Source: Aspidapion aeneum (taxonomy: Eukaryota > Arthropoda > Insecta > Coleoptera > Brentidae). From it: a stretch of 64,000 nucleotides of DNA. The position numbers and the translations under genes were made by a program. Within the stretch, counting starts at the first letter, position 1. The number at the start of each line of letters is the position of its first letter. Under the pieces are notes generated by a model. It did no database searches. It was not told the origin of the DNA and worked only from the letters and a program-made list of their open reading frames with translations. Location of the stretch: assembly GCA_963576565.1 (NCBI GenBank), contig OY755044.1, forward strand, positions 47,759,134 through 47,823,133, written 5' to 3'. Shown here piece after piece: positions 1-64,000 of the stretch.

Positions 1-1075
1 CGAAATTGCTCCGTTTCAGAGATACAGGATCGTGAATTTAAAAATTAAAAATCGATTTTATTAAAATTTATGAACATTTCTCAACGCATTACTTTAAAAA
101 TTGGTGCTCGGGAGTTTTTTGGGATGCCAAACCTAAATATGGACACTTTTTCACTGTGGCCGTTAGAGGGCGCTTCACAATGCTCTTTTTATGGTTTAAA
201 ATGACTATAACTTTTTTCTTAGTGTAACTTTTAACTTTTTTTATTAAGAAAATATTTTTCTGAACGAAAGTAAAGCTGGGGGGCCACTATAAGGGGCCAC
301 CAAATTTCATATGCCAGGATTTGGTGCTAATTTGTTGCTAATTTGTTACCGAAGAATTAAATTTGTTGCTGCAGCCGTTAACGAGAAATCGCGACCCCTG
401 TGACTTTACGGTAAAGCTGAGGGGCCACCTCATAACTCTGGACTGAAAGGCGATACGAGGATGATTTAAACGCCATAATTTGTTGCTCGGGATGGGGATG
501 TGCAACCAATATTAAAGAATCCCAAAAGACTTATAATTTTCTTTTTTTTTTTTGAAAAAAACTGTTTTTTGTTAATATTTTTGTTATTCTTGATAATATT
601 AAGGTAGAAACACTTGTAGTACCCGTATAAAAGGCCGTTTGAATTTGTTACCGCTATTTAAAGCGCCTGAGAGCGTTATTAAGCAAAAAGTAAAAAAATA
701 TAAAAAAATTGAGTTAAAGACCACTGTGCGCCGAGTAAAGTTGAGGGGCCACCTTGTATCTCGGTAGTCTTTAAAGATATTAATCTCAAACAAAAAGCAT
801 AATTTTTTGCTAAGAGTCTTTCATTGCATCGTGTAAAACAAATTATTTAATTCCAATCGTACGATTAAAAAATAAATAAAAATAACATATTTTGTACTGT
901 ATTTCTAAACCCAACTGGAGGGCCACAGAGTTGTTTATACACTTCCTGGCGCTCAAATAGCATTAAATGTGTATGTAAATGGAAAATTTGTCGCTGCTTC
1001 CGTTTTCGAGAAATTGAATTTTTATTTGCTATAAAGTTCAACGTGTTTCATATAGTTTCCACCCTGGAACTCAAA

Positions 1076-1440
1076 AACTAACTAGAGGGCCACAGATTTT
1101 TTTTAGTGACTTATAGTACCTAAAGAGTACTATCAATATATGTTAACAAATAATTTGTTGCTGCTTCCGTTTTCGAGAAATTGAATTTTTATTTGCAATA
1201 AAGTTAAACGTGTTTCATATAGTTTTCACCCTGTATCTCCAAAAACTAACAAGAGGGCCACAGATTTTTTTTTTAGTGACTTATAGTACCTAAAGAGTAC
1301 TATCAATATATGTTAACAAATAATTTGTTGCTGCTTCCGTTTTCGAGAAATTGAATTTTTATTTGCTATAAAGTTCAACGTGTTTCATATAGTTTTCACT
1401 CTGTAACTCAAAAACTAACAAGAGGGCCACAGATTTTTTT
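1076..1440 (+). repeat. Satellite units, forward block (about 2-3 copies, ~170 bp)
   Basis: The unit carries agagggccacag, then a gttaacaaataatttgttg block, then ttccgttttcgagaaattg. Spacing between the taatttgttg blocks at 1151 and 1321 is 170 bases. The block ends at about 1440, where the sequence turns around through the palindrome centre. Confidence 0.85.
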
Positions 1441-1848
1441 CAGTTACTTCTGTGGCCCTCTTGTTAGTTTTTGAGTTCCAGGGTGAAAACTATATAAAAC
1501 ACGTTGAACTTTATAGCAAATAAAAATTCAATTTCTCGAAAACGGAAGCAGCAACAAATTACTTGTTAACACGTGTTGGTAGTACTCTTTAGTTACTATA
1601 AGTAACTGAAAAAAATCTGTGGCCCTCTTGTTAGTTTTTGAGATACAGGGTGAAAACTATATGAAACACGTTTAACTTTATTGCAAATTAAAATTCAATT
1701 TATCGAAAATGGAAGCAGCAACAAATTATTTGTTAACACATATTGGTAGTACTCTTTAGGTACTATAAGTAACTGAAAAAAATCTGTGGCCCTCTTGTTA
1801 GATTTTGAGATACAGGGTGAAAACTATATGAAACACGTTTAACTTTAA

Positions 1849-2230
1849 TGAATTGTAGATTTCTCCAGGGTGAAGTCCTTGAACCATTGTTAAAGGAGAA
1901 GAAACGAAAATTGTATTTTATAAAAATTACGTGTTTATGTCCGTTTGACTGATTTTTAATCTGTATGTTGTTTTAGACTGTTTTAAATGTTTTTTAATTT
2001 TTTATTTTTGTGTGTTCCAGTTTTTCATTTGTTTCAAAGATGATTCTTAACTGTCTGTAAGTATTTTTTAGCATATTTTATTTTAAATATTATAATTTAA
2101 TTATATTTTTTCATTATTCTTACAGACCAGACCACTTGATAATGGTTTTTAAAAAACCGAAACGCGTCGTGATTAGACAATAAAATATTTGTGAAGTAAG
2201 CAGGACTTTTCGTTTCTTCTCCTTTAACAA
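1849..2230. mobile_element. Nested small element with 24 bp inverted repeats
   Basis: The satellite is interrupted here. A 24 bp inverted repeat (start ttgttaaaggagaag, 1887-1910; end cttctcctttaacaa, 2207-2230) bounds most of the insert, and ~38 further bases lie outside the left repeat. The host words cgtttaactttа-type (cgtttaacttta) sit on both sides, compatible with a ~12 bp target duplication. The insert carries a CTTGAT...GAAACG motif like a degenerate hammerhead core (2135-2170). A non-autonomous Penelope-like or other mini-retroelement is an inference. Confidence 0.65.
2135..2170 (+). other. Hammerhead-ribozyme-like motif (degenerate)
   Basis: The sequence reads CTTGATAATGG, a U-rich/A-rich hairpin ggttttt/aaaaaacc, then CGAAACGCGTCG. 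This matches the order CUGAUGA - stem II - GAAA - stem III of hammerhead cores, but the CUGAUGA box is altered (extra T, G to A). Similar modules occur at 4684-4720 and 5684-5719 on the other strand. Catalytic activity is not implied. Confidence 0.35.
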
Positions 2231-4498
2231 CGTTTAACTTTATTGCAAATAAAAATTCAGTTTCTCGAAAACGGAACCAGCAACAAATTATTTGTTAACA
2301 CATATTGGTAGTACTCTTTAGGTACTACAAGTAACTGAAAAAAAGCTGTAACCCTCTTGTTAGTTTTTGAGATACAGGGTGAAAACTATATGAAACACAC
2401 TTTATAGCAAATAAAAATTCAATTTCTCGAAAACGGAAGCAGCAACAAATTATTTGTTAACACGTATTGGTAGTACTCTTTAGGTACTATAAGTAACTGA
2501 AAAAAATCTGTGGCCCTCTTGTTTGTTTTTGCGTTACAGAGTGAAAACTATATGAAACACGTTGAACTTTATAGCAAATAAAAATTCAATTTCTCGAAAA
2601 CGGAAGCAGCAACAAATTATTTGTTAACACATATTGGTAGTACTCTTTAGGTACTACAAGTAACTGAAAAAAATCTGTGGCCCTCTTGTTAGTTCTTGAG
2701 TTCCAGGGTGAAAACTATATGAAACACGTTGAACTTTATAGCGAATAAAAATTCAATTTCTCGAAAACAGAAGCAGCGACAAATTATTTGTTAACACGTA
2801 TTGGTAGTACTCTTTAGGTACTACAAGTAACTGAAAAAAGCTGTGGCCCTCTTGTTAGTTTTTGAGATACAGGGTGAAAACTATATGAAACACGTTGAAC
2901 TTTATAGCAAATAAAAATTCAATTTCTCGAAAACGGAAGCAGCAACAAATTATTTGTTAACATATGTTGATAGTACTCTTTAGGTACTATAAGTAACTGA
3001 AAAAATCTGTGGCCCTCTTGTTTGTTTTTGAGTTACAGAGTGAAAACTATATGAAACACGTTGAACTTTATAGCAAATAAAAATTCAATTTCTCGAAAAC
3101 GGAAGCAGCAACAAATTATTTGTTAACACGTATTGGTAGTACTCTTTAGGTACTACAAGTAACTGAAAAAAATCTGTGGCCCTCTTGTTAGTTTTTGAGA
3201 TACAGGGTGAAAACTATATGAAACACGTTTAACTTTATTGCAAATAAAAATTCAATTTCTCGAAAACGGAAGCAGCAACAAATTATTTGTTAACACGTAT
3301 TGGTAGTACTCTTTAGGTACTACAAGCAACTGAAAAAAATCTGTGGCCCTCTTGTTAGATTTTGAGATACAGGGTGAAAACTATATGAAACACGTTGAAC
3401 TTTATAGCAAATAAAAATTCAATTTCTCGAAAACGGAAGCAGCAACAAATTATTTGTTAACATATGTTGATAGTACTCTTTAGATACTATAAGTCACTAA
3501 AAAAATCTGTGGCCCTCTTGTTAGATTTTGAGTTCCAGGGTGGAAACTATATGAAACACGTTGAACTTTATAGCAAATAAAAATTCAATTTCTCGAAAAC
3601 GGAAGCAGCAACAAATTATTTGTTAACACGTATTGGTAGTACTCTTTAGGTACTACAAGTAACTGAAAAAAATCTGTGGCCCTCTTGTTAGTTTTTGAGA
3701 TACAGGGTGAAAACTATATGAAACACGTTTAACTTTATTGCAAATAAAAATTCAATTTCTCGAAAACGGAAGCAGCAACAAATTATTTGTTAACACGTAT
3801 TGGTAGTACTCTTTAGGTACTACAAGCAACTGAAAAAAATCTGTGGCCCTCTTGTTAGATTTTGAGATACAGGGTGAAAACTATATGAAACACGTTGAAC
3901 TTTATAGCAAATAAAAATTCAATTTCTCGAAAACGGAAGCAGCAACAAATTATTTGTTAACATATGTTGATAGTACTCTTTAGATACTATAAGTCACTAA
4001 AAAAATCTGTGGCCCTCTTGTTAGATTTTGAGTTCTAGGGTGGAAACTATATGAAACACGTTGAACTTTATAGCAAATAAAAATTCAATTTCTCGAAAAC
4101 GGAAGCAGCGACAAATTTTCCATTTACATACACGTTTAGTGCTATTTGAGCGCTAGGAAGTGTATAAACAACTCTGTGGCCCTCCAGTTGGGTTTAGAAA
4201 TACAGTACAAAATATGTTATTTTTATTATTTTTTTAATCGTACGATTGGAATTAAATAATTTGTTTTACACGATGCAATGAAAGACTCTTAGCAACAAAT
4301 TATGCTTTTTGTTTGAGATTAATACCTTTAAAGACTACCGAGATACAAGGTGGCCCCTCAACTTTACTCGGCGCACAGTGGTCTTTGACTCAATTTTTTA
4401 ATATTTTTGCTTAATAACGCTCTCAGACGCTTTAAATAGCGATAACAAATTCGAACGGCCTTTTATAAGGGTACTACAAGTGTTTCTACCTTAATATT

Positions 4499-4792
4499 TT
4501 ACAAACACAACTTTTTCTGGGTATTACGCCACTAGTAAGGAAAAATTACTTTAAAAAATTATAAAAAACCACTGCGTTTCTCCTAGAAAAATAAAAATCA
4601 CTAATTTGTCAGTGGCTTTCTATAAAAATAAATAGTTGCCTAGTAAAACCTAAACCACTTATCTTTTAATTGAATTTGAATACGCTACGTTTCGATTGCC
4701 AATCTACAATCGTTTTCAAGCTTTTTATTTATATTTTGTCTCAAAAAGTTGTGTTTGTAAAATGAATCCGCCACAAACATATAGATTTTATT
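4499..4792 (-). mobile_element. Nested small element with ~18 bp inverted repeats and 12 bp target duplication
   Basis: The right arm of the giant foldback is interrupted relative to its left arm. The 12 bp word taccttaatatt occurs on both sides (4487-4498 and 4793-4804) but once at the equivalent place in the left arm (near 595-606), a clear target duplication. Inside, ttacaaacacaac (4499 on) is inverted at 4743-4760, and ~32 bases lie outside the right inverted copy. It carries a hammerhead-like module (4684-4720, minus). The overall plan resembles the insert at 1849-2230, with different primary sequence. Confidence 0.72.
4684..4720 (-). other. Hammerhead-like motif, second copy
   Basis: On the minus strand it reads CTTGAAAACG, a hairpin gattg...caatc, then GAAACGTAGCG. 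The stem-loop is intact; the first box is degenerate. It sits inside the nested insert at 4499-4792. Confidence 0.35.
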
Positions 4793-5430
4793 TACCTTAA
4801 TATTATCAAGAATAACAAAAATATTAACTAAAAACAGTTTTTTTCAAAAAAAAAAAGAAAATTATAAGTGTTTTGGGATTCTTTAATATTGGTTGCACAT
4901 CCCCATCCCGAGCAACAAATTATGGCGTTTAAATCATCCTCGTATCGCCTTTCAGTCCAGAGTTATGAGGTGGCCCCTCAGCTTTACAGTAAAGTCACAG
5001 GGGTCGCGATTTCTCGTTAACGGCTGCAGCAACAAATTTAATTCTTCGGTAACAAATTAGCAACAAATTAGCACCAAATCCTGGCATATGAAATTTGGTG
5101 GCCCCTTATAGTGGTCCCCCCAGCTTTACTTACGTTTTTTCTGAATCTTTTTAAGCCAAAAAGGTACTCTTGTTAATATGCGCTAAAGTAAGTCGTTTTC
5201 GAGATATTTCCGTTTTTAGTGTTCGATGCCGTAACGGAATACTGAAATTATTTTGAATGACTATTTCTCTAGAGTGTTTTACACTGGCAAAGTGTCATAG
5301 CAATGCCCAGTTTTCTACTGACTATTGTGCTCAAAGCTTTATTCAAGTTTGTTGCTTTTCGGCAAAATCGATTTCTAATTTTTAAATTCACCACCCTGTA
5401 TCTCTGAAGCGGAGCAATTTCGGACTAAGG

Positions 5431-5764
5431 TAAGTTTTTTTTTTTTGTGCCATTATCCAACATTTTGACAATTTTGATTTTTTGGTGCCGTCTTAATCAA
5501 ACATTATTCTACATCACTTTTTATAAACAAATCTTATTTAGCTTTTATGGTTTTCATGAAACAAATAACTTACAGTTATCAAGGACCATCACTTGTCTAT
5601 TATTTTCCAGGTTAATAACACTTTAAAATTGTGAATTAGAGCTTATTTTTAAAATTTCAGGAAAATACTTATTTTTCTTGGATTCAGAACGGATAGCTAC
5701 ATAGAATAGCCATCATCAGAATTAAAAACATTTTTAAATTATACCGGGTGGGCCAAAAAAACAG
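5431..5764. other. Interspersed AT-rich sequence with a third hammerhead-like motif
   Basis: No gene is seen. On the minus strand at 5684-5719 it reads CTGATGATGGC followed by a stem (ggcta/tagct) and ATCCGTT. Here the CUGAUGA box is intact, but the GAAA box is lost. Confidence 0.4.
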
Positions 5765-6541
5765 AAAAATGTTTTTCTTTATAACTTTGAAACTATACTA
5801 CCGATTTTAATGGAACAAACTACCCGTTACAACGTATTGATCAAGATTTTACGTAAAAAGAAATTGACCGGCGCGGCGTCTTAAAATCCAAGATGGTAGA
5901 CAAAATCAAACTTGACCCTCCTTCAAAAGGCTCTTTTATTCTGATGTTCTGGAAATGTTTTTTAAAAAATTATGAATTCGTAGAAAAACCTCGCATAACG
6001 AGGTAGAAATTATTAAAATCCGTTTAGTAGTTCCGTTTGGTTATTTCAACCATTGTTTTAGAGATAATATGATTGCCTTCTTAATTGTGTCTGCATTAAT
6101 TTCCTCATAAATTAATTTTTACTGAGCCGATTTAAATGAAATACAAAACATCATAGTATAAATCCAAGATAGCTGATCAAATTTCCCCCGTTAAAGAGAT
6201 TCGTTTATTCTTAAGTTTTGAAAAACTTTTTTTTTAATTATAGAAAAGCTCTATCTCCGCATAACGAGATACAAATTACTACAAGTCGGTGTTGACGTTC
6301 CCGAAATATTAATTGTTATTTCAACCATTATTTGACAGGTTATACGATTGCCTTGCCAATTATGTCTGAAACTTTTGAAACATAAAAATAAACTAGCAAC
6401 TTAGAAGGGTTAAGTTAGATTTCTGTGCGCCATCTTAGATTTTAAATTTGTGCTCAAAATTCTGATCAATTCACTGCAAAGCACAGTTCGTTCTATTAAA
6501 GTCGGTGGTACAGTTCAAAAGTTAGAACAAAAAACATTTTA
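5765..6541. mobile_element. Foldback/MITE-like element (~0.8 kb)
   Basis: The left end aaaaatgtttttctttataac and the right end (reverse complement aaaatgttttttgttctaac) match over about 55 bases with a few mismatches, including accgattttaatgg versus accgactttaatag. Two internal blocks are related direct repeats: both contain a cgcataacgag word followed by ttatttcaaccat (around 5993 and 6258). The boundaries are approximate; a word near 5745 reads ccgggtgggcc. No coding frame was found. Confidence 0.65.
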
Positions 6542-6644
6542 TGGAAAAACGCTTTGTTTGTCCTTCTGCGGCCATTTTTAAATAAATTATCTGTTTTAGT
6601 AGAGTGCCCGATAGCCTAGTCGATGTCATGTCGATTGTCCTAAC

Positions 6645-6817
6645 CTGCAAACCCATGATCTAAATCCCAAAAATAGACTGAACTAACACCTCCTTCGTAG
6701 TACATGTCCCTATATTGGTCAAAGGCGTGATTAGCATCTAACTCGAGTTTCCTTAGTCTTTCAGAGGGCATTTGTCCATCATCTAACGGTGGATTGTATG
6801 TGTTTGACCAGGGAGAT
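6645..6817 (-). CDS. cpb: F-actin-capping protein subunit beta, internal exon
   Basis: This exon encodes part of the beta subunit of the CapZ heterodimer, which caps barbed ends of actin filaments in the cytoplasm and at Z-discs or the cell cortex. Read on the minus strand after a tttcag acceptor, it gives [15 protein letters not shown], then [20 protein letters not shown], then [17 protein letters not shown], matching my memory of the family just after the DSYR segment of the preceding exon. The first A completes the arginine codon opened by AG at the end of the upstream exon. The exon ends CAG|GTTAGG with the next codon split after G. It is 173 bp with no stop. The following exon (expected to open with VILIKKAG in the family) was not found to the left, so it probably lies beyond the window. 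Confidence 0.9.
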
Positions 6818-7415
<598 letters not shown>

Positions 7416-7539
7416 CTATAAAAAAATACATAATAATATGTTTCACCTCATTATTCCAAAATGTACGTCATTTCGGGTATGCTTTACCTATAAATGACAA
7501 AAAAAATCCACACTTAGGTTTTCTCGACATTATAGTTGA

Positions 7540-8260
7540 GTGACCTATGGTATTCTGTGGGATATTATAGTTGTGGAATATTTTTCAGTCACCGTCAGTG
7601 TTTGCCTCCAATTTAAGTAGGAGGGCCTGTGTGACGTCATAAATCCAACATGGCTTTTTTTTTTCATGTTTTTTCAGAAAATTTGGCTAAATTAGTTTTA
7701 CAGAAAAACTGTTAAGACGTTTTCTGTTTGCAATATAACGTCAATAAAAAAAGTAAAGAAATTATATTTATATCTCAAAAACGAACAAGGATATTATTTA
7801 TATTTTTTAAAATACTAAAAAATACTAATTTTTTTTACAAATAAAAAAAATTAGGGAAATAAGTTTTAGACCCTAGATGGATGAATTACTCAATTTTAAG
7901 TAGCTGGTGTTTGCCTTAGGTTTGAGTAAGAGTGCCTATGTGATGTCATAAATCCAAGATTGCGATTTTTTCACAAACTTAACTTGTGCCTCATCAATTT
8001 TACAGAAAAATTCTATGGGTTATGATTTGTTAACAATAGAACAAAAATTTGTTTTTCATTTAAATGAGCTTTATATCTCAATAACTAAAAAAGATATTGG
8101 TATTTTTTAAATATTAAAAAAAAATTAAGATTGAGCAAGAAAGTGTTAGACGGCCCTAGATCGATTGGTGATAAATCACTCAATTTAAAGTCGCCGGGTG
8201 TTTTCCTCAAATTAAAATAAGAGCGCCTATATGCCGTCATAAATCAAAAATCATGGCTTG
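7540..8260. repeat. Diverged ~300 bp tandem repeat, about 3 copies
   Basis: The landmark gtgtttgcct...agtag/aagag...gcct.tgtga.gtcataaatc recurs at about 7595, 7908 and 8199. Each copy is followed by a word like aagatggc or aacatggc, then AT-rich sequence. The copies are well diverged. The location is upstream of the cpb exon at 7207-7415, so probably intronic or 5' flank. Confidence 0.6.
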
Positions 8261-8706
8261 GCTAGGTTTGTTCAATTTTGTTCCTAAATGCCATAAACCC
8301 CCAGGGCCACACGGGATACGATTTTTGACCATAAGCCACTTAAATAATTAGGAAAAATAAAATATGGAAGTCTGAGTTTAAATTTTAGAATTTTGATAGG
8401 ATTTAAACTATTTTTTTAATTGCCACTTTGCTCCAAAACGAAAAATAAAGGCAGTTTACACTGTCGCGTTATATTTTCAAATTTAAAATACTTTTTAAAA
8501 CAAGCAGAATTTTTAATGAAGAGTGACTTTTTGTCGAAAAATTTCATTTCCAATATTACTTGGGATCTCTATACAGGACATACTGTATATAGCACGTCTA
8601 TAACAATACGACTAAATACGACGGATATTGATATTAGCCTGCGACAAAGAGACACGAATGAGATCCTGTCTAACCTTTTGTAAAAAGGTGGCCAGTGCCC
8701 TCTTGA
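8261..8706. other. Non-coding, no identified element
   Basis: An 87-codon open frame occurs on the plus strand (8420-8683) but shows no recognisable domain, no splice structure, and is low in complexity. I see no supported feature here. Confidence 0.4.
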
Positions 8707-9312
8707 TGATGAGCATGAAGTAAGCGAAGCATCCATCGCAAATCGAATCGCGACCAGGTGGATAATTTGCCGTTAATTAGTTGTGGAAAAATTAATTTTG
8801 TCGCTCTTATTTTTGACCGTTTTTTTGGGTGCTTTGGAAGCACTCTCGTTAATCTTTAGACATGACCTATCGAAATCGAATATGGTGGATAATTTGCCGC
8901 TAATTCGTCGTTAATTAGTTGAAGAAAAATTATTAAGCCATTTTTGACGAAAGTGCTTTGCTAAATTCATATGAAGCGAAGCACCAAAAAAAAAGATACA
9001 AAGTTAACGACTTATTAACGGCAAATTATCCACCTAGTCGCGATTCGATTTGCGATGGGTGCCAACATAATTATGAAGTTAGCGAAGCACCCAAAAAAAC
9101 AAACAAAAATAAAAGCGACAAAATTCGACATATTCGATTTCGATAGGTCATGTCTAAAGCCATTTTTGACGAGGGTGCTTCCAAATCACCCAAAAAACGG
9201 TCAAAAATAAGAACGACAAAATTAATTTTTCCACAACTAATTAACGGCAAATTATCCACCTAGTCGCGATTCGATTTGCGATGGGTGCTTCGCTAGCTTC
9301 ATGCTCATATCT
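8707..9312. mobile_element. Foldback element with ~155 bp arms
   Basis: gatgagcatgaagtaagcg at 8708 is inverted at the right end as gctagcttcatgctcat. The arms include gcgaagcatccatcgcaaat, ggtggataatttgccgtt and ttttttgggtgcttt with their reverse complements at 9170-9300. A second, shorter inverted pair (8880-8960 with about 8985-9060, cgaagcacc words) nests inside. No transposase is encoded. Confidence 0.82.
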
Positions 9313-10739
9313 TAATGGTTAGAAGTAAAATAGAATTTTTATGGATATCCAGTTTTCTGGCATCTTTGTTTATGATATTCACTGACATTATTTACATATT
9401 TATGTCAGTGCAAATCCAAAAAATTTAATCGCAAGACGATGATGGTGATTCAAACTGATTTATTGGCGATGAATACCGATTCAAAAGTGAATTTAAATAA
9501 CTAATGCTTTTTAAAATTTCTGTTCGTCTCCTGTAAAATTTCAAGCTTGTCACCTTCTAGCAGTATGTCTGCTGCATAATTTCTTTATTGGCTTTATGAT
9601 TCTGTAATAAATGTTTTTTGTGTAAGTAGATGAACTTAAATATACATACTTGTAAGCTTTCTACAGGTACTTATACCTAAAGTTTTTTTTAAAGTATACA
9701 GGGTAATAGAAAAACTGAAATTACATGAATGTAACCCTTTTACTTGGAATTTTAGTACAAAAAGTACATTAATCCTCAAAGTTTTATTAAAAGTTCTATC
9801 TATTTTTCTTAAAAAATAAGATACCTAAAAAAAACCTTATTTGATGATCTTTTTTGGGTAATTTTTGAAAGTAACCCTGATTGACGGACGCCCCTGCTGG
9901 AGTGTTACCCATAACATATATCACATTCTGTGACAAACCCTTTGAAAGAAAATTTTATTGTCCACTGTAAAGTGAGAAAAATATTTTCTCGTAAGAAGCT
10001 TAGTTTAAAGGAAAATTGGATAAACAAAATTGATTGGTTTGGTGATTTTTAAAAAATACTTTAAATTAAGGACACCACCGCCCGTTTAACAGGAAATTTT
10101 ATTGTCTACGACGAAGAAGTAATCTGACCTTGTTATACAGCGTGTAAAAGGACATTTTATTTTCTACAATAAAATATGTGACATGTTTTTTCCTATTGAG
10201 CTAGTTTTACAAAAATATTTTATTTTTTAACTTACTTTAATTAACGGACGGACGTTGCTGAAGAGCGTGAAATCAGTCTAACCCCACCACTTATAGATTG
10301 TTAAAAAGTGTATTAAACATTTTTCCTTTCGAAATTTAGTTTTTAAGAAAACTTTAAAAAATCCTAAAATTCCAGTTTTTGGGTGTCTGGGTGGATTTTT
10401 ACAGCTAATTAAAAAAAAACTAATATGATATTATTTTTTGGTACTTATTACCGGCCTAATTATTGTTGTGTAGATTTTTTGTTTGAGACATCTTGTTAAA
10501 ATCCTTGACTCCTCTATTTTTGATGAATGTAAAAGACTTTTTTCTGTTTATTAGCAAAAGCTCTAAAAAAATACATTTTATAAATATTATTTAGATAAAA
10601 GTAATTAAAAAAATTACCATTAATAAACACATACCCAAATATAAAAACGCTCAATAAAATGTTGATAATATAAAATTTTTTTGTTTTTTTTATCAATTTT
10701 TTAAATATTATGCTAATTAAAATATCACAACATAATTAA
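9313..10739. other. AT-rich non-coding stretch
   Basis: There is a small hairpin at 9379-9410 (cactgacat / atgtcagtg). Three loosely related words (gaaaattttattgtc, ggaaattttattgtc, ggacattttattttc) lie at about 9950, 10090 and 10150, hinting at a decayed ~60-140 bp repeat. No gene was identified. Confidence 0.4.
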
Positions 10740-11600
10740 AAGCATTTCTTTTATTATGTTTTTTACATACTTTGATTTAAAACCATAAATGGAACATGTT
10801 CTTTAGTTGTCACTGGTAAAGAACTAAACAATTTAAGCCTCTTCTGTAAAAATAGTTTTGTGAGTGGCATTTATGTAAAAGTTTTGTGCAGATCTTGATC
10901 TTGTATTTTCCTTCTGTCATATATTCTGGCAAATTTCCAGCTCGTAATTTATAAATTAGTTTTAGTGTTGTATGCTGCTCTGTTATACTCTTTACAAAAA
11001 GAAATGCATGCACCACTCTATTTTGAATTTGAATTTGTTGTAGGGTAGTATTTTCTGATTCTGTCATAAACTGTATAAATGTTTCACAGTAATGCAAGTG
11101 AGGTGCAACAATGATCTTGTATATTGTGACTCTAGCGAATAAAGACACTTTATTGTTTAGTCTATACATAAATCATATTTTCTTTACCATTTTATTTTTG
11201 ATATTCACAATGATGGTTAAAATTAAATTCTTCATCTATAATAAAACCTAGGTACTTAAAATTTGATACTATGTCTATCCTATCACAGTTAATTTTTTTC
11301 ATTTTCTCTGATTTTGTTTAGGTTGTACCTACTTCCTAGTATCAAGCATTTTGCTTTGTCTTTATTTAAGTTGAATCCATCATTTTTAGATTTTAGGCAC
11401 TTTGATAAATTATCTACTTCCTCATTTATTATTCTAATTAGGTTTTCTAAGTCCCCAGGAAAACACTATATAAATCATCATATTATCAGCAAAAAAATTT
11501 TACAGTTTACAATATCTTTGTAAATGGCATTTATATAAAAAATATTTGAGTCAAGATATAGGTACTGCCTGTGGTACTGCATGATTAATTGGCTGTGGAA
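10740..11600 (-). pseudogene. LINE reverse transcriptase fragment (non-LTR), degraded
   Basis: Read on the minus strand from about 11580 to 10800, broken frames give a PQ box, then KDIVNC, a FADN-type active-site box (FADNMMIY, expected F/YADD), NLNKDKAKCLILGS, NFKYLGFIIDEEF and then the open frame at 10810-11169. That frame contains KVSLFARVTIYKIIVAPHLHYC, TTLQQIQIQNRVVHAFL and NLPEYMTEG, the palm-to-thumb and C-terminal region of non-LTR reverse transcriptases. It has several frameshifts and stops and a changed catalytic box, so it is dead. The 5' end (higher coordinates) is truncated; a diagnostic 3' tail is not clear. The clade (Jockey, CR1 or R1 group) is not resolved. Confidence 0.75.
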
Positions 11601-12102
11601 AACCAGAACTGGTATTTCATATTATGGTCCAAAAAAGTTCAATAAGCTACCCTAGAGTCCCTGTATGTTGACATATTTGGATATATTAGAGTCGCGACAA
11701 GCCCATCAATGTCACTCTTGAATTTGCGTCTAGGTTATGTTATTTTCATTGGCGTGGTATAAGTAGTATGAGTATACTACTCATTGACTTCTATACCCTT
11801 TCAGGGCTTTATACAACTCAATGATATTACTCTATTGAAAATTCGTAACGGAAAATGAATAAGGCCTCTCAATACAGAGGGCCCAATCAAAACCATTCTG
11901 GTATTAGATATGTATGTATACCGGGGGTGCGGTCCAGTAAAATAAATTCAGTATTAAAATCAACATTTTGATTTTATCTATGTGTTTATCATTTCCTTAT
12001 TTTAGGTTATTTTCCTTATATTTAATTATAAAATAACATAAAATTAGGTAACATCCAAAGTGCACATCACATTGTCAATAATTTTAAACTAATTCCTAAA
12101 CA
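11601..12102. other. Non-coding flank with a hAT-like terminal word
   Basis: There is no gene. At 11653-11670 the sequence tagagtccctgtatg matches the terminus of the 59 bp palindromic insert at 50233-50291. At 11695 acaagcccatcaatgt matches inversely a word near 23045. Confidence 0.4.
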
Positions 12103-12108
12103 AAGTAG
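12103..12108. repeat. Target-site duplication of the BEL/Pao element (left copy)
   Basis: AAGTAG precedes the left LTR and follows the right LTR at 19430-19435. BEL/Pao elements usually duplicate about 5 bp, so one of the six bases may match by chance. Confidence 0.8.
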
Positions 12109-12579
12109 TGTTAGTCCACGGTTAGAAAAACGTTAAATGCAAAGGACTGTATAAATTTTAATTAATGATAGCGCGAACAAACATACATATTGATATGAAA
12201 TTACGAAATAATCAAAACGTCCATAGGAAAAATATTGGTGGCACACAACGGTAATCAGAACAAATGCACTCACCTCTTTGCATCCACTTTCTCCACGTTC
12301 CAAGGGGCCCCTGATTGGATCTAATGATGTCACCACGTAGCTGAAGGGTTGAAGTTTCTAGTTCTATGCTTCAGTACACAAAAATCGAGCACTTTCAGGT
12401 GTAGATATTTGAAATAGTTGGAGAACGAAATTAACACGCCATTTTCTCTGGCGATTGACAAGGATCTCACTGGTTGTTGGTGCGCATGTCCAAATACGCG
12501 GAATGCGCTTTGTCCTTCATACAGTTGTGTGTTTTTAAAAATATATATAAACAACCGCGAAATTTAGCGGGAGCTAACA
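12109..12579 (-). repeat. BEL/Pao 3' LTR
   Basis: It is 471 bp, TGTTAG...CTAACA, and identical to 18959-19429 except at two noted sites (aaaggactg/aatggactg and acatacat/acataaat). It is the 3' copy because the element reads on the minus strand. Confidence 0.93.
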
Positions 12580-12813
12580 TAACTGCCCTCCAAAACACAC
12601 AAATTTAGAATCTCAACCGGACAGATATAGATATAAGAAAAAGAATCGACCGATAAATATAAATGAATGAAAACAGATAAGTATCGTAAGTTTATTTAGA
12701 TATAACGAAATCCCGAAAAAAGGCAAAACAAACAAACAAAAAATTCAAAACAAATTAAAAATAAAAAAAACCTATTGTAATACCCGGTAAAAGGTAGAAA
12801 ATTAAAATTACTT
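12580..12813 (-). other. BEL/Pao 3' untranslated region
   Basis: It lies between the end of the integrase frame and the 3' LTR, is A-rich on the plus strand, and holds no gene. Confidence 0.6.
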
Positions 12814-14322
12814 TTAATTTGGCAAGAGGCACAGTTTTACAACTGGCCGCTTATAAACACCGGTAACCGTTTGTACCGTCGCAACACGCACCTGACCGTC
12901 CCCGCCGGGATGCAGTTCGATGACCCGACCGACCGGCCATTTCAAAGGCGATTGAATGTGATCACTTGTGATGATAACCAAATCATTTAATTTGATATTT
13001 GGGGACGAATCAGCCCATTTGTGTCGCTGTTGTAGCGTATGCAAATACTCTATAGAATACCGTTTCCAAAAATCATTATGTAGTTTTTGGATTAGTTGCC
13101 ATCTCGAGAGCCGATTTAGGGGAACCTCGGACAAATCTGACTCAGGAATTTCTGAATTAAGGGGTTCAAGTGTCAAAAAATGCCCAGGGGTAAGAGGTTG
13201 AAGATCGTGTGGGTCTGAAGAGGCAGGAGATAAAGGGCGACTATTAAGTACGGCTTCTATGCGACAGGTAAGGGTGGACATCTCCATGATAGACAACTTC
13301 TGGTCGCCGACAACTCGTACAAAGTGAGTTTTAAAACTTTTGACGCCAGCTTCTGCCAGGCCCTTGAAATGTGGACTGAGAGGAGGTCCCAGATGCCAAC
13401 GAATAGAAAGTCTGGTGGCAGCACTTCTTGCGTAATCCAGTAATTGGTTACGAAACCCTATAAAATTACTGCCTTGATCTGACCAGCATTGCGTCACGCT
13501 TCCGCGTCTGGAAATGAATCGATGGAATGCACCTACGAACCCTTCGGTGGACAGTTCCATGGTTAATTCCAAATGCACGCAATGTGTGGCCGTACAGACA
13601 AACACACAGACATACGATTTGAAAGCTTTACAACCACGGTAACGATGAGGAATCACAAAGAAAGGTCCACAAAAGTCGATAGCTACACTCGAAAAAGGTT
13701 TTAGTTGATTGATTCGATGAGCGGACTCGATAAGAAGAGTAGTTAAACGATGGTCACTCGAAAGTAAGACGGGGTGTTTTGCAGAATAAGACAAAAGGTC
13801 AGATTTTTGTAATCTGCCACCGACTCTAATGATATTATTCTCATCAAGAAAAGGTGAAAGTTTTCGCAAAGGTTTCGGTATTGGTTTATCCTTAGATAAC
13901 GCGGAAAAAGGCTCAGAAAAACAAGAACCTTGCACGCGTTTGATAAGAAGGTGTAACGCACTTTGCATCTCACCGGTGGTAGGAAAAACAATATTCTCAA
14001 AAATAACTTTTTGGTCCGGCGGCTTAGTGGGTTTTTGATAGGAATGGTTTTGAAAAAGGTTAACTATTCGAAGGACATAACAAATGATACGTTGAATTTT
14101 TGATATAGAGGAATATTTGATAAGAAGCTGATCTAAGAAGTTGACAACAGACTTTTGGCTTTTCCTCCAGATTAATATCTCCGAAATCAATCGGCATTTT
14201 TGGTTTATGAAAATCGGGCCATTCGTTTTCGGGAGACCACAAAAACGACGGTGCGTTCCACCACATGTCATGTGACATGAGCTGTGAAGGGGTGGCCCCT
14301 CGTGACGCAATATCGGCTGCAT
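12814..14322 (-). CDS. BEL/Pao pol, integrase part and C-terminal domain
   Basis: This open frame holds the C-terminal half of pol. Seen in order: a segment following RNase H, RLQKSDLLSYSAKHPVLL, AHRIN, the catalytic core with VAIDFCGPF (first Asp), WSDQGSNF (second Asp) and AEAGVKSFK (Glu), then SRPLSPASSDP and a BEL-type tail with SRWQLIQKLHNDFWKRYS and a final KWPVGRVIELHPG...VTGVYKRP...LCLLP block. The N-terminal zinc-binding region, expected in the family between AHRIN and the core (about 60 residues with a CxxC pair), is absent: AHRINQ runs straight into LKPFSSVAIDF. The frame therefore encodes a DDE core without its HHCC module. The first ~45 residues are out of frame with the true protein; the frame is joined to RNase H only after a shift near 14165. 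Confidence 0.88.
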   Translation of the reverse strand: MQPILRHEGPPLHSSCHMTCGGTHRRFCGLPKTNGPIFINQKCRLISEILIWRKSQKSVVNFLDQLLIKYSSISKIQRIICYVLRIVNLFQNHSYQKPTKPPDQKVIFENIVFPTTGEMQSALHLLIKRVQGSCFSEPFSALSKDKPIPKPLRKLSPFLDENNIIRVGGRLQKSDLLSYSAKHPVLLSSDHRLTTLLIESAHRINQLKPFSSVAIDFCGPFFVIPHRYRGCKAFKSYVCVFVCTATHCVHLELTMELSTEGFVGAFHRFISRRGSVTQCWSDQGSNFIGFRNQLLDYARSAATRLSIRWHLGPPLSPHFKGLAEAGVKSFKTHFVRVVGDQKLSIMEMSTLTCRIEAVLNSRPLSPASSDPHDLQPLTPGHFLTLEPLNSEIPESDLSEVPLNRLSRWQLIQKLHNDFWKRYSIEYLHTLQQRHKWADSSPNIKLNDLVIITSDHIQSPLKWPVGRVIELHPGGDGQVRVATVQTVTGVYKRPVVKLCLLPN

Positions 14323-14347
14323 TCAAAGCAGAAGGAATGTGCGCCAC
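14060..14347 (-). pseudogene. BEL/Pao pol linker between RNase H and integrase, out of frame
   Basis: This frame supplies HIPSALNAADIASRGATP, the usual end of the BEL RNase H domain, followed by LWSPENEWP. It is out of frame with the reverse transcriptase part (break near 14345) and with the integrase part (break near 14165). Each break needs only a single-base change to explain it. Confidence 0.8.
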
Positions 14348-15693
14348 GAGTTTGAGGGAATGATTTCTTGGATTCTACTGACTCGATTTCCAACAAAGGT
14401 TTTCCAGCGATTAGGAGGGGATGAAAGCCAGTGCAATACGACTTGCGAATCGCAGAAAGTAACGATATTTGTAAAAGTTATTTTTCCTTCATAGCTAGAT
14501 AAAACGAAGTCAATTAATTCGCTTAAAAGAAATGCGCCTAGGAGTTCTAGCCTAGCCAAAGTTTGTGACTTTATAGGCGCGACCCTAGATTTTGCAGATA
14601 TGAGGGAAACAGATATATTGTTTTCCTCTTCTACACGAAAATATACGACGCCTGCGTAGCCTCGAATTGAAGCGTCACAGAAGCCGATGATTTGACAGGT
14701 ATTGGTTTTTGACAGTTTGATTTGTCGGGGTAATTGAAAATTGGAAAGAAGCGGGAATTCAGAACGAAGTTTGTTCCAAGAGTCGATGATAGAAGAATCT
14801 GGTTCTTCGTCCCAGCCTATTTTCGATATCCACAACTGTTGCAAAATAAATTTTGCTTGTAGCAATAAGGGACAAAGAAAACCTAAGGGATCGAAGATTG
14901 TCCCTATGATAGATAAAATAGAACGTTTGGTTGGGGGTTTGTCCTTCATTCGGCATTGATAAGAAAAAATGTCGTTTTTTGGATGCCATTGAAGTCCTAA
15001 AACTTTGATAAAGTGGGGTTCCTCCTTGTCGAAAGAGAGAGGCATTTGACGATCGGACTCTGGCAATGTTGTCAATAACTCAGGACAATTGCTTGCCCAT
15101 TTTTTAAGTTCAAATCCTCCCGACTTCAACAAATCATTGAGTTCTGTTTGAAGGGAGAGAGCTTCAGAAAGCGAAGGGCTAGTTCCCAAGATATCGTCGA
15201 TATAGATTGACGTTTTTAGAACAGTACTAGCCATAGGAAAACGTTCCTTTTCTCTCTCTGCCAGCTCATTTAAGGTACGCATGGCTAGAAAAGGTGAGCA
15301 TGTCATGCCAAAGGTGACAGTAGAAAGTTCCCACACTGAAAGTGGGTCCTGTGGAGAAAACCTCCACAATATCCTTTGATAAGGACGGTGATAAGGATTG
15401 ATAAGGACTTGACGGAACATCTGTTTGATGTCAGCAATGTAGGCAATAGGATTAAGATGAAACGTAAGGAGTAAAGAAGCAATATCCTTTTGAAGTTTCG
15501 GTCCAGATAACAATGTGTCATTGAGACTAATATTTTTTGGGGTGACTACCGAACAATCCCAGACTACCCTTAATTTTGTACTTAAGCTTTCCGGCTTTAG
15601 TACGCAATGATGTGCTAAAAAACACGACACGTCGACCTTTGGTTGACTAGATAAAACTAAACTCATATGATTAGAATCGATATAGTCTTGCAT
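14323..15693 (-). CDS. BEL/Pao pol, reverse transcriptase and RNase H
   Basis: It carries the BEL-type reverse transcriptase signature: LRVVWDCS, AYIADIKQMFRQV (palm Asp), LSTVTFGMTCSPFLA, and the YIDDIL active site. GFELKKWASN and a connection region follow, then RNase H residues in IGFCDASIRGYAG (Asp), LARLELLGAFL (Glu) and FCDSQVVLHWL (Asp). These copy element RNA into DNA and remove the RNA strand inside the particle. The frame ends at a premature stop just after NSW because of a shift near 14345. It overlaps the protease frame by ~30 bases in another phase; the join at about 15715 falls in an A-rich run. Confidence 0.93.
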   Translation of the reverse strand: MQDYIDSNHMSLVLSSQPKVDVSCFLAHHCVLKPESLSTKLRVVWDCSVVTPKNISLNDTLLSGPKLQKDIASLLLTFHLNPIAYIADIKQMFRQVLINPYHRPYQRILWRFSPQDPLSVWELSTVTFGMTCSPFLAMRTLNELAEREKERFPMASTVLKTSIYIDDILGTSPSLSEALSLQTELNDLLKSGGFELKKWASNCPELLTTLPESDRQMPLSFDKEEPHFIKVLGLQWHPKNDIFSYQCRMKDKPPTKRSILSIIGTIFDPLGFLCPLLLQAKFILQQLWISKIGWDEEPDSSIIDSWNKLRSEFPLLSNFQLPRQIKLSKTNTCQIIGFCDASIRGYAGVVYFRVEEENNISVSLISAKSRVAPIKSQTLARLELLGAFLLSELIDFVLSSYEGKITFTNIVTFCDSQVVLHWLSSPPNRWKTFVGNRVSRIQEIIPSNSWRTFLLL

Positions 15694-16538
15694 GAAACTT
15701 GAATAGGCAGTGTACAGATCTTTTTGATTAATCTATTTTCTAGAAGTAAAAATCTACGATAAGCTTGCGGATAAGTATTTCCTAGGTCAGGGTTTATTTT
15801 GTCTTTAAACGGAAGATCTACCATGAATCTACCGCTCGGTTGCCGTACTACACTAGCAGTAAAAATTGATTCTGCCTGTTTTTCTTCCTTTGATAAGATT
15901 TGTTTTTTAGGCAAATGTTCGATTTCCCAAAACCTAGGGAGAATGACCTCTATAGGAGGTGAATGACTCGTTAAAAAACAACTGGTTCGTTCCGTAAGAC
16001 TACCTACTTCGTCAACCTTTCCCATGACGACCCAGCCAAAGATAGTTTCAAGGGCTGAAGGCTGCCCTACCTGTCCAAGAACCCTGCCCTCCTTGAATAT
16101 CTGTGCGAATAGCTCACAACCAATAACCAGGTCCACAGGTCTAGATTTGAAATAAGATGGGTCGGCAAGTTTAAGGTTTTGCAAGTGTTTCCACTGATTA
16201 TCGTTCAAAGAGAATGTAGGCATATTGGAACATAGTTGTGGGACCACAATTGCTTCGAAATTAAGTAAAGGAGTGACTTGTCCTTGTGGCTTAATGTGAC
16301 ATTGAACGAGCCCTTTGGAAGTAAAAGAAGACATCTGATTTAATCCGAATATTTCAGTGGTGTAACTTCGCCTAGGAAGATTAAGACGCTGAATACACTT
16401 TTCACTGATGAATCCTGTCTGTGATCCAGAATCAAGCAGTGCCCTTACAGGTTGAAAATTTCCGCAACCGTCCATAACATCTATTATGGCGGTGCATAAA
16501 AGAAAGGTACCTGAAGGTCCTGAGGCATTTAATGACAC
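15663..16538 (-). CDS. BEL/Pao aspartic protease region of pol
   Basis: The retropepsin active site is clear in PVRALLDSGSQTGFISEKC (DSG). The segment continues through LVIGCELFAQIF, IFGWVVMGKV and RFWEIEHLPKK, typical of BEL/Pao between protease and reverse transcriptase. The indicated start is a GTG; the frame is open upstream to about 16580 (YTPPVNNLHV), where it meets the right-hand edge of the 633 bp insert. In an intact element this part would be read from gag. It matures the gag and pol proteins in the particle. Confidence 0.9.
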   Translation of the reverse strand: MSLNASGPSGTFLLCTAIIDVMDGCGNFQPVRALLDSGSQTGFISEKCIQRLNLPRRSYTTEIFGLNQMSSFTSKGLVQCHIKPQGQVTPLLNFEAIVVPQLCSNMPTFSLNDNQWKHLQNLKLADPSYFKSRPVDLVIGCELFAQIFKEGRVLGQVGQPSALETIFGWVVMGKVDEVGSLTERTSCFLTSHSPPIEVILPRFWEIEHLPKKQILSKEEKQAESIFTASVVRQPSGRFMVDLPFKDKINPDLGNTYPQAYRRFLLLENRLIKKICTLPIQVSCKTISILII

Positions 16539-16572
16539 ATGAAGATTATTGACAGGTGGTGTGTAAATAATT

Positions 16573-17205
16573 TCTATCTATGAATTGTAAGGGTAGGGAG
16601 CGCGGGTTTCATTCATCTGGCAAATCCTATGTTTTGAGTTTTAACACTCAGAGAGGGGATGATAATTAATCGTAAAATATTTAAATATTAGAAAAGCAAA
16701 GAAAACAAGCTCGACTTACCAAATGTATTTGGAGATCCAATGGTAGGAGAGTCACGCTTGTTCCATGAAAAGCACTTCAATGTCCAAACACGCATGTGTT
16801 TTATAACGCAAAAATGTAAATTAATTATTATAATTGATTAGGTTGTACCGCACGGCACACAAATTGTCGCCTTCTCGCAGCAGCGAATTAGTCTCTTGTC
16901 CGATGCTTCGTGCTCTCTTTCTCAGCAGAACCGCCGCGCATCTCGCTCGCGTCTCCAGTGGTGGCGTGTGTTCCTGCGTGAGGAAATCAGGAAAAGCGTA
17001 GGAAAGGAGTTAAATGGGGGGTTCATGTAATGGATGAAAAGGAGAGCAGCATCGAGCTTGTATAAAATTAGTAATATATGAAGTAAATAATTTTTAATCA
17101 TTATTAAAATAAAATCGCGTATTTTCTACTTGCATAGCGACGTAATGAAAATAATACAACAAAAAAAAATAAAAAATGTTAGTTCTAAAATATTCCCAAA
17201 GTATT
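16573..17205 (-). mobile_element. 633 bp insert inside the BEL element, promoter/first-exon-like
   Basis: The 7 bp word AATAATT borders it on both sides (16566-16572 and 17206-17212), and it separates gag from protease where these normally run on, so it is an insertion. No terminal inverted repeat was seen. Base use differs from the element: 16860-17000 is GC- and CpG-rich. On the minus strand, downstream of this, an ATG at 16795 opens MRVWTLKCF and continues through KRDSPTIGSPNTF to a consensus splice donor G|GTAAGT (donor at 16719). That layout looks like a host promoter plus first exon. Alternatively it is an unknown non-autonomous element. Confidence 0.55.
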
Positions 17206-17782
17206 AATAATTATATACAAAAGGGCGAAAACGGACCAGTGTGTGAATGACAGGACTAGTATCTTGGCTTCCAGACTCTTGATTAGTTTCTAAGATATGA
17301 GTTAAAGTGTAGTGCCTTTTACTATTGCAAGTCCTGCATGAATATTTTGATTTGCACGTATCTACATCATGCAAGGGATGAAAACACGCTAGACATAATT
17401 TTTTCTGTTTGACGAAAGATAGGCGATCGATAGGTGAGAGATCAAGAAATGTTTGCCATTTCGAAAGCACGTGACCTTGATTACACCGGAAACATTTTAT
17501 TCCCGTACTTGAATTAGTTGAGGTGCCAGCCAGTCCTATAAAAGGCGAATTGGATGATTTATAGGTAGGCTTTTGCCCAAACTGATTTCGCATAGAATTT
17601 GAATTTTGATAGGTAGGCTTTTGCCCAGACTGATTTTGCATAGAATTTGATTTTTGATATATAGGCACCTTTTTGGGTGCTGTTGATTGAGGAAGTGATT
17701 CCAAAACTTTACATCTTTTTTCTAGAAATTGAAAAAGTGACTGAAAAGTGGGAATTTCGGTATTAGTATTGGCGTGACTCAT
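17204..17782 (-). CDS. BEL/Pao gag, C-terminal zinc-knuckle part
   Basis: The frame has a repeated QKPTYQNSNSMRNQ-like linker (three imperfect 14-residue copies around residues 27-57) and then knuckle-like motifs: CFRCNQGH...W (final Cys replaced by Trp), CLACFHPLHDVDTC (CCHC) and CRTCNSKRHYTLTH. These bind nucleic acid during packaging. The in-frame sequence continues upstream of the listed Met to about 17930, where a run of seven A bases separates it from the N-terminal gag frame. It ends just inside the 633 bp insert. Confidence 0.88.
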   Translation of the reverse strand: MSHANTNTEIPTFQSLFQFLEKRCKVLESLPQSTAPKKVPIYQKSNSMQNQSGQKPTYQNSNSMRNQFGQKPTYKSSNSPFIGLAGTSTNSSTGIKCFRCNQGHVLSKWQTFLDLSPIDRLSFVKQKKLCLACFHPLHDVDTCKSKYSCRTCNSKRHYTLTHILETNQESGSQDTSPVIHTLVRFRPFVYNY

Positions 17783-17924
17783 TTCGAAATTTGAACGCGT
17801 TGGAATATCTAATTTTTCTAATAAAATGAAAAAAATAATAAAGTCCCAACTGTCAACGTCAAAGCTAAGTGATTTTAAAATTTCTAGGGATTCAGAAAAG
17901 GTGTCAATTAAATTACGTAATTCT

Positions 17925-18614
17925 TTAGCTGACTCGTTTTTTTAAGGTGGAGTTCATAATTGAGCTTAAAGCATCATTTGCGAGGTCTCGCTTGTTTTGA
18001 TATCTATTGACTAATTTGTCGTAAGCAATTTTATAATTTTGATCAGATAAGCTAATCCCTGATATCAATTTTAAAGGCTCATCCTCGAGATATGAAAATA
18101 AATATTGAAGTTTTCGAACGTTACTTAGACTTTGATTTTGATCTATAATGTTATTAAAAAGATCGAAAAAGCTTGGCCATAATTTTTTATCACCTCGGAA
18201 TATGGGAATACCTAACTCTTTGAGTTTTGGAGTTTCAGATTCGTTTTGTCGAACATATGATCCCGAAAAGGATGGGGCCTCAACCGGAAATATTTTAGAG
18301 TAAACCCCCTTACACGCATAAAAATATTTACGAGCTTCTGAAAGGATCGCATCCTGCGTTTTAAACTCCTCGTCGTCCGCGTCGTCTATCAACATAATGA
18401 CGTCATTATGCGCCAGCATGCATTTATCGAAGGTTTCATCCAAATCGGAATACCTCACTTGAAACTCGTTTCTCGCTCTTTCATCCTTTTCCGCGGTCTT
18501 TGACAACACATAACACTCGGTGATCGCAGATAAAAAACCCTTGCGTTTTTGTACGGCTTTTTTGACAGACATGATTTTACCTTTGAAATGACGAAATTGT
18601 CGGTAAATATACAA
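17925..18614 (-). CDS. BEL/Pao gag, N-terminal part (DUF1759-like)
   Basis: This is the N-terminal structural part of gag. The most likely start is the methionine at residue 15 (MSVKKAVQKRKG, about 18572) rather than the first one in the frame. IPIFRGDKKLWPSFFDLFN, LSNVRKLQYLFSYLED and YKIAYDKLVNRYQNKRDLAN are characteristic of the BEL/Pao gag domain that builds the particle. The frame is cut after STLKK by a one-base shift in an A run near 17935; the downstream gag frame continues in another phase. Confidence 0.9.
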   Translation of the reverse strand: MYIYRQFRHFKGKIMSVKKAVQKRKGFLSAITECYVLSKTAEKDERARNEFQVRYSDLDETFDKCMLAHNDVIMLIDDADDEEFKTQDAILSEARKYFYACKGVYSKIFPVEAPSFSGSYVRQNESETPKLKELGIPIFRGDKKLWPSFFDLFNNIIDQNQSLSNVRKLQYLFSYLEDEPLKLISGISLSDQNYKIAYDKLVNRYQNKRDLANDALSSIMNSTLKKRVS

Positions 18615-18958
18615 TTAACGCTAAATTAATGCTTCTGAAATAGAAAAATGACGAATTGTCGAAAATATGCACTAATTTATCGCAATTGATGAAAATTGTT
18701 TTAAATATCGAAATGATATGGTACACCACTGAAAGTTTGTTTTGTTTGTTTTGATTCCTACTCGCTTTGTTTACTGAATGACCACGCTCTAGACACGTGT
18801 CCTGCACACACCACACCGACGACTTTCTCGACTCGATTCAAGGCCACCTTGTTTGGCTTGGCCACAGATTAGGTAAATAAGTGGCTTGGCATGAAAATAA
18901 TTATTAATACCGTCGTATGGATCTATTCTAAATAATTCGGCTCGCAAGGAACACTTTA
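18615..18958 (-). other. BEL/Pao 5' leader
   Basis: It is the untranslated region between the 5' LTR and gag. It shows no gene. Confidence 0.6.
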
Positions 18959-19429
18959 TGTTAGTCCACGGTTAGAAAAACGTTAAATGCAATGGACTGT
19001 ATAAATTTTAATTAATGATAGCGCGAACAAACATAAATATTGATATGAAATTACGAAATAATCAAAACGTCCATAGGAAAAATATTGGTGGCACACAACG
19101 GTAATCAGAACAAATGCACTCACCTCTTTGCATCCACTTTCTCCACGTTCCAAGGGGCCCCTGATTGGATCTAATGATGTCACCACGTAGCTGAAGGGTT
19201 GAAGTTTCTAGTTCTATGCTTCAGTACACAAAAATCGAGCACTTTCAGGTGTAGATATTTGAAATAGTTGGAGAACGAAATTAACACGCCATTTTCTCTG
19301 GCGATTGACAAGGATCTCACTGGTTGTTGGTGCGCATGTCCAAATACGCGGAATGCGCTTTGTCCTTCATACAGTTGTGTGTTTTTAAAAATATATATAA
19401 ACAACCGCGAAATTTAGCGGGAGCTAACA
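18959..19429 (-). repeat. BEL/Pao 5' LTR
   Basis: It is the 471 bp upstream copy of the LTR, expected to carry the promoter. It is followed at 19430-19435 by the AAGTAG target duplication. No standard TGG-type primer-binding site is obvious next to it; the adjoining minus-strand bases read taaagtgttccttgcgagcc. Confidence 0.93.
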
Positions 19430-19489
19430 AAGTAGTTTGTGATTTTTTTGTTATCATAGCAACTGCTTTGAAGGATTTTACTCCACAGT

Positions 19490-19950
19490 ACACCAGTCTA
19501 CTTTTTAAGTGATGAGTAACAGGGTGAATTTTCGCAAATAGCATTATTTTACTAAAGTGTTCAACTTTTCCATGTGTGAAAATTATTGAGGGTGATTCTT
19601 AACAGAAGCCCAAAGATTTTATTATATCAAACATGAAAAATCGTTCGTCTTACAAATTAGATGCTTTGACGGCCGCGCCATGTCTCCTAGACCAAACATG
19701 TCAGAATTGCGAGACGCAAAAAGTTATAGTAAATAATAATTATAGTGATAACCGGCTGATTTTTTTTTGTGGCTTATAAAAATATGTTTAAAAGTAAATG
19801 GCAATATTGCGTTGAATTCAGTGAGGAATCACTTTCAAGAATTTTCGCAGAGGGGAACGTTGGAGGTCTCGGCGAAATGAAGCTATCCAAAAAAATTCGG
19901 CCTGTTACCCATTACTTAAAATATAGACCGGTATACTGTCACTTTTTTAT
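19490..19950. mobile_element. Small foldback element next to the BEL insertion
   Basis: cagtacaccagtctac at about 19494 and gtgatgagtaacaggg (19508-19523) reappear inverted at about 19905-19940 (cctgttacccattactt, agaccggtatactgtc). The middle holds a ggccgcgccatgt...ctagaccaaa word also found near 49430. No coding frame is recognised. Confidence 0.6.
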
Positions 19951-20525
19951 ATTGATCTTTTTTTAATAAAAAGGAATAGTTTAACGATGATTTTATTCAT
20001 TGTTATTATAATACATATGATGATGATGATAAAAAAAAAAATTCTAGGAAAATATTAGTTCTCTCCAGTGCAAAGTATCGTTGAATTTTGGTTCTTATTC
20101 GGCGAGAACTTGATAGTCACATCAATTTGTCAATATTTTCTGATGGAAATAGTTTTAAAATAGATAAAGTGGTAAAATGACAAATTCTTCCTATTCTTGA
20201 TAAGAGGCCAAAAATGTTCCAACTCCTTGTACTTTAAAACTAAATTGTCGTTTTCTTTTTTGTACAGTTGAATTTTTTCCATATGTTCATCGAATTTCTG
20301 TAAAAGTAGAGTTTTTTTTCTGGAATAAATATTAAAGGAACAACTTGCTGCTTCAGTGACACGTAAACTTTTCTTGTGCAAAGTGAACCTAAACAAAAAT
20401 TATGTTTTTAAATAAAATAATACAATATTTGTGGGAATTTTTAGCAAATGAAATAAAAAACGCTTGGAAACGGTAATTTTGTTTTCTAATGGAAATTTTT
20501 TTAAAATAACCATAGATTATATAGG
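19951..20525. other. AT-rich non-coding
   Basis: A short minus-strand frame (20130-20396) has no recognisable domain. A (atg)n-like run, atgatgatgatg, lies at 20018. Confidence 0.35.
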
Positions 20526-21396
20526 CAGTGGTGTATGCAGAAATGTATCCTGAGGGGGGGCTTCAGCGCGGATCGATACGCAGAGATGGATTGTGGGGGG
20601 GGGGGTTGAGCACAAATCGATACATTTAAATTCAAATTCAAATTTTCTTTACTCAAGAGAACCTAGCAAAGTTAACAATGTTAAAACTAACCTAGGTTAA
20701 GTGAATTGTGTCAAAAGAGAAAGAAACAGTCCAAAATCTGTTCACTTACTTAACTTTGAAAATTTAAATTATATAATGGTCTAAAAGAAAAAAGAAACTT
20801 GAAAAGGTCACTACATTTGGTACTATTTTGTTAAAATTAAAATTTTGTTGAGACTTTTTTGTCAAAAATATAAAACCTTAAAATGCCAAGCAAAATATCC
20901 AAAAAATACATTACTTACATTAATTTAAAAATTAAAATTAAAATTTAGCAGACACACAGTTACGATACAATGTTTTAAAAATCTTTTGTCAACTCAGTGA
21001 ATGTCCAAAAATAAAAAATACAAAAATACACTACATTAAATTAAAACTTAACACAATTGCAATACACTGTTTTAAAAAAAAAAATCTTTGTCAACTCAGT
21101 CAAAGCCCAGAGAAATATAGAAATATATATAATTTTATTCTTTTTTTAATTTTATTTTTTTAAATTTTATTTTTATTTGTTTGCAAATTAATTCAATAAA
21201 TATATCTTATGTTTCATTTTAGGTAGTTATGAAGAGATTTGGAAGCATAAAACAACAAAAACACAGACAAAACCAATATGGTGAAAAGATGATAAAGAGG
21301 CAGGGACCCTAAGACGATTCTCCCACCAGCAGAAGCAAAATATCTCTGTGTTCTGTGAAATCTCTTATACTATATGGTTCAATTTTTGTAATTATG

Positions 21397-21558
21397 TTAA
21401 ACCTTTTTCTTAAACCTTAAAAAGTTTGTTTCTCTTTGCAACTGCATAGGAAGCTTATTAAACAATCTAATGGCAGAGTACTTTGGCAGCTTTTCAGTTA
21501 GAGTTAGCCTATGTGGCGGAAAAATGTAGTTTGAAGGAAGTTCACGAGGTATAAAGTC
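21397..21558 (-). pseudogene. LINE reverse transcriptase C-terminal fragment, part 2
   Basis: Across the insert the same protein resumes on the minus strand: DFIPRELPSN, PPHRLTLTEKLPKYSAIRLF, KLPMQLQ, and then a stop after FKKKV at 21397. The end of the protein is intact. An insertion of about 180 bp (21559-21737) split the gene. Confidence 0.78.
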
Positions 21559-21737
21559 TTAACAAAAAGTTTCACGGGCAAGACCTCAGAGGTAAAGGTA
21601 GCTACGGGGACGCGTTTCTGCCTCATTAGGCTTCATTCAGCCCGAGCATAACCATAAAATGGAAGGAGATGAAATGATGATGTGGGTAACTGAAAAAGAA
21701 ATATGAAATATGGTGTTTACTGAGGAGAGACCAACTG

Positions 21738-22094
21738 TCAATTTGCAGCTTCGGTCAGGGTTGCCTCGGTTTTGAGGCTAATTTTGACGTCGCGACGGAG
21801 ACAGATATAATCTTCATTTCTCATGTTATGTGAATGGTTTGGTTTGTACTTTTGAAAAAGATTTTTATTTTTAAATAAGAACAGAAGACATTCATAAATG
21901 TACAACCCTGGTACAGTTAATATATTAAGTTCCTTGAATTTCCCTCGACAGGAATCTCTAAATTTCATATTCATAATTGTTCTAACAGCTCGTGTTTGAG
22001 TTTTGAAAACTGTCTCAATTTCACTCGAGCCTCCCCAAAAGATTATGCCATACCTAAGGAGTGACTCGAAGTATGCATGGTATATTACGGTCAT
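21738..22094 (-). pseudogene. LINE reverse transcriptase C-terminal fragment, part 1
   Basis: The frame reads HAYFESLLRYGIIFWGG, then VFKTQTRAVRTIMNMKFRDS and LNILTVPGLYIYECLLFL, the post-thumb region shared by CR1, Jockey and related non-LTR elements. It ends in an unrelated tail (EATLTEAAN) where the insert begins. The N-terminal reverse transcriptase and endonuclease are missing, as expected of a 5'-truncated copy. Confidence 0.82.
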
Positions 22095-22177
22095 TGTGTG
22101 TCGATTTAGATCTTGATTTTGTGGGAAAATCCATGTTTTAGGGGTAAATCTTCAGTCCCCCCTTGCGGACGCCACTG

Positions 22178-22999
22178 ACTCTGCACTGGATAAGAAGATA
22201 AGTTAAGGGGCACCTTACTGGGCTTTTAAATATCTACCGCTTTAAGGCGCTTTGTTTTTCAAAAATCGATTACTTTATGTATAATTAGAAAAAACTAATG
22301 AACGGTTCTCAAAAGCCCATCAAAACAAGGCGCGCTCGAATCATATTACCTATGTATATAAGCGCTCAAAAGATGTCCCTCACACAAAGAAAATTGATGT
22401 GATCAAGAGTTTTTCTCAAAATTGCAAACAATATTTATAAACCTAGTCTCATTTTAAAACTTAAAAGAAATCCCCCTGTATAACACTTTTGTTATATAAT
22501 AGGATGCTTTATGTTTGTTTTATGTGTATGTACTAAACTTTAAAAATTTCAAACTGGCCAACATGCTCCTTTCATTTCAAATCCTATTGTTAATAATAAT
22601 AATAAAGAAAAACTACACTTACCTCTCAAATTTTGGTATTAGATCCAACTTTTGCTGATGCATGCATTAACTTTTTTACCCATATTTTTTGAGATTCTGA
22701 ATTGCTGAGAAAACTAGAAAATCGATATCTCTTGTCTGATGTATTACAACAGCTAATTAGGAAACAGGAATAATTTATTTTATTAAAAATTTATGGTTTC
22801 GAAATAAGCACTTGGTTTTCTGTTGACTTTTATTTGAAACTTTTTGACAAATAAAAACAAACATGACATGCTTTGTCAGTTCATTTCAGGTCGCTAAATC
22901 AGTGCAGCGATTTTGAGTGACTTTCGGTTTTTCCTATTAATTAAATTACCGCCGTTCATTGTAAGATAAAGAGCGCTAGCTTAATTCTCTTTCTAACAA
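22178..22999. other. AT-rich non-coding
   Basis: No reading frame, repeat or element could be supported. Confidence 0.35.
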
Positions 23000-23692
23000 T
23001 TGTTAGAGTATAGACCGATGTTTTGTCCTTTTATTTTAAAAGACATTGATGGGCTTGTCTCCCAAAGGTGCTCACAGAATCATACAAAATACAGGTTTTA
23101 AGTATTTATACTCATTTGAGGAAATCCTAAATAACAATTTCTGTGATCTATCTATCTAGAATAATAAGTTATCTACAGTGGTGTACAGAGCCTAGTTATT
23201 CATTTTTTATTTTGTATATTGTATTTTATAGCTATATTTTGTAATAATAAGTACCTTTTTAAAATAAACTTTGTATGGATGATGTCTGCAAAAGATCTTT
23301 GAATTTTAATAGTATAAATGCTATATTTTTTATATTGAATGTATCTCTTGTATTCTAGGTTGGTTTACTCATGCCAATACTTTTTTTAAAACTTTTTTAC
23401 TATTATTATTACTTTTTTTTAAATTTATTTTGTTTGTTTGTCTGTTTTTTTTTTACTTTAGACTTATGCCTTTAACTTAAGAATACCTATCAAGTTGAAC
23501 TAAAATTAATATTAAGTTTTCAATTTTTCCTCTAGGTTAAGTGCTCTATATTTTTTTAAGTATCATAATGACCTTATCTTACATACTACATTTATTTTTA
23601 AGTTTTTTTTTTGCTATATAGGTATTTAAGCTTTGTTAATAAGAGTTTATATTCTTGAACAATAAAGCATGTTTGAACTGAACTGAAAAAAA
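23000..23692 (+). mobile_element. LINE 3' untranslated tail, plus strand
   Basis: This ends with caataaagcatgtttgaactgaactgaaaaa at 23659-23690, the AATAAAG plus short-repeat (TGAAC)n ending typical of insect CR1/L2-like LINEs. Upstream is T-rich and shows no protein. The 5' limit is uncertain. Confidence 0.5.
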
Positions 23693-23964
23693 AAATCACG
23701 ACTATGAATAAACTACTCTACTGTACCATATCTTTTTTTAATGCAAATGATGTGTAATTTGAATTCTTTTTTTTTATTAAGTCCCAAGGGGGGTCCCAAT
23801 AATGGTTAGGTTGAAGGGGTAACCTCCAAGCTAAAATTTGTACATGTATTGCTAGTAATGCCATGTTAATCTTGGGGTAATGCCAATAAATTTGTAGTAA
23901 ATTTGCCAAGTATGCCATAAGCTGTTTCCTCCTCAGGTAATGTATGATACCTTACAGAATTTGA
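23693..23964. other. Non-coding, no element recognised
   Basis: A minus-strand frame at 23718-23918 has no domain and is not supported. Confidence 0.3.
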
Positions 23965-24168
23965 CACCAGATTTATAAATGCAGTTTGTGTCTGCAGTTG
24001 GGAGTTTGGAAATACGGAAAACACTCCAGGATTAAATGGTCAATTAAAAACTAAATAAATGTAGTAAATTCCTGTATTTTAAAAGTAGATGGAAAATTTA
24101 CAAACTCCCAACATAAAGTTTGGTTATCTCTCCACTGTGGACACAAACTGCATTTATAAATATAGAGT
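23965..24168. mobile_element. Hairpin MITE (~200 bp)
   Basis: atttataaatgcagtttgtg (about 23970) is matched by its reverse complement at about 24143-24163. A second pair, gggagtttgg...aaat and atttacaaactccc, lies inside. It is non-coding. Confidence 0.72.
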
Positions 24169-25491
24169 TAGACCTTATGATTGATTTTTATTGATCATGT
24201 CAAGGACTTGGAATGCTGGGTTTAAACAAATGAAAATTAAAATAAATATAAACATTAAAATAAAAATATTTTGCTGTTTATACAGCCAAATAAAAATAAA
24301 TTTTTATCACTGTTTTTGTAAAAAAAACACTGTAAAAGCATTTTTATGTTTAACCACTGGCTTTTTAAAGTTGAATTGCTTAAAAATTGTCCTAAAAAAA
24401 AATTAAATTCTACACTAAAACAACACAAAAGATGTGAAAGTTGGCCAAGTTTTATTTTTATTTTTATCTAGTTCTGTAAAAACACTTGCACAGTTTTCCA
24501 TTGTGCGTAACTTTCATTTTATTTTTTTATGGCTAATAATGCAGAGGCCTTAGTGATATATCTTTGAATTAAAGTGTTAAGTTGAGGAAATAGTCCATTT
24601 TATGGTGGAGTGATAGGTTCAGTCAAATGAAACTCTAGGGTCTTTCTCCACTAAAGTGTTAAGCCCAAATCATATTGTTGTTATCTGCAGAGGTTTTTTT
24701 ATGTGCTGGGTGGAAAAAAAATATGCCACTTTAGTCAAACTCAGTATGTAGGTACATGGGCACAATAGATCCATTTGTGGTCACAGTGCATGGAGGTCCA
24801 GTAGGGTCTGCCACGACTTTCGAATACAATACCCCAATACCCCAACTTTCTGAATTAACCCAGCATAAAATTTATAGACCTAAATCTCAAGTCAATCAGA
24901 GAAAACTGGAATTGTTGGTTTCCTAGCCTTTCTACTATTAAGGTGGATTGTCAGTTCTTTCGACAAAAAAACTCCATGTCACACCCATTATAGAAAACGG
25001 GCTCAAATAAAGAAAATGAGATTAGGAACCCCAGTCTATTCTAAGGGCCATCTCCAAGGGCGTGACACTTTGCAGTTTGAACTTTATAAAAGTAAATCAT
25101 TCCAACAAATGGTTATTATCGAGGTTATTATAATAATAATTTTAGAAGTAGTTACTCACCATTGTAATTTTATTTGATTTTCCTCAAAATAAAAATAAAT
25201 TCACAATTTTTTTCACTGAGGTGATCAAAATAATCTTAAAAAATGTTGACCAGAGACAAAATAAATTTCTCTATGATGTTGACACTTCGCTTGTCAGTGG
25301 GTAAATACACGAGAACCTAGCTATAAAAGTCACTTAACGAATACACTGGCGCGCTATATTTCACCAGAGATAATTGAGAGGACGTAGAAGAATAGTATTC
25401 TTGTGCTAAGTATGGTCATAAACTAATTTATACTCGTTTCTGGTATGGTAAATAAACAAGATATCATATTCAAAATCGGATTATTATTCGA
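24169..25491. other. Non-coding, with a possible I-like LINE 3' fragment
   Basis: At about 24765-24815 cacaatagatccatttgtgg and a following cacagtgcatgg block resemble the 3' end of the I-like LINE at 40445-41238 (cacaatagacccactggtgg). No protein is seen. Confidence 0.35.
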
Positions 25492-25849
25492 ATGATCAGT
25501 CGAATGGCTTACTATGTACGTACTATGTACGTGCATCCGACGTATTTTGGACGAATGTCCGAAATTAAACGTAAAATGTACGTACTCCAGACGTACATGG
25601 TATGTATATGTAGTGCCGAAAATGTACGTACCCTAGACGTCCATGGTACGTACATAGGACATCAAATTAAAATAAAGAAAGGGGAGGATAAGAACTAGGT
25701 ATCATTTAAAACAATTCCGACTTCCTGAACATTCCTACTTTAGAGTGGATCGTCCAGTTTTACCTCGAGGCTACATAGGTTTAAAGTTTATTTTGCTTGA
25801 TTTAATATGTAAGTAATATTTCTCTAACAATGCCGTTAAATGTTACCTA

Positions 25850-26435
25850 TAGTTGATGTTGTATTAAAGTGACACCGCGTCATCAAAACCTTGATGGGCG
25901 GGAAGGGAGTAGAGGGGTACATACAGTGGCACGCACTTCCTTTAATTTTTTTATTGATATTGATTCCCAAAATGAGGCACTGCACTAATTAGTCATTAGC
26001 TTACTATTTTACTTGCTTTTTATTGATGTCTTCTTCTAAACGATTTCATTAGAAAGGAACATATATACTATTACCTGGTTGTTACGAACATATTATTGAT
26101 TTAGCAGGGCTTTGACGTTTTCTATTCGTTATTGTTTTGACAGTATGTCAAATCATGACGGAGCTTTTCACAAAACAAATTACCGTTTTTGCAACTAAAT
26201 CAATATTTGCGCACATTTTAATATAATTTTGGATCCTCTTTTATGTTTCGGATCTTTATTTATCAGGTAGGTTCATTGGTCGTAGTGTTTTATGTTTCGA
26301 ACATTAAGCCCCGACCGGCACACTGCATGTACAAAGTGAAACACTAATTTTTTAAGGCTTCTTTACTTAAATTTTGCCGCAGAATTTGGTTTACCATAGC
26401 TATGACGCGGTGCCACTTAAATAGAACATCAACTA
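25850..26435. mobile_element. Mariner-like MITE with TA target duplication
   Basis: Its terminal repeats TAGTTGATGTT..TATT.AAGTG and the matching right end AACATCAACTA extend ~35 bp, including caccgcgtcat. TA flanks both ends (25848-25849, 26436-26437). The other arm of the host foldback lacks it and reads aactagtatac there, confirming an insertion at TA. Confidence 0.85.
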
Positions 26436-26720
26436 TAGTGTACGCCATCTATTAGCAAAATCCTTTGTTAAATATTTAGAAGCGCATTCTTAAAATGAAC
26501 GTAAAATGTACGTACTATATACGTACCTAATGTACGTACCATGGACGTACACCTTTGTACGTCCACAGTACGTACCTTATTAGTCCCGAGAAGTACCGAC
26601 TTAAAAAGTACGTAAAATGTACGTAGCTAATGTACTATGTACGTACACAATTGTACTTACATATATCGACGTAAAATGGACATAAAATGTACGTGTACGT
26701 CCCTGACGTCTCTGGGACGA

Positions 26721-26991
26721 AGTGTGCTGTCTGGGATGAGAATTTGCATCTGCCATGTCAGGAGCAATAGAAATGCGGAAATCAATAGAGATCGCATGCG
26801 CATTTCGACTTATTACACCCGATTTTGAGGGTGTACTCCTTCCCATACATTCAGGAATTCATACACAGGAGTGGGAAACGACATTCGACGCGCCATGGGA
26901 TGAGGTTGTCTTGGCGAGCGCCACGTGGCAACCGAACCGGCCGACTAGCGGTAAGTTTATAGGAAACACGCCCGGTACGGCAGTAGAGTGA
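26721..26991 (+). other. GC-richer open frame with a splice-donor-like end
   Basis: An open frame from ATG 26755 (MSGAIEMRK...) continues through THTQEW-like GIHTQEWETTFDAPWDE and ATWQPNRP to GCG|GTAAGT at 26950/26951, a consensus donor. The composition is richer in GC than the surroundings. I do not recognise a domain. It could be a captured or host first exon, or an internal part of the ACGTAC element. The two words GTGCTGTCTGGG near here and near 31936 argue for the latter. Confidence 0.3.
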
Positions 26992-27167
26992 ATAACGGCT
27001 AGACAGTTTTAATTCAATACATATACATGAAATATGTTAAAACTGCTTAATGTTGTTAATGAAATAAAATATTTCAAGTGTATTTTCTTAACTAATGAAC
27101 TATATTGCTGATTTTTTCGTTCGTTGGTTGAAAACAAATGTTCACTTGTACATTTTATTCTTTAAAG

Positions 27168-28028
27168 TAGGGTGATCATATATGTGTTTAGCGTAAAACG
27201 AGGAAGTCAAAGCCGAGACCAACAAACACAGTCAAAGACAAAAAAGCCGGATTTTCGATACAAAACCGGACAGTTTGAAAAATCGTCCTAAAAAAGTTTG
27301 ATATAATTTTAAAAAATCTCTTGTGACCGAAAAACGTGAATTTGCATAAAAACCAATAAAAAAACCACCTTGAAGAAACTTTGACCGAAAGGGCGCAACT
27401 AGCCGAGCCCTTTGCATAAAGGAACTACTAAGCAAACAAAATAGGTTGGAAGAGGGCGAAAAAAATTGCTCTAAGAAAAAAGATATACTAAGCATACAAA
27501 ATAGGTTGGGGGAGGGTACCTTTTGAAAAAATTTGCGGTACAGAAAAAGATACGGAACAAAATGGTGACGCAAGTCAAAATTTAAAACAGAATGAAGCAC
27601 TTTTCGTACAGACAGTTTCTGCAATAAAAATATTAAAGGAGTAAAAAAAATTGTATCGGTATCAAAATTTTCGTAAAAATTTTTACTTGTCGGAAAACAA
27701 TACACCAGAGAAAAATATTTATAGAAAATAATCAAAAAGAGATGAAAAAAAAAACTACTTTTGGCTAAAAATGCCGCCACAGAAAAAGAAAATAGGTTTG
27801 GTTTTCTCGTGACTTTAATTAGTTCGCTCCTGATAAATATGCTCATTGCGTTTGCTGGACTATATTTTAGGTTTGGGGGGCTAAACAGCCTCAACCATCC
27901 CTAGGTTGCGATCTTGGATGACTAAAAATAAAAGGTCTTTGGTCTCTAAAAAGCCGGACGAAAAAAAACCCGGCCGGGCATTTTCACTTTGTCCAAAAAC
28001 CGGACTTTATTTGGACGTATGGTTCAAC
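27168..28028. mobile_element. Candidate DNA transposon relic with GGGTGA(T/C)CATA-type ends
   Basis: The left end tagggtgatcatatatgtg and the right end acgtatggttcaacc are loosely inverted (ggttgaaccatacgt). This style of terminus is common in insect DNA repeats. Many ccggac/gtccgg words occur inside. The 220-codon minus-strand frame within (27232-27894) is repetitive and Phe/Leu-rich and is not a credible gene. Confidence 0.35.
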
Positions 28029-29829
28029 CGAACCGAACCGAACCTATTTAAAGGCGCAATTTTGTACTGGAATACGAAGCGGCTCAAACGTTAAATTTGG
28101 CCCTGGCTATTTGTTTGCGCGCCGCGTGGCTTGGTAGGCCGTGGGATCGCAATAAGGCGGTCACTGTGACGTAGCACGGCACCCCGACACAAAATAAGAT
28201 TCTGGAACGTACTACCATTTAATCTAATCGTGTCATTCACTCAACTTACACATTACTATTCGATTATTTACCATCTCTTTTTAAACTAATGTATTAGTAA
28301 GGGCGCTTAAGAATCTTAAACACTCATGAGTTTATTAACCAAACAGTGGTCCACTCGTTTTATTTACCAAACTCACACATTGCCATCCAACTATTTGCTC
28401 TCTCTTTTTAACTCAAAGTAGTGGGACGGGCGCACCCAATCTAAAACAGTCTTGGGATTATTTTGCAAATAGAAGTGTTTATATAATGTCATTTTGACAA
28501 TCAATGTCAATCGTCTTTATTTTAGCAGTACACAGTGGGTTCGCGAACCTGATTTGTCGCCAAAAATGGTAAAATTAAAAACATACTGAAACTTCTGAAT
28601 ACCTTTACTAAAAAACAGTAGATAGTCTAGTAGGCCTTGAAAAAAACTATGATTTGATTGACGCAACTTGAAGAAGAAGAAGTGTCATTTTTCCTTTCAA
28701 AGGAACGCGTTAAAGTAGCATATTTGTATGGCGATTTGATTCAGATTTAACGTCATTTTGTGACAATATTATATTGTAAATTATATTTAATTATTATTAT
28801 AATATTATATTGTATAAAATTGGCATAAAATAAATTTTGCAGAGGGAGGTAAGTACCTTTTAAACCTGTACATTTTGATTCCAATTTTGATGTGTAGACA
28901 GGTAGACAATGGTTTTTGCTTGAGATTACTGAAATTTTATAAAAATATAGATTTCTTATAAATGTTGAACAAAACTTTTGCTTCATTAACCGTTTTCTTG
29001 AAATTTTGATTTTCATAAAGAGTACATTTCTTTCAAAAATTATATTTTAAAATCTGCTGCCACAAGTCGCCCATATGATAGAAATTATTAATTTACTAAA
29101 CAGGGATTTCTTCGAGAAAAACGAGTTTTATATTAATCATATACAACAAAGCATGTCAAACTTGACAAAAGTGCTTGTCTTTTATTTCTAAAGCACTTTG
29201 GGCTAACTTAAACAAATAAAAATAGAAAAAATATATATTAATAAAAAATACAAATAATGTAAAGAATATTCAAAAATTAAAAAGTTAAAAATAAAAAAAA
29301 AATTATGTTCAGTATGACACGTCATTTTAAAGATAATTTTATACTAATTTCAAAAATTAAATATAAAGGTCACTCCATAAAAAATACCAACTGCAATATC
29401 TCAACAATCAAAAATTTACAGATGAAGTTAACTTTAACAGCTGGATTGTTTATGAAGAAAAATAGATAAAAAACTCTTAAGGTAAACGGTTCTATTTTGA
29501 ATCATCAGCAGTTTACCAAACCTGACTTTTAACAAACTAATATAAAAACGTGAACGCTTTAAAAATATTTATTTTATTGGACTTAAAAACACATTTATCT
29601 AGAAAAATCATTCTTATCTGATTCTGCAGTCGTTAAACTTGCATGTTCTTATCCGCTACAAAGTTAGGGTTACGTTCGTATAATTTTCTAGTTTTTGGTA
29701 CAGCCAAAGAATAATACCGTTTAACTCTTTTTAATATTTTTAATTTTTAGTTTGGTTTTTAGATTATATTATTATGCAAAGTCCTCATCCTTCCAACGCA
29801 GCTTTGTTAATTACACGGTGAGCTCAATT
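28029..29829. other. Non-coding AT-rich stretch
   Basis: There is a short (CCGAA)n run at 28027-28046. Two related blocks (tcactcaacttacacatt near 28235 and ccaaactcacacattgcc near 28365) suggest a diverged ~130 bp duplication. No gene was identified. Confidence 0.4.
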
Positions 29830-30086
29830 TAACCAGTACCAAGTTTAACACAAATCGGTTCATAAATAGTATATTCTATAATGAAAATTTTGGTTCCGCC
29901 ATGCTAGTTTTTTTTGTTTGAGTAAATTATTATAATAAGCGACGTTAAACACCGCAGAGTTTCAGATTTAATACATATCGGTTCATAAATGTTAAAGTTC
30001 TCCATTTCGGATCTGCCACGATATTTTTTTTAGGGTTAAGTCAGAATTCTTAATTATCGGCTTTATACACCCCAAAGTTCCAATTT

Positions 30087-30166
<80 letters not shown>

Positions 30167-30310
30167 GCGACTTTAGACTCGCCAAAGTTCCAAATTTAAT
30201 ACCTAATGGTAAATAAGTTTTTTTTTAAATTTAAGTCAAAAATCAATTTCATACTTATCGGTTTATAAATAGGAAAAACTTCGCCATTTTGTAGCCGCCA
30301 TTTTAATTGA
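29830..30310 (-). repeat. Diverged copies of the 'cggttcataaat...ccgccat' satellite
   Basis: Repeated words cggttcataaat, aaagttccaaatttaat and gccgccatttt recur at ~110-150 bp intervals. Their reverse complements make up the array at 58600-59770. The array here is interrupted by an AT dinucleotide run. Confidence 0.65.
30091..30159. repeat. (AT)n microsatellite
   Basis: About 34 uninterrupted AT units. Confidence 0.97.
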
Positions 30311-30758
30311 TTATTACTTTTTTCTCATTTTAAAACAAAATATTGTTACAAAACCTATTTTTCTAATTTTGGTCCAAAATTAGGTTCGGGAGCCCATTGT
30401 GCAGCGCTATGAGTTGGACAGCAATAAAAAATGAGCTGTGCTTTAAAAAGAGGTGCAAATGATTATGTTCCAAAATTACAATTCATGTCGGGGCGCAAAT
30501 TTAAAGCTACGTCATGAGTCAGCGCCTAATTGAACCGGCCAGCGCCGATCTATCGACCGTCCCCGGTCAGCGCCTGTCGTCCCAGGGACGTACAGTTTAT
30601 GTCCATTTTACGTCGGTACGGTAGGACCAAAAAAATTCGTACTATGTACGTACAATTGTGTACGTACATAGTACGTCCCCTAGCTACGTACATTTTACGT
30701 ACCTTTTACGTCGGTACTTCTCGGGACCAATAAGGTACGTATTATCCACATACAAATG

Positions 30759-30959
30759 AGGAGCTTGCGTTCAAAAGCGGCTATATCCGTTTTTTTGCCA
30801 ATGTGCTTTTTTTGCGATTTTCGGTTAAGTTTCACAAGATCTATCAACCGGCACGTTCATTTGTGTGCATCAAAAAAGGCCGACTTTATATGCGAAGTTT
30901 TTTTCGATTCCTGAACATTTTTTCGAAATGGATATAGCCGCTTTTGAACGCAAGCTCCT
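30759..30959. mobile_element. MITE with ~30 bp terminal inverted repeats
   Basis: aggagcttgcgttcaaaagc plus ggctatatcc at the left is exactly inverted at the right (ggatatagcc, gcttttgaacgcaagctcct). The 200 bp insert sits in the inner arm of the ACGTAC element. The target duplication is unclear. Confidence 0.88.
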
Positions 30960-31091
30960 ATGTGTATGTACATAGTACGTATACATTATAGGTACGTACA
31001 ATTTACGTACATTTTACGTTGGCAATTCTTGGGACCCATAAAGTACGTACTGTGGACGTACATATGTGTACGTCCATAGTAGGTACGTATA

Positions 31092-31357
31092 CAGTCGCGG
31101 ATCCAGGATTTCCGGGGGGAGGGGCCAAAGTGGCAGCAAATATCAAAATATGTTTTATAAGCGGTTTTTGATAGATCTGGTGTGTGAAATTTAATATATA
31201 AAGGAGATTTATGGCGCCGCAGACGAATTAAAAAAAAATTAAACAGAATTTGTGACAAAATTTAAATAATTGATGCTGCTAAACTACAAAATAGGTTATA
31301 CGTCTGGGAGGGGGGGGGGTGCCCGGGCCCCTCTGCCCCCTCCTGGATCCGCCACTG
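31092..31357. mobile_element. hAT-like MITE, 266 bp, with 8 bp target duplication
   Basis: It is bounded by the exact 8 bp duplication TACGTATA (31084-31091 and 31358-31365). It begins CAGTCGCGGATCCAGGA and ends TCCTGGATCCGCCACTG. The 8 bp duplication and CAGTG-type termini fit the hAT superfamily. G-rich and C-rich runs sit just inside the ends. It is non-autonomous; a fragment with the same end lies in the cpb intron. Confidence 0.92.
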
Positions 31358-31849
31358 TACGTATATAGTACGTAAATTTTACGTTCATTTTAGAATCATT
31401 TAACAAAGGATTTTGCTAATAGATGGCGTATACTAGTTAACATTTAACGGCATCGTTAGAGATATATTACTTGAATATTAAATTAAATCAAGCAAAACAA
31501 ACTTCAAACCTATCATGACTTCGAGCCTCGAGGTAAAACTGGATGATCCACTCTAGAGTAAGAATGTTCAAGCCGGAATTATTTTACATGGTACCTGGTC
31601 CTAATCCTAAACTTTCTTTATTTTAATTTGATGTCCTATGCATGTACGTACCATGGACGTCTATAGTACCATGTACGTACCTAGCACGAGTTTTTTACGT
31701 ACATAGTACGTACATTCGTCCAAAATACGTCGGATGTACGTACATAATACGTACTTCTTTACATCCATGGTACGTACAAATCAAAGGAAAATAATGGCTC
31801 AAGTTACGTCCCTACGACGTATATATATGGAAATAAGTCCAAAAATGTA

Positions 31850-31930
31850 CGTACTATGTACGTACACTACGTCGCAGAGTTACGTACTATGTATGTACAC
31901 TACGTCGCAGAGTTACGTACTATGTACGTA
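31850..31930. repeat. Short tandem duplication in ACGTAC-rich DNA
   Basis: tacactacgtcgcagagtta followed by cgtactatgta is repeated head-to-tail with a ~35 bp period at the right end of the ACGTAC element. Confidence 0.7.
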
Positions 31931-32154
31931 ATTTGTGCTGTCTGGGTCAGCAGTTCTCACTTATGGCGTTGCAATCATTCCGCCGTGGGATGGGGCAGAT
32001 ATGGAGGCTCTACATTCAACACCCCTGCCGAAGGACGACACTGAAGTCAACAATTTTGTTTAGTTCACTGTGTTTTTATTCAGACGTTCGGTAACCATTG
32101 GAATTGAACCTGTAAACACTCGATTGTTAAGCTTAGCCACATGCCCTTTATATT
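31931..32154. other. Non-coding flank
   Basis: The word gtgctgtctggg opens this stretch. No gene is seen. Confidence 0.35.
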
Positions 32155-32315
32155 ATCAAGCCTGATTCTTCTTTGAATGGCAACATCAGTTTTGAAGGCT
32201 GACAGAATAAAAATTTTTACTATTTTGAAAACAAAGCAATATAAGCTGACAAGAAAATAATGGAAATGTCAGCCTTCGACAGTGTTGGATTTCGAAGAAG
32301 GATCGATCTTGTTAA
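32155..32315. mobile_element. Hairpin MITE (~160 bp)
   Basis: gattcttctttgaa and tttgaaggctgaca on the left pair with tgtcagccttcgac and ttcgaagaaggatc on the right. It is non-coding. Confidence 0.6.
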
Positions 32316-32788
32316 TCTAAGGGGGTTGTGGCTTAAGCCTTAGCGTACGTCTGATGTATGATTTTTTCTATTTCCAAAAATCACAGATATATAATTGCAG
32401 AATATGTTCTTATTGGTACAAAATGTCTCTGAAACTTAAAAATGTGGTAGCAGCAGATAAAATAAATCCAAAAAATAAGTGGTCAAAGCTTTTCCTTTAC
32501 TTCTTTGCAAGGGAAGAAAGTTCCCTTGTATAAGACTTTTCTACTTTTTCATTATCTATGGTTTGGGCGCCAACTTCACACCAGTGACTAATCTGTTTTA
32601 CAATGCGTCTGCGCAAGAGAATCATACGATTCTGTCATCATATTTTTCTGTCAGTTTTATTTGTTATTTTATTAAGAACGGGTGTGTTTAAATTTTTTTA
32701 ATACATTAAAGTCGCCATGAAAAAACAATAGAAAGTCACAAAGAAACGGTGCTTTTGTATTTATTTATTAGTATTTGGTATTTTCCAG

Positions 32789-32895
32789 TCGTAAGCATAA
32801 ACGTAATGCGCAGGAATCCCGACAGGACTACTAATGCAACCTCAAGAATGTGGTGTTATTTTGGATTCCTTTTCCTTGGGATTTGTGTCTGTGCA
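32789..32895 (+). CDS. Probable first coding exon with signal peptide
   Basis: The exon lies between a pyrimidine-containing acceptor (tattttccag, ends 32788) and a consensus donor GCA|GTAAGTAAAC (donor 32896). The ATG at 32806 opens 30 codons: a basic start MRRNPDRTTNATSR, then MWCYFGFLFLGICVCA, a hydrophobic stretch ending in a small-residue pattern typical of a cleavable signal peptide. A second Met at residue 15 could also start the peptide. It ends in phase 0. It would direct a secreted or membrane protein; the mature part must be encoded further downstream and I could not identify it. It could be fortuitous, but acceptor, start, hydrophobic core and donor together make a real exon more likely than not. 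Confidence 0.55.
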
Positions 32896-33290
32896 GTAAG
32901 TAAACTTTGTTCACATACAAACATTTAATTCTAGAATTTAATAAGAGAAAGTGTAAAGTCAATTTTTACTCATCTAGATAGAAATACTAACAATGTTAAA
33001 ATTAAAGAAGAATATTATTCTTCCTTTTTAATGCACAAACAAAAAAAAGTGTTTAATGTGTGTTTATGCCTAGGTGTTTGGGTGTATGCATTAAAAGATG
33101 ATTTAACTGAAAACTGTAAGAACCAATAATTATAAAACTAATACTTATAGAACATTCTAAAAGTACTTGGGGTCAATCAAATGGCATATCCCGGCCCTAA
33201 TCTTGGGAGGGGTAATTTACTCAAACCAGTAATCACCCTCTGGGTAAAATGTTTTTTTTTGTAAACATGATTAAGTAAAGAATCACATAT
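32896..33290 (+). other. Putative intron, non-coding
   Basis: AT-rich sequence follows the GTAAGT donor at 32896. No further exon is seen. Confidence 0.35.
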
Positions 33291-33879
33291 ACAGTGTGTC
33301 CCATTTTCGATGGGATTAAATGGGAAACTTGGTTATTATTAAAGATATTGATTTTCTGATTGCACCTTACCGTGCTCTTTTTTTGAGGGGGAATACAGGG
33401 AGTTTTTAAAAAAATTGTATTTTTAATAATCCCTTGTATCTTGCTTATTTTGCGAGATACTTTTATTCTGTAAAAACATTTTTATGGCAACTTTTTTAGA
33501 AGAAAATAATGACATTGTCAATTTTTTAAAATATTGTTTAGTTTTTGAGATATGGTATTTATCATAAAAAAATGAAATACAGACCTGGATTTTTTTTTTT
33601 ACTATTTTGATTGGTTTCATGCTAGTATTATCATAAAATAATACAAATTTAAAAATTTTTTTGTTTTAAGGTAAAAAAAAATATTTAATATTTAAAAAAA
33701 AAATTGGTCGGGTCCTGGATATTTCCAACATAAATATAAACTAAAAATGGCTAGTTGAACAATTTTTAGTTTAACTGTTTTGATACTTAGCATATTAAAA
33801 TGGTTTTACGTTAATTTACAGATTTATTTGAAACAAAGTCTACGAAAAATACAAAAAAAAAACAAATTATAAAAAATAA

Positions 33880-34077
33880 CTAATTTTTCTGATTACCATT
33901 ATGTGTAAGACATTGTTGGCATTTTTGAGTAATTTTTCTTAACACATTTTGCATAAAAATATATCTGCCATTTAAATATTGGGATTTTGTTGCTTGAATG
34001 AAGCAGTCAAACATATCACTTTTTTCAAAATCTGGATATGGTCGATTTCTAGCCAGTTTAAAATAATTGTCAGCCAT
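33880..34077 (-). CDS. Short open frame inside the foldback, unknown
   Basis: A 65-codon frame starts MADNYFKLARNRPYPDFEK, with YLNGRYIFMQNVLRKITQ and a CQQC pair near the end. The start context is reasonable and the composition looks less random than its neighbours. I do not recognise a family. It lies between the arms of the 33291-40330 foldback, so it may be a remnant of that element's own coding sequence. Chance is a real possibility. Confidence 0.25.
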   Translation of the reverse strand: MADNYFKLARNRPYPDFEKSDMFDCFIQATKSQYLNGRYIFMQNVLRKITQKCQQCLTHNGNQKN

Positions 34078-35034
34078 TCACAAAAATGACAAGTAAAATG
34101 ACAATGTCAATTCCACACTTTTGTTTTGTAAATTTCACGACCTGCTGTTCTGTTATCAAATAATTAGTATGATATTATTTTTGTAATTTTTTAAATCAAA
34201 TCAAATCAAATCAAAATAGGCTTTATTGTCGGAAATAAAAATTTCATTGACAAAGCAGTAGTATTGTAATCTAAGCAAAACATAAGTAGGTAAAGACCAA
34301 AAATAGCACAAAAAATCATATGTCTAATTCTCAATATATTTTGTTCCCAAAGCTAGATCTAGGGTGGCAAGAAGCCGGGAGTCTAGCTAGACAAAAACCA
34401 AAAGGCACTAACACAGGTTGGGGCTGTCACTAAAGTTGAAAATTAGAGAAACATTCCCCATTTAGGTTTAAAATAAACAAGTAAAAAAATTTTTTTACTT
34501 GTGTAGTGATCGTTAAAAAAAAGCATTTTTCTCATTTAAAATTTTTTTTACGTGAAAAATCAAAATTGTTTACAATTAATTCAATCATTAAGAACAGGCA
34601 GCGTTGAGCAATATAATAATTTTTTTTTTGATGCACAGCACTCCATTCGGCATTTCTGTACAACTCTGAAAATCCTATCCCTAGCATTCAACTTAGGAAC
34701 TCTGTACAATACATAAATAGCAAATTCGCAAATAACCTATTCTATGTAAAAATTAAAAATATATAAAAAAATAAAAACATGAAAATTAAACAGTTAAATA
34801 ACTTAAAACATTAAATCAGGTACATGGATTAGATTATTAGACATAGAGCTAAGTAACATAAAATACTATCTAATACAAAAATCTAAAAACAATGAAAATT
34901 TACACAACTGGACTTAATGTGGTTAAAATATAAATAAAAACAAAAACAAAACTAATTGGTTAAAAGCGTTGAACACAAGATACATAAAATGAAAAAAATA
35001 AAAAATTTTGAACTTTAACTATTATAAAAAGGTT

Positions 35035-37791
35035 TTATGCATGATCAAAATATTCATCCAAATGATAGTAGGCATTATCTACAAGCATATCTTTTACTGC
35101 CTTTTTAAAATTATTAAAATCGCCTATTGCTTTTATAGCATCAGGCAGTTGGTTGTATATTTTAATGCTGCGATAAATTATTGAATTTTGTGTTAGTGTA
35201 GATTTTGGAATAGGTAACGGAATATTCATTAAATTATTTCGGGTTTGGTATCCATGTAAACTTGTGGGGTTATTTTTGTATTTTTTAAATATAATACAAA
35301 CTGTTTCCAGAATGAATAAAGATACAATTTTTTCCCTCTGGAACAGCGGCTTACAATGATGTTTTAGTTTTGTTCCACAAATGTACCGTAGACATCGTTT
35401 TTGTATTGTAAAAACTGACTTAAATAAATGTTGACAATAATTTCCAGAAAACGCAATTCCATAACGTAAGTGCGATTCAACTAAAGCAAAGTATACCTTT
35501 CTCGCCATATCAATACCAAGATCTGTGTAAGTTTTTCTCACAGCATAACCTCCGCTAGAGATTTTTTTATTTAAATTAACAATATGGTCTGTAAATTTTA
35601 GCTTGTTGTCAATGAACATGCCAAGAAATTTAATACTCTGCTTTTGTTCTATTATTTCATTTCCTAGATTCAGATTATCAAAATCCATTTTAAAACCAAG
35701 TACTTTAGTTTTATCTATATTTAGACATAAATAATTTGCGTCACACCATTTTTTAATTTTGACAATGTCTTTATGTACAATGTCCTTTAAAACTTGCAAA
35801 TCCTTGTGGTGCCATAGAATAGTGGTGTCATCCGCAAATATCGTTAAAATACCTTTAATATCTAAGAAAGTTAAATCATTAATATACAACAGAAAAAGAA
35901 TTACGCCTAAAATCGAACCCTGTGGAACTCCAGTATTTATTTCCATTGTAGAAGAAATAGACGTACCTTTCTTCACTTTTTGATAACGTCTTGTTAAATA
36001 GGATTTAAAGAAAGTTCTCGATATACCTCTAAAGCCGTAAACAGACATTTTTTTTAAAAGCAGATTATGGTTAACACAGTCAAAAGCTTTTGTAAAGTCG
36101 CAAAAAACTGCGGCTGCAACCTCTTTGTCATTGATTTTAAGGTACAGACTTTCTAAAAATGAAAAAACCGCATCATTGGTGCTTTTAGATTTTTGAAAAC
36201 CAAATTGTTTTACACTAAGGATTTTGTGTTTCTCTATAAAATCCATCATCCTCTTCTTTACCAATTTTTCAATAATTTTAGATAGCATATTGAGAAGGGA
36301 AATGGGTCTAAAATTTGATGGATCTGTAAAAGAACCTGATTTATGCAGGGGGATAACTAGTGCAGTCTTCAAGATATCTGGAAATTCCCCTTTTAAAAAA
36401 CTTCGATTTACTGAGTTTGCAAGTACTTCCAATGCCGCATCGTTTAAATTTTGAAAAATGTTTTTTGACATTTCGTCTATACCTGAGGAATTTGTTTTTA
36501 TTTCACCTATTATTCTTTTTATTTCGTTTTTATCTGTGTCAGTTAATACAAAAGTTTCATTTACATATGCATTTGATAAGTTGATCAGTGGATCACAATC
36601 TGATTTAATATTTGATGTTAAGTTTTTCCCAACAGTACAATAAAAACTATTTAGCACGTCAACAGTTATGTTTGCTTGTTGCTTTAATAAATTATTTTTA
36701 CCTCTTAAATCGTTAACAATTGACCATGCTTCCTTGCTTTTATTTTTCGCGCTTTCAATCCTGTTCCCATAATATTTCTGTTTTGCTGCCTTAATTATAT
36801 TTTTGTATATTTTATGATATACTTTAAAATAATTAAGAAAAAATTCATTGTTAATAGATTTACGAATTACATACAAAGATCGTAAGTTCTGAGAGGAAAT
36901 TTTAATACCTTTGGTTATCCAACTTTTTTTCTTCTTTCTTTTTCTCACCTTGCACAACGGAAAGCTTTCAAAAAATGTTTTTTTAACTATTGAATGAAAG
37001 TCTTCAATAGGCTTGTTAGAGTTAAAAACACATTCCCAATTTATTATACTAATTTTATCTCTAAAGTTGTTAAAATTTTTTGCCGAGAAAATTCTCTTTC
37101 GTTGTGCAGGTAATTTTTCTATTTTTTCCTGTAAAGGAAAGCTGGAAAATAATGCCTCGTGGTCAGAAAGATTATTAGGAAGCACACTACATTTTATATT
37201 GTCATGACTAAAGTTGGCACAAAAATAATCAATAGTTGTAGCAGTCTTATCTGTTATTCTGGTGGGAGATTCAACAAACATTTTTAAATCATAGGAAATC
37301 ATCAGATTCCTTAAAGCTACCATACTACCTAAATTTTCATTGTTATAATCTAAGTTAAAATCACCGGCACAAATAATTTTACTGTTATGTGGTAGTTCTA
37401 ATAACAATGATTCGAAATTTACTAAGAAACTCGTTGCATTTGCTACAGGAGGACAATATATGCATAGAATAAATATATTTTCTTTTTCACTATACATTAA
37501 AGAAAACTCAAAAACACTCTCTAAACATAAATGATTGTACCTATCTACGTTTTCTGGTTGAAAATTGGATTCTTTTTTACTTAAGATACTTGTACCACCA
37601 TTTGTTGTTCTACAAAAATTTGAAATAACATAGTACCCAGGAATGTCAAAAGGTTGCTCGGGTTCCAACCAATGTTCTGTTAATAATATTAATTCTGGAT
37701 AATTTAATTCATCAAGAAAGACTAAAAGTTCGTCAACCTTATATCTAAGAGACCGGACATTTACAGTTAAGATTCTTATATTACCTATCAC
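35035..37791 (-). CDS. LINE ORF2: endonuclease-reverse transcriptase
   Basis: This is a 918-residue frame with both expected domains. The apurinic-type endonuclease (about residues 5-220) shows ILTVNVRSL, LLTEHWL, CAGDFNLDY and NLSDHEALF. The reverse transcriptase (about 440-730) shows IPLHKSGSFTDPSNFRPISL, GFQKSKSTNDAV, VFCDFTKAFDCVNH (catalytic Asp), INTGVPQGSILG and the FADDT active site; a C-terminal region follows with KFLGMFIDNKL and HLRYGIAFSGN. It nicks target DNA and copies the element RNA from the nick. No internal stop or frame shift was noted, so it may be functional or only recently inactive. It overlaps ORF1 by four bases (37788-37791), and the first codon of the listed frame is a GTG, consistent with coupled translation. 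Confidence 0.95.
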   Translation of the reverse strand: MIGNIRILTVNVRSLRYKVDELLVFLDELNYPELILLTEHWLEPEQPFDIPGYYVISNFCRTTNGGTSILSKKESNFQPENVDRYNHLCLESVFEFSLMYSEKENIFILCIYCPPVANATSFLVNFESLLLELPHNSKIICAGDFNLDYNNENLGSMVALRNLMISYDLKMFVESPTRITDKTATTIDYFCANFSHDNIKCSVLPNNLSDHEALFSSFPLQEKIEKLPAQRKRIFSAKNFNNFRDKISIINWECVFNSNKPIEDFHSIVKKTFFESFPLCKVRKRKKKKSWITKGIKISSQNLRSLYVIRKSINNEFFLNYFKVYHKIYKNIIKAAKQKYYGNRIESAKNKSKEAWSIVNDLRGKNNLLKQQANITVDVLNSFYCTVGKNLTSNIKSDCDPLINLSNAYVNETFVLTDTDKNEIKRIIGEIKTNSSGIDEMSKNIFQNLNDAALEVLANSVNRSFLKGEFPDILKTALVIPLHKSGSFTDPSNFRPISLLNMLSKIIEKLVKKRMMDFIEKHKILSVKQFGFQKSKSTNDAVFSFLESLYLKINDKEVAAAVFCDFTKAFDCVNHNLLLKKMSVYGFRGISRTFFKSYLTRRYQKVKKGTSISSTMEINTGVPQGSILGVILFLLYINDLTFLDIKGILTIFADDTTILWHHKDLQVLKDIVHKDIVKIKKWCDANYLCLNIDKTKVLGFKMDFDNLNLGNEIIEQKQSIKFLGMFIDNKLKFTDHIVNLNKKISSGGYAVRKTYTDLGIDMARKVYFALVESHLRYGIAFSGNYCQHLFKSVFTIQKRCLRYICGTKLKHHCKPLFQREKIVSLFILETVCIIFKKYKNNPTSLHGYQTRNNLMNIPLPIPKSTLTQNSIIYRSIKIYNQLPDAIKAIGDFNNFKKAVKDMLVDNAYYHLDEYFDHA

Positions 37792-38699
37792 ACAAGAGTC
37801 GAGTTTACTTGAGTTGTTTCTAAAAAAGATACATTGCTAACAGTAGGAGAACATTGGTAAGAATTTTCTAAGTCTATGGTAACTACACATTCTGAATCAA
37901 AGTTTTGTTCTGTTAAAATTGGCTTTAAACAACTTACAGATGGTTCATCTTTAAAAGAACGCACTGCATTTCGTAGGAACACTGCCATTTTTGACAAACC
38001 TTTATTGTTTAAAAATATGCTCTTTGCCACAAAGTCAGAATATCTGAATTTGTCTTTAAGATCAACAACATTGATATTATTTGAAAACTGTCTAATATTT
38101 TTCACAAAATTTAAAATTTTATCGTTAATTAAGTGAATGTTGTTAAATTCAAAATAACCCTCCTGCTTTGTAGGTATTGTACTTATTATAAGGTTAGTGT
38201 AAAAACACTGATTTGATAATTTTGTTAATTCATTTAACCTAATATCAATACTATTCAATCCCGCCAAAACAATTACGTAATCATTAGACCCCAAACCAGA
38301 AAAACATGAACTATGCTTACAAGTTATTTCACTAAAAGATGCATTAGGTTTACATACAACCTGGATAGAATAATTGTCTGAACAGACTTTATCCAAGTGG
38401 GGATAAAGATATTTACCGAATTCATCAGTTAAAATTATAATCTTATTTCTAGCTTTTTTGATTTTCCTATTTCCTAAACTGCCTGTTTTATTTGTTATGA
38501 TCTCTTTTCTGGCTTCTGCTGATTTATCAGATTTGTATTTTTCTTCTTCTTTCTGCTTTTGAAGCTTCTGAAGTTTCTCCGCATAAATTTTGTTGTCCGC
38601 CTCTATCATTTTCAGTGCGTCCAATATTTCATCTTTTGTTGATTTCATGTCTACGAGTTGCCGTTCTAGACCACTTACAAGTCTATTATTGTCTTGCAA
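37788..38699 (-). CDS. LINE ORF1, coiled-coil and SGNH/GDSL-like region
   Basis: The frame opens with a coiled coil (ERQLVDMKSTKDEILDALK through EKLQKLQKQKEEE; heptad-like, charged) and continues into a domain with IIILTDEFGKYLYPHL, VIVLAGLNSIDIRLNEL and NINVVDLKDKF. The order resembles the SGNH/GDSL-type esterase domain in ORF1 of CR1-group LINEs; the usual GDS serine block reads TDE here, so catalysis is doubtful. ORF1 proteins bind element RNA. The coiled coil extends upstream of the listed Met to about 38835 in the same frame, where a frame shift separates it from the PHD-finger part. Confidence 0.82.
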   Translation of the reverse strand: MQDNNRLVSGLERQLVDMKSTKDEILDALKMIEADNKIYAEKLQKLQKQKEEEKYKSDKSAEARKEIITNKTGSLGNRKIKKARNKIIILTDEFGKYLYPHLDKVCSDNYSIQVVCKPNASFSEITCKHSSCFSGLGSNDYVIVLAGLNSIDIRLNELTKLSNQCFYTNLIISTIPTKQEGYFEFNNIHLINDKILNFVKNIRQFSNNINVVDLKDKFRYSDFVAKSIFLNNKGLSKMAVFLRNAVRSFKDEPSVSCLKPILTEQNFDSECVVTIDLENSYQCSPTVSNVSFLETTQVNSTLV

Positions 38700-38943
38700 T
38701 TGTTTATTTAGTTCTTTATTATGTTTTTTTAGGTCTAATAGCTTTTCTTCTAAACAATTTGTATCAGTGTTGTGAAGAAATGTTAAATCAGTTTGGGTTT
38801 TACATTCTGATAATGATGTTGTTGTTTGTGTACTAACATAAGCAGTTTCTCAGTAACTGTTTGACATGAAGTTTTTTTAATTAAAGGCTGCACCTGCACC
38901 GCCTTTGAACAGCGCTCTATTTTATTTTTATCCATCGCTTGTG

Positions 38944-39312
38944 TTAGTTCTGAAATTTGCTTTTTAAAATTTTTTCGTTCTGTTCCGCTATTTCCGTTAA
39001 ATAGTTTTCCTCACATCTTGAAACGTCTTCGAATACCGGCACGGAATTTCGTTTTAGTCTCTCAATAAAAGAATCTTTTTCCTTAACTTCCTGCTTTAAC
39101 TCATCAATAATTGCCCTGAGAACATCAAAAGCATCAGGTTCAATGTCTGTTGTTGATCCTTCACAATGTCTCGAGCAAAAAATTAGACTATCTTTAATAA
39201 CTGTGTGCTGCTTATTTGCCCTAGTCCAGCAGCTCCGATGAAAAATATTTTTACATGCCACGCAAAAAAATAGGGTGGACTCCTTATTTTTACAACATTT
39301 AAAAGAGGACAT
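38944..39312 (-). CDS. LINE ORF1 N-terminal PHD-finger part
   Basis: This 122-codon frame starts MSSFKCCKNKESTLFFCVAC, then FHRSCW and FCSRHC, matching a PHD-type zinc finger as in ORF1 of CR1-group elements. A charged segment (ELKQEVKEKDSFIERLKR) begins the coiled coil. The frame stops near 38944. The protein resumes after one frame shift at about 38960 (SELTQAMDKN) and after a second at about 38840. Nucleic-acid or histone-tail binding is likely for the family, not shown here. Confidence 0.85.
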   Translation of the reverse strand: MSSFKCCKNKESTLFFCVACKNIFHRSCWTRANKQHTVIKDSLIFCSRHCEGSTTDIEPDAFDVLRAIIDELKQEVKEKDSFIERLKRNSVPVFEDVSRCEENYLTEIAEQNEKILKSKFQN

Positions 39313-40432
39313 TTTTTAAATTATTATTATGTCTGTAAACAAAATTTTTAAACACTCTGTATGTTGTACTTTATTTTAATAACACCATTTTATTTATCAA
39401 TAGAAATAAAGATTAAAACTGTTCATTTTTAAAAGAAAAGAATATTGTCCGGTACTATCAGATAAACTGTTTAAACAAAAAAGTACTTATCTGGGGTGAC
39501 CCAGGATAGGTCACCTAAAATCATCTCCACAAGTAATGAACACACTAATTAACAAAGATTCACAATTAACTAGGATTTGAGCCCTAAATTTACTAAACAC
39601 TATAACATTCCATGTTCATTATAAGTTCTTAAACGATTGTCACTTGAAAAAAATATTTTTTTACTCTAAAAACAACAAATATAAGGCGTTTTTAAACAGC
39701 GAATTTTGTGTGCGTTATTTACGGACATATTATTTCGAACTAATGTTTTTTACTTTATTTATAAATCTTTTAATTATCATTTCAAAACAGATAAACTAAA
39801 AATCGTTCAACTAGTGTGTCTTGCAATTTTTAATTTATAATTACATTGGAAATTTCCAGGTTTGGGCTATAATTTTTTTTTCAAATATTAAATAGTTTTT
39901 TTTAACCTTAAATCAAAAAAATATTAAACTTTTATCATTTTAAGGTAATAATAGCATGGAACTAATCAAAGTAGTAATAAAAAAAATCCAGGTCCGTATT
40001 TAATTTTTTTATGATAAATACCATATCTCAAAAACTAAACAATATTTTAAAAAATTGACAACGTCATTATTTTGCTCTAAAAAAGTTGCCATAGGAAGGT
40101 TTTTACAGAATAAAAATATCTGGCAAAATAAGCGAGACACAAGGTATTAATTAAAATGCAATTTTTTCAAAAACTCCCTGTATTAGCGAAACCACAGGGT
40201 ATAGCAAAAATCTGATTACACCATTTTTAAGGGCTCCAAAAAAGAGCATGGTAAGGTGCAATCAGAAAATCAATATCTTTAATAATAACCGAGTTTCCCA
40301 TTTAATCCCATCGAAAATGGGACACACTGTACATACTTCATAAATAAGAGCACATGTTACCTAAGGTCTTAGAGACAAAAAAATTGCTTATATTTTTGAT
40401 ATGCAGTTTCAATCAACAAATTTAGACTAAGT
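39313..40432. other. LINE 5' untranslated region, then right arm of foldback
   Basis: To about 39700 this is probably LINE 5' sequence; from about 39795 to 40330 it is the inverse of 33291-33790. No gene is seen. Confidence 0.55.
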
Positions 40433-40444
40433 AACCTTATTTTG

Positions 40445-40761
40445 CCATTGAACTGTGTGCCTGGTGGATTACTGACCACGAATGGACCAACAGGACAATA
40501 AAAATCTTCTCCGACAGTCAAGCAGCCTTAAGAGCGCTTGATTCCTATACGGCCTCATCGAGAACCGTGAGGAGCTGTAAAGATTCGCTAAATGCGCTTG
40601 GTAGCGCTAACAATGTATCATTAGTATGGATATCAGGGCATTCTGGGCACGAGGGAAATGAGGCTGCAGACCTAGCAGCGAGGGAAGCGGCATCTGCCAA
40701 GTTTTTCGGCCCCGACCAGCCCTGGGGATATCATACAATGCTGCTAAATCAACCATATTAA
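40445..40761 (+). pseudogene. LINE RNase H domain fragment
   Basis: The frame is open from the insertion point and gives AIELCAWWITDHEW, KIFSDSQAALRALDSY (catalytic Asp) and VSLVWISGHSGHEGNEAAD (His and Asp), a typical LINE RNase H. The Met at 40567 lies inside the domain and is not a true start. The frame closes at 40761 and the protein continues in other phases, so it is dead. In the intact element this activity removes RNA during second-strand synthesis. Confidence 0.85.
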
Positions 40762-40893
40762 AATGGATGGAGAATAGTTTCCAACAATACTGGATAAATA
40801 TACCAGAACTGGCTCACTCTAAAGAGTTCATTAGGACCTTGTAGAAACAGAGCCAGGAACATTATTGGACTTACCAGACAGGAGATACGTATA

Positions 40894-41145
40894 GTGACTG
40901 GTCTTTATACGGGTCACTGTCGACTGAGAGTGCCCATGCACAGAATGGGACTAACAGAAGAGACCGAATGTAGACTCTGTATGGAGGATGACGAAACAGT
41001 CAGACATGTACTGTGCGAATGTCCGGCTATTGCACGTTTACGTCAGAATACTTTCGGTAAACCTCAGATCAACTCAGAAGATCTGAACAGGGTCTCACTC
41101 AAACTGATAGCCGGCCTTTTTGGAGGATTAGGCATACAGTGGTGA
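40894..41145 (+). pseudogene. LINE ORF2 C-terminal zinc-knuckle fragment
   Basis: The frame reads VTGLYTGHCRLRVPMHRMGL-like sequence and CRLCMEDDETVRHVLCECP (a CxxC...HxxxxC knuckle), then ends near FGGLGIQW. This is the end of ORF2 in I- and Jockey-like LINEs. It is separated from the RNase H part by about two frame changes and a stop. Confidence 0.85.
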
Positions 41146-41238
41146 GAAGCCACTCAGAAGTGAGCCACAATAGACCCACTGGTGGTCGCAGTGGAAGGGC
41201 TGCAAGGCCCACTCACATATGAATCATCATCAATCATC

Positions 41239-41574
41239 AACCTTATTTTGAACCAATGTCATTAAAAGGTGTACAATTTTGGCAAAAATCCTCACTTTTT
41301 ACCAATCTTGAGGGGCTTTATACCGCCCCCAACCCCCCCCCCCCCCCCCCACCTGCTGCATACACTAGTGTGTTGATCAGGGCTAGAAATATTATCAAAT
41401 ATATTTATAAGCATACCTGTCAAATACTTTTTATGCAAAGGGACAGATCATGGATTAAAAAGTAGAAATTAGGAGTGAAAATTGCAGAACAGGGATAAAA
41501 GTATAAATTAGTGATAAAAAGTTACAGATCAAGGAAACAAGTGAAACAAAAAAAAATACTAAGATCTACCTCCA
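41239..41574. other. Non-coding with poly-C tract
   Basis: A C-rich run lies at about 41324-41351, the longest stretch being 18 or more C. No gene is seen. The last bases aagatctacctcca (41561-41574) are inverted just beyond the right end of the following array. Confidence 0.6.
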
Positions 41575-44500
41575 TAAACCTAGCAAGCCCACCTCAATAA
41601 AAATTTAAAAAATGTATTCCAGAATTATGTGCTTTTTATGTGCTAATTTCGTCCATTTTTTAAAATTTTTGTGCTCCTTTGGTTTCCACGGAAATTTAAA
41701 AAAATGATTGGCGTGCTAGGTTTATATAAACCTAGCAAGCCCATACAGAAATAATCAATATTTTTATAATATTTATATGCGAAAATTAAGTGCTTTTTAT
41801 GTGCTCCCGTTTGCTAAAAACAAAATTTCATTTATCAAGTTTTTAAGCTTTTTTTTTAAAAAAATGTGTGGGCTGGCTAGGTTTATATAAACCTAGCAAG
41901 CCCATACAGAAGTAATCAATATTTTTATAATATTTATATGCGAAAATTAAGTGCTTTTTATGTGCTCCCGTTTGCTAAAAACAAAATTTCATTTATCAAG
42001 TTTTTAAGCCTTTTTTTTAAAAAAATGTGTGGGCTGGCTAGGTTTATATAAACCTAGCAAGCCCATACAGAAATAATCAATATTTTTATAATATTTATAT
42101 GCGAAAATTAAGTGCTTTTTATGTGCTCCCGTTTGCTAAAAACAAAATTTCATTTATCAAGTTTTTAAGCTTTTTTTTAAAAAAAATGTGTGGGCTGGCT
42201 AGGTTTATATAAACCTAGCAAGCCCACCTCAATAAAAATAAATAAAATACATTCCAGAATTATGTGCTATTTATGTGCTAATTTCGTCCACTTTTTAAAA
42301 TTTTTGTGCTCCTTTGGTTTCCACGGAAATTTAAAAAAATGATTGACGTGCTAGCTTTATATAAAGCTAGCAAGCCAATGCAAAAATTATAAATATTTTT
42401 ATGCCCACCTCAATAAAAATTTAAAAAATTTATTCCAGAATTATGTGCTCTTTATGTGCTAATTTCGTCCACTTTTTAAAATTTTTGTGCTCCTTTGGTT
42501 TCCACGGAAATTTAAAAAAATGATTGGCGTGCTAGCTTTATATAAAGCTAGCAAGCCCATACAGAAATAATCAATATTTTTATAATATTTATATGCGAAA
42601 ATTAAGTGCTTTTTATGTGCTCCCGTTTGCTAAAAACAAAATTTCATTTATCAAGTTTTTAAGCTTTTTTTTTTAAAAAATGTGTGGGCTGGCTAGGTTT
42701 ATATAAACCTAGCAAGCCCACCTCAATAAAAATAAATAAAATACATTCCAGAATTATGTGCTATTTATGTGCTAATTTCGTCCACTTTTTAAAATTTTTG
42801 TGCTTCTTTGGTTTCCACGGAAATTTAAAAAAATGATTGACGTGCTAGCTTTATATAAAGCTAGCAAGCCCACACATTTTTTAAAAACAAAAGCTTAAAA
42901 ACTTGATAAATGAAATTTTGTTTTTAGCAAACGGAAGCACATAAAAAGCACTTAATTTTCGCATATAAATATTATACAAATATTGATTATTTCTGTATGG
43001 GCTTGCTAGGTTTATATAAACCTAGCCAGCCCACACATTTAAAAAAAAAAAAAAGCTTAAAAACTTGATAAATGAAATTTTGTTTTTAGCAAACGGGAGC
43101 ACATAAAAAGCACTTAATTTTCGCATATAAATATTATAAAAATATTGATTATTTCTGTATGGGCTTGCTAGCTTTATATAAAGCTAGCACGCCAATCATT
43201 TTATTAAATTTCCGTGGAAACCAAAGGAGCACAAAAATTTTAAAAAGTGGACGAAATTAGCACATAAAGAGCACATAATTTTGGAATAAATTTTTTAAAT
43301 TTTTATTGAGGTGGGCATAAAAATATTTATAATTTTTGCATTGGCTTGCTAGCTTTATATAAAGCTAGCACGTCAATCATTTTTTTAAATTTCCGTGGAA
43401 ACCAAAGAAGCACAAAAATTTTAAAAAGTAGACGAAATTAGCACATAAAGAGCACATAATTCTGGAATGTATTTTATTTATTTTTATTGACGTGGGCTTG
43501 CTAGGTTTATATAAACCTAGCCAGCCCACACATTTAAAAAAAAAAAGCTTAAAAACTTGATAAATGAAATTTTGTTTTTAGCAAACGGGAGCACATAAAA
43601 AGCACTTAATTTTCGCATATAAATATTATAAAAATATTGATTATTTCTGTATGGGCTTGCTAGCTTTATATAAAGCTAGCACGCCAATCATTTTTTTAAA
43701 TTTCCGTGGAAACCAAAGGAGCACAAAAATTTTTAAAAGTGGACGAAATTAGCACATAAAGAGCACATAATTCTGGAATAAATTTTTTAAATTTTTATTG
43801 AGGTGGGCATAAAAATATTTATAATTTTTGCAATGGCTTGCTAGCTTTATATAAAGCTAGCACGTCAATCATTTTTTTAAATTTCCGTGGAAACCAAAGA
43901 AGCACAAAAATTTTAAAAAGTGGACGAAATTAGCACATAAAGAGCACATAATTCTGGAATGTATTTTATTTATTTTTATTGAGGTGGGCTTGCTAGGTTT
44001 ATATAAACCTAGCCAGCCCACACATTAAAAAAAAAAAAAGCTTAAAAACTTGATAAATGAAATTTTGTTTTTAGCAAACGGGAGCACACAAAAAGCACTT
44101 AATTTTCGCATATAAATATTATAAAAATATTGATTATTTCTGTATGGGCTTGCTAGGTTTATATAAACCTAGCCAGCCCACACATTTAAAAAAAAAAGCT
44201 TAAAAACTTGATAAATGAAATTTTGTTTTTAGCAAACGGGAGCACATAAAAAGCAGTTAATTTTCGCATATAAATATTATAAAAATATTGATTATTTCTG
44301 TATGGGCTTGCTAGCTTTATATAAAGCTAGCACGCCAATCATTTTTTTAAATTTCCGTGGAAACCAAAGGAGCACAAAAATTTTAAAAAGTGGACGAAAT
44401 TAGCACATAAAGAGCACATAATTCTGGAATAAATTTTTTAAATTTTTATTGAGGTGGGCATAAAAATATTTATAATTTTTGCATTGGCTTGCTAGCTTTA

Positions 44501-45440
44501 TATAAAGCTAGCACGTCAATCATTTTTTTAAATTTTCGTGGAAACCAAAGGAGCACAAAAATTTTAAAAAGTGGACGAAATTAGCACATAAAGAGCACAT
44601 AATTCTGGAATGTATTTTATTTATTTTTATTGAGGTGGGCTTGCTAGGTTTATATAAACCTAGCCAGCCCACACATTTTTTTTAAAAAAAAGCTTAAAAA
44701 CTTGATAAATGAAATTTTGTTTTTAGCAAACGGGAGCACATAAAAAGCACTTAATTTTCGCATATAAATATTATAAAAATATTGATTATTTCTGTATGGG
44801 ATTGCTAGGTTTATATAAACCTAGCCAGCCCACACATATTTTTTAAAAAAAAGCTTAAAAACTTGATAAATGAAATTTTGTTTTTAGCAAACGGGAGCAC
44901 ATAAAAAGCACTTAATTTTCGCATATAAATATTATAAAAATATTGATTATTTCTGTATGGGCTTGCTAGCTTTATATAAAGCTAGCACGCCAATCATTTT
45001 TTTAAATTTCCGTGGAAACCAAAGGAGCACAAAAATTTTAAAAAGTGGACGAAATTAGCACATAAAGAGCACATAATTCTGGAATGTATTTTATTTATTT
45101 TTATTGAGGTGGGCTTGCTAGGTTTATATAAACCTAGCCAGCCCACACATTTTCTTAAAAAAAAAAGGTTAAAAACTTGATAAATGGAATTTTGTTTTTA
45201 GCAAACGGGAGCACATAAAAAGCACTTAATTTTCGCATATAAATATTATAAAAATATTGATTATTTCTGTATGGGCTTGCTAGCTTTATATAAAGCTAGC
45301 ACGCCAATCATTTTTTTAAATTTCCGTGGAAACCAAAGGAGCACAAAAATTTTAAAAAGTGGACGAAATTAGCACATAAAAAGCACATAATTCTGGAATA
45401 CATTTTTTAAATTTTTATTGAGGTGGGCTTGCTAGGTTTA
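41575..45440. repeat. Palindrome-punctuated MITE array (24 units)
   Basis: Units of 152, 161 and 181 bp are joined by 20 bp perfect palindromes of two forms, ctaggtttatataaacctag (12 copies) and ctagctttatataaagctag (11 copies). Full palindromes start at 41716, 41877, 42038, 42199, 42351, 42532, 42693, 42845, 43006, 43168, 43349, 43501, 43660, 43841, 43993, 44153, 44311, 44492, 44644, 44805, 44966, 45118 and 45280. Half sites close the array at 41575 and 45440. Orientation of the units reverses at about 42855. Two unit types share gtgctttttatgtgct; the 181 bp form has ~28 extra bases. Each palindrome looks like two terminal repeats sharing a central TA. Confidence 0.93.
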
Positions 45441-46429
45441 TGGAGGTCTAAGATCTTTTGATTCCTCAACAAATTGTAGGGCCTTGGGATGAAAAGTGCC
45501 ACTTTTATCCCTTGATATATACTAGAATATATACCTAATTAACTATTAATAGACTTTGTAGTAGGGTGAATATGTGGAAAGTGACGGATTTTGATGTGAC
45601 CTACACAAAAACATGTTAAAACATTTTTTTTGATACAAAACTAATTTTATTTCTATAGTTCTATTAAATAACTAACAAGCAAGTTCATCTTTGGAAGATT
45701 ATAGAAAATATTTCCTTTAGATAACAGAGGTTTTATGTAACAATCATCATTAACCTGGAGTGTCACTATTAGAATTTTACTATATTTTAATTAAATTATG
45801 TTCTTATAAATATTTATTGGAGTAATTTCTTAGTAAACATTAAAAAACAACCTTTAGTTATATAAATAGTAAAAACCAGAATTGTTTTAAAGTTACTTGT
45901 TTATAAATATTCAAATTTCAAATTTGTCACCAAAAATTGCATCAGTTACCTGTGCCTTCAGATTTTTTATCCATTTGGCATTATTGGATCATTCTTGACC
46001 TTCAGTTGCCAAGTGAAAAAGAGCTCTGTGATTCGGAAAACGCGCTAATGGTTTAATTCGATGTCACACGTCTAAGACAGTGGGTGTGTCCTTTAACCGA
46101 TCCATACTCGCGTGTGTAACCTTCAGTTTGATTAGTAACCTGGTAAGTTTTTAAAAGGTAGAACAACAAAAAACAATTTAAAAAATGGTGAAACATAATT
46201 ACAATAGGATACACTTTTTGAGTTTTCTTGTTTATTAGACTCAATTTTAGTAGTATTAATAATATCTGACAAAACGTGACAAAATCGTCAGTTACCTGTG
46301 CATCAGTTACCTGATAGAATACTTACAGGTTACTGACCTGCTCTACAAGTAACTGACTCGTTTTTTACAAGCTTTTATTTAGCTTCACATGTTCTGTCTA
46401 TCTAACTAACTATCTAACTATCAAATCTT
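45441..46429. other. Non-coding with recurring CAGTTACCTG words
   Basis: gaggtctaagatct (45444-45457) is the inverse of the left flank of the array. cagttacctg or its inverse occurs at 45943, 46289, 46304 and 46326. No gene is seen. Confidence 0.5.
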
Positions 46430-47400
46430 GTGAAGCGTTTTTGACACACTTCCCATTATCCGATTTGGATGAAACATGACAACACAACATTAAGAAAAAA
46501 ATATCCTCTCACCCCTATACCCACCCCTTCTATAGAAAAACGTGTTTTTGACACACTTTCCGTTCTCTGATTTGGATAAAATTTGGTATACACATAGTGG
46601 TCCGATGATAATACAACAATAAGAAAAAAATATCCTCCAACCCCTACCCCCACCTCTTCCATAGAAAAATTTGTTTTTGACACACTTCCCATTATCCGAT
46701 TTGGATGAAATTTGGTATACATATAGTGATCCGATGACAATATAATACTAAGAAAAAAATATCCTCCCACTCCTACCCCCACCCCCTTTCATACAAAAAT
46801 ACGTTTTTGGCACATGTATATATCTTAAATATTTGTGGTAAACTTTAAACTAGTAACTCCAAAGAGCGGAGCATTGTGCTAACTAACCTAACATAAATTT
46901 ACATGTACTTCTCTGGCAAAAACATTCAAATAATATGTACACAAATGTGGATGAGGAGGATATGCATTTTCTTATATGTAGTTTGGTTTATTTTGCTATA
47001 TTTTACTATAGTTACCTATTTTCTATTAGATAAGCAAGGCTTTGTCAATGTATAAATATTCTAGGACAATAAAGCTACTTTTGAATTTGAATTTGAATAC
47101 ATTAAGAAAAAAATATCCTCTCACCCCCTTCCGTAGATAATGCGTTTTTGACACCCTTGCCATTATCCGATTTGGATGAAATTTGGTATACATATAGTGG
47201 TCCGATGACAATACAACATTGAAAAAAAATATCCTCCCACTCCTACCCCCACCCCTTCTATAGAAAAATGCGTTTTTGACACTTCCCATTATCCGATTTG
47301 GATGAAATTTGGTATACATATAGTGGTCCGATGACAATACAACAATAATAAAAAAATGTCCTCCCACCCCCTTCCATAAAAAAATGCGTTTGTGACTTTT
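46430..47400 (-). repeat. ~127 bp tandem repeat, interrupted by a LINE tail
   Basis: The word attatccgatttggatgaaa recurs near 46455, 46567 (variant), 46690, 47160 and 47288, with atatcctcccacccctaccc between. The open frames read here (46456-46782, 47026-47418) are products of the repeat and not genes. Confidence 0.8.
46805..47095 (+). mobile_element. LINE 3' tail inserted in the tandem repeat
   Basis: Unrelated sequence ends in caataaagctacttttgaat and further tttgaat copies (about 47071-47094), the AATAAAG plus short-repeat ending also seen at 23659-23690 and 20627. No coding part remains. Confidence 0.6.
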
Positions 47401-49025
47401 ATATACAAATTTTAGCATTTTTTTAAATTAAAACATTTTTTTAAATAATTTTGTTTGTTCTTATAATCAGTTACCTGTTATAGTTGTCAGTTACCTGTAC
47501 AATGCAAAAGCTATTAATTTTGAAAGAAAAAATAAAAATATATACTTATTTTTAAAAGAAATCAAATATTAAATAGTTCTATATTTTATCCCAACAGTTG
47601 TGAAGTTTATTAGTGGTTATCAGTTACCTGTGAAGTGCATCAGTAACCTGATATGCTCAAATTAAAAAATGGCCAGAAAAAACAGAAAATATTTTAAAAT
47701 TTGAACATTTTTCTATGGCAACATGTTATTTGGTACTTTGGTCATATTTTCATTGATTTTTTTATTTGTATATCAAGTTTCATGTATGTCCACAATTTTT
47801 GCTCCAAATCTGTTACTTTCCAGATATCTACCCAATAATTTTTTATTTAAATTTTCTGATAATATTGACAGCTCTTATTACTAAAATTATGTAATGCACA
47901 AATGACTCCTTATGTCTATGTTTATAATATTTTCTTAAATATTTTCTAAGGAAGACCTATATATCTTAAGTTTTATTTAAGAAACATTTATTATAATCTT
48001 AAGTATTTTTGTTCGGTATGAACCTTTGTGTTTTATTAGGTTGTATTTTCTAAATAAATAAATAAAGAATAAAATAAACTCATAATTTAAGAACAAGTCC
48101 TTATAATATGCACTAAATGTCAATCTATCTGTCAAGTGAGGTTTTTGTAGTGTATAGCATAAAAATTGGTCACTCTGTATTTTATAGGTGAAAATCCTCC
48201 CACCCCTTCCATAAAAAAATGCGTTTGTGACTTTTATATACAAATTTTAGCATTTTTTTAAATTAAAACATTTTTTTAAATAATTTTGTTTGTTCTTATA
48301 ATCAGTTACCTGTTATAGTTGTCAGTTACCTGTACAATGCAAAAGCTATTAATTTTGAAAGAAAAAATAAAAATATATACTTATTTTTAAAAGAAATCAA
48401 ATATTAAATAGTTCTATATTTTATCCCAACAGTTGTGAAGTTTATTAGTGGTTATCAGTTACCTGTGAAGTGCATCAGTAACCTGATATGCTCAAATTAA
48501 AAAATGGCCAAAAAAAACAGAAAATATTTTAAAATTTGAACATTTTTCTATGGCAACATGTTATTTGGTACTTTGGTCATATTTTCATTGATTTTTTTTA
48601 TTTGTATATCAAGTTTCATGTATGTTTACAATTTTTGCTCCAAATCTGTCACTTTCCAGATATCTACCCAATAATTTTTTATTTAAATTTTCTGATAATA
48701 TTGACAGCTCTTATTACTAAAATTATGTAATGCACAAATGACTCCTTATGTCTATGTTTATAATATTTTCTTAAATATTTTCTAAGGAAGACCTATATAT
48801 CTTAAGTTTTATTTAAGAAACATTTATTATAATCTTAAGTATTTTTGTTCGGTATGAACCTTTGTGTTTTATTAGGTTGTATTTTCTAAATAAATAAATA
48901 AAGAATAAAATAAACTCATAATTTAAGAACAAGTCCTTATAATATGCACTAAATGTCAATCTATCTGTCAAGTGAGGTTTTTGTAGTGTATAGCATAACA
49001 ATTGGTCACTCTGTATTTTATAGGT
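47376..49025. repeat. 835 bp tandem duplication
   Basis: 47376-48190 and 48211-49025 are nearly identical (for example aatgcgtttgtgactttta, ggtatgaacctttgtgtttt and ggtcactctgtattttatag in both). Only a few single-base differences were noticed, so it is recent. Each copy contains four CAGTTACCTG/CAGTAACCTG words. No gene is seen. Confidence 0.9.
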
Positions 49026-49789
49026 GAAAATGATCTTAAAAAAAGGTATTCAACCATGGATTTTGCAACTATGCATGTAGGCATTTATATTTTATAGTCA
49101 TACCTACTTTGTCAAATTCATTGATTTTTTTACTACCAACAACTGTGATCTTGCCCATGCAATGCAACCTTTGGTTTTATTTTTGCATGACATCATTTTC
49201 TGAAAAATTTAAAGGTTGAACTTTGTAATTTCCATATAATTCCTAATCTATTCCAATTATTTGTATACCATACATACTTAATATTAGCTTACTTTTCTTG
49301 TTTTGCCATTTTAAGGAGGTTTCCCATTTGAATAAATTATTTAAAAAAGTTTTGACAATAATTTTTTTTAACAAGATAAATAAAGAAGTGTTAAAATGTA
49401 TACTCTCCGTCCATGTCTTGAAAAAAGGGCGCGCCATGTACCTAGTAGCTAGACCAAAAATGAATGGATTTTTAACAAATATCTTGAAAACTAAAGCTAC
49501 CTTGGAAGCTACCAAAGCCTATTTGGCCATATTTTTAAACAATTAATAATGTTTGAATAATTTTAGTAAACAATAAAAATTTATTTATTTATTTAATTTA
49601 CTCATTAAAATTTTATTTCTTTAGTTTTGTGAAAGTGAGACAGAAATAAGAAATAAAAATATATTTCTCTCAATATTTCTTAAATTATGTGTTTTTGTGT
49701 TTCCAGCATCTACCACTATTATTTAAAATAAAAATCAAAGTCTATCGTATACCTCCTAAAGAGTAATTACGAGAGTATCAACCTAAAAA
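49026..49789. other. Non-coding AT-rich
   Basis: Overlapping frames on both strands at 49243-49546 show no domain. The word gggcgcgccatgt...ctagaccaaa near 49430 resembles one near 19670. Confidence 0.35.
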
Positions 49790-50040
49790 CCTGTAAAGAA
49801 CTTCCAAAATTTGTCAAAATTAAAAAAATTACATTTACAAACCTTTTATTTGCAAAAATTGACATTTTAGAATTTTGGAGGGTTGTGCATAGCATGTTAT
49901 GTTTAGCCAAAAATGTTCTACTTTATAAAGTTTTTCATAGCAACTAACTTTTCTAAATTCTAAAATGTCAAATTTTGCAAATTTTGAAATTTTTAAGAAT
50001 TTTTCCTTAAAAAACTAAATGTGAAAAAAAACGTTTTAAT
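49790..50040. mobile_element. Small hairpin element
   Basis: tttgcaaaaattgacatttt (about 49850) is inverted as aaaatgtcaaattttgcaaa near 49963-49985. It is non-coding. Confidence 0.5.
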
Positions 50041-50232
50041 GACATTTTTTACATAAAATTGAATGCTTTATTGTGACTTTTGTTTGTTTTTATTGAATGT
50101 CATTTTTAAATTTGGAGAGATTTTGAAATGTTGTTTTTAGGATGTACAGTGAAACCTCTCGTTGCGGACACCTTGATTAAGCGGACACTCCCTTTAGGCA
50201 GACAAATTTGTTGGAACCAAGCTTTTCCCTAT

Positions 50233-50291
50233 TAGAGTCCCTGTATGTGACAGATATTGGCAGCCAATATCTGTCACATACAGGGACTCTA
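50233..50291. mobile_element. 59 bp hAT-like micro-MITE: two fused terminal repeats
   Basis: The element is a perfect palindrome: 29 bp, one A, 29 bp (begins tagagtccctgtatg, ends catacagggactcta). The 8 bp word TTCCCTAT borders it on both sides (50225-50232, 50292-50299), while the right arm of the host transposon lacks it. An 8 bp duplication and TAGAG ends fit hAT. There is no internal sequence apart from the single A. Confidence 0.9.
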
Positions 50292-50383
50292 TTCCCTATT
50301 TCTTTACATGTAAAATTCACTCCTATACCCGGATACTCTAGTAACCGTAAGCAAAGAAAATATATCAACAAGAAGCGACAAAA

Positions 50384-51350
50384 CCTGAATGACAGGAATG
50401 CAGTACTATTACACTCAGAGAAAAAATTGTGCAATTTTTGTTTTACACAAAAAAAAAATCAAAACTTTACTAGCAAAAATATTGTCAGGAATCCCTGTCA
50501 TTTGATTTGATTGAATGGTAACCTTATTAGTTTATTTGTATAATGGAACCATGTCCTGTAGACAGGGATATATGTTTCACTTTGGCCTATAAATATATTT
50601 GTTATTTCTTTCAACTGGTCTAGCATGTTCTATGAGTTCTAGGATGTAACGAGTTTTAAAAGAGAATGAGGTTTGTACCAGTATTTCTAATGTGCGTTTT
50701 CAGCTTGCCACCAGCACGAGCCGCGGCTGACTCCAAAACATTTTCCGACTAATCCATTTCTCTAGTGTCTAGTGGAAATTTTCTTTATGTTGACATAAAA
50801 GAATTGCATGTAGGTGTGTAATACACCAGAATGTGCCTCTTATTTTCCTGAATGACAGGAATGCAGTACTATTACACTCAGAGAACCTGAATGACAGGAA
50901 TGCAGTACTATTACTCAGAGAAAAAATTGTGCAATTTTTGTTTTACACAAAAAAAAATCAAAACTTTACTAGCAAAAATATTGTCAGGAATCCCTGTCAT
51001 TTGATTTGATTGAATGGTAACCTTATTAGTTTATTTGTATAATGGAACCATGTCCTGTAGACAGGGATATATGTTTCACTTTGGCCTATAAATATATTTG
51101 TTATTTCTTTCAACTGGTCTAGCATGTTCTATGAGTTCTAGGATGTAACGAGTTTTAAAAGAGAATGAGGTTTGTACCAGTATTTCTAATGTGCGTTTTC
51201 AGCTTGCCACCAGCACGAGCCGCGGCTGACTCCAAAACATTTTCCGACTAATCCATTTCTCTAGTGTCTAGTGGAAATTTTCTTTATGTTGGCATAAAAG
51301 AATTGCATGTAGGTGTGTAATACACCAGAATGTGCCTCTTATTTTTGCAG
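50384..51350. repeat. ~500 bp tandem duplication inside the pogo-like element
   Basis: cctgaatgacaggaatgcag and the following ~470 bases recur from about 50886 (through caggaatccctgtcatttg and gccaccagcacgagccgcgg). The copies are almost identical. At the joint the first ~45 bases occur a third time. Confidence 0.88.
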
Positions 51351-52200
51351 TCATTGCGATTGCCCCGCCTGAGATCACCTAATTTATTTCTATATTAGTT
51401 AGAATTTGTGCGCAAAGGGCACCAAAAAAGAACAAAGAGACCGGAAAATGATCTAAAATATAAAGTGACATTTAAAATTAATCATGAATTAATTGAAATG
51501 TAGTCAATTATAACTGTAACCTATGGGTTTTTTGATATTTATAAATATAATAGCTTTTGAGTAAGTACTTTAATATATACATGTATGATATATGTTTGTA
51601 CATGTTGGTTGTGTTTGTGCTGTTTTATACCGGTTTAAAAAAAATACGTACGACACACGACCGGAAACTATCTTTACTAGTCCAGTAACGTAAATAGCTA
51701 TAATTGTATTTTCTCCCAATTGTGGTTGGGTTTGTTCCTCTTTCTAAAACAATAAAAACATATAATGGAGATTCAAAACGTTTTATAAAAATCTCTACTT
51801 AAAAAAATTTGTTTTATTTTTCCTTTTTTTCCTTTTCCTCATAATTTTTAAATTTAAAATGGCCGGAAAGAATCTTTATACGGGCTGTCCCCGACCACCC
51901 GTCCACGGAAGTGGCCTATTCAGGTCTAAAGTCCGTTTTTTGAATAAAGATGGGCATTTTTTTTACGTAAACTAAGAAGTTTAAAGAGATCTATTACTAC
52001 CCAACTGAACAACAAAAATAAAACACAGCATATATGTTGTAAATACGACAGAAGACGCATTAAACCCGAAAGAGGTAATTCCCGGGCTGCAGAGTGAGTT
52101 GTTACCAACTTACTACATAATATATATATGCCCATATCCTGCAGTCTTGTTATCTGTGAGGTTCGCGTCCGGTTAAGGGAGGTCTCAAAATTTTCTAACC
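51351..52200. other. Interior of the pogo-like element, non-coding
   Basis: Only short frames without a transposase motif occur. Confidence 0.45.
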
Positions 52201-52337
52201 AAAAAAAATTGTCCGTGTCCGGTTATAGAAGTGAATTTTACATGTAAAGAAATAGGCAAAAGCTTGGTTCCAACAAATGTCTGGCTAAAGGGAGTGTCAG
52301 GTTAATAGAGGTGTCCGCAAGGAGAGGTTTCACTGTA

Positions 52338-52940
52338 CATCACTGTGAGTTGTAAAAAGCGATTCTGTTTTACATATGCAAGGCAGCTTAGAATAAAAAC
52401 ACAGGGTAAGGTAAAAATTTTAAGTTTAAGAAAGCTCCTTCTATAGCAATCCCTGTATTTTAAACCAGCTATGACTCGGATACACCGACGCTGGAGCTTC
52501 AAAGTCTGATTAGCTCAGCCAACATGGCCCCAGTTAAGAATTGCATAGGACATGTTTGAGCTGAATTATCTATGATAGGCGGTAGGAAGTGTAGTGATAG
52601 ATACATTCTTTGACAGACCCCGAATGAGTTAAATAATTTTTAAAAGTTTAGAGCTAAAATGATTGATATACACCTCCCAGGTTAACCCCGAATCGAGCCA
52701 CAATCCTAAAACTAACAGATTCAACCCCAGATATTGCTGCTACACTTTGCCTCAAGGTAAAATTTTGGTTCTGCATGCTGCCACCATTTAGGCTAAGTTT
52801 ATTGGCACCAGACCTCAATATCTTCTTGATTATTAGTTATTATATGTTGATCGGCTCGGATGATTGATAATGCTAAAGGTGATTGTGTCACCAGCAAATA
52901 AAATTAGCAGAAAATTGACAATTTTTATTTTGTGACCTAG
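52338..52940 (-). pseudogene. LINE reverse transcriptase fragment, degraded
   Basis: The minus-strand frames give, in order, a degraded FAGDT-like box, LRSGANKLSLNGG, a run with SFRIVARFGVNL, then the open frame at 52302-52502 with LQRRCIRVIAGLKYRDCYR and LFILPCVFI-type sequence. It has several stops. It is the palm-to-C-terminal portion of a CR1- or Jockey-like element, and abuts the pogo-like element. Confidence 0.65.
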
Positions 52941-53577
52941 GTTTAAGGAAATTTTTTCTATAATTTTTTTCCTGGACTAGTCCAAGAATTAAAGTGTGAG
53001 CCAACCTGTGGAAACCACTGGCATATAAAAATGTCAAATCTACACCAGCCACAAAGCACCATAAATGGCTTGTTAACAATTAGTGTTTAATAATCTTAAT
53101 CATTCAACCAATGAACCTTATTAAAATTAATCAAATAAGACACTCGAACTCAACCTGTGTCTGACTCTATTGTCGTGAGAGATCAAAAGATAAAGCATTA
53201 AAAATCACTTTAGGAGCTTATAGTGATTTTAATAGGTTAATTATTGGGAATGGTATTTCCTCACCTTGTTTACACGAGAAACAGCAATAGGTTCTTTTAA
53301 GTGATTCTATTTTCTAAAAATTGATGTGGCGAGGTGTTTTTTGATAGAAGTTCAGAATTTAATCAATTTCAGTTTATAATACTATTTTCGATGGCACCCT
53401 GTATTTCTTTGGGCTTCACATCATTCTAAAATTTAAACATTTTTTATTGCGCCGCGTCTCTGTCTGCAAGTGTATTGGTCAATCTTTAACCAGTTTTTAA
53501 AAATTAAAATCTTCATTAGAATATGTCTTCTGTTGTATCGTTTATTGAATAATTCAATGAAATAAAGTCTAGAATAA
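52941..53577. other. Non-coding
   Basis: No element or gene is supported. Confidence 0.3.
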
Positions 53578-54255
53578 AAAACCTGGGGGCACGGCAGTGC
53601 CCCGTCAAGTTCGCGTAAACTGCTGTACCATTTTTTCTTAACATTTCAGCCCATATTTGACCTATTTAAAACTCTACTTCGGAATGAGCTATAAACTTTG
53701 CACAATCGTAGACCCTCCAAGTTTCATGGACTTCCATTAAGTAATAAAGTAGTTTCAAAAAACATCGAAATTGCCACTCACTCACTCACTTATGTATAGA
53801 TCATCAAAATTTTACTGTACCAGACATGCTACAAAGCTGAAATTTGGCAAACTGATAGAAATTTTGACCAAACCCTTGGAAAAAAGAAAAAACCCCAAAA
53901 TTCTAACTCTCATCCCCTATAATACATGTAAAGTTTTGTAAAAGTAACATTGCTCACTTCCAGAAAAGCTAGAGAGCTAAGCTTTAACAGACTGATAGCA
54001 AATATGATAAAACTGTAGGAAAAAATTTAAAAACCCCAAAATTTTAATTTGCTTCCCTCCCCTATAAATGTAAAGTTATGTAAAAGTAACATTGCCCACT
54101 TCCAGAAACGCTAGAGAGCTGAGCTTTAAGAGGCTGATAGAAACTCCCAAATTTTAATTTATTTCTCTCCCCTATAAATGTAAAGTTATATAAAAGTAAC
54201 ATTGCCCACTTTCAGGAATGCTAGAAAGCTGAGCTTTAGAAGGCTGATAGGACCT
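53578..54255. repeat. ~110-145 bp tandem repeat, about 4 copies, with GC hairpin at one end
   Basis: Units contain cccctataaatgtaaagtta, aaaagtaacattgcccactt and gctagagagctgagcttta at about 53826, 53968, 54110 and 54225. The left end begins with ggggcac-ggca-gtgcccc, a hairpin in otherwise AT-rich DNA, and later a cactcactcactcactt run (53777). Confidence 0.7.
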
Positions 54256-54293
54256 ATGATAAAACCATTAACGTATGTTAATGGTTTTATCAT
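54256..54293. other. Perfect hairpin, 17 bp arms
   Basis: atgataaaaccattaac, a four-base loop gtat, then the exact inverse. It sits at the end of the tandem repeat. It may be a recombination joint or a repeat terminus. Confidence 0.8.
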
Positions 54294-54404
54294 TGGCATT
54301 GCAAAAGTTTTGAACAATATCCCACAATATTTTAATACTCTAAAACTTAAATATTATCCAAATTCTTTAAAAAAGGAGTGAAATCATAAAACATTTGTGT
54401 AAAA

Positions 54405-54715
54405 AACAAGCCAAGTACGCGAAAATGGTTTTCCGTAAAAAGAATAGAGATAAAAGTAGCCAAGTTCTCCAATACAAAGTTCAAAATGAAAGGTTCTTAC
54501 TAGTTTGGAAATGTTTTTCTAAACTTGGCTATTATGGCTTCAAATGACTCTTAGGCACAGTGCTAAATTGAACATAAAGAAGTTTGGCTGTAATAGCAAA
54601 GTTTTAAAAAAGCATTTCCAAACTAGTAATAATTTTTATTTTAAAATTTGTATTGGAGAACTTGGCTTTACTTTTATCTCAATTCTTTTTAGGAAATACC
54701 ATTTTGGCGTATTCA
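54405..54715. mobile_element. Foldback/MITE (~300 bp)
   Basis: Left words gataaaagtagccaagttctc and actagtttggaaatg are inverted on the right (gagaacttggctttacttttatc, catttccaaactagt). Arms are ~120 bp. The open frame at 54544-54729 is within the arm and not a gene. Confidence 0.78.
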
Positions 54716-55029
54716 GCTTTTTTACATGAATTGTTTTTGTTATGATAGTGCAATTCTGCTATTTTATGTTTAGCCATAGGTTGGTTCGGAAATTAATTTT
54801 TGAATTAAAATAAAAATCATTTTTTTTTTTATTTTTTGGTGACCATGTCCATCTTAAAAACCTCAAAATTGTTTTTAAAACATAAATTTTGTTACATATA
54901 ATTTACAAAAACTTCGGTCACTACTTGTTTAAAATTTTGATGAGGGAAAAATGCACTTGACATGCTTTACCTTAATTACATAAGGAATGTTTTTCTTGTA
55001 AGAGAAAGTTTTGTAAATCATAATGAATG
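54716..55029. other. Non-coding
   Basis: AT-rich, nothing recognised. Confidence 0.3.
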
Positions 55030-55577
55030 TAGGGTAAGATGGGGTACTTATAATCCTGCACACCTGTAATGGATTTCCATTGAACCTGACTGATCAATAT
55101 GGTTGTAATTGGCTCAACTTAATCCTATGATTAGTTTTGGAGGTATGGTGGTGGTGCCTTCTGTTATTGCTTTATAAAATAGTCCTTGCCATAGGCAGTT
55201 ACACTTTTGTGACATTTCCGACCTCTTTATTAATCATATACATACTGACAGCAACAAAAACAAATTGAAAAATAGCATGTCCTTGAGTTGTTTTTATCTG
55301 TGCGATTTTTTTGTCAACCTTCAGTCAGCATCTTTTTAGCCAGAGTCAATGACAGTTTTAAGTGTAATTGACATGATTACTTTTTTATATAATTTGGGTT
55401 AGGAAATATGTTTATTTCATGTCAAAGTCACAAAGGTGTAACTGCATATGGCAAGGACTATAGCATGTTGTTAGCAACAAATGTGTTTTATTTGTAGTGC
55501 ATTTCTACAATCTAGATAATACAATCCGGCATGTAATATTGTTTGCAGTTATTCAGATTTACCCCATCTGACCCTAT
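55030..55577. mobile_element. MITE with TAGGGTAAGATGGGGTA-type ends
   Basis: tagggtaagatggggta at the left is inverted at the right (taccccatctgacccta), about 545 bp apart, with one mismatch. A second inverted pair inside (tccttgccat...gttacac and gtgtaactgcat...ggcaagga) suggests a nested hairpin element. Confidence 0.75.
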
Positions 55578-55859
55578 TATTAGTAATATATTACCTAGCG
55601 GATTACTATGGAATTACGAAGTTGATCCTTTTGTACTGATTATTATTATCTTTAATACCAATATCAGCCAGTGTTTGGTATTTTTGTGCACAATATGAAT
55701 CACCAGGCATGACAAACAAGTATGCCTGGCTGAGTTATGCCGGGTCCAAATCAAACCAACAAAACAAAAACATCAACAAAACAGCAACACAATAAAACTG
55801 CAAGTTTTCGAAAACACAACCAAATTGTCAACTGCTGTCCACATATAGGAAAACAATTA
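55578..55859. other. Non-coding downstream of the MADF frame
   Basis: A weak inverted pair (aggcatgac...caagtatgcct, about 55706-55730) and a caacaaaac-rich run are present. No coding continuation of the MADF frame was found. Confidence 0.4.
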
Positions 55860-56108
55860 CTATAAATGAACTATTTTTGATCCCCGATAGAAACTGCCTA
55901 TGTTCTTTATTCTTCTGTCCACTTCCTCTGAAGAAGTATCACACAATATTCCTATTTCCTTTAAGGCGTATGCCTTTTTATAACGATTTTTATAATCAGG
56001 GAGTCTGGCGTCCCATAACAATCTAGCTCCTCGATAAAGCTCAATTAATTTACATGTATTTTCAACACCCCATTTAATTTTTTCTCCGGACATTGTAATT
56101 TTGTACAT
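55860..56108 (-). CDS. MADF-domain protein, partial
   Basis: The frame contains the first two-thirds of a MADF (Myb/SANT-like) DNA-binding domain: a segment CKLIELYRGARLLWDARLPD, YKNRYKKAYALKEIG and EEVDRRIKNIGSFYRG. These match the pattern LI..Y...LWD...DYKNR...A...I......V..R.KN.R..Y. The domain breaks off after the third helix begins: the frame reads GSKIVHL and stops, where relatives continue with basic residues. Two start codons are possible (residues 1 and 6, the latter MSGEKIKWG). MADF proteins are insect transcription regulators, and a MADF-like protein also accompanies PIF/Harbinger transposons. So this may be the first exon of a gene, a truncated gene, or a transposon partner. No convincing donor was found right after the break. 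Confidence 0.6.
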   Translation of the reverse strand: MYKITMSGEKIKWGVENTCKLIELYRGARLLWDARLPDYKNRYKKAYALKEIGILCDTSSEEVDRRIKNIGSFYRGSKIVHL

Positions 56109-56879
56109 AGAACCTAATCAAACTGAACCACGATGTTTGTTTATGTTTTATTTGTGTACAGACTAGACCAACAAAGTTGCCCAAAACGAAAATAAAACAT
56201 CAACACTTTGATCTTTACCGACGGGCGACGGAAAAATAAGAAGTTGCTGAAAACGCCAACAGAACAAAAAAGTTGCCGAATTGTTTCATGAAAATAACAT
56301 AAATATTATACTACAAGAGCCCGTAACACAGAACTCTACGTTATCCGTACCATTAAAATTCATATTCAACAAGTGTCATATTAGCGTACACAAAGGTGTG
56401 CCTACTTTAGTTAACAACCAGACGTGGCCTGAAGTCGCTAATTAAGCAAAATGTATGAAAAGATTTACAGGTGCGTTAACATCTTATAGTATCAGTTTAG
56501 ACTCTATTGCAAGTATGTCATATAAACCCATTTATAAAAATATGATGATACTGCCACAACTCACCCCAGCTGGAGGACAGACATACGCTCTTAAGTAAAA
56601 TTTCATCTGTCGTTAAACCTACATAAACGAGAAGCAGCATATTTTTTTTGGCACATATGTCAGTTACGCCCTCCTTATATATGTGTCTCATGCTGCCTTG
56701 CTGCTGCCTGGTTGCTGACAGGGAAAACCATCTAGATGATAAGGGTTTTTAACACTCACGGACGTAAATTGATAACAAGATATTTTTTATAAAATAGCTG
56801 TCATATAGAGCCGGTAAGTTTAAAATAACTATGCTGCCCGACGTCCATTTGGCATACGCTAGGCACACCAGTGAAAATT
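56109..56879. other. Non-coding, upstream of MADF frame
   Basis: It may hold the MADF promoter, but no clear TATA or initiator could be assigned. Confidence 0.3.
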
Positions 56880-58225
56880 ATAAAATATTTTTGTTTCAAG
56901 TCATCATGTATTATCAAGATGGTTTTTAACAATTGTGTGTCTTATGGACCTTCAAATACTGAGTTGACTATTCTGCCAAACATTTACCTTACCAAAGGAC
57001 TGGCACACCTTCTATAATTATATTTGAAGCTGAAACTCACGCACATTATTAAATAACAAAATGGTTTCTAATTACTGTGTGTCATGTGGACCCTCAAATA
57101 CTAAATTGACTATGCTGCCAAAGATCTGCCTGACCGAACGAATGGCACATCTCCTGTAATTGTTTGTGAGGCTGAACTCACCCACTTTTCTAACTAGCAA
57201 GTTTTTTATTACTGTATGTCATGTGGACCCTCAAATACTAAATTAAGTGTGCTGCCAATCATCTGCTTGACCGAAGGAATGACACACCTCCTCTAATTAT
57301 ATTTGAGGCTGAAACACACCTACATACCTAACTAACAATATGGTTTTTAATTATTGTGTGTCATGTGAACCCTCAAATACAAAATTCACTATGCTGGCAA
57401 ACATCTGCCTAACCGAAGGAACAGTACATCTCCTATAATTATATTTAAGGTTAAAAGTGACCTACGTTAGTAAATATAAAGATGTTTTAAAATTATTGTG
57501 TGTCATGTGGACCCTCACATAGTAAACTGAATATGCTGCCCAACATCTGCCTGACCGAAGGAATGGCACACCCCATAATATTATATTCAACCCTGAAACT
57601 TACCCACATTATTAAATGCAGGATGGTTTTTTATCATTGTGTGTCATGTGGACTCTCAAATACTAAATTCACTATGCTGCCAAACATCTGGCTCACCGAA
57701 AAAATGGCACATCTCCTCTAGTTATATTTAAGGCTAAAACTCACCTATATTAGTAAATACCAAAATATTTTTTATTTATTGTGTGTTATGTGGACCCTCA
57801 AATACCTAATTGACTGCTGCCAAACATCTGCCTGACCAAAGGAATGGCACACCTCCTCTAATGATATTTGAAGCTGAAACTCACCCACATTACTAAATAG
57901 CAAGATGGTTTTTCATTATTGTGTGTAATGCGAAGCCTCAAATACTAAATTGACTCTTCTGCCAAATATCTGCCTGGCCGAAGGAATGGCACACCTCCTC
58001 TAATTATATTTGATGCAGAAACTCCCCTACATTACTAAATACCAAGATGGTTTTTAATTATTGGGTGTCATATGAACCATCAAATACTAAATTGACTCTA
58101 CTGCCAAACATCCGCCTGACCGAAACTTATCTACATTACAAAACGTCAGGATGATTTTGAATTATTGCGTGTCATATGGACCCCTAAATGCTAAATTGAC
58201 TGCTGCCAAACATCTGACCACTGAC
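56880..58225. repeat. ~141 bp satellite array, about 10 copies
   Basis: gatggtttttaattattgtg-like starts occur at about 56918, 57061, 57200, 57340, 57481, 57622, 57763, 57904, 58045 and 58150. Each is followed by gtcatgtggaccctcaaata, ctgccaaacatctgcctgac and atggcacacctcctctaatt. The last copy is shortened. The frame at 57500-57721 is an artefact of it. Confidence 0.92.
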
Positions 58226-58254
58226 AGCACGTGTTTTGTACCAACGAACAGGTA

Positions 58255-58425
58255 ATTGCGCTCGGGACCAGCATGCGGAGGTACGTATTTTCCTATGAAA
58301 AGGGCAGGGGACAATTCGTCGCGGCCGATTCGCTGTGATCCAATTCGCGGCGATCCGATGCGCCGCGGGGACAATTTGCCGCCGGCCAATTCGCCGCGGG
58401 GGCAATTTGCCACGAGATTTTTTGA
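58255..58425. repeat. GC-rich ~15 bp minisatellite (CAATTCGCCGCGG-like)
   Basis: caattcgtcgcggc, cgattcgctgtgatc, caattcgcggcgatc, cgatgcgccgcgggga, caatttgccgccggc and caattcgccgcggggg follow each other. It is far richer in GC than the surrounding DNA. Overlapping open frames here are artefacts. Confidence 0.8.
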
Positions 58426-58599
58426 TTTATGATGTTACCATTGGCAATTGTTTAAACAGTTTTATTTAGCTTGACTTCATATAATATATCTGTTTATTTG
58501 TTTGATCATAACTTTTTTCAAACTTTTCCAACTAAATATTTGGTGGTTAGTGTACAATTTAAAAAAAAAATATTTGAAAATATAATTATTATTTATATT

Positions 58600-59770
58600 T
58601 TGAAAAGGATTTTCTCATTTATGGACCGATATGCATGAAACTCAGAACTTTGTGATCTTTCAGGTCGCTGATTATTATTTTTAACAAACTAAAAAAAAAC
58701 AAAATGGCCTATCAAAAATGGCGGACTTTCCCATTTATGAACCAATATGCATCAAATTCAGAACTTTGGGGCGCTTCAGGTTGCTGATTATGATTTCTAA
58801 CTTAAACTTTTAAAAAAAATCAAAATGGCGCGTTTTCCCATGTATGAACCGATTTGCATCAAACTCGAAACTTTGCGATCTTTCAGGTCGCTGATTATTG
58901 TTTTTAACTGAAACTAAAAAAAATGCAAAATGGCGAATCAAAAATGACGGACTTTCCCATTTATGATCCAATATGCATTAAATTCGGAACTTTGGGTTGT
59001 TTTAGGTCCCTGATTATGATTTCTATCTTAAACTTTAAAAATATCAAAATGGCGTTTTCACAATGGCCTAGTTTTGTCAAGCTTGACATTTTGCAGTGTT
59101 GAGGTCACTAAATACAGTTTTTTCGTCAAACTTTAAAAAATTAAAATGGCGGATCTAAAATGTCGGACTTTCTTAATTATCAGCCGATATGTTTCAAATA
59201 TGGAACTTGGGAATAAACTGCTGTAAAAGTTATAAAAAATTTAAAATTATGCTCCAAAATGGCGGATTTCCGTATTTACTAACCGATGTGTTTCAAACGT
59301 AAAAGATTGGTTTGCTTGAGGTCACTAAATACAATTTATTTAAACTTAAAAAAAAATTTAATGGGGTATTCAAAATGGCGAACTTTTCCATTTATAAATC
59401 GGTATGTATGAAATTTGGAACTTCGCGGTATTTTAAATCGCTGATTATGATTTTTTGACCCAAACTTAAAAAAAGTATAATTGCGGATGCAACATTGCGA
59501 TTTTATACATAGCGATTCATGAATAAGAAACTCCGCCATTTTGATTTTTTTGTAAGTGTGAGTCTTAAACTGTATTAAGTGACCTTAAGCAATGCAATCT
59601 TTCAAGTTTTGAGATAAATAGCACCATTTTGGATTAGTTATTTTTAATTTTTTTGGAGTATGAGTCAAAAATCATATTCAGTGACTTGAAAAATATCGGT
59701 TCATAAATAAAAAAGTCCGCCATTTTGGATTCGTTATTTTTAATTTTTACGGAGTTTCCATTTTGGACCC
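58600..59770 (+). repeat. ~112 bp tandem repeat array (aaaatggcggacttt...)
   Basis: Units contain aaaatggcggactttcccat, ttatgaaccgatatgcatca, aattcggaactttg and aggtcgctgattatgatttt, with starts about 112 bases apart (patterns at 58622, 58735, 58846, 58960). Later copies diverge and some near 59520-59760 are inverted. It is the same family, in the other orientation, as 29830-30310. Confidence 0.85.
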
Positions 59771-60164
59771 GCAATTGTTGTAATGAAAATCGTAAATTGT
59801 ATTGTTAACAGAACACTACGCCTACCAAATTTTAAATTTCGAATTAATTCGTGTGACGCTAGCCACTAATAATAATTTAAAGACGGAAAAGCAGGAGTGT
59901 GAATCACGTACGTTTTAAATATATCTGTACTGCTAAGGCGTATTAAAACCATAATGTGGAAAATGACTGCTACAAGCGTTCCGTTCTAATTGGATTTGGA
60001 ATAACATTTGAAAAGGACTGCTTTCAAATGAGTTTGGCAATTTGTCAATGCCCTGTGATTTAACGTTGTCAAAATTGAAGTTAATTCTTATTTTCATTTA
60101 AGGGGGCAAACTTCGCCCGAAAACTTACCATCTGACAACACTGATATCCCATTTTTAGGCCGAA
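59771..60164. other. Non-coding
   Basis: No element or gene is supported. Confidence 0.3.
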
Positions 60165-60995
60165 TCTTTGGCTCTGGAACGAAATAGCGATATACAAAAT
60201 AGCGAGTATTAAATTAGCGGTACCGAAATAGCGACAATCAAAATAACGATTTAATAAAAGGACGACTATCAAAATAGCGATGTAACAAAATGGCGATTTA
60301 ACAAAATAGCGATTGTATCAAAATAGCGATGTAACAAAATAGTGACTATCAAAATAGCGATGTAACAAAATAGCGACTATCCAAATAGCGATGTAACAAA
60401 ATAGCGATTATCAAAATAGCGAATATCAAAATAGCGATATTTTGGTTCGGTTTTGGCATATAGTTCGACAAAGGGGTTTCTTTCTATCAATTTTTTTCAA
60501 AAAAAAACTTCCCTGACTTCTTTCTCGGGATCCTAGTGGGTGTGAATCTGAACCGAACCGAACCGAACCAGCATATTTAAAACAAAAACTCTCCAGACTT
60601 CTTTTGAACCGAAACAAACTGAACCGAATTTGGTTCAGTTTGTTTCGGTTTGGTGCGATTCGGTTCAGATTCACACCCTCTAGGATCCTGGAAAAGAAGT
60701 CAGGGAAGTTTTTTTTTTGAAAAAATTTGTTAGAAAGGTTCGGTTTGGATTGGTTCGGATCGATTCGGTTTGGTTTGATTCGGTATTTTGATACATCGCT
60801 ATTTTGATTGTCGCTATTTTGATTGTCGCTATTTTTATACATCGCTATTTTGATTGTCGCTATTTTGATACATCGCTATTTTGATATATCGCTGTTTTGT
60901 TATAAACGCTATTTTGATAGTCGCTGTTTCATTACATCGCTATTTTGACAGTCGCTATTTTGTACATCGCTATTTCGTTCCAGAGCCCGAATCTT
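60165..60995. mobile_element. Foldback element built from a 'aaaatagcgat' minisatellite
   Basis: The ends gaatctttggctctggaacg and cgttccagagcccgaatctt are inverted. The left arm is a run of ~15 bp units (aaaatagcgatgtaac, aaaatagcgactatc; 60180-60440) and the right arm holds its inverse (60790-60975). The inner part is also inverted: ctgacttcttt...ggatcctag and ctaggatcctgg...gaagtcag. A (GAACC)n run lies at 60549-60572. The minus-strand 138-codon frame at 60426-60842 comes from the repeat. Confidence 0.88.
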
Positions 60996-61770
60996 TATCC
61001 TAATAGAAATAGAAAATTAGAAAGCGGAATGCGTCGAAATTTTGCGAGGTGGTTTTTTAAAGCATTTTTAACAAACGTATCTTGGCAGTAATTCGTCACT
61101 AATTCATCTTATTTAAAAAATTTTAAAAAAGTTATCGCTAAAACCCAAGAAATATTTTAAAACAATGTTTGGCATTTTAGTAGCCTAGTTGTGTTATAGA
61201 AAACTGTAGCGAAATTCTTTCGTTTTTTATATTTTTAAATATACAAAAGAAAATCAAAATTCTAACAAGGTACGTTTGACAATGTTAAAAAAGTCTTTTA
61301 TATGAACAGAAAAAATGTTTTAATTAATTTTTTATAGACGAAATCTATTAGACTTTGTAAAAGCGTAGTCAATTTTATATTTTCTGAAGTATAAATCAGA
61401 CAAGAGCCATCGACCTCCTGACTGAAGCGCCACCCTCATATAACGGGGGCGAGCCAATTCGATTAAGAAAATTTAATTAAAATCATGTGACCCGGATTTT
61501 CAGATTATTTTCAGTTACTTTAAACAAATAAAATGTTCTTTAATATAACTTAAATGCATATAAGTAAGTATTTAGAGACATACAATTTTTTCTATTTACA
61601 AAAATTTGTTTGAACCTACCAAACAAAATCAGGGGATTACGAACCGATTCATAAGATAGTTTGTGATAATAGTAATTTACCTAATTACTGCGGAAGAGGC
61701 ACTAAACACACGCGTTAGGTATGTACGTACAATATTTTTTTGTACGTGGTTGTGGAAACAAAAATAAAGC
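60996..61770. other. Non-coding
   Basis: No element or gene is supported. Confidence 0.3.
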
Positions 61771-61860
61771 ACAACATTACAAACAACTGATTTATTATAT
61801 TTAATTTACAATAATTGCCGAAAACTTAACTTCCTATCCTAACTAAACGGCATCTTCGGA

Positions 61861-61956
61861 TCATGAGATGTTCGTTTTCATATTCTGGATCATAGATATC
61901 AGAAGGTCCTTAATATCTTTGTTCTGGATGTATTTGGCGGCAGGCTCATATTGTGG
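61861..61956 (-). CDS. Possible terminal exon of an unidentified small protein
   Basis: After an AG at 61957-61958 the minus strand reads PQYEPAAKYIQNKDIKDLLI, then SMIQNMKTNIS and a stop at 61861. A consensus AATAAA follows at 61791-61796. The segment is amphipathic and looks protein-like, unlike nearby frames, but the acceptor lacks a good pyrimidine tract and I cannot name the family. An exon of an upstream gene (perhaps starting at 62671) is one possibility; chance is another. Confidence 0.25.
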   Translation of the reverse strand, partial: PQYEPAAKYIQNKDIKDLLISMIQNMKTNIS

Positions 61957-62467
61957 CTAAATCTTCTTCGGGCTTATCGGTATTTTCTACCACAGTAAAC
62001 AAATGTTTTTTTTCTATTTTTATTTATAATAAGACGAAACATCACCCCCTAATACTTGACGAAAAAATAGGCTTTGTTGTTTACTCTATTCTTTTATTTT
62101 TCCTGTTGCTATTGGAAAACTAGCCCAATTGTTTTTTTTTGGCATAAATTAACGTCAGTGCCAAACTCAAAATGTGTTGTTTGTTTGTACTAGATTGTCA
62201 ATTATGACATCTAATATAACCTAATTTACAATTAGGACTGTCATCCATTGTCATCCTTAAAATTTTAGTAAAGCCCACAATTTTTGAACCGAGTCGGTGG
62301 CCCTATGACTCTAATATGTAGTGACAACTTTTGACTGATATTTAAATATTTTGCCTTGTTGTCTTTTGCTTGAAAAATTGCCAAAATCGAATTTGTCGCC
62401 TTAAAAAAAATTATTTTTATTTTGGCACTTACTTGGCATTTTTTTAACAAATTAAAACGTATTTGTC

Positions 62468-62671
62468 CTAAGGCCTAAGGTAACTGATAATGGGTGTTTT
62501 AACCTTAGAAAAGAGATGGGGCTGAAAGCGCAGCAACCAATTATTATCAGTTTTAGGATTTTGGGCTTGAATTGCAAACCGATACTCATATATTTTAATC
62601 GATTCATCATAAGACCATATCCCAAAAAAAATGGAGATACCTGCGAAAATCCTGCATAAACAACCCGCCAT
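62468..62671 (-). CDS. Possible first exon or short protein, unidentified
   Basis: The start is in a good context (caaagATGG) and opens MAGCLCRIFAGISIFFGIW, a hydrophobic N terminus. A possible donor lies at GCAG|GTATCT after codon 10. If unspliced the frame has 67 codons. No family was recognised; low confidence. Confidence 0.22.
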   Translation of the reverse strand: MAGCLCRIFAGISIFFGIWSYDESIKIYEYRFAIQAQNPKTDNNWLLRFQPHLFSKVKTPIISYLRP

Positions 62672-62689
62672 CTTTGTTTAAAGATGGCG

Positions 62690-63640
62690 AAAAGGAGTTT
62701 GAATCAAATGTACGTAACTTTTTTATTATGACATCGATTTTAATCAAACAAATTGTGATTAGCTTCTACTATAATGGCCTCTCAAAATTACTATCAATAC
62801 TTTGTTTTTTATTTGTCTCTATACTATAAATTCTGTAAGTTCCTCAAATACGCATTTTTTTTTTAGGTTTTTTGATTTTTTAAAGAAAACTACTGGATTT
62901 ACAAAAAAAACATAAAAAATAAAAAATATGCAGATTGTCAAGATGTATTCACTGTGGGTCTAATATTTGCTGTAGATTAAGTGGTTTTCGAGTTACACTT
63001 AAAAAACCACTAAATTGGCCTATACCTACCCCCAGGTACAAAATTTTCATATTTTCACCAAAGTCATGAAAGGTACTAAAAAACTAGACAGATCGAAAAA
63101 GAACGTCAAGCTTAATAAGAAACGGCTATTAGTTTCAAACAGAAACTGATACTGAGGTAGATATGACGGCTTAAACATGGCCGAAGCGTAATTTACAATT
63201 TTATTTTTGAGGGTAATTTTTTTATGTAAAACACCTAAGGGGTCAAAGTGTAGCCTCGCTAAAAGGCAATTTGATTATCTTCAAAAAAGGATAGCACACT
63301 TTTTGTCGTAAAGTTAATAGTTTTCCTGAAAAAAACAAAAAATATGCGGCATACATAATTCGATGTTTTCGTTCCATAGAAGTACGACAATGGCATGGGT
63401 CCATTAACGGAAAAAACAATTTATGCACAGATAAGCGAATCCCAGTTTCATATTTAAACTCAGCGTCAAAAATCTTACAAAAAACATATTTGATAGTTTT
63501 CTCTTAAATTGACAGGTGGTCACGTGATTTTGGCAATTTCTTAACGGTTTGAGCTAGAGACTTGGTTCTTTTTTTGCTTTGTAGACAAAAATGTCCCATC
63601 AAAATTAATCACCACTGGCATGTTTTTAAATTTGTAAAAA
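62690..63640. other. Non-coding
   Basis: Only short uncharacterised frames occur (63243-63428). Confidence 0.3.
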
Positions 63641-63900
63641 TATATAAAGGATGTCCCAAAAATCCGGGTCTACCCAAATATCTGCTGAACTATTGCAGAT
63701 AACTGAACCATATTTGGTAGTGATCGATGACATCGAGAGATTTATTTTATGCATACATTAACAAAAAAGTTTAAAAAATACATTAAGAAAAAAGTTATAT
63801 TTATATTTTAGCTATTTATTCGATTTTTATTTTCTAAAAAACACCCTGTATTTCGAAAACGGAGCAATGTCGGACTAAAGTAGGTGGCTTTTATTGTACT
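63640..63900. repeat. Fragment related to the giant foldback's end
   Basis: caccctgtatttcgaaaacg and ggagcaatgtcggactaaag (63842-63881) match caccctgtatctctgaagcg and ggagcaatttcggactaagg near 5391-5428. It is the outward end of a second, otherwise unrelated copy. Confidence 0.7.
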
Positions 63901-63947
63901 GACCTTTCATAGACACAGACTGTATAAGTAATTTTATCCATATTTCC

Positions 63948-63972
63948 GGTTCGGTTCGGTTCGGTTCGGTAT
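63948..63972. repeat. (GGTTC)n short run
   Basis: Four to five ggttc units. Similar runs occur at 28027-28046 and 60549-60572. None is long enough to claim a telomeric origin. Confidence 0.75.
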
Positions 63973-64000
63973 GTTGTAATTGACCAGAGGCAAACAAACA

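Follow-up and report, generated by a model that had tools for sequence, protein, structure and literature searches.

A palindrome-jointed tandem array in the beetle Aspidapion aeneum is very probably a foldback transposon insertion

How can a tandem array contain 23 perfect palindromes in two forms, which differ by a pair of compensated base changes, and not a single palindrome that mixes the two? The array lies in a window of 64,000 nucleotides of the Aspidapion aeneum genome (contig OY755044.1, positions 47,759,134 to 47,823,133 of the forward strand), and window coordinates below count from its first letter. The original prediction, made from the sequence alone, read the array as TA-flanked MITEs fused end to end and proposed that the two ends of each unit evolved in pairs, or that gene conversion or a cutting and joining enzyme kept the palindromes. 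We conclude that the array is very probably one insertion of a non-autonomous foldback transposon, with its palindromes copied along with whole units.

The array as an element

Recounting the window gave the 24 units and 23 exact 20-bp palindromes in two forms that had been described. The palindromes, CTAG[G/C]TTTATATAAA[C/G]CTAG, join the units between 41716 and 45299; all are exact over 20 bp and extend outward to 22 or 24 bp of exact match. Twelve are of the G form, 11 of the C form and none is mixed. Their centres are spaced at 152, 158-162 or 181 bp. Two of the three predicted spacing classes, 152 and 181, were found, but the third, given as 161, is really a spread of 158-162, traced by unit alignment to a T/A run of varying length in the A units. 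There are three kinds of unit: A, of 158-162 bp, B, of 152 bp, and B', which is a B lengthened at its left end to 181 bp. As predicted, the two ends of a unit are inverted copies of each other (20 of 24 bases in A, 18 of 24 in B' and 15 of 24 in B), and the array inverts around 42855, where eight forward units give way to 16 reversed ones.

The predicted limits of the array, 41575 to 45440, were close, but the real ends lie just outside them. The whole array forms an element of 3880 bp, 41568-45447, whose ends are perfect inverted repeats, ACCTCCATAAACCTAGC, and whose target duplication, CTAAGATCT, is exact over 9 bp; an origin in an element with inverted ends, as first suggested, agrees with the perfect inverted termini that bound it. 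The left boundary reads CTAAGATCT-ACCTCCATAAACCTAGCAAGCCC and the right one GGGCTTGCTAGGTTTATGGAGGT-CTAAGATCT. Such perfect 23-bp inverted ends inside exact 9-bp direct repeats point to a single transposition of the 3880-bp element. Inside it there is no open frame of at least 120 residues. Its features are as follows.

41559-41567, plus strand: left 9-bp target-site duplication CTAAGATCT, identical to 45448-45456
41568-41590, plus strand: left terminus ACCTCCATAAACCTAGCAAGCCC, its first 17 bases occurring exactly 457 times in the genome
41568-42854, plus strand: left arm of eight forward units, in the order B A A A B B' A B by unit alignment
41716-45299, no strand: stretch with the 23 exact inter-unit palindromes, 12 of G form and 11 of C form
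41716-41735, no strand: the only arm joint in the window that breaks the form rule described below, a G form after a B unit
42845-42864, no strand: C-form palindrome at the strand switch, the foldback centre, with the right end of a B unit on its left and the reversed right end of an A unit on its right
42855-45447, minus strand: right arm of 16 reversed units, the outermost, unit 24, being closest to unit 1
45425-45447, minus strand: right terminus GGGCTTGCTAGGTTTATGGAGGT, exact reverse complement of the left terminus
45448-45456, plus strand: right 9-bp target-site duplication CTAAGATCT, matching the left copy

The repeats begin 6 bp from the end of the element, and terminal motifs make up the palindrome at every joint between them. 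Bases 7-17 of each terminus, ATAAACCTAGC, occur twice, head to head, in every G-form palindrome, and the C form is the same pair with one base changed. The internal joints lack ACCTCC, the sequence beside the real cut.

The window holds other repeated elements. A second foldback element at 60170-60987, with ends GGCTCTGGAACGAAATAGCG, has 15-bp tandem repeats in its arms and an exact 9-bp target duplication, CGAATCTTT, at 60161-60169 and 60988-60996. A larger inverted structure at about 269-5130 is bounded by inverted ends AGTAAAGCTGGGGGG, with no clear target duplication seen; its tandem repeats, of ~167 bp, run one way at 985-1440 and the other way at 1449-4117. On the minus strand there are pieces of a BEL/Pao-type retrotransposon at 12814-18614 (DUF5641, Peptidase_A17, RVT_1 and DUF1759) and, at 35035-37836, a 933-residue LINE-type open frame that encodes an endonuclease and a reverse transcriptase domain.

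Two palindrome forms and their inheritance

The palindrome is far more numerous in the genome than chance would allow: exact CTAGNTTTATATAAANCTAG occurs 3097 times in 1.286 Gb, against 0 for a reversed, uncomplemented control. The exact terminus ACCTCCATAAASCTAGC occurs 457 times (229 and 228 by strand), its control 0 times. All of the first 100 termini listed carry the G-form base; the C-form base, common within the arms, was seen in 0 of these 100 with a search pattern that allowed both. Beyond such counts, the genome-scale tests used 66 loci, many of them overlapping, of which 30 were chosen for a mixed palindrome and six more lie at such places.

Reading each unit on its own strand, we found that the form of a palindrome follows the unit before it. 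Among matched arm joints, all 123 that follow an A unit had the G form, and 110 of the 117 that follow a B or B' unit had the C form, in a sample of seven unselected pieces and 36 loci mostly selected for mixed palindromes, from which identical stretches had been removed and in which joints of more than four mismatches escaped the count. The seven exceptions are all G forms after B, one of them the first joint in the window. As form follows the preceding unit, a palindrome is inherited whole with that unit and the 23 are not independent; the 23 matched palindromes are a few ancestral joints copied many times. A palindrome copied as one piece would keep its arms matched with no correction, and the two forms would then mark two kinds of unit, while unequal exchange of whole units would lengthen and shorten the arms.

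Longer blocks are also shared between elements. Two other loci, L056 and L047, repeat the order of the window's first six units, with 0-9 substitutions per unit. The left flanks of the three look unrelated, which indicates that the block moved as a block.

The two forms could serve as natural tags, a matched palindrome marking inheritance as a unit and a mixed one a joint of different palindromes. With hundreds of copies, a single assembly could then show how foldback arms grew.

Strand switches and mixed palindromes

The claim that not one palindrome is mixed is true of the window array, but the genome has 94 exact mixed palindromes (50 G..G and 44 C..C), against 3097 of any form. Mixed arms in other copies had been named in the original prediction as a finding that would count against it.

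Mixed palindromes gather where the strand switches. In unselected loci they made up one of five switch joints and none of 79 arm joints. Among loci picked because they hold a mixed palindrome, 22 of the 26 classified switch joints were mixed, with two matched and two other, and the 176 arm joints comprised six mixed, 161 matched and nine other. Over all retrieved loci, mostly picked for mixed palindromes, this gives 23 of 31 switch joints and 6 of 255 arm joints, counts that include several copies of single insertions; 26 further joints had no class, seven of them mixed. When the loci were collapsed by hand to likely independent elements, with L030 placed by its unit cores, 11 of 16 classified mixed joints fell at a switch, against a share of switches of 5 in 84 among unselected joints (binomial 1.1e-10).

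At some switches the joint is as the form rule predicts. A B end meeting a reversed A end gives C..C (L022, L026, L042, L047 and L056), and an A end meeting a reversed B end gives G..G (L044 and L052). In the window switch a B end also meets an A end, yet the forms match: the reversed A end has the C form, with AAGCCC where CAGCCC is usual. Against the rule, 16 of the 22 mixed switch joints in the selected loci lie between two B ends, where the forms ought to match; one of the two must then be the less common B end with the G form. Most mixed palindromes have the look of two halves, each from a different palindrome, set head to head, and the strand switches seem to be where such halves are joined.

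A palindrome reads alike in both directions and so offers homology for inverted exchange, by which a direct array could acquire foldback arms. Recombination of two palindrome copies in inverted orientation would yield a strand switch, with a mixed palindrome wherever the copies differed. In four of the seven unselected strand switches a single exact palindrome separates the opposed units; in two others the gap contains two palindromes plus an unrecognised stretch, and in the last (L018) 3.5 kb of other sequence. Since 75 of 82 same-strand pairs in the unselected loci are also separated by a palindrome, its position at the switches is weak evidence. That the palindromes are built-in inversion joints, pairs of terminal motifs which recombine or are cut by transposase and rejoined inverted, is a possibility that we hold only tentatively. 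If they are, they would provide a direct route from tandem array to foldback element, and the mixed palindromes would be scars of these events.

The more specific proposal that a transposase cuts and rejoins the palindromes as paired internal ends, producing strand switches and perhaps new units, seems unlikely to us. The build of the G-form palindrome, with terminal bases 7-17 twice head to head, and the four single-palindrome switches speak for it. However, the other three switches do not, a palindrome at the joint says little when most same-strand neighbours have one too, and the ACCTCC beside the real cut is missing from the internal joints. In the window, moreover, the change of unit end falls past the palindrome, in the AGCCCA common to both unit ends. 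Ordinary recombination through the palindrome makes the same prediction.

Could the arms instead be kept matched by correction, through hairpin mismatch repair of a mixed palindrome or arm-to-arm gene conversion? The absence of any mixed or broken palindrome among the 23 in the window and of mixed joints among the 79 unselected arm joints speaks for it, as does the compensated pair of changes between the two forms, whose intermediate must once have been resolved or replaced. Nevertheless the 94 mixed palindromes persist, and correction alone does not predict a form set by unit type, as it was in 233 of 240 matched arm joints. Nor do the variant counts favour special conservation of the palindromes, an idea that we set aside. 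In seven loci, single-unit variants occupied 10 of 1420 palindrome cells (0.70%) and 71 of 9794 cells in the rest of the units (0.72%); a recognisable palindrome was required at both ends of a unit, which favours intact ones and makes the equality conservative. In the window alone the counts were 2 of 440 in palindromes and 21 of 3103 outside, both palindrome variants lying in the strand-switch unit. Apart from that unit, window palindromes have 0 variants against about 3 expected, a result with a chance of about 0.04 at the outside rate of 0.68% and a weak hint of constraint that was not repeated in the wider sample. We therefore regard correction as distinctly improbable.

Inheritance of whole units leaves no need for the paired evolution, gene conversion or special enzyme originally invoked, as the form is set by the preceding unit and the palindromes vary as much as their surroundings. 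Perfect compensated palindromes in a tandem array need not imply selection or repair.

Mobility of the element and its relatives

Other insertions were sought through the termini, of which the first 100 of 457, covering contigs C1 and C2 and the start of C3, were listed. Among these 100, neighbouring ends less than 16 kb apart pointed inward in 28 of 31 cases, with two tandem and one outward, and the inward pairs span 618 to 14444 bp. Seven loci, L016-L022, cover all the palindrome places among the matches listed, the first ones on contig C1. Three elements have both ends within them, and all three are flanked by exact 9-bp repeats of different sequence: GCTGAACTG (L017), GAATAATTA (L018/L019) and CTGGATTTC (L022). 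In all, an exact 9-bp duplication flanks the element in 6 of 16 two-ended rows, and L018/L019, which extends across two loci, is a seventh. These seven elements, each with a duplication of differing sequence, are those of the window, L017, L018/L019, L022, L030, L041 and L057.

The remaining 10 of the 16 two-ended rows have no exact 9-bp duplication. Eight of them (L028, L029, L032, L034, L035, L043, L045 and L049) share a similar T-rich flank and, judged by eye, appear to be copies of one insertion. This flank is common to the short members L028, L032, L033, L035, L045, L049, L050, L055 and L058 and is found reversed in L029, L034 and L043; these members look like a single insertion that another repeat carried along as it multiplied. 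In L026 (724-2304) the 9-bp flanks are reverse complements of each other, with no direct repeat, possibly through an exchange between two elements or an inversion. L047 has no 9-bp repeat either. In L030 (897-2883) the left end and the 9-bp duplication TACATAAAA occur twice in a row, ~310 bases apart, followed by the remaining element.

Lone units lacking the outer six bases were sought in the fetched loci. Of the 466 exact half-motifs there, with L063-L066 excluded, palindromes account for 400 and termini for 42; the other 24 are by eye mostly indel-damaged palindromes, (AT)n runs and truncations. (AT)n runs adjoin some half-motifs in L036, L039, L040 and L046, as if the central TATA of the palindrome had expanded.

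The inverted-copy ends of the units and the TATA at the centre of each joint speak for TA-flanked MITEs fused end to end, with one TA shared by each pair. We find that origin very hard to sustain. A MITE of the Tc1/mariner type duplicates TA, whereas the 9-bp duplication here flanks the array as a whole. A whole-genome search for lone units with both full termini returned 0 exact elements at inner gaps of 105-135 bp, a range that fits B (gap 130) and not A (about 139) or B' (159). No inward pair among the first 100 of the 457 ends is shorter than 618 bp, and we saw no TA-flanked solo unit among the 24 odd half-motifs of the fetched loci. A misassembled array is scarcely credible: tandem and inverted repeats are easily misjoined, and our analysis drew on the assembly alone, but two differing flanks bear an exact 9-bp duplication and other loci of the same build exist.

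The preferred reading, a foldback transposon, is consistent with the long inverted arms of tandem repeats in the window and other loci, and with defined termini and exact 9-bp target duplications in seven elements. The element is probably of Mutator type. Mutator-like (MULE) elements make duplications of 8-10 bp, mostly 9 bp, and the 9 bp of the seven elements fits, though it is not specific to this superfamily. We infer that a Mutator-type transposase encoded elsewhere would cut at the ACCTCC ends and move the whole block.

The genome has 66 MULE-domain matches; on C1 and C2, 0 of 26 lay within 245 kb of a terminus, counting exact termini only. A coding middle domain was looked for and set aside, with no Pfam match from 8 of the 21 open frames listed for L018 and 2 of the 27 for L021. 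A 14.4-kb pair of ends on C1 was also set aside, as 8 kb of its interior (L066) contain a LINE-type reverse transcriptase that we read as a nested insertion. The same locus has an open frame of 189 residues at 4854-5420 with a weak match, below the cut-off, to a fungal-virus capsid family (E 0.0016).

The original prediction knew of no named system with this form, but in the parts of the reports available to us foldback transposons have such a build (PMC4079207, PMC3169594). Among titles and the starts of abstracts, a search that is no proof of absence, we found no foldback element with palindromic joints between its repeats.

Galileo, a foldback-like element of the P superfamily (PMC3688188, PMC4168063), resembles the window element in its long arms, which in some copies carry tandem repeats, and the available text describes one copy in D. 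willistoni with direct tandem repeats in its arms (PMC4168063). It differs in its P-type transposase and in its duplications, 7 or 8 bp in D. willistoni (PMC4168063); the 7-8 bp of the P superfamily contrast with 9 bp in all seven exact cases here. Tm1, a Mutator/Foldback family of root-knot nematodes, is as far as the available text goes similar to the window element, with composite inverted arms of tandem repeats and duplications of 8-10 bp, mostly 9 bp, in 45 of 53 elements with both terminal motifs (PMC3169594). Its repeats, in contrast, are of ~14 bp and its outermost 7-bp motifs asymmetric, and it has a member that encodes a MULE-like transposase (PMC3169594).

Nearest in build, from the available account, is Tetris, a foldback transposon of Drosophila virilis (PMC4079207). 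Like the window element it is non-autonomous; no transposase was found for it and a Mutator type has been proposed (PMC4079207). Its target duplications are of 8-10 bp, compared with 9 bp here, and a 37-bp stretch is common to its repeats and its outer terminal domain, as the repeats here carry the terminal motif (PMC4079207). Unlike the window element, Tetris has a middle domain and, ahead of its repeats, an outer flanking domain that reaches 866 bp (PMC4079207). In the available text on Tetris, Tm1 and Galileo, palindromic joints between repeats are not described; the word 'palindrom' has 0 occurrences in the Tetris text (PMC4079207) and 0 matches in the available text on the Galileo sites (PMC3688188). 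In both elements the repeats have been linked to transposase binding: the Tetris authors propose extra binding sites within the repeats (PMC4079207), and for Galileo such sites inside the arm repeats were shown by a binding assay (PMC3688188). By analogy with these two elements, the palindromes of the A. aeneum array would probably serve as extra transposase-binding sites.
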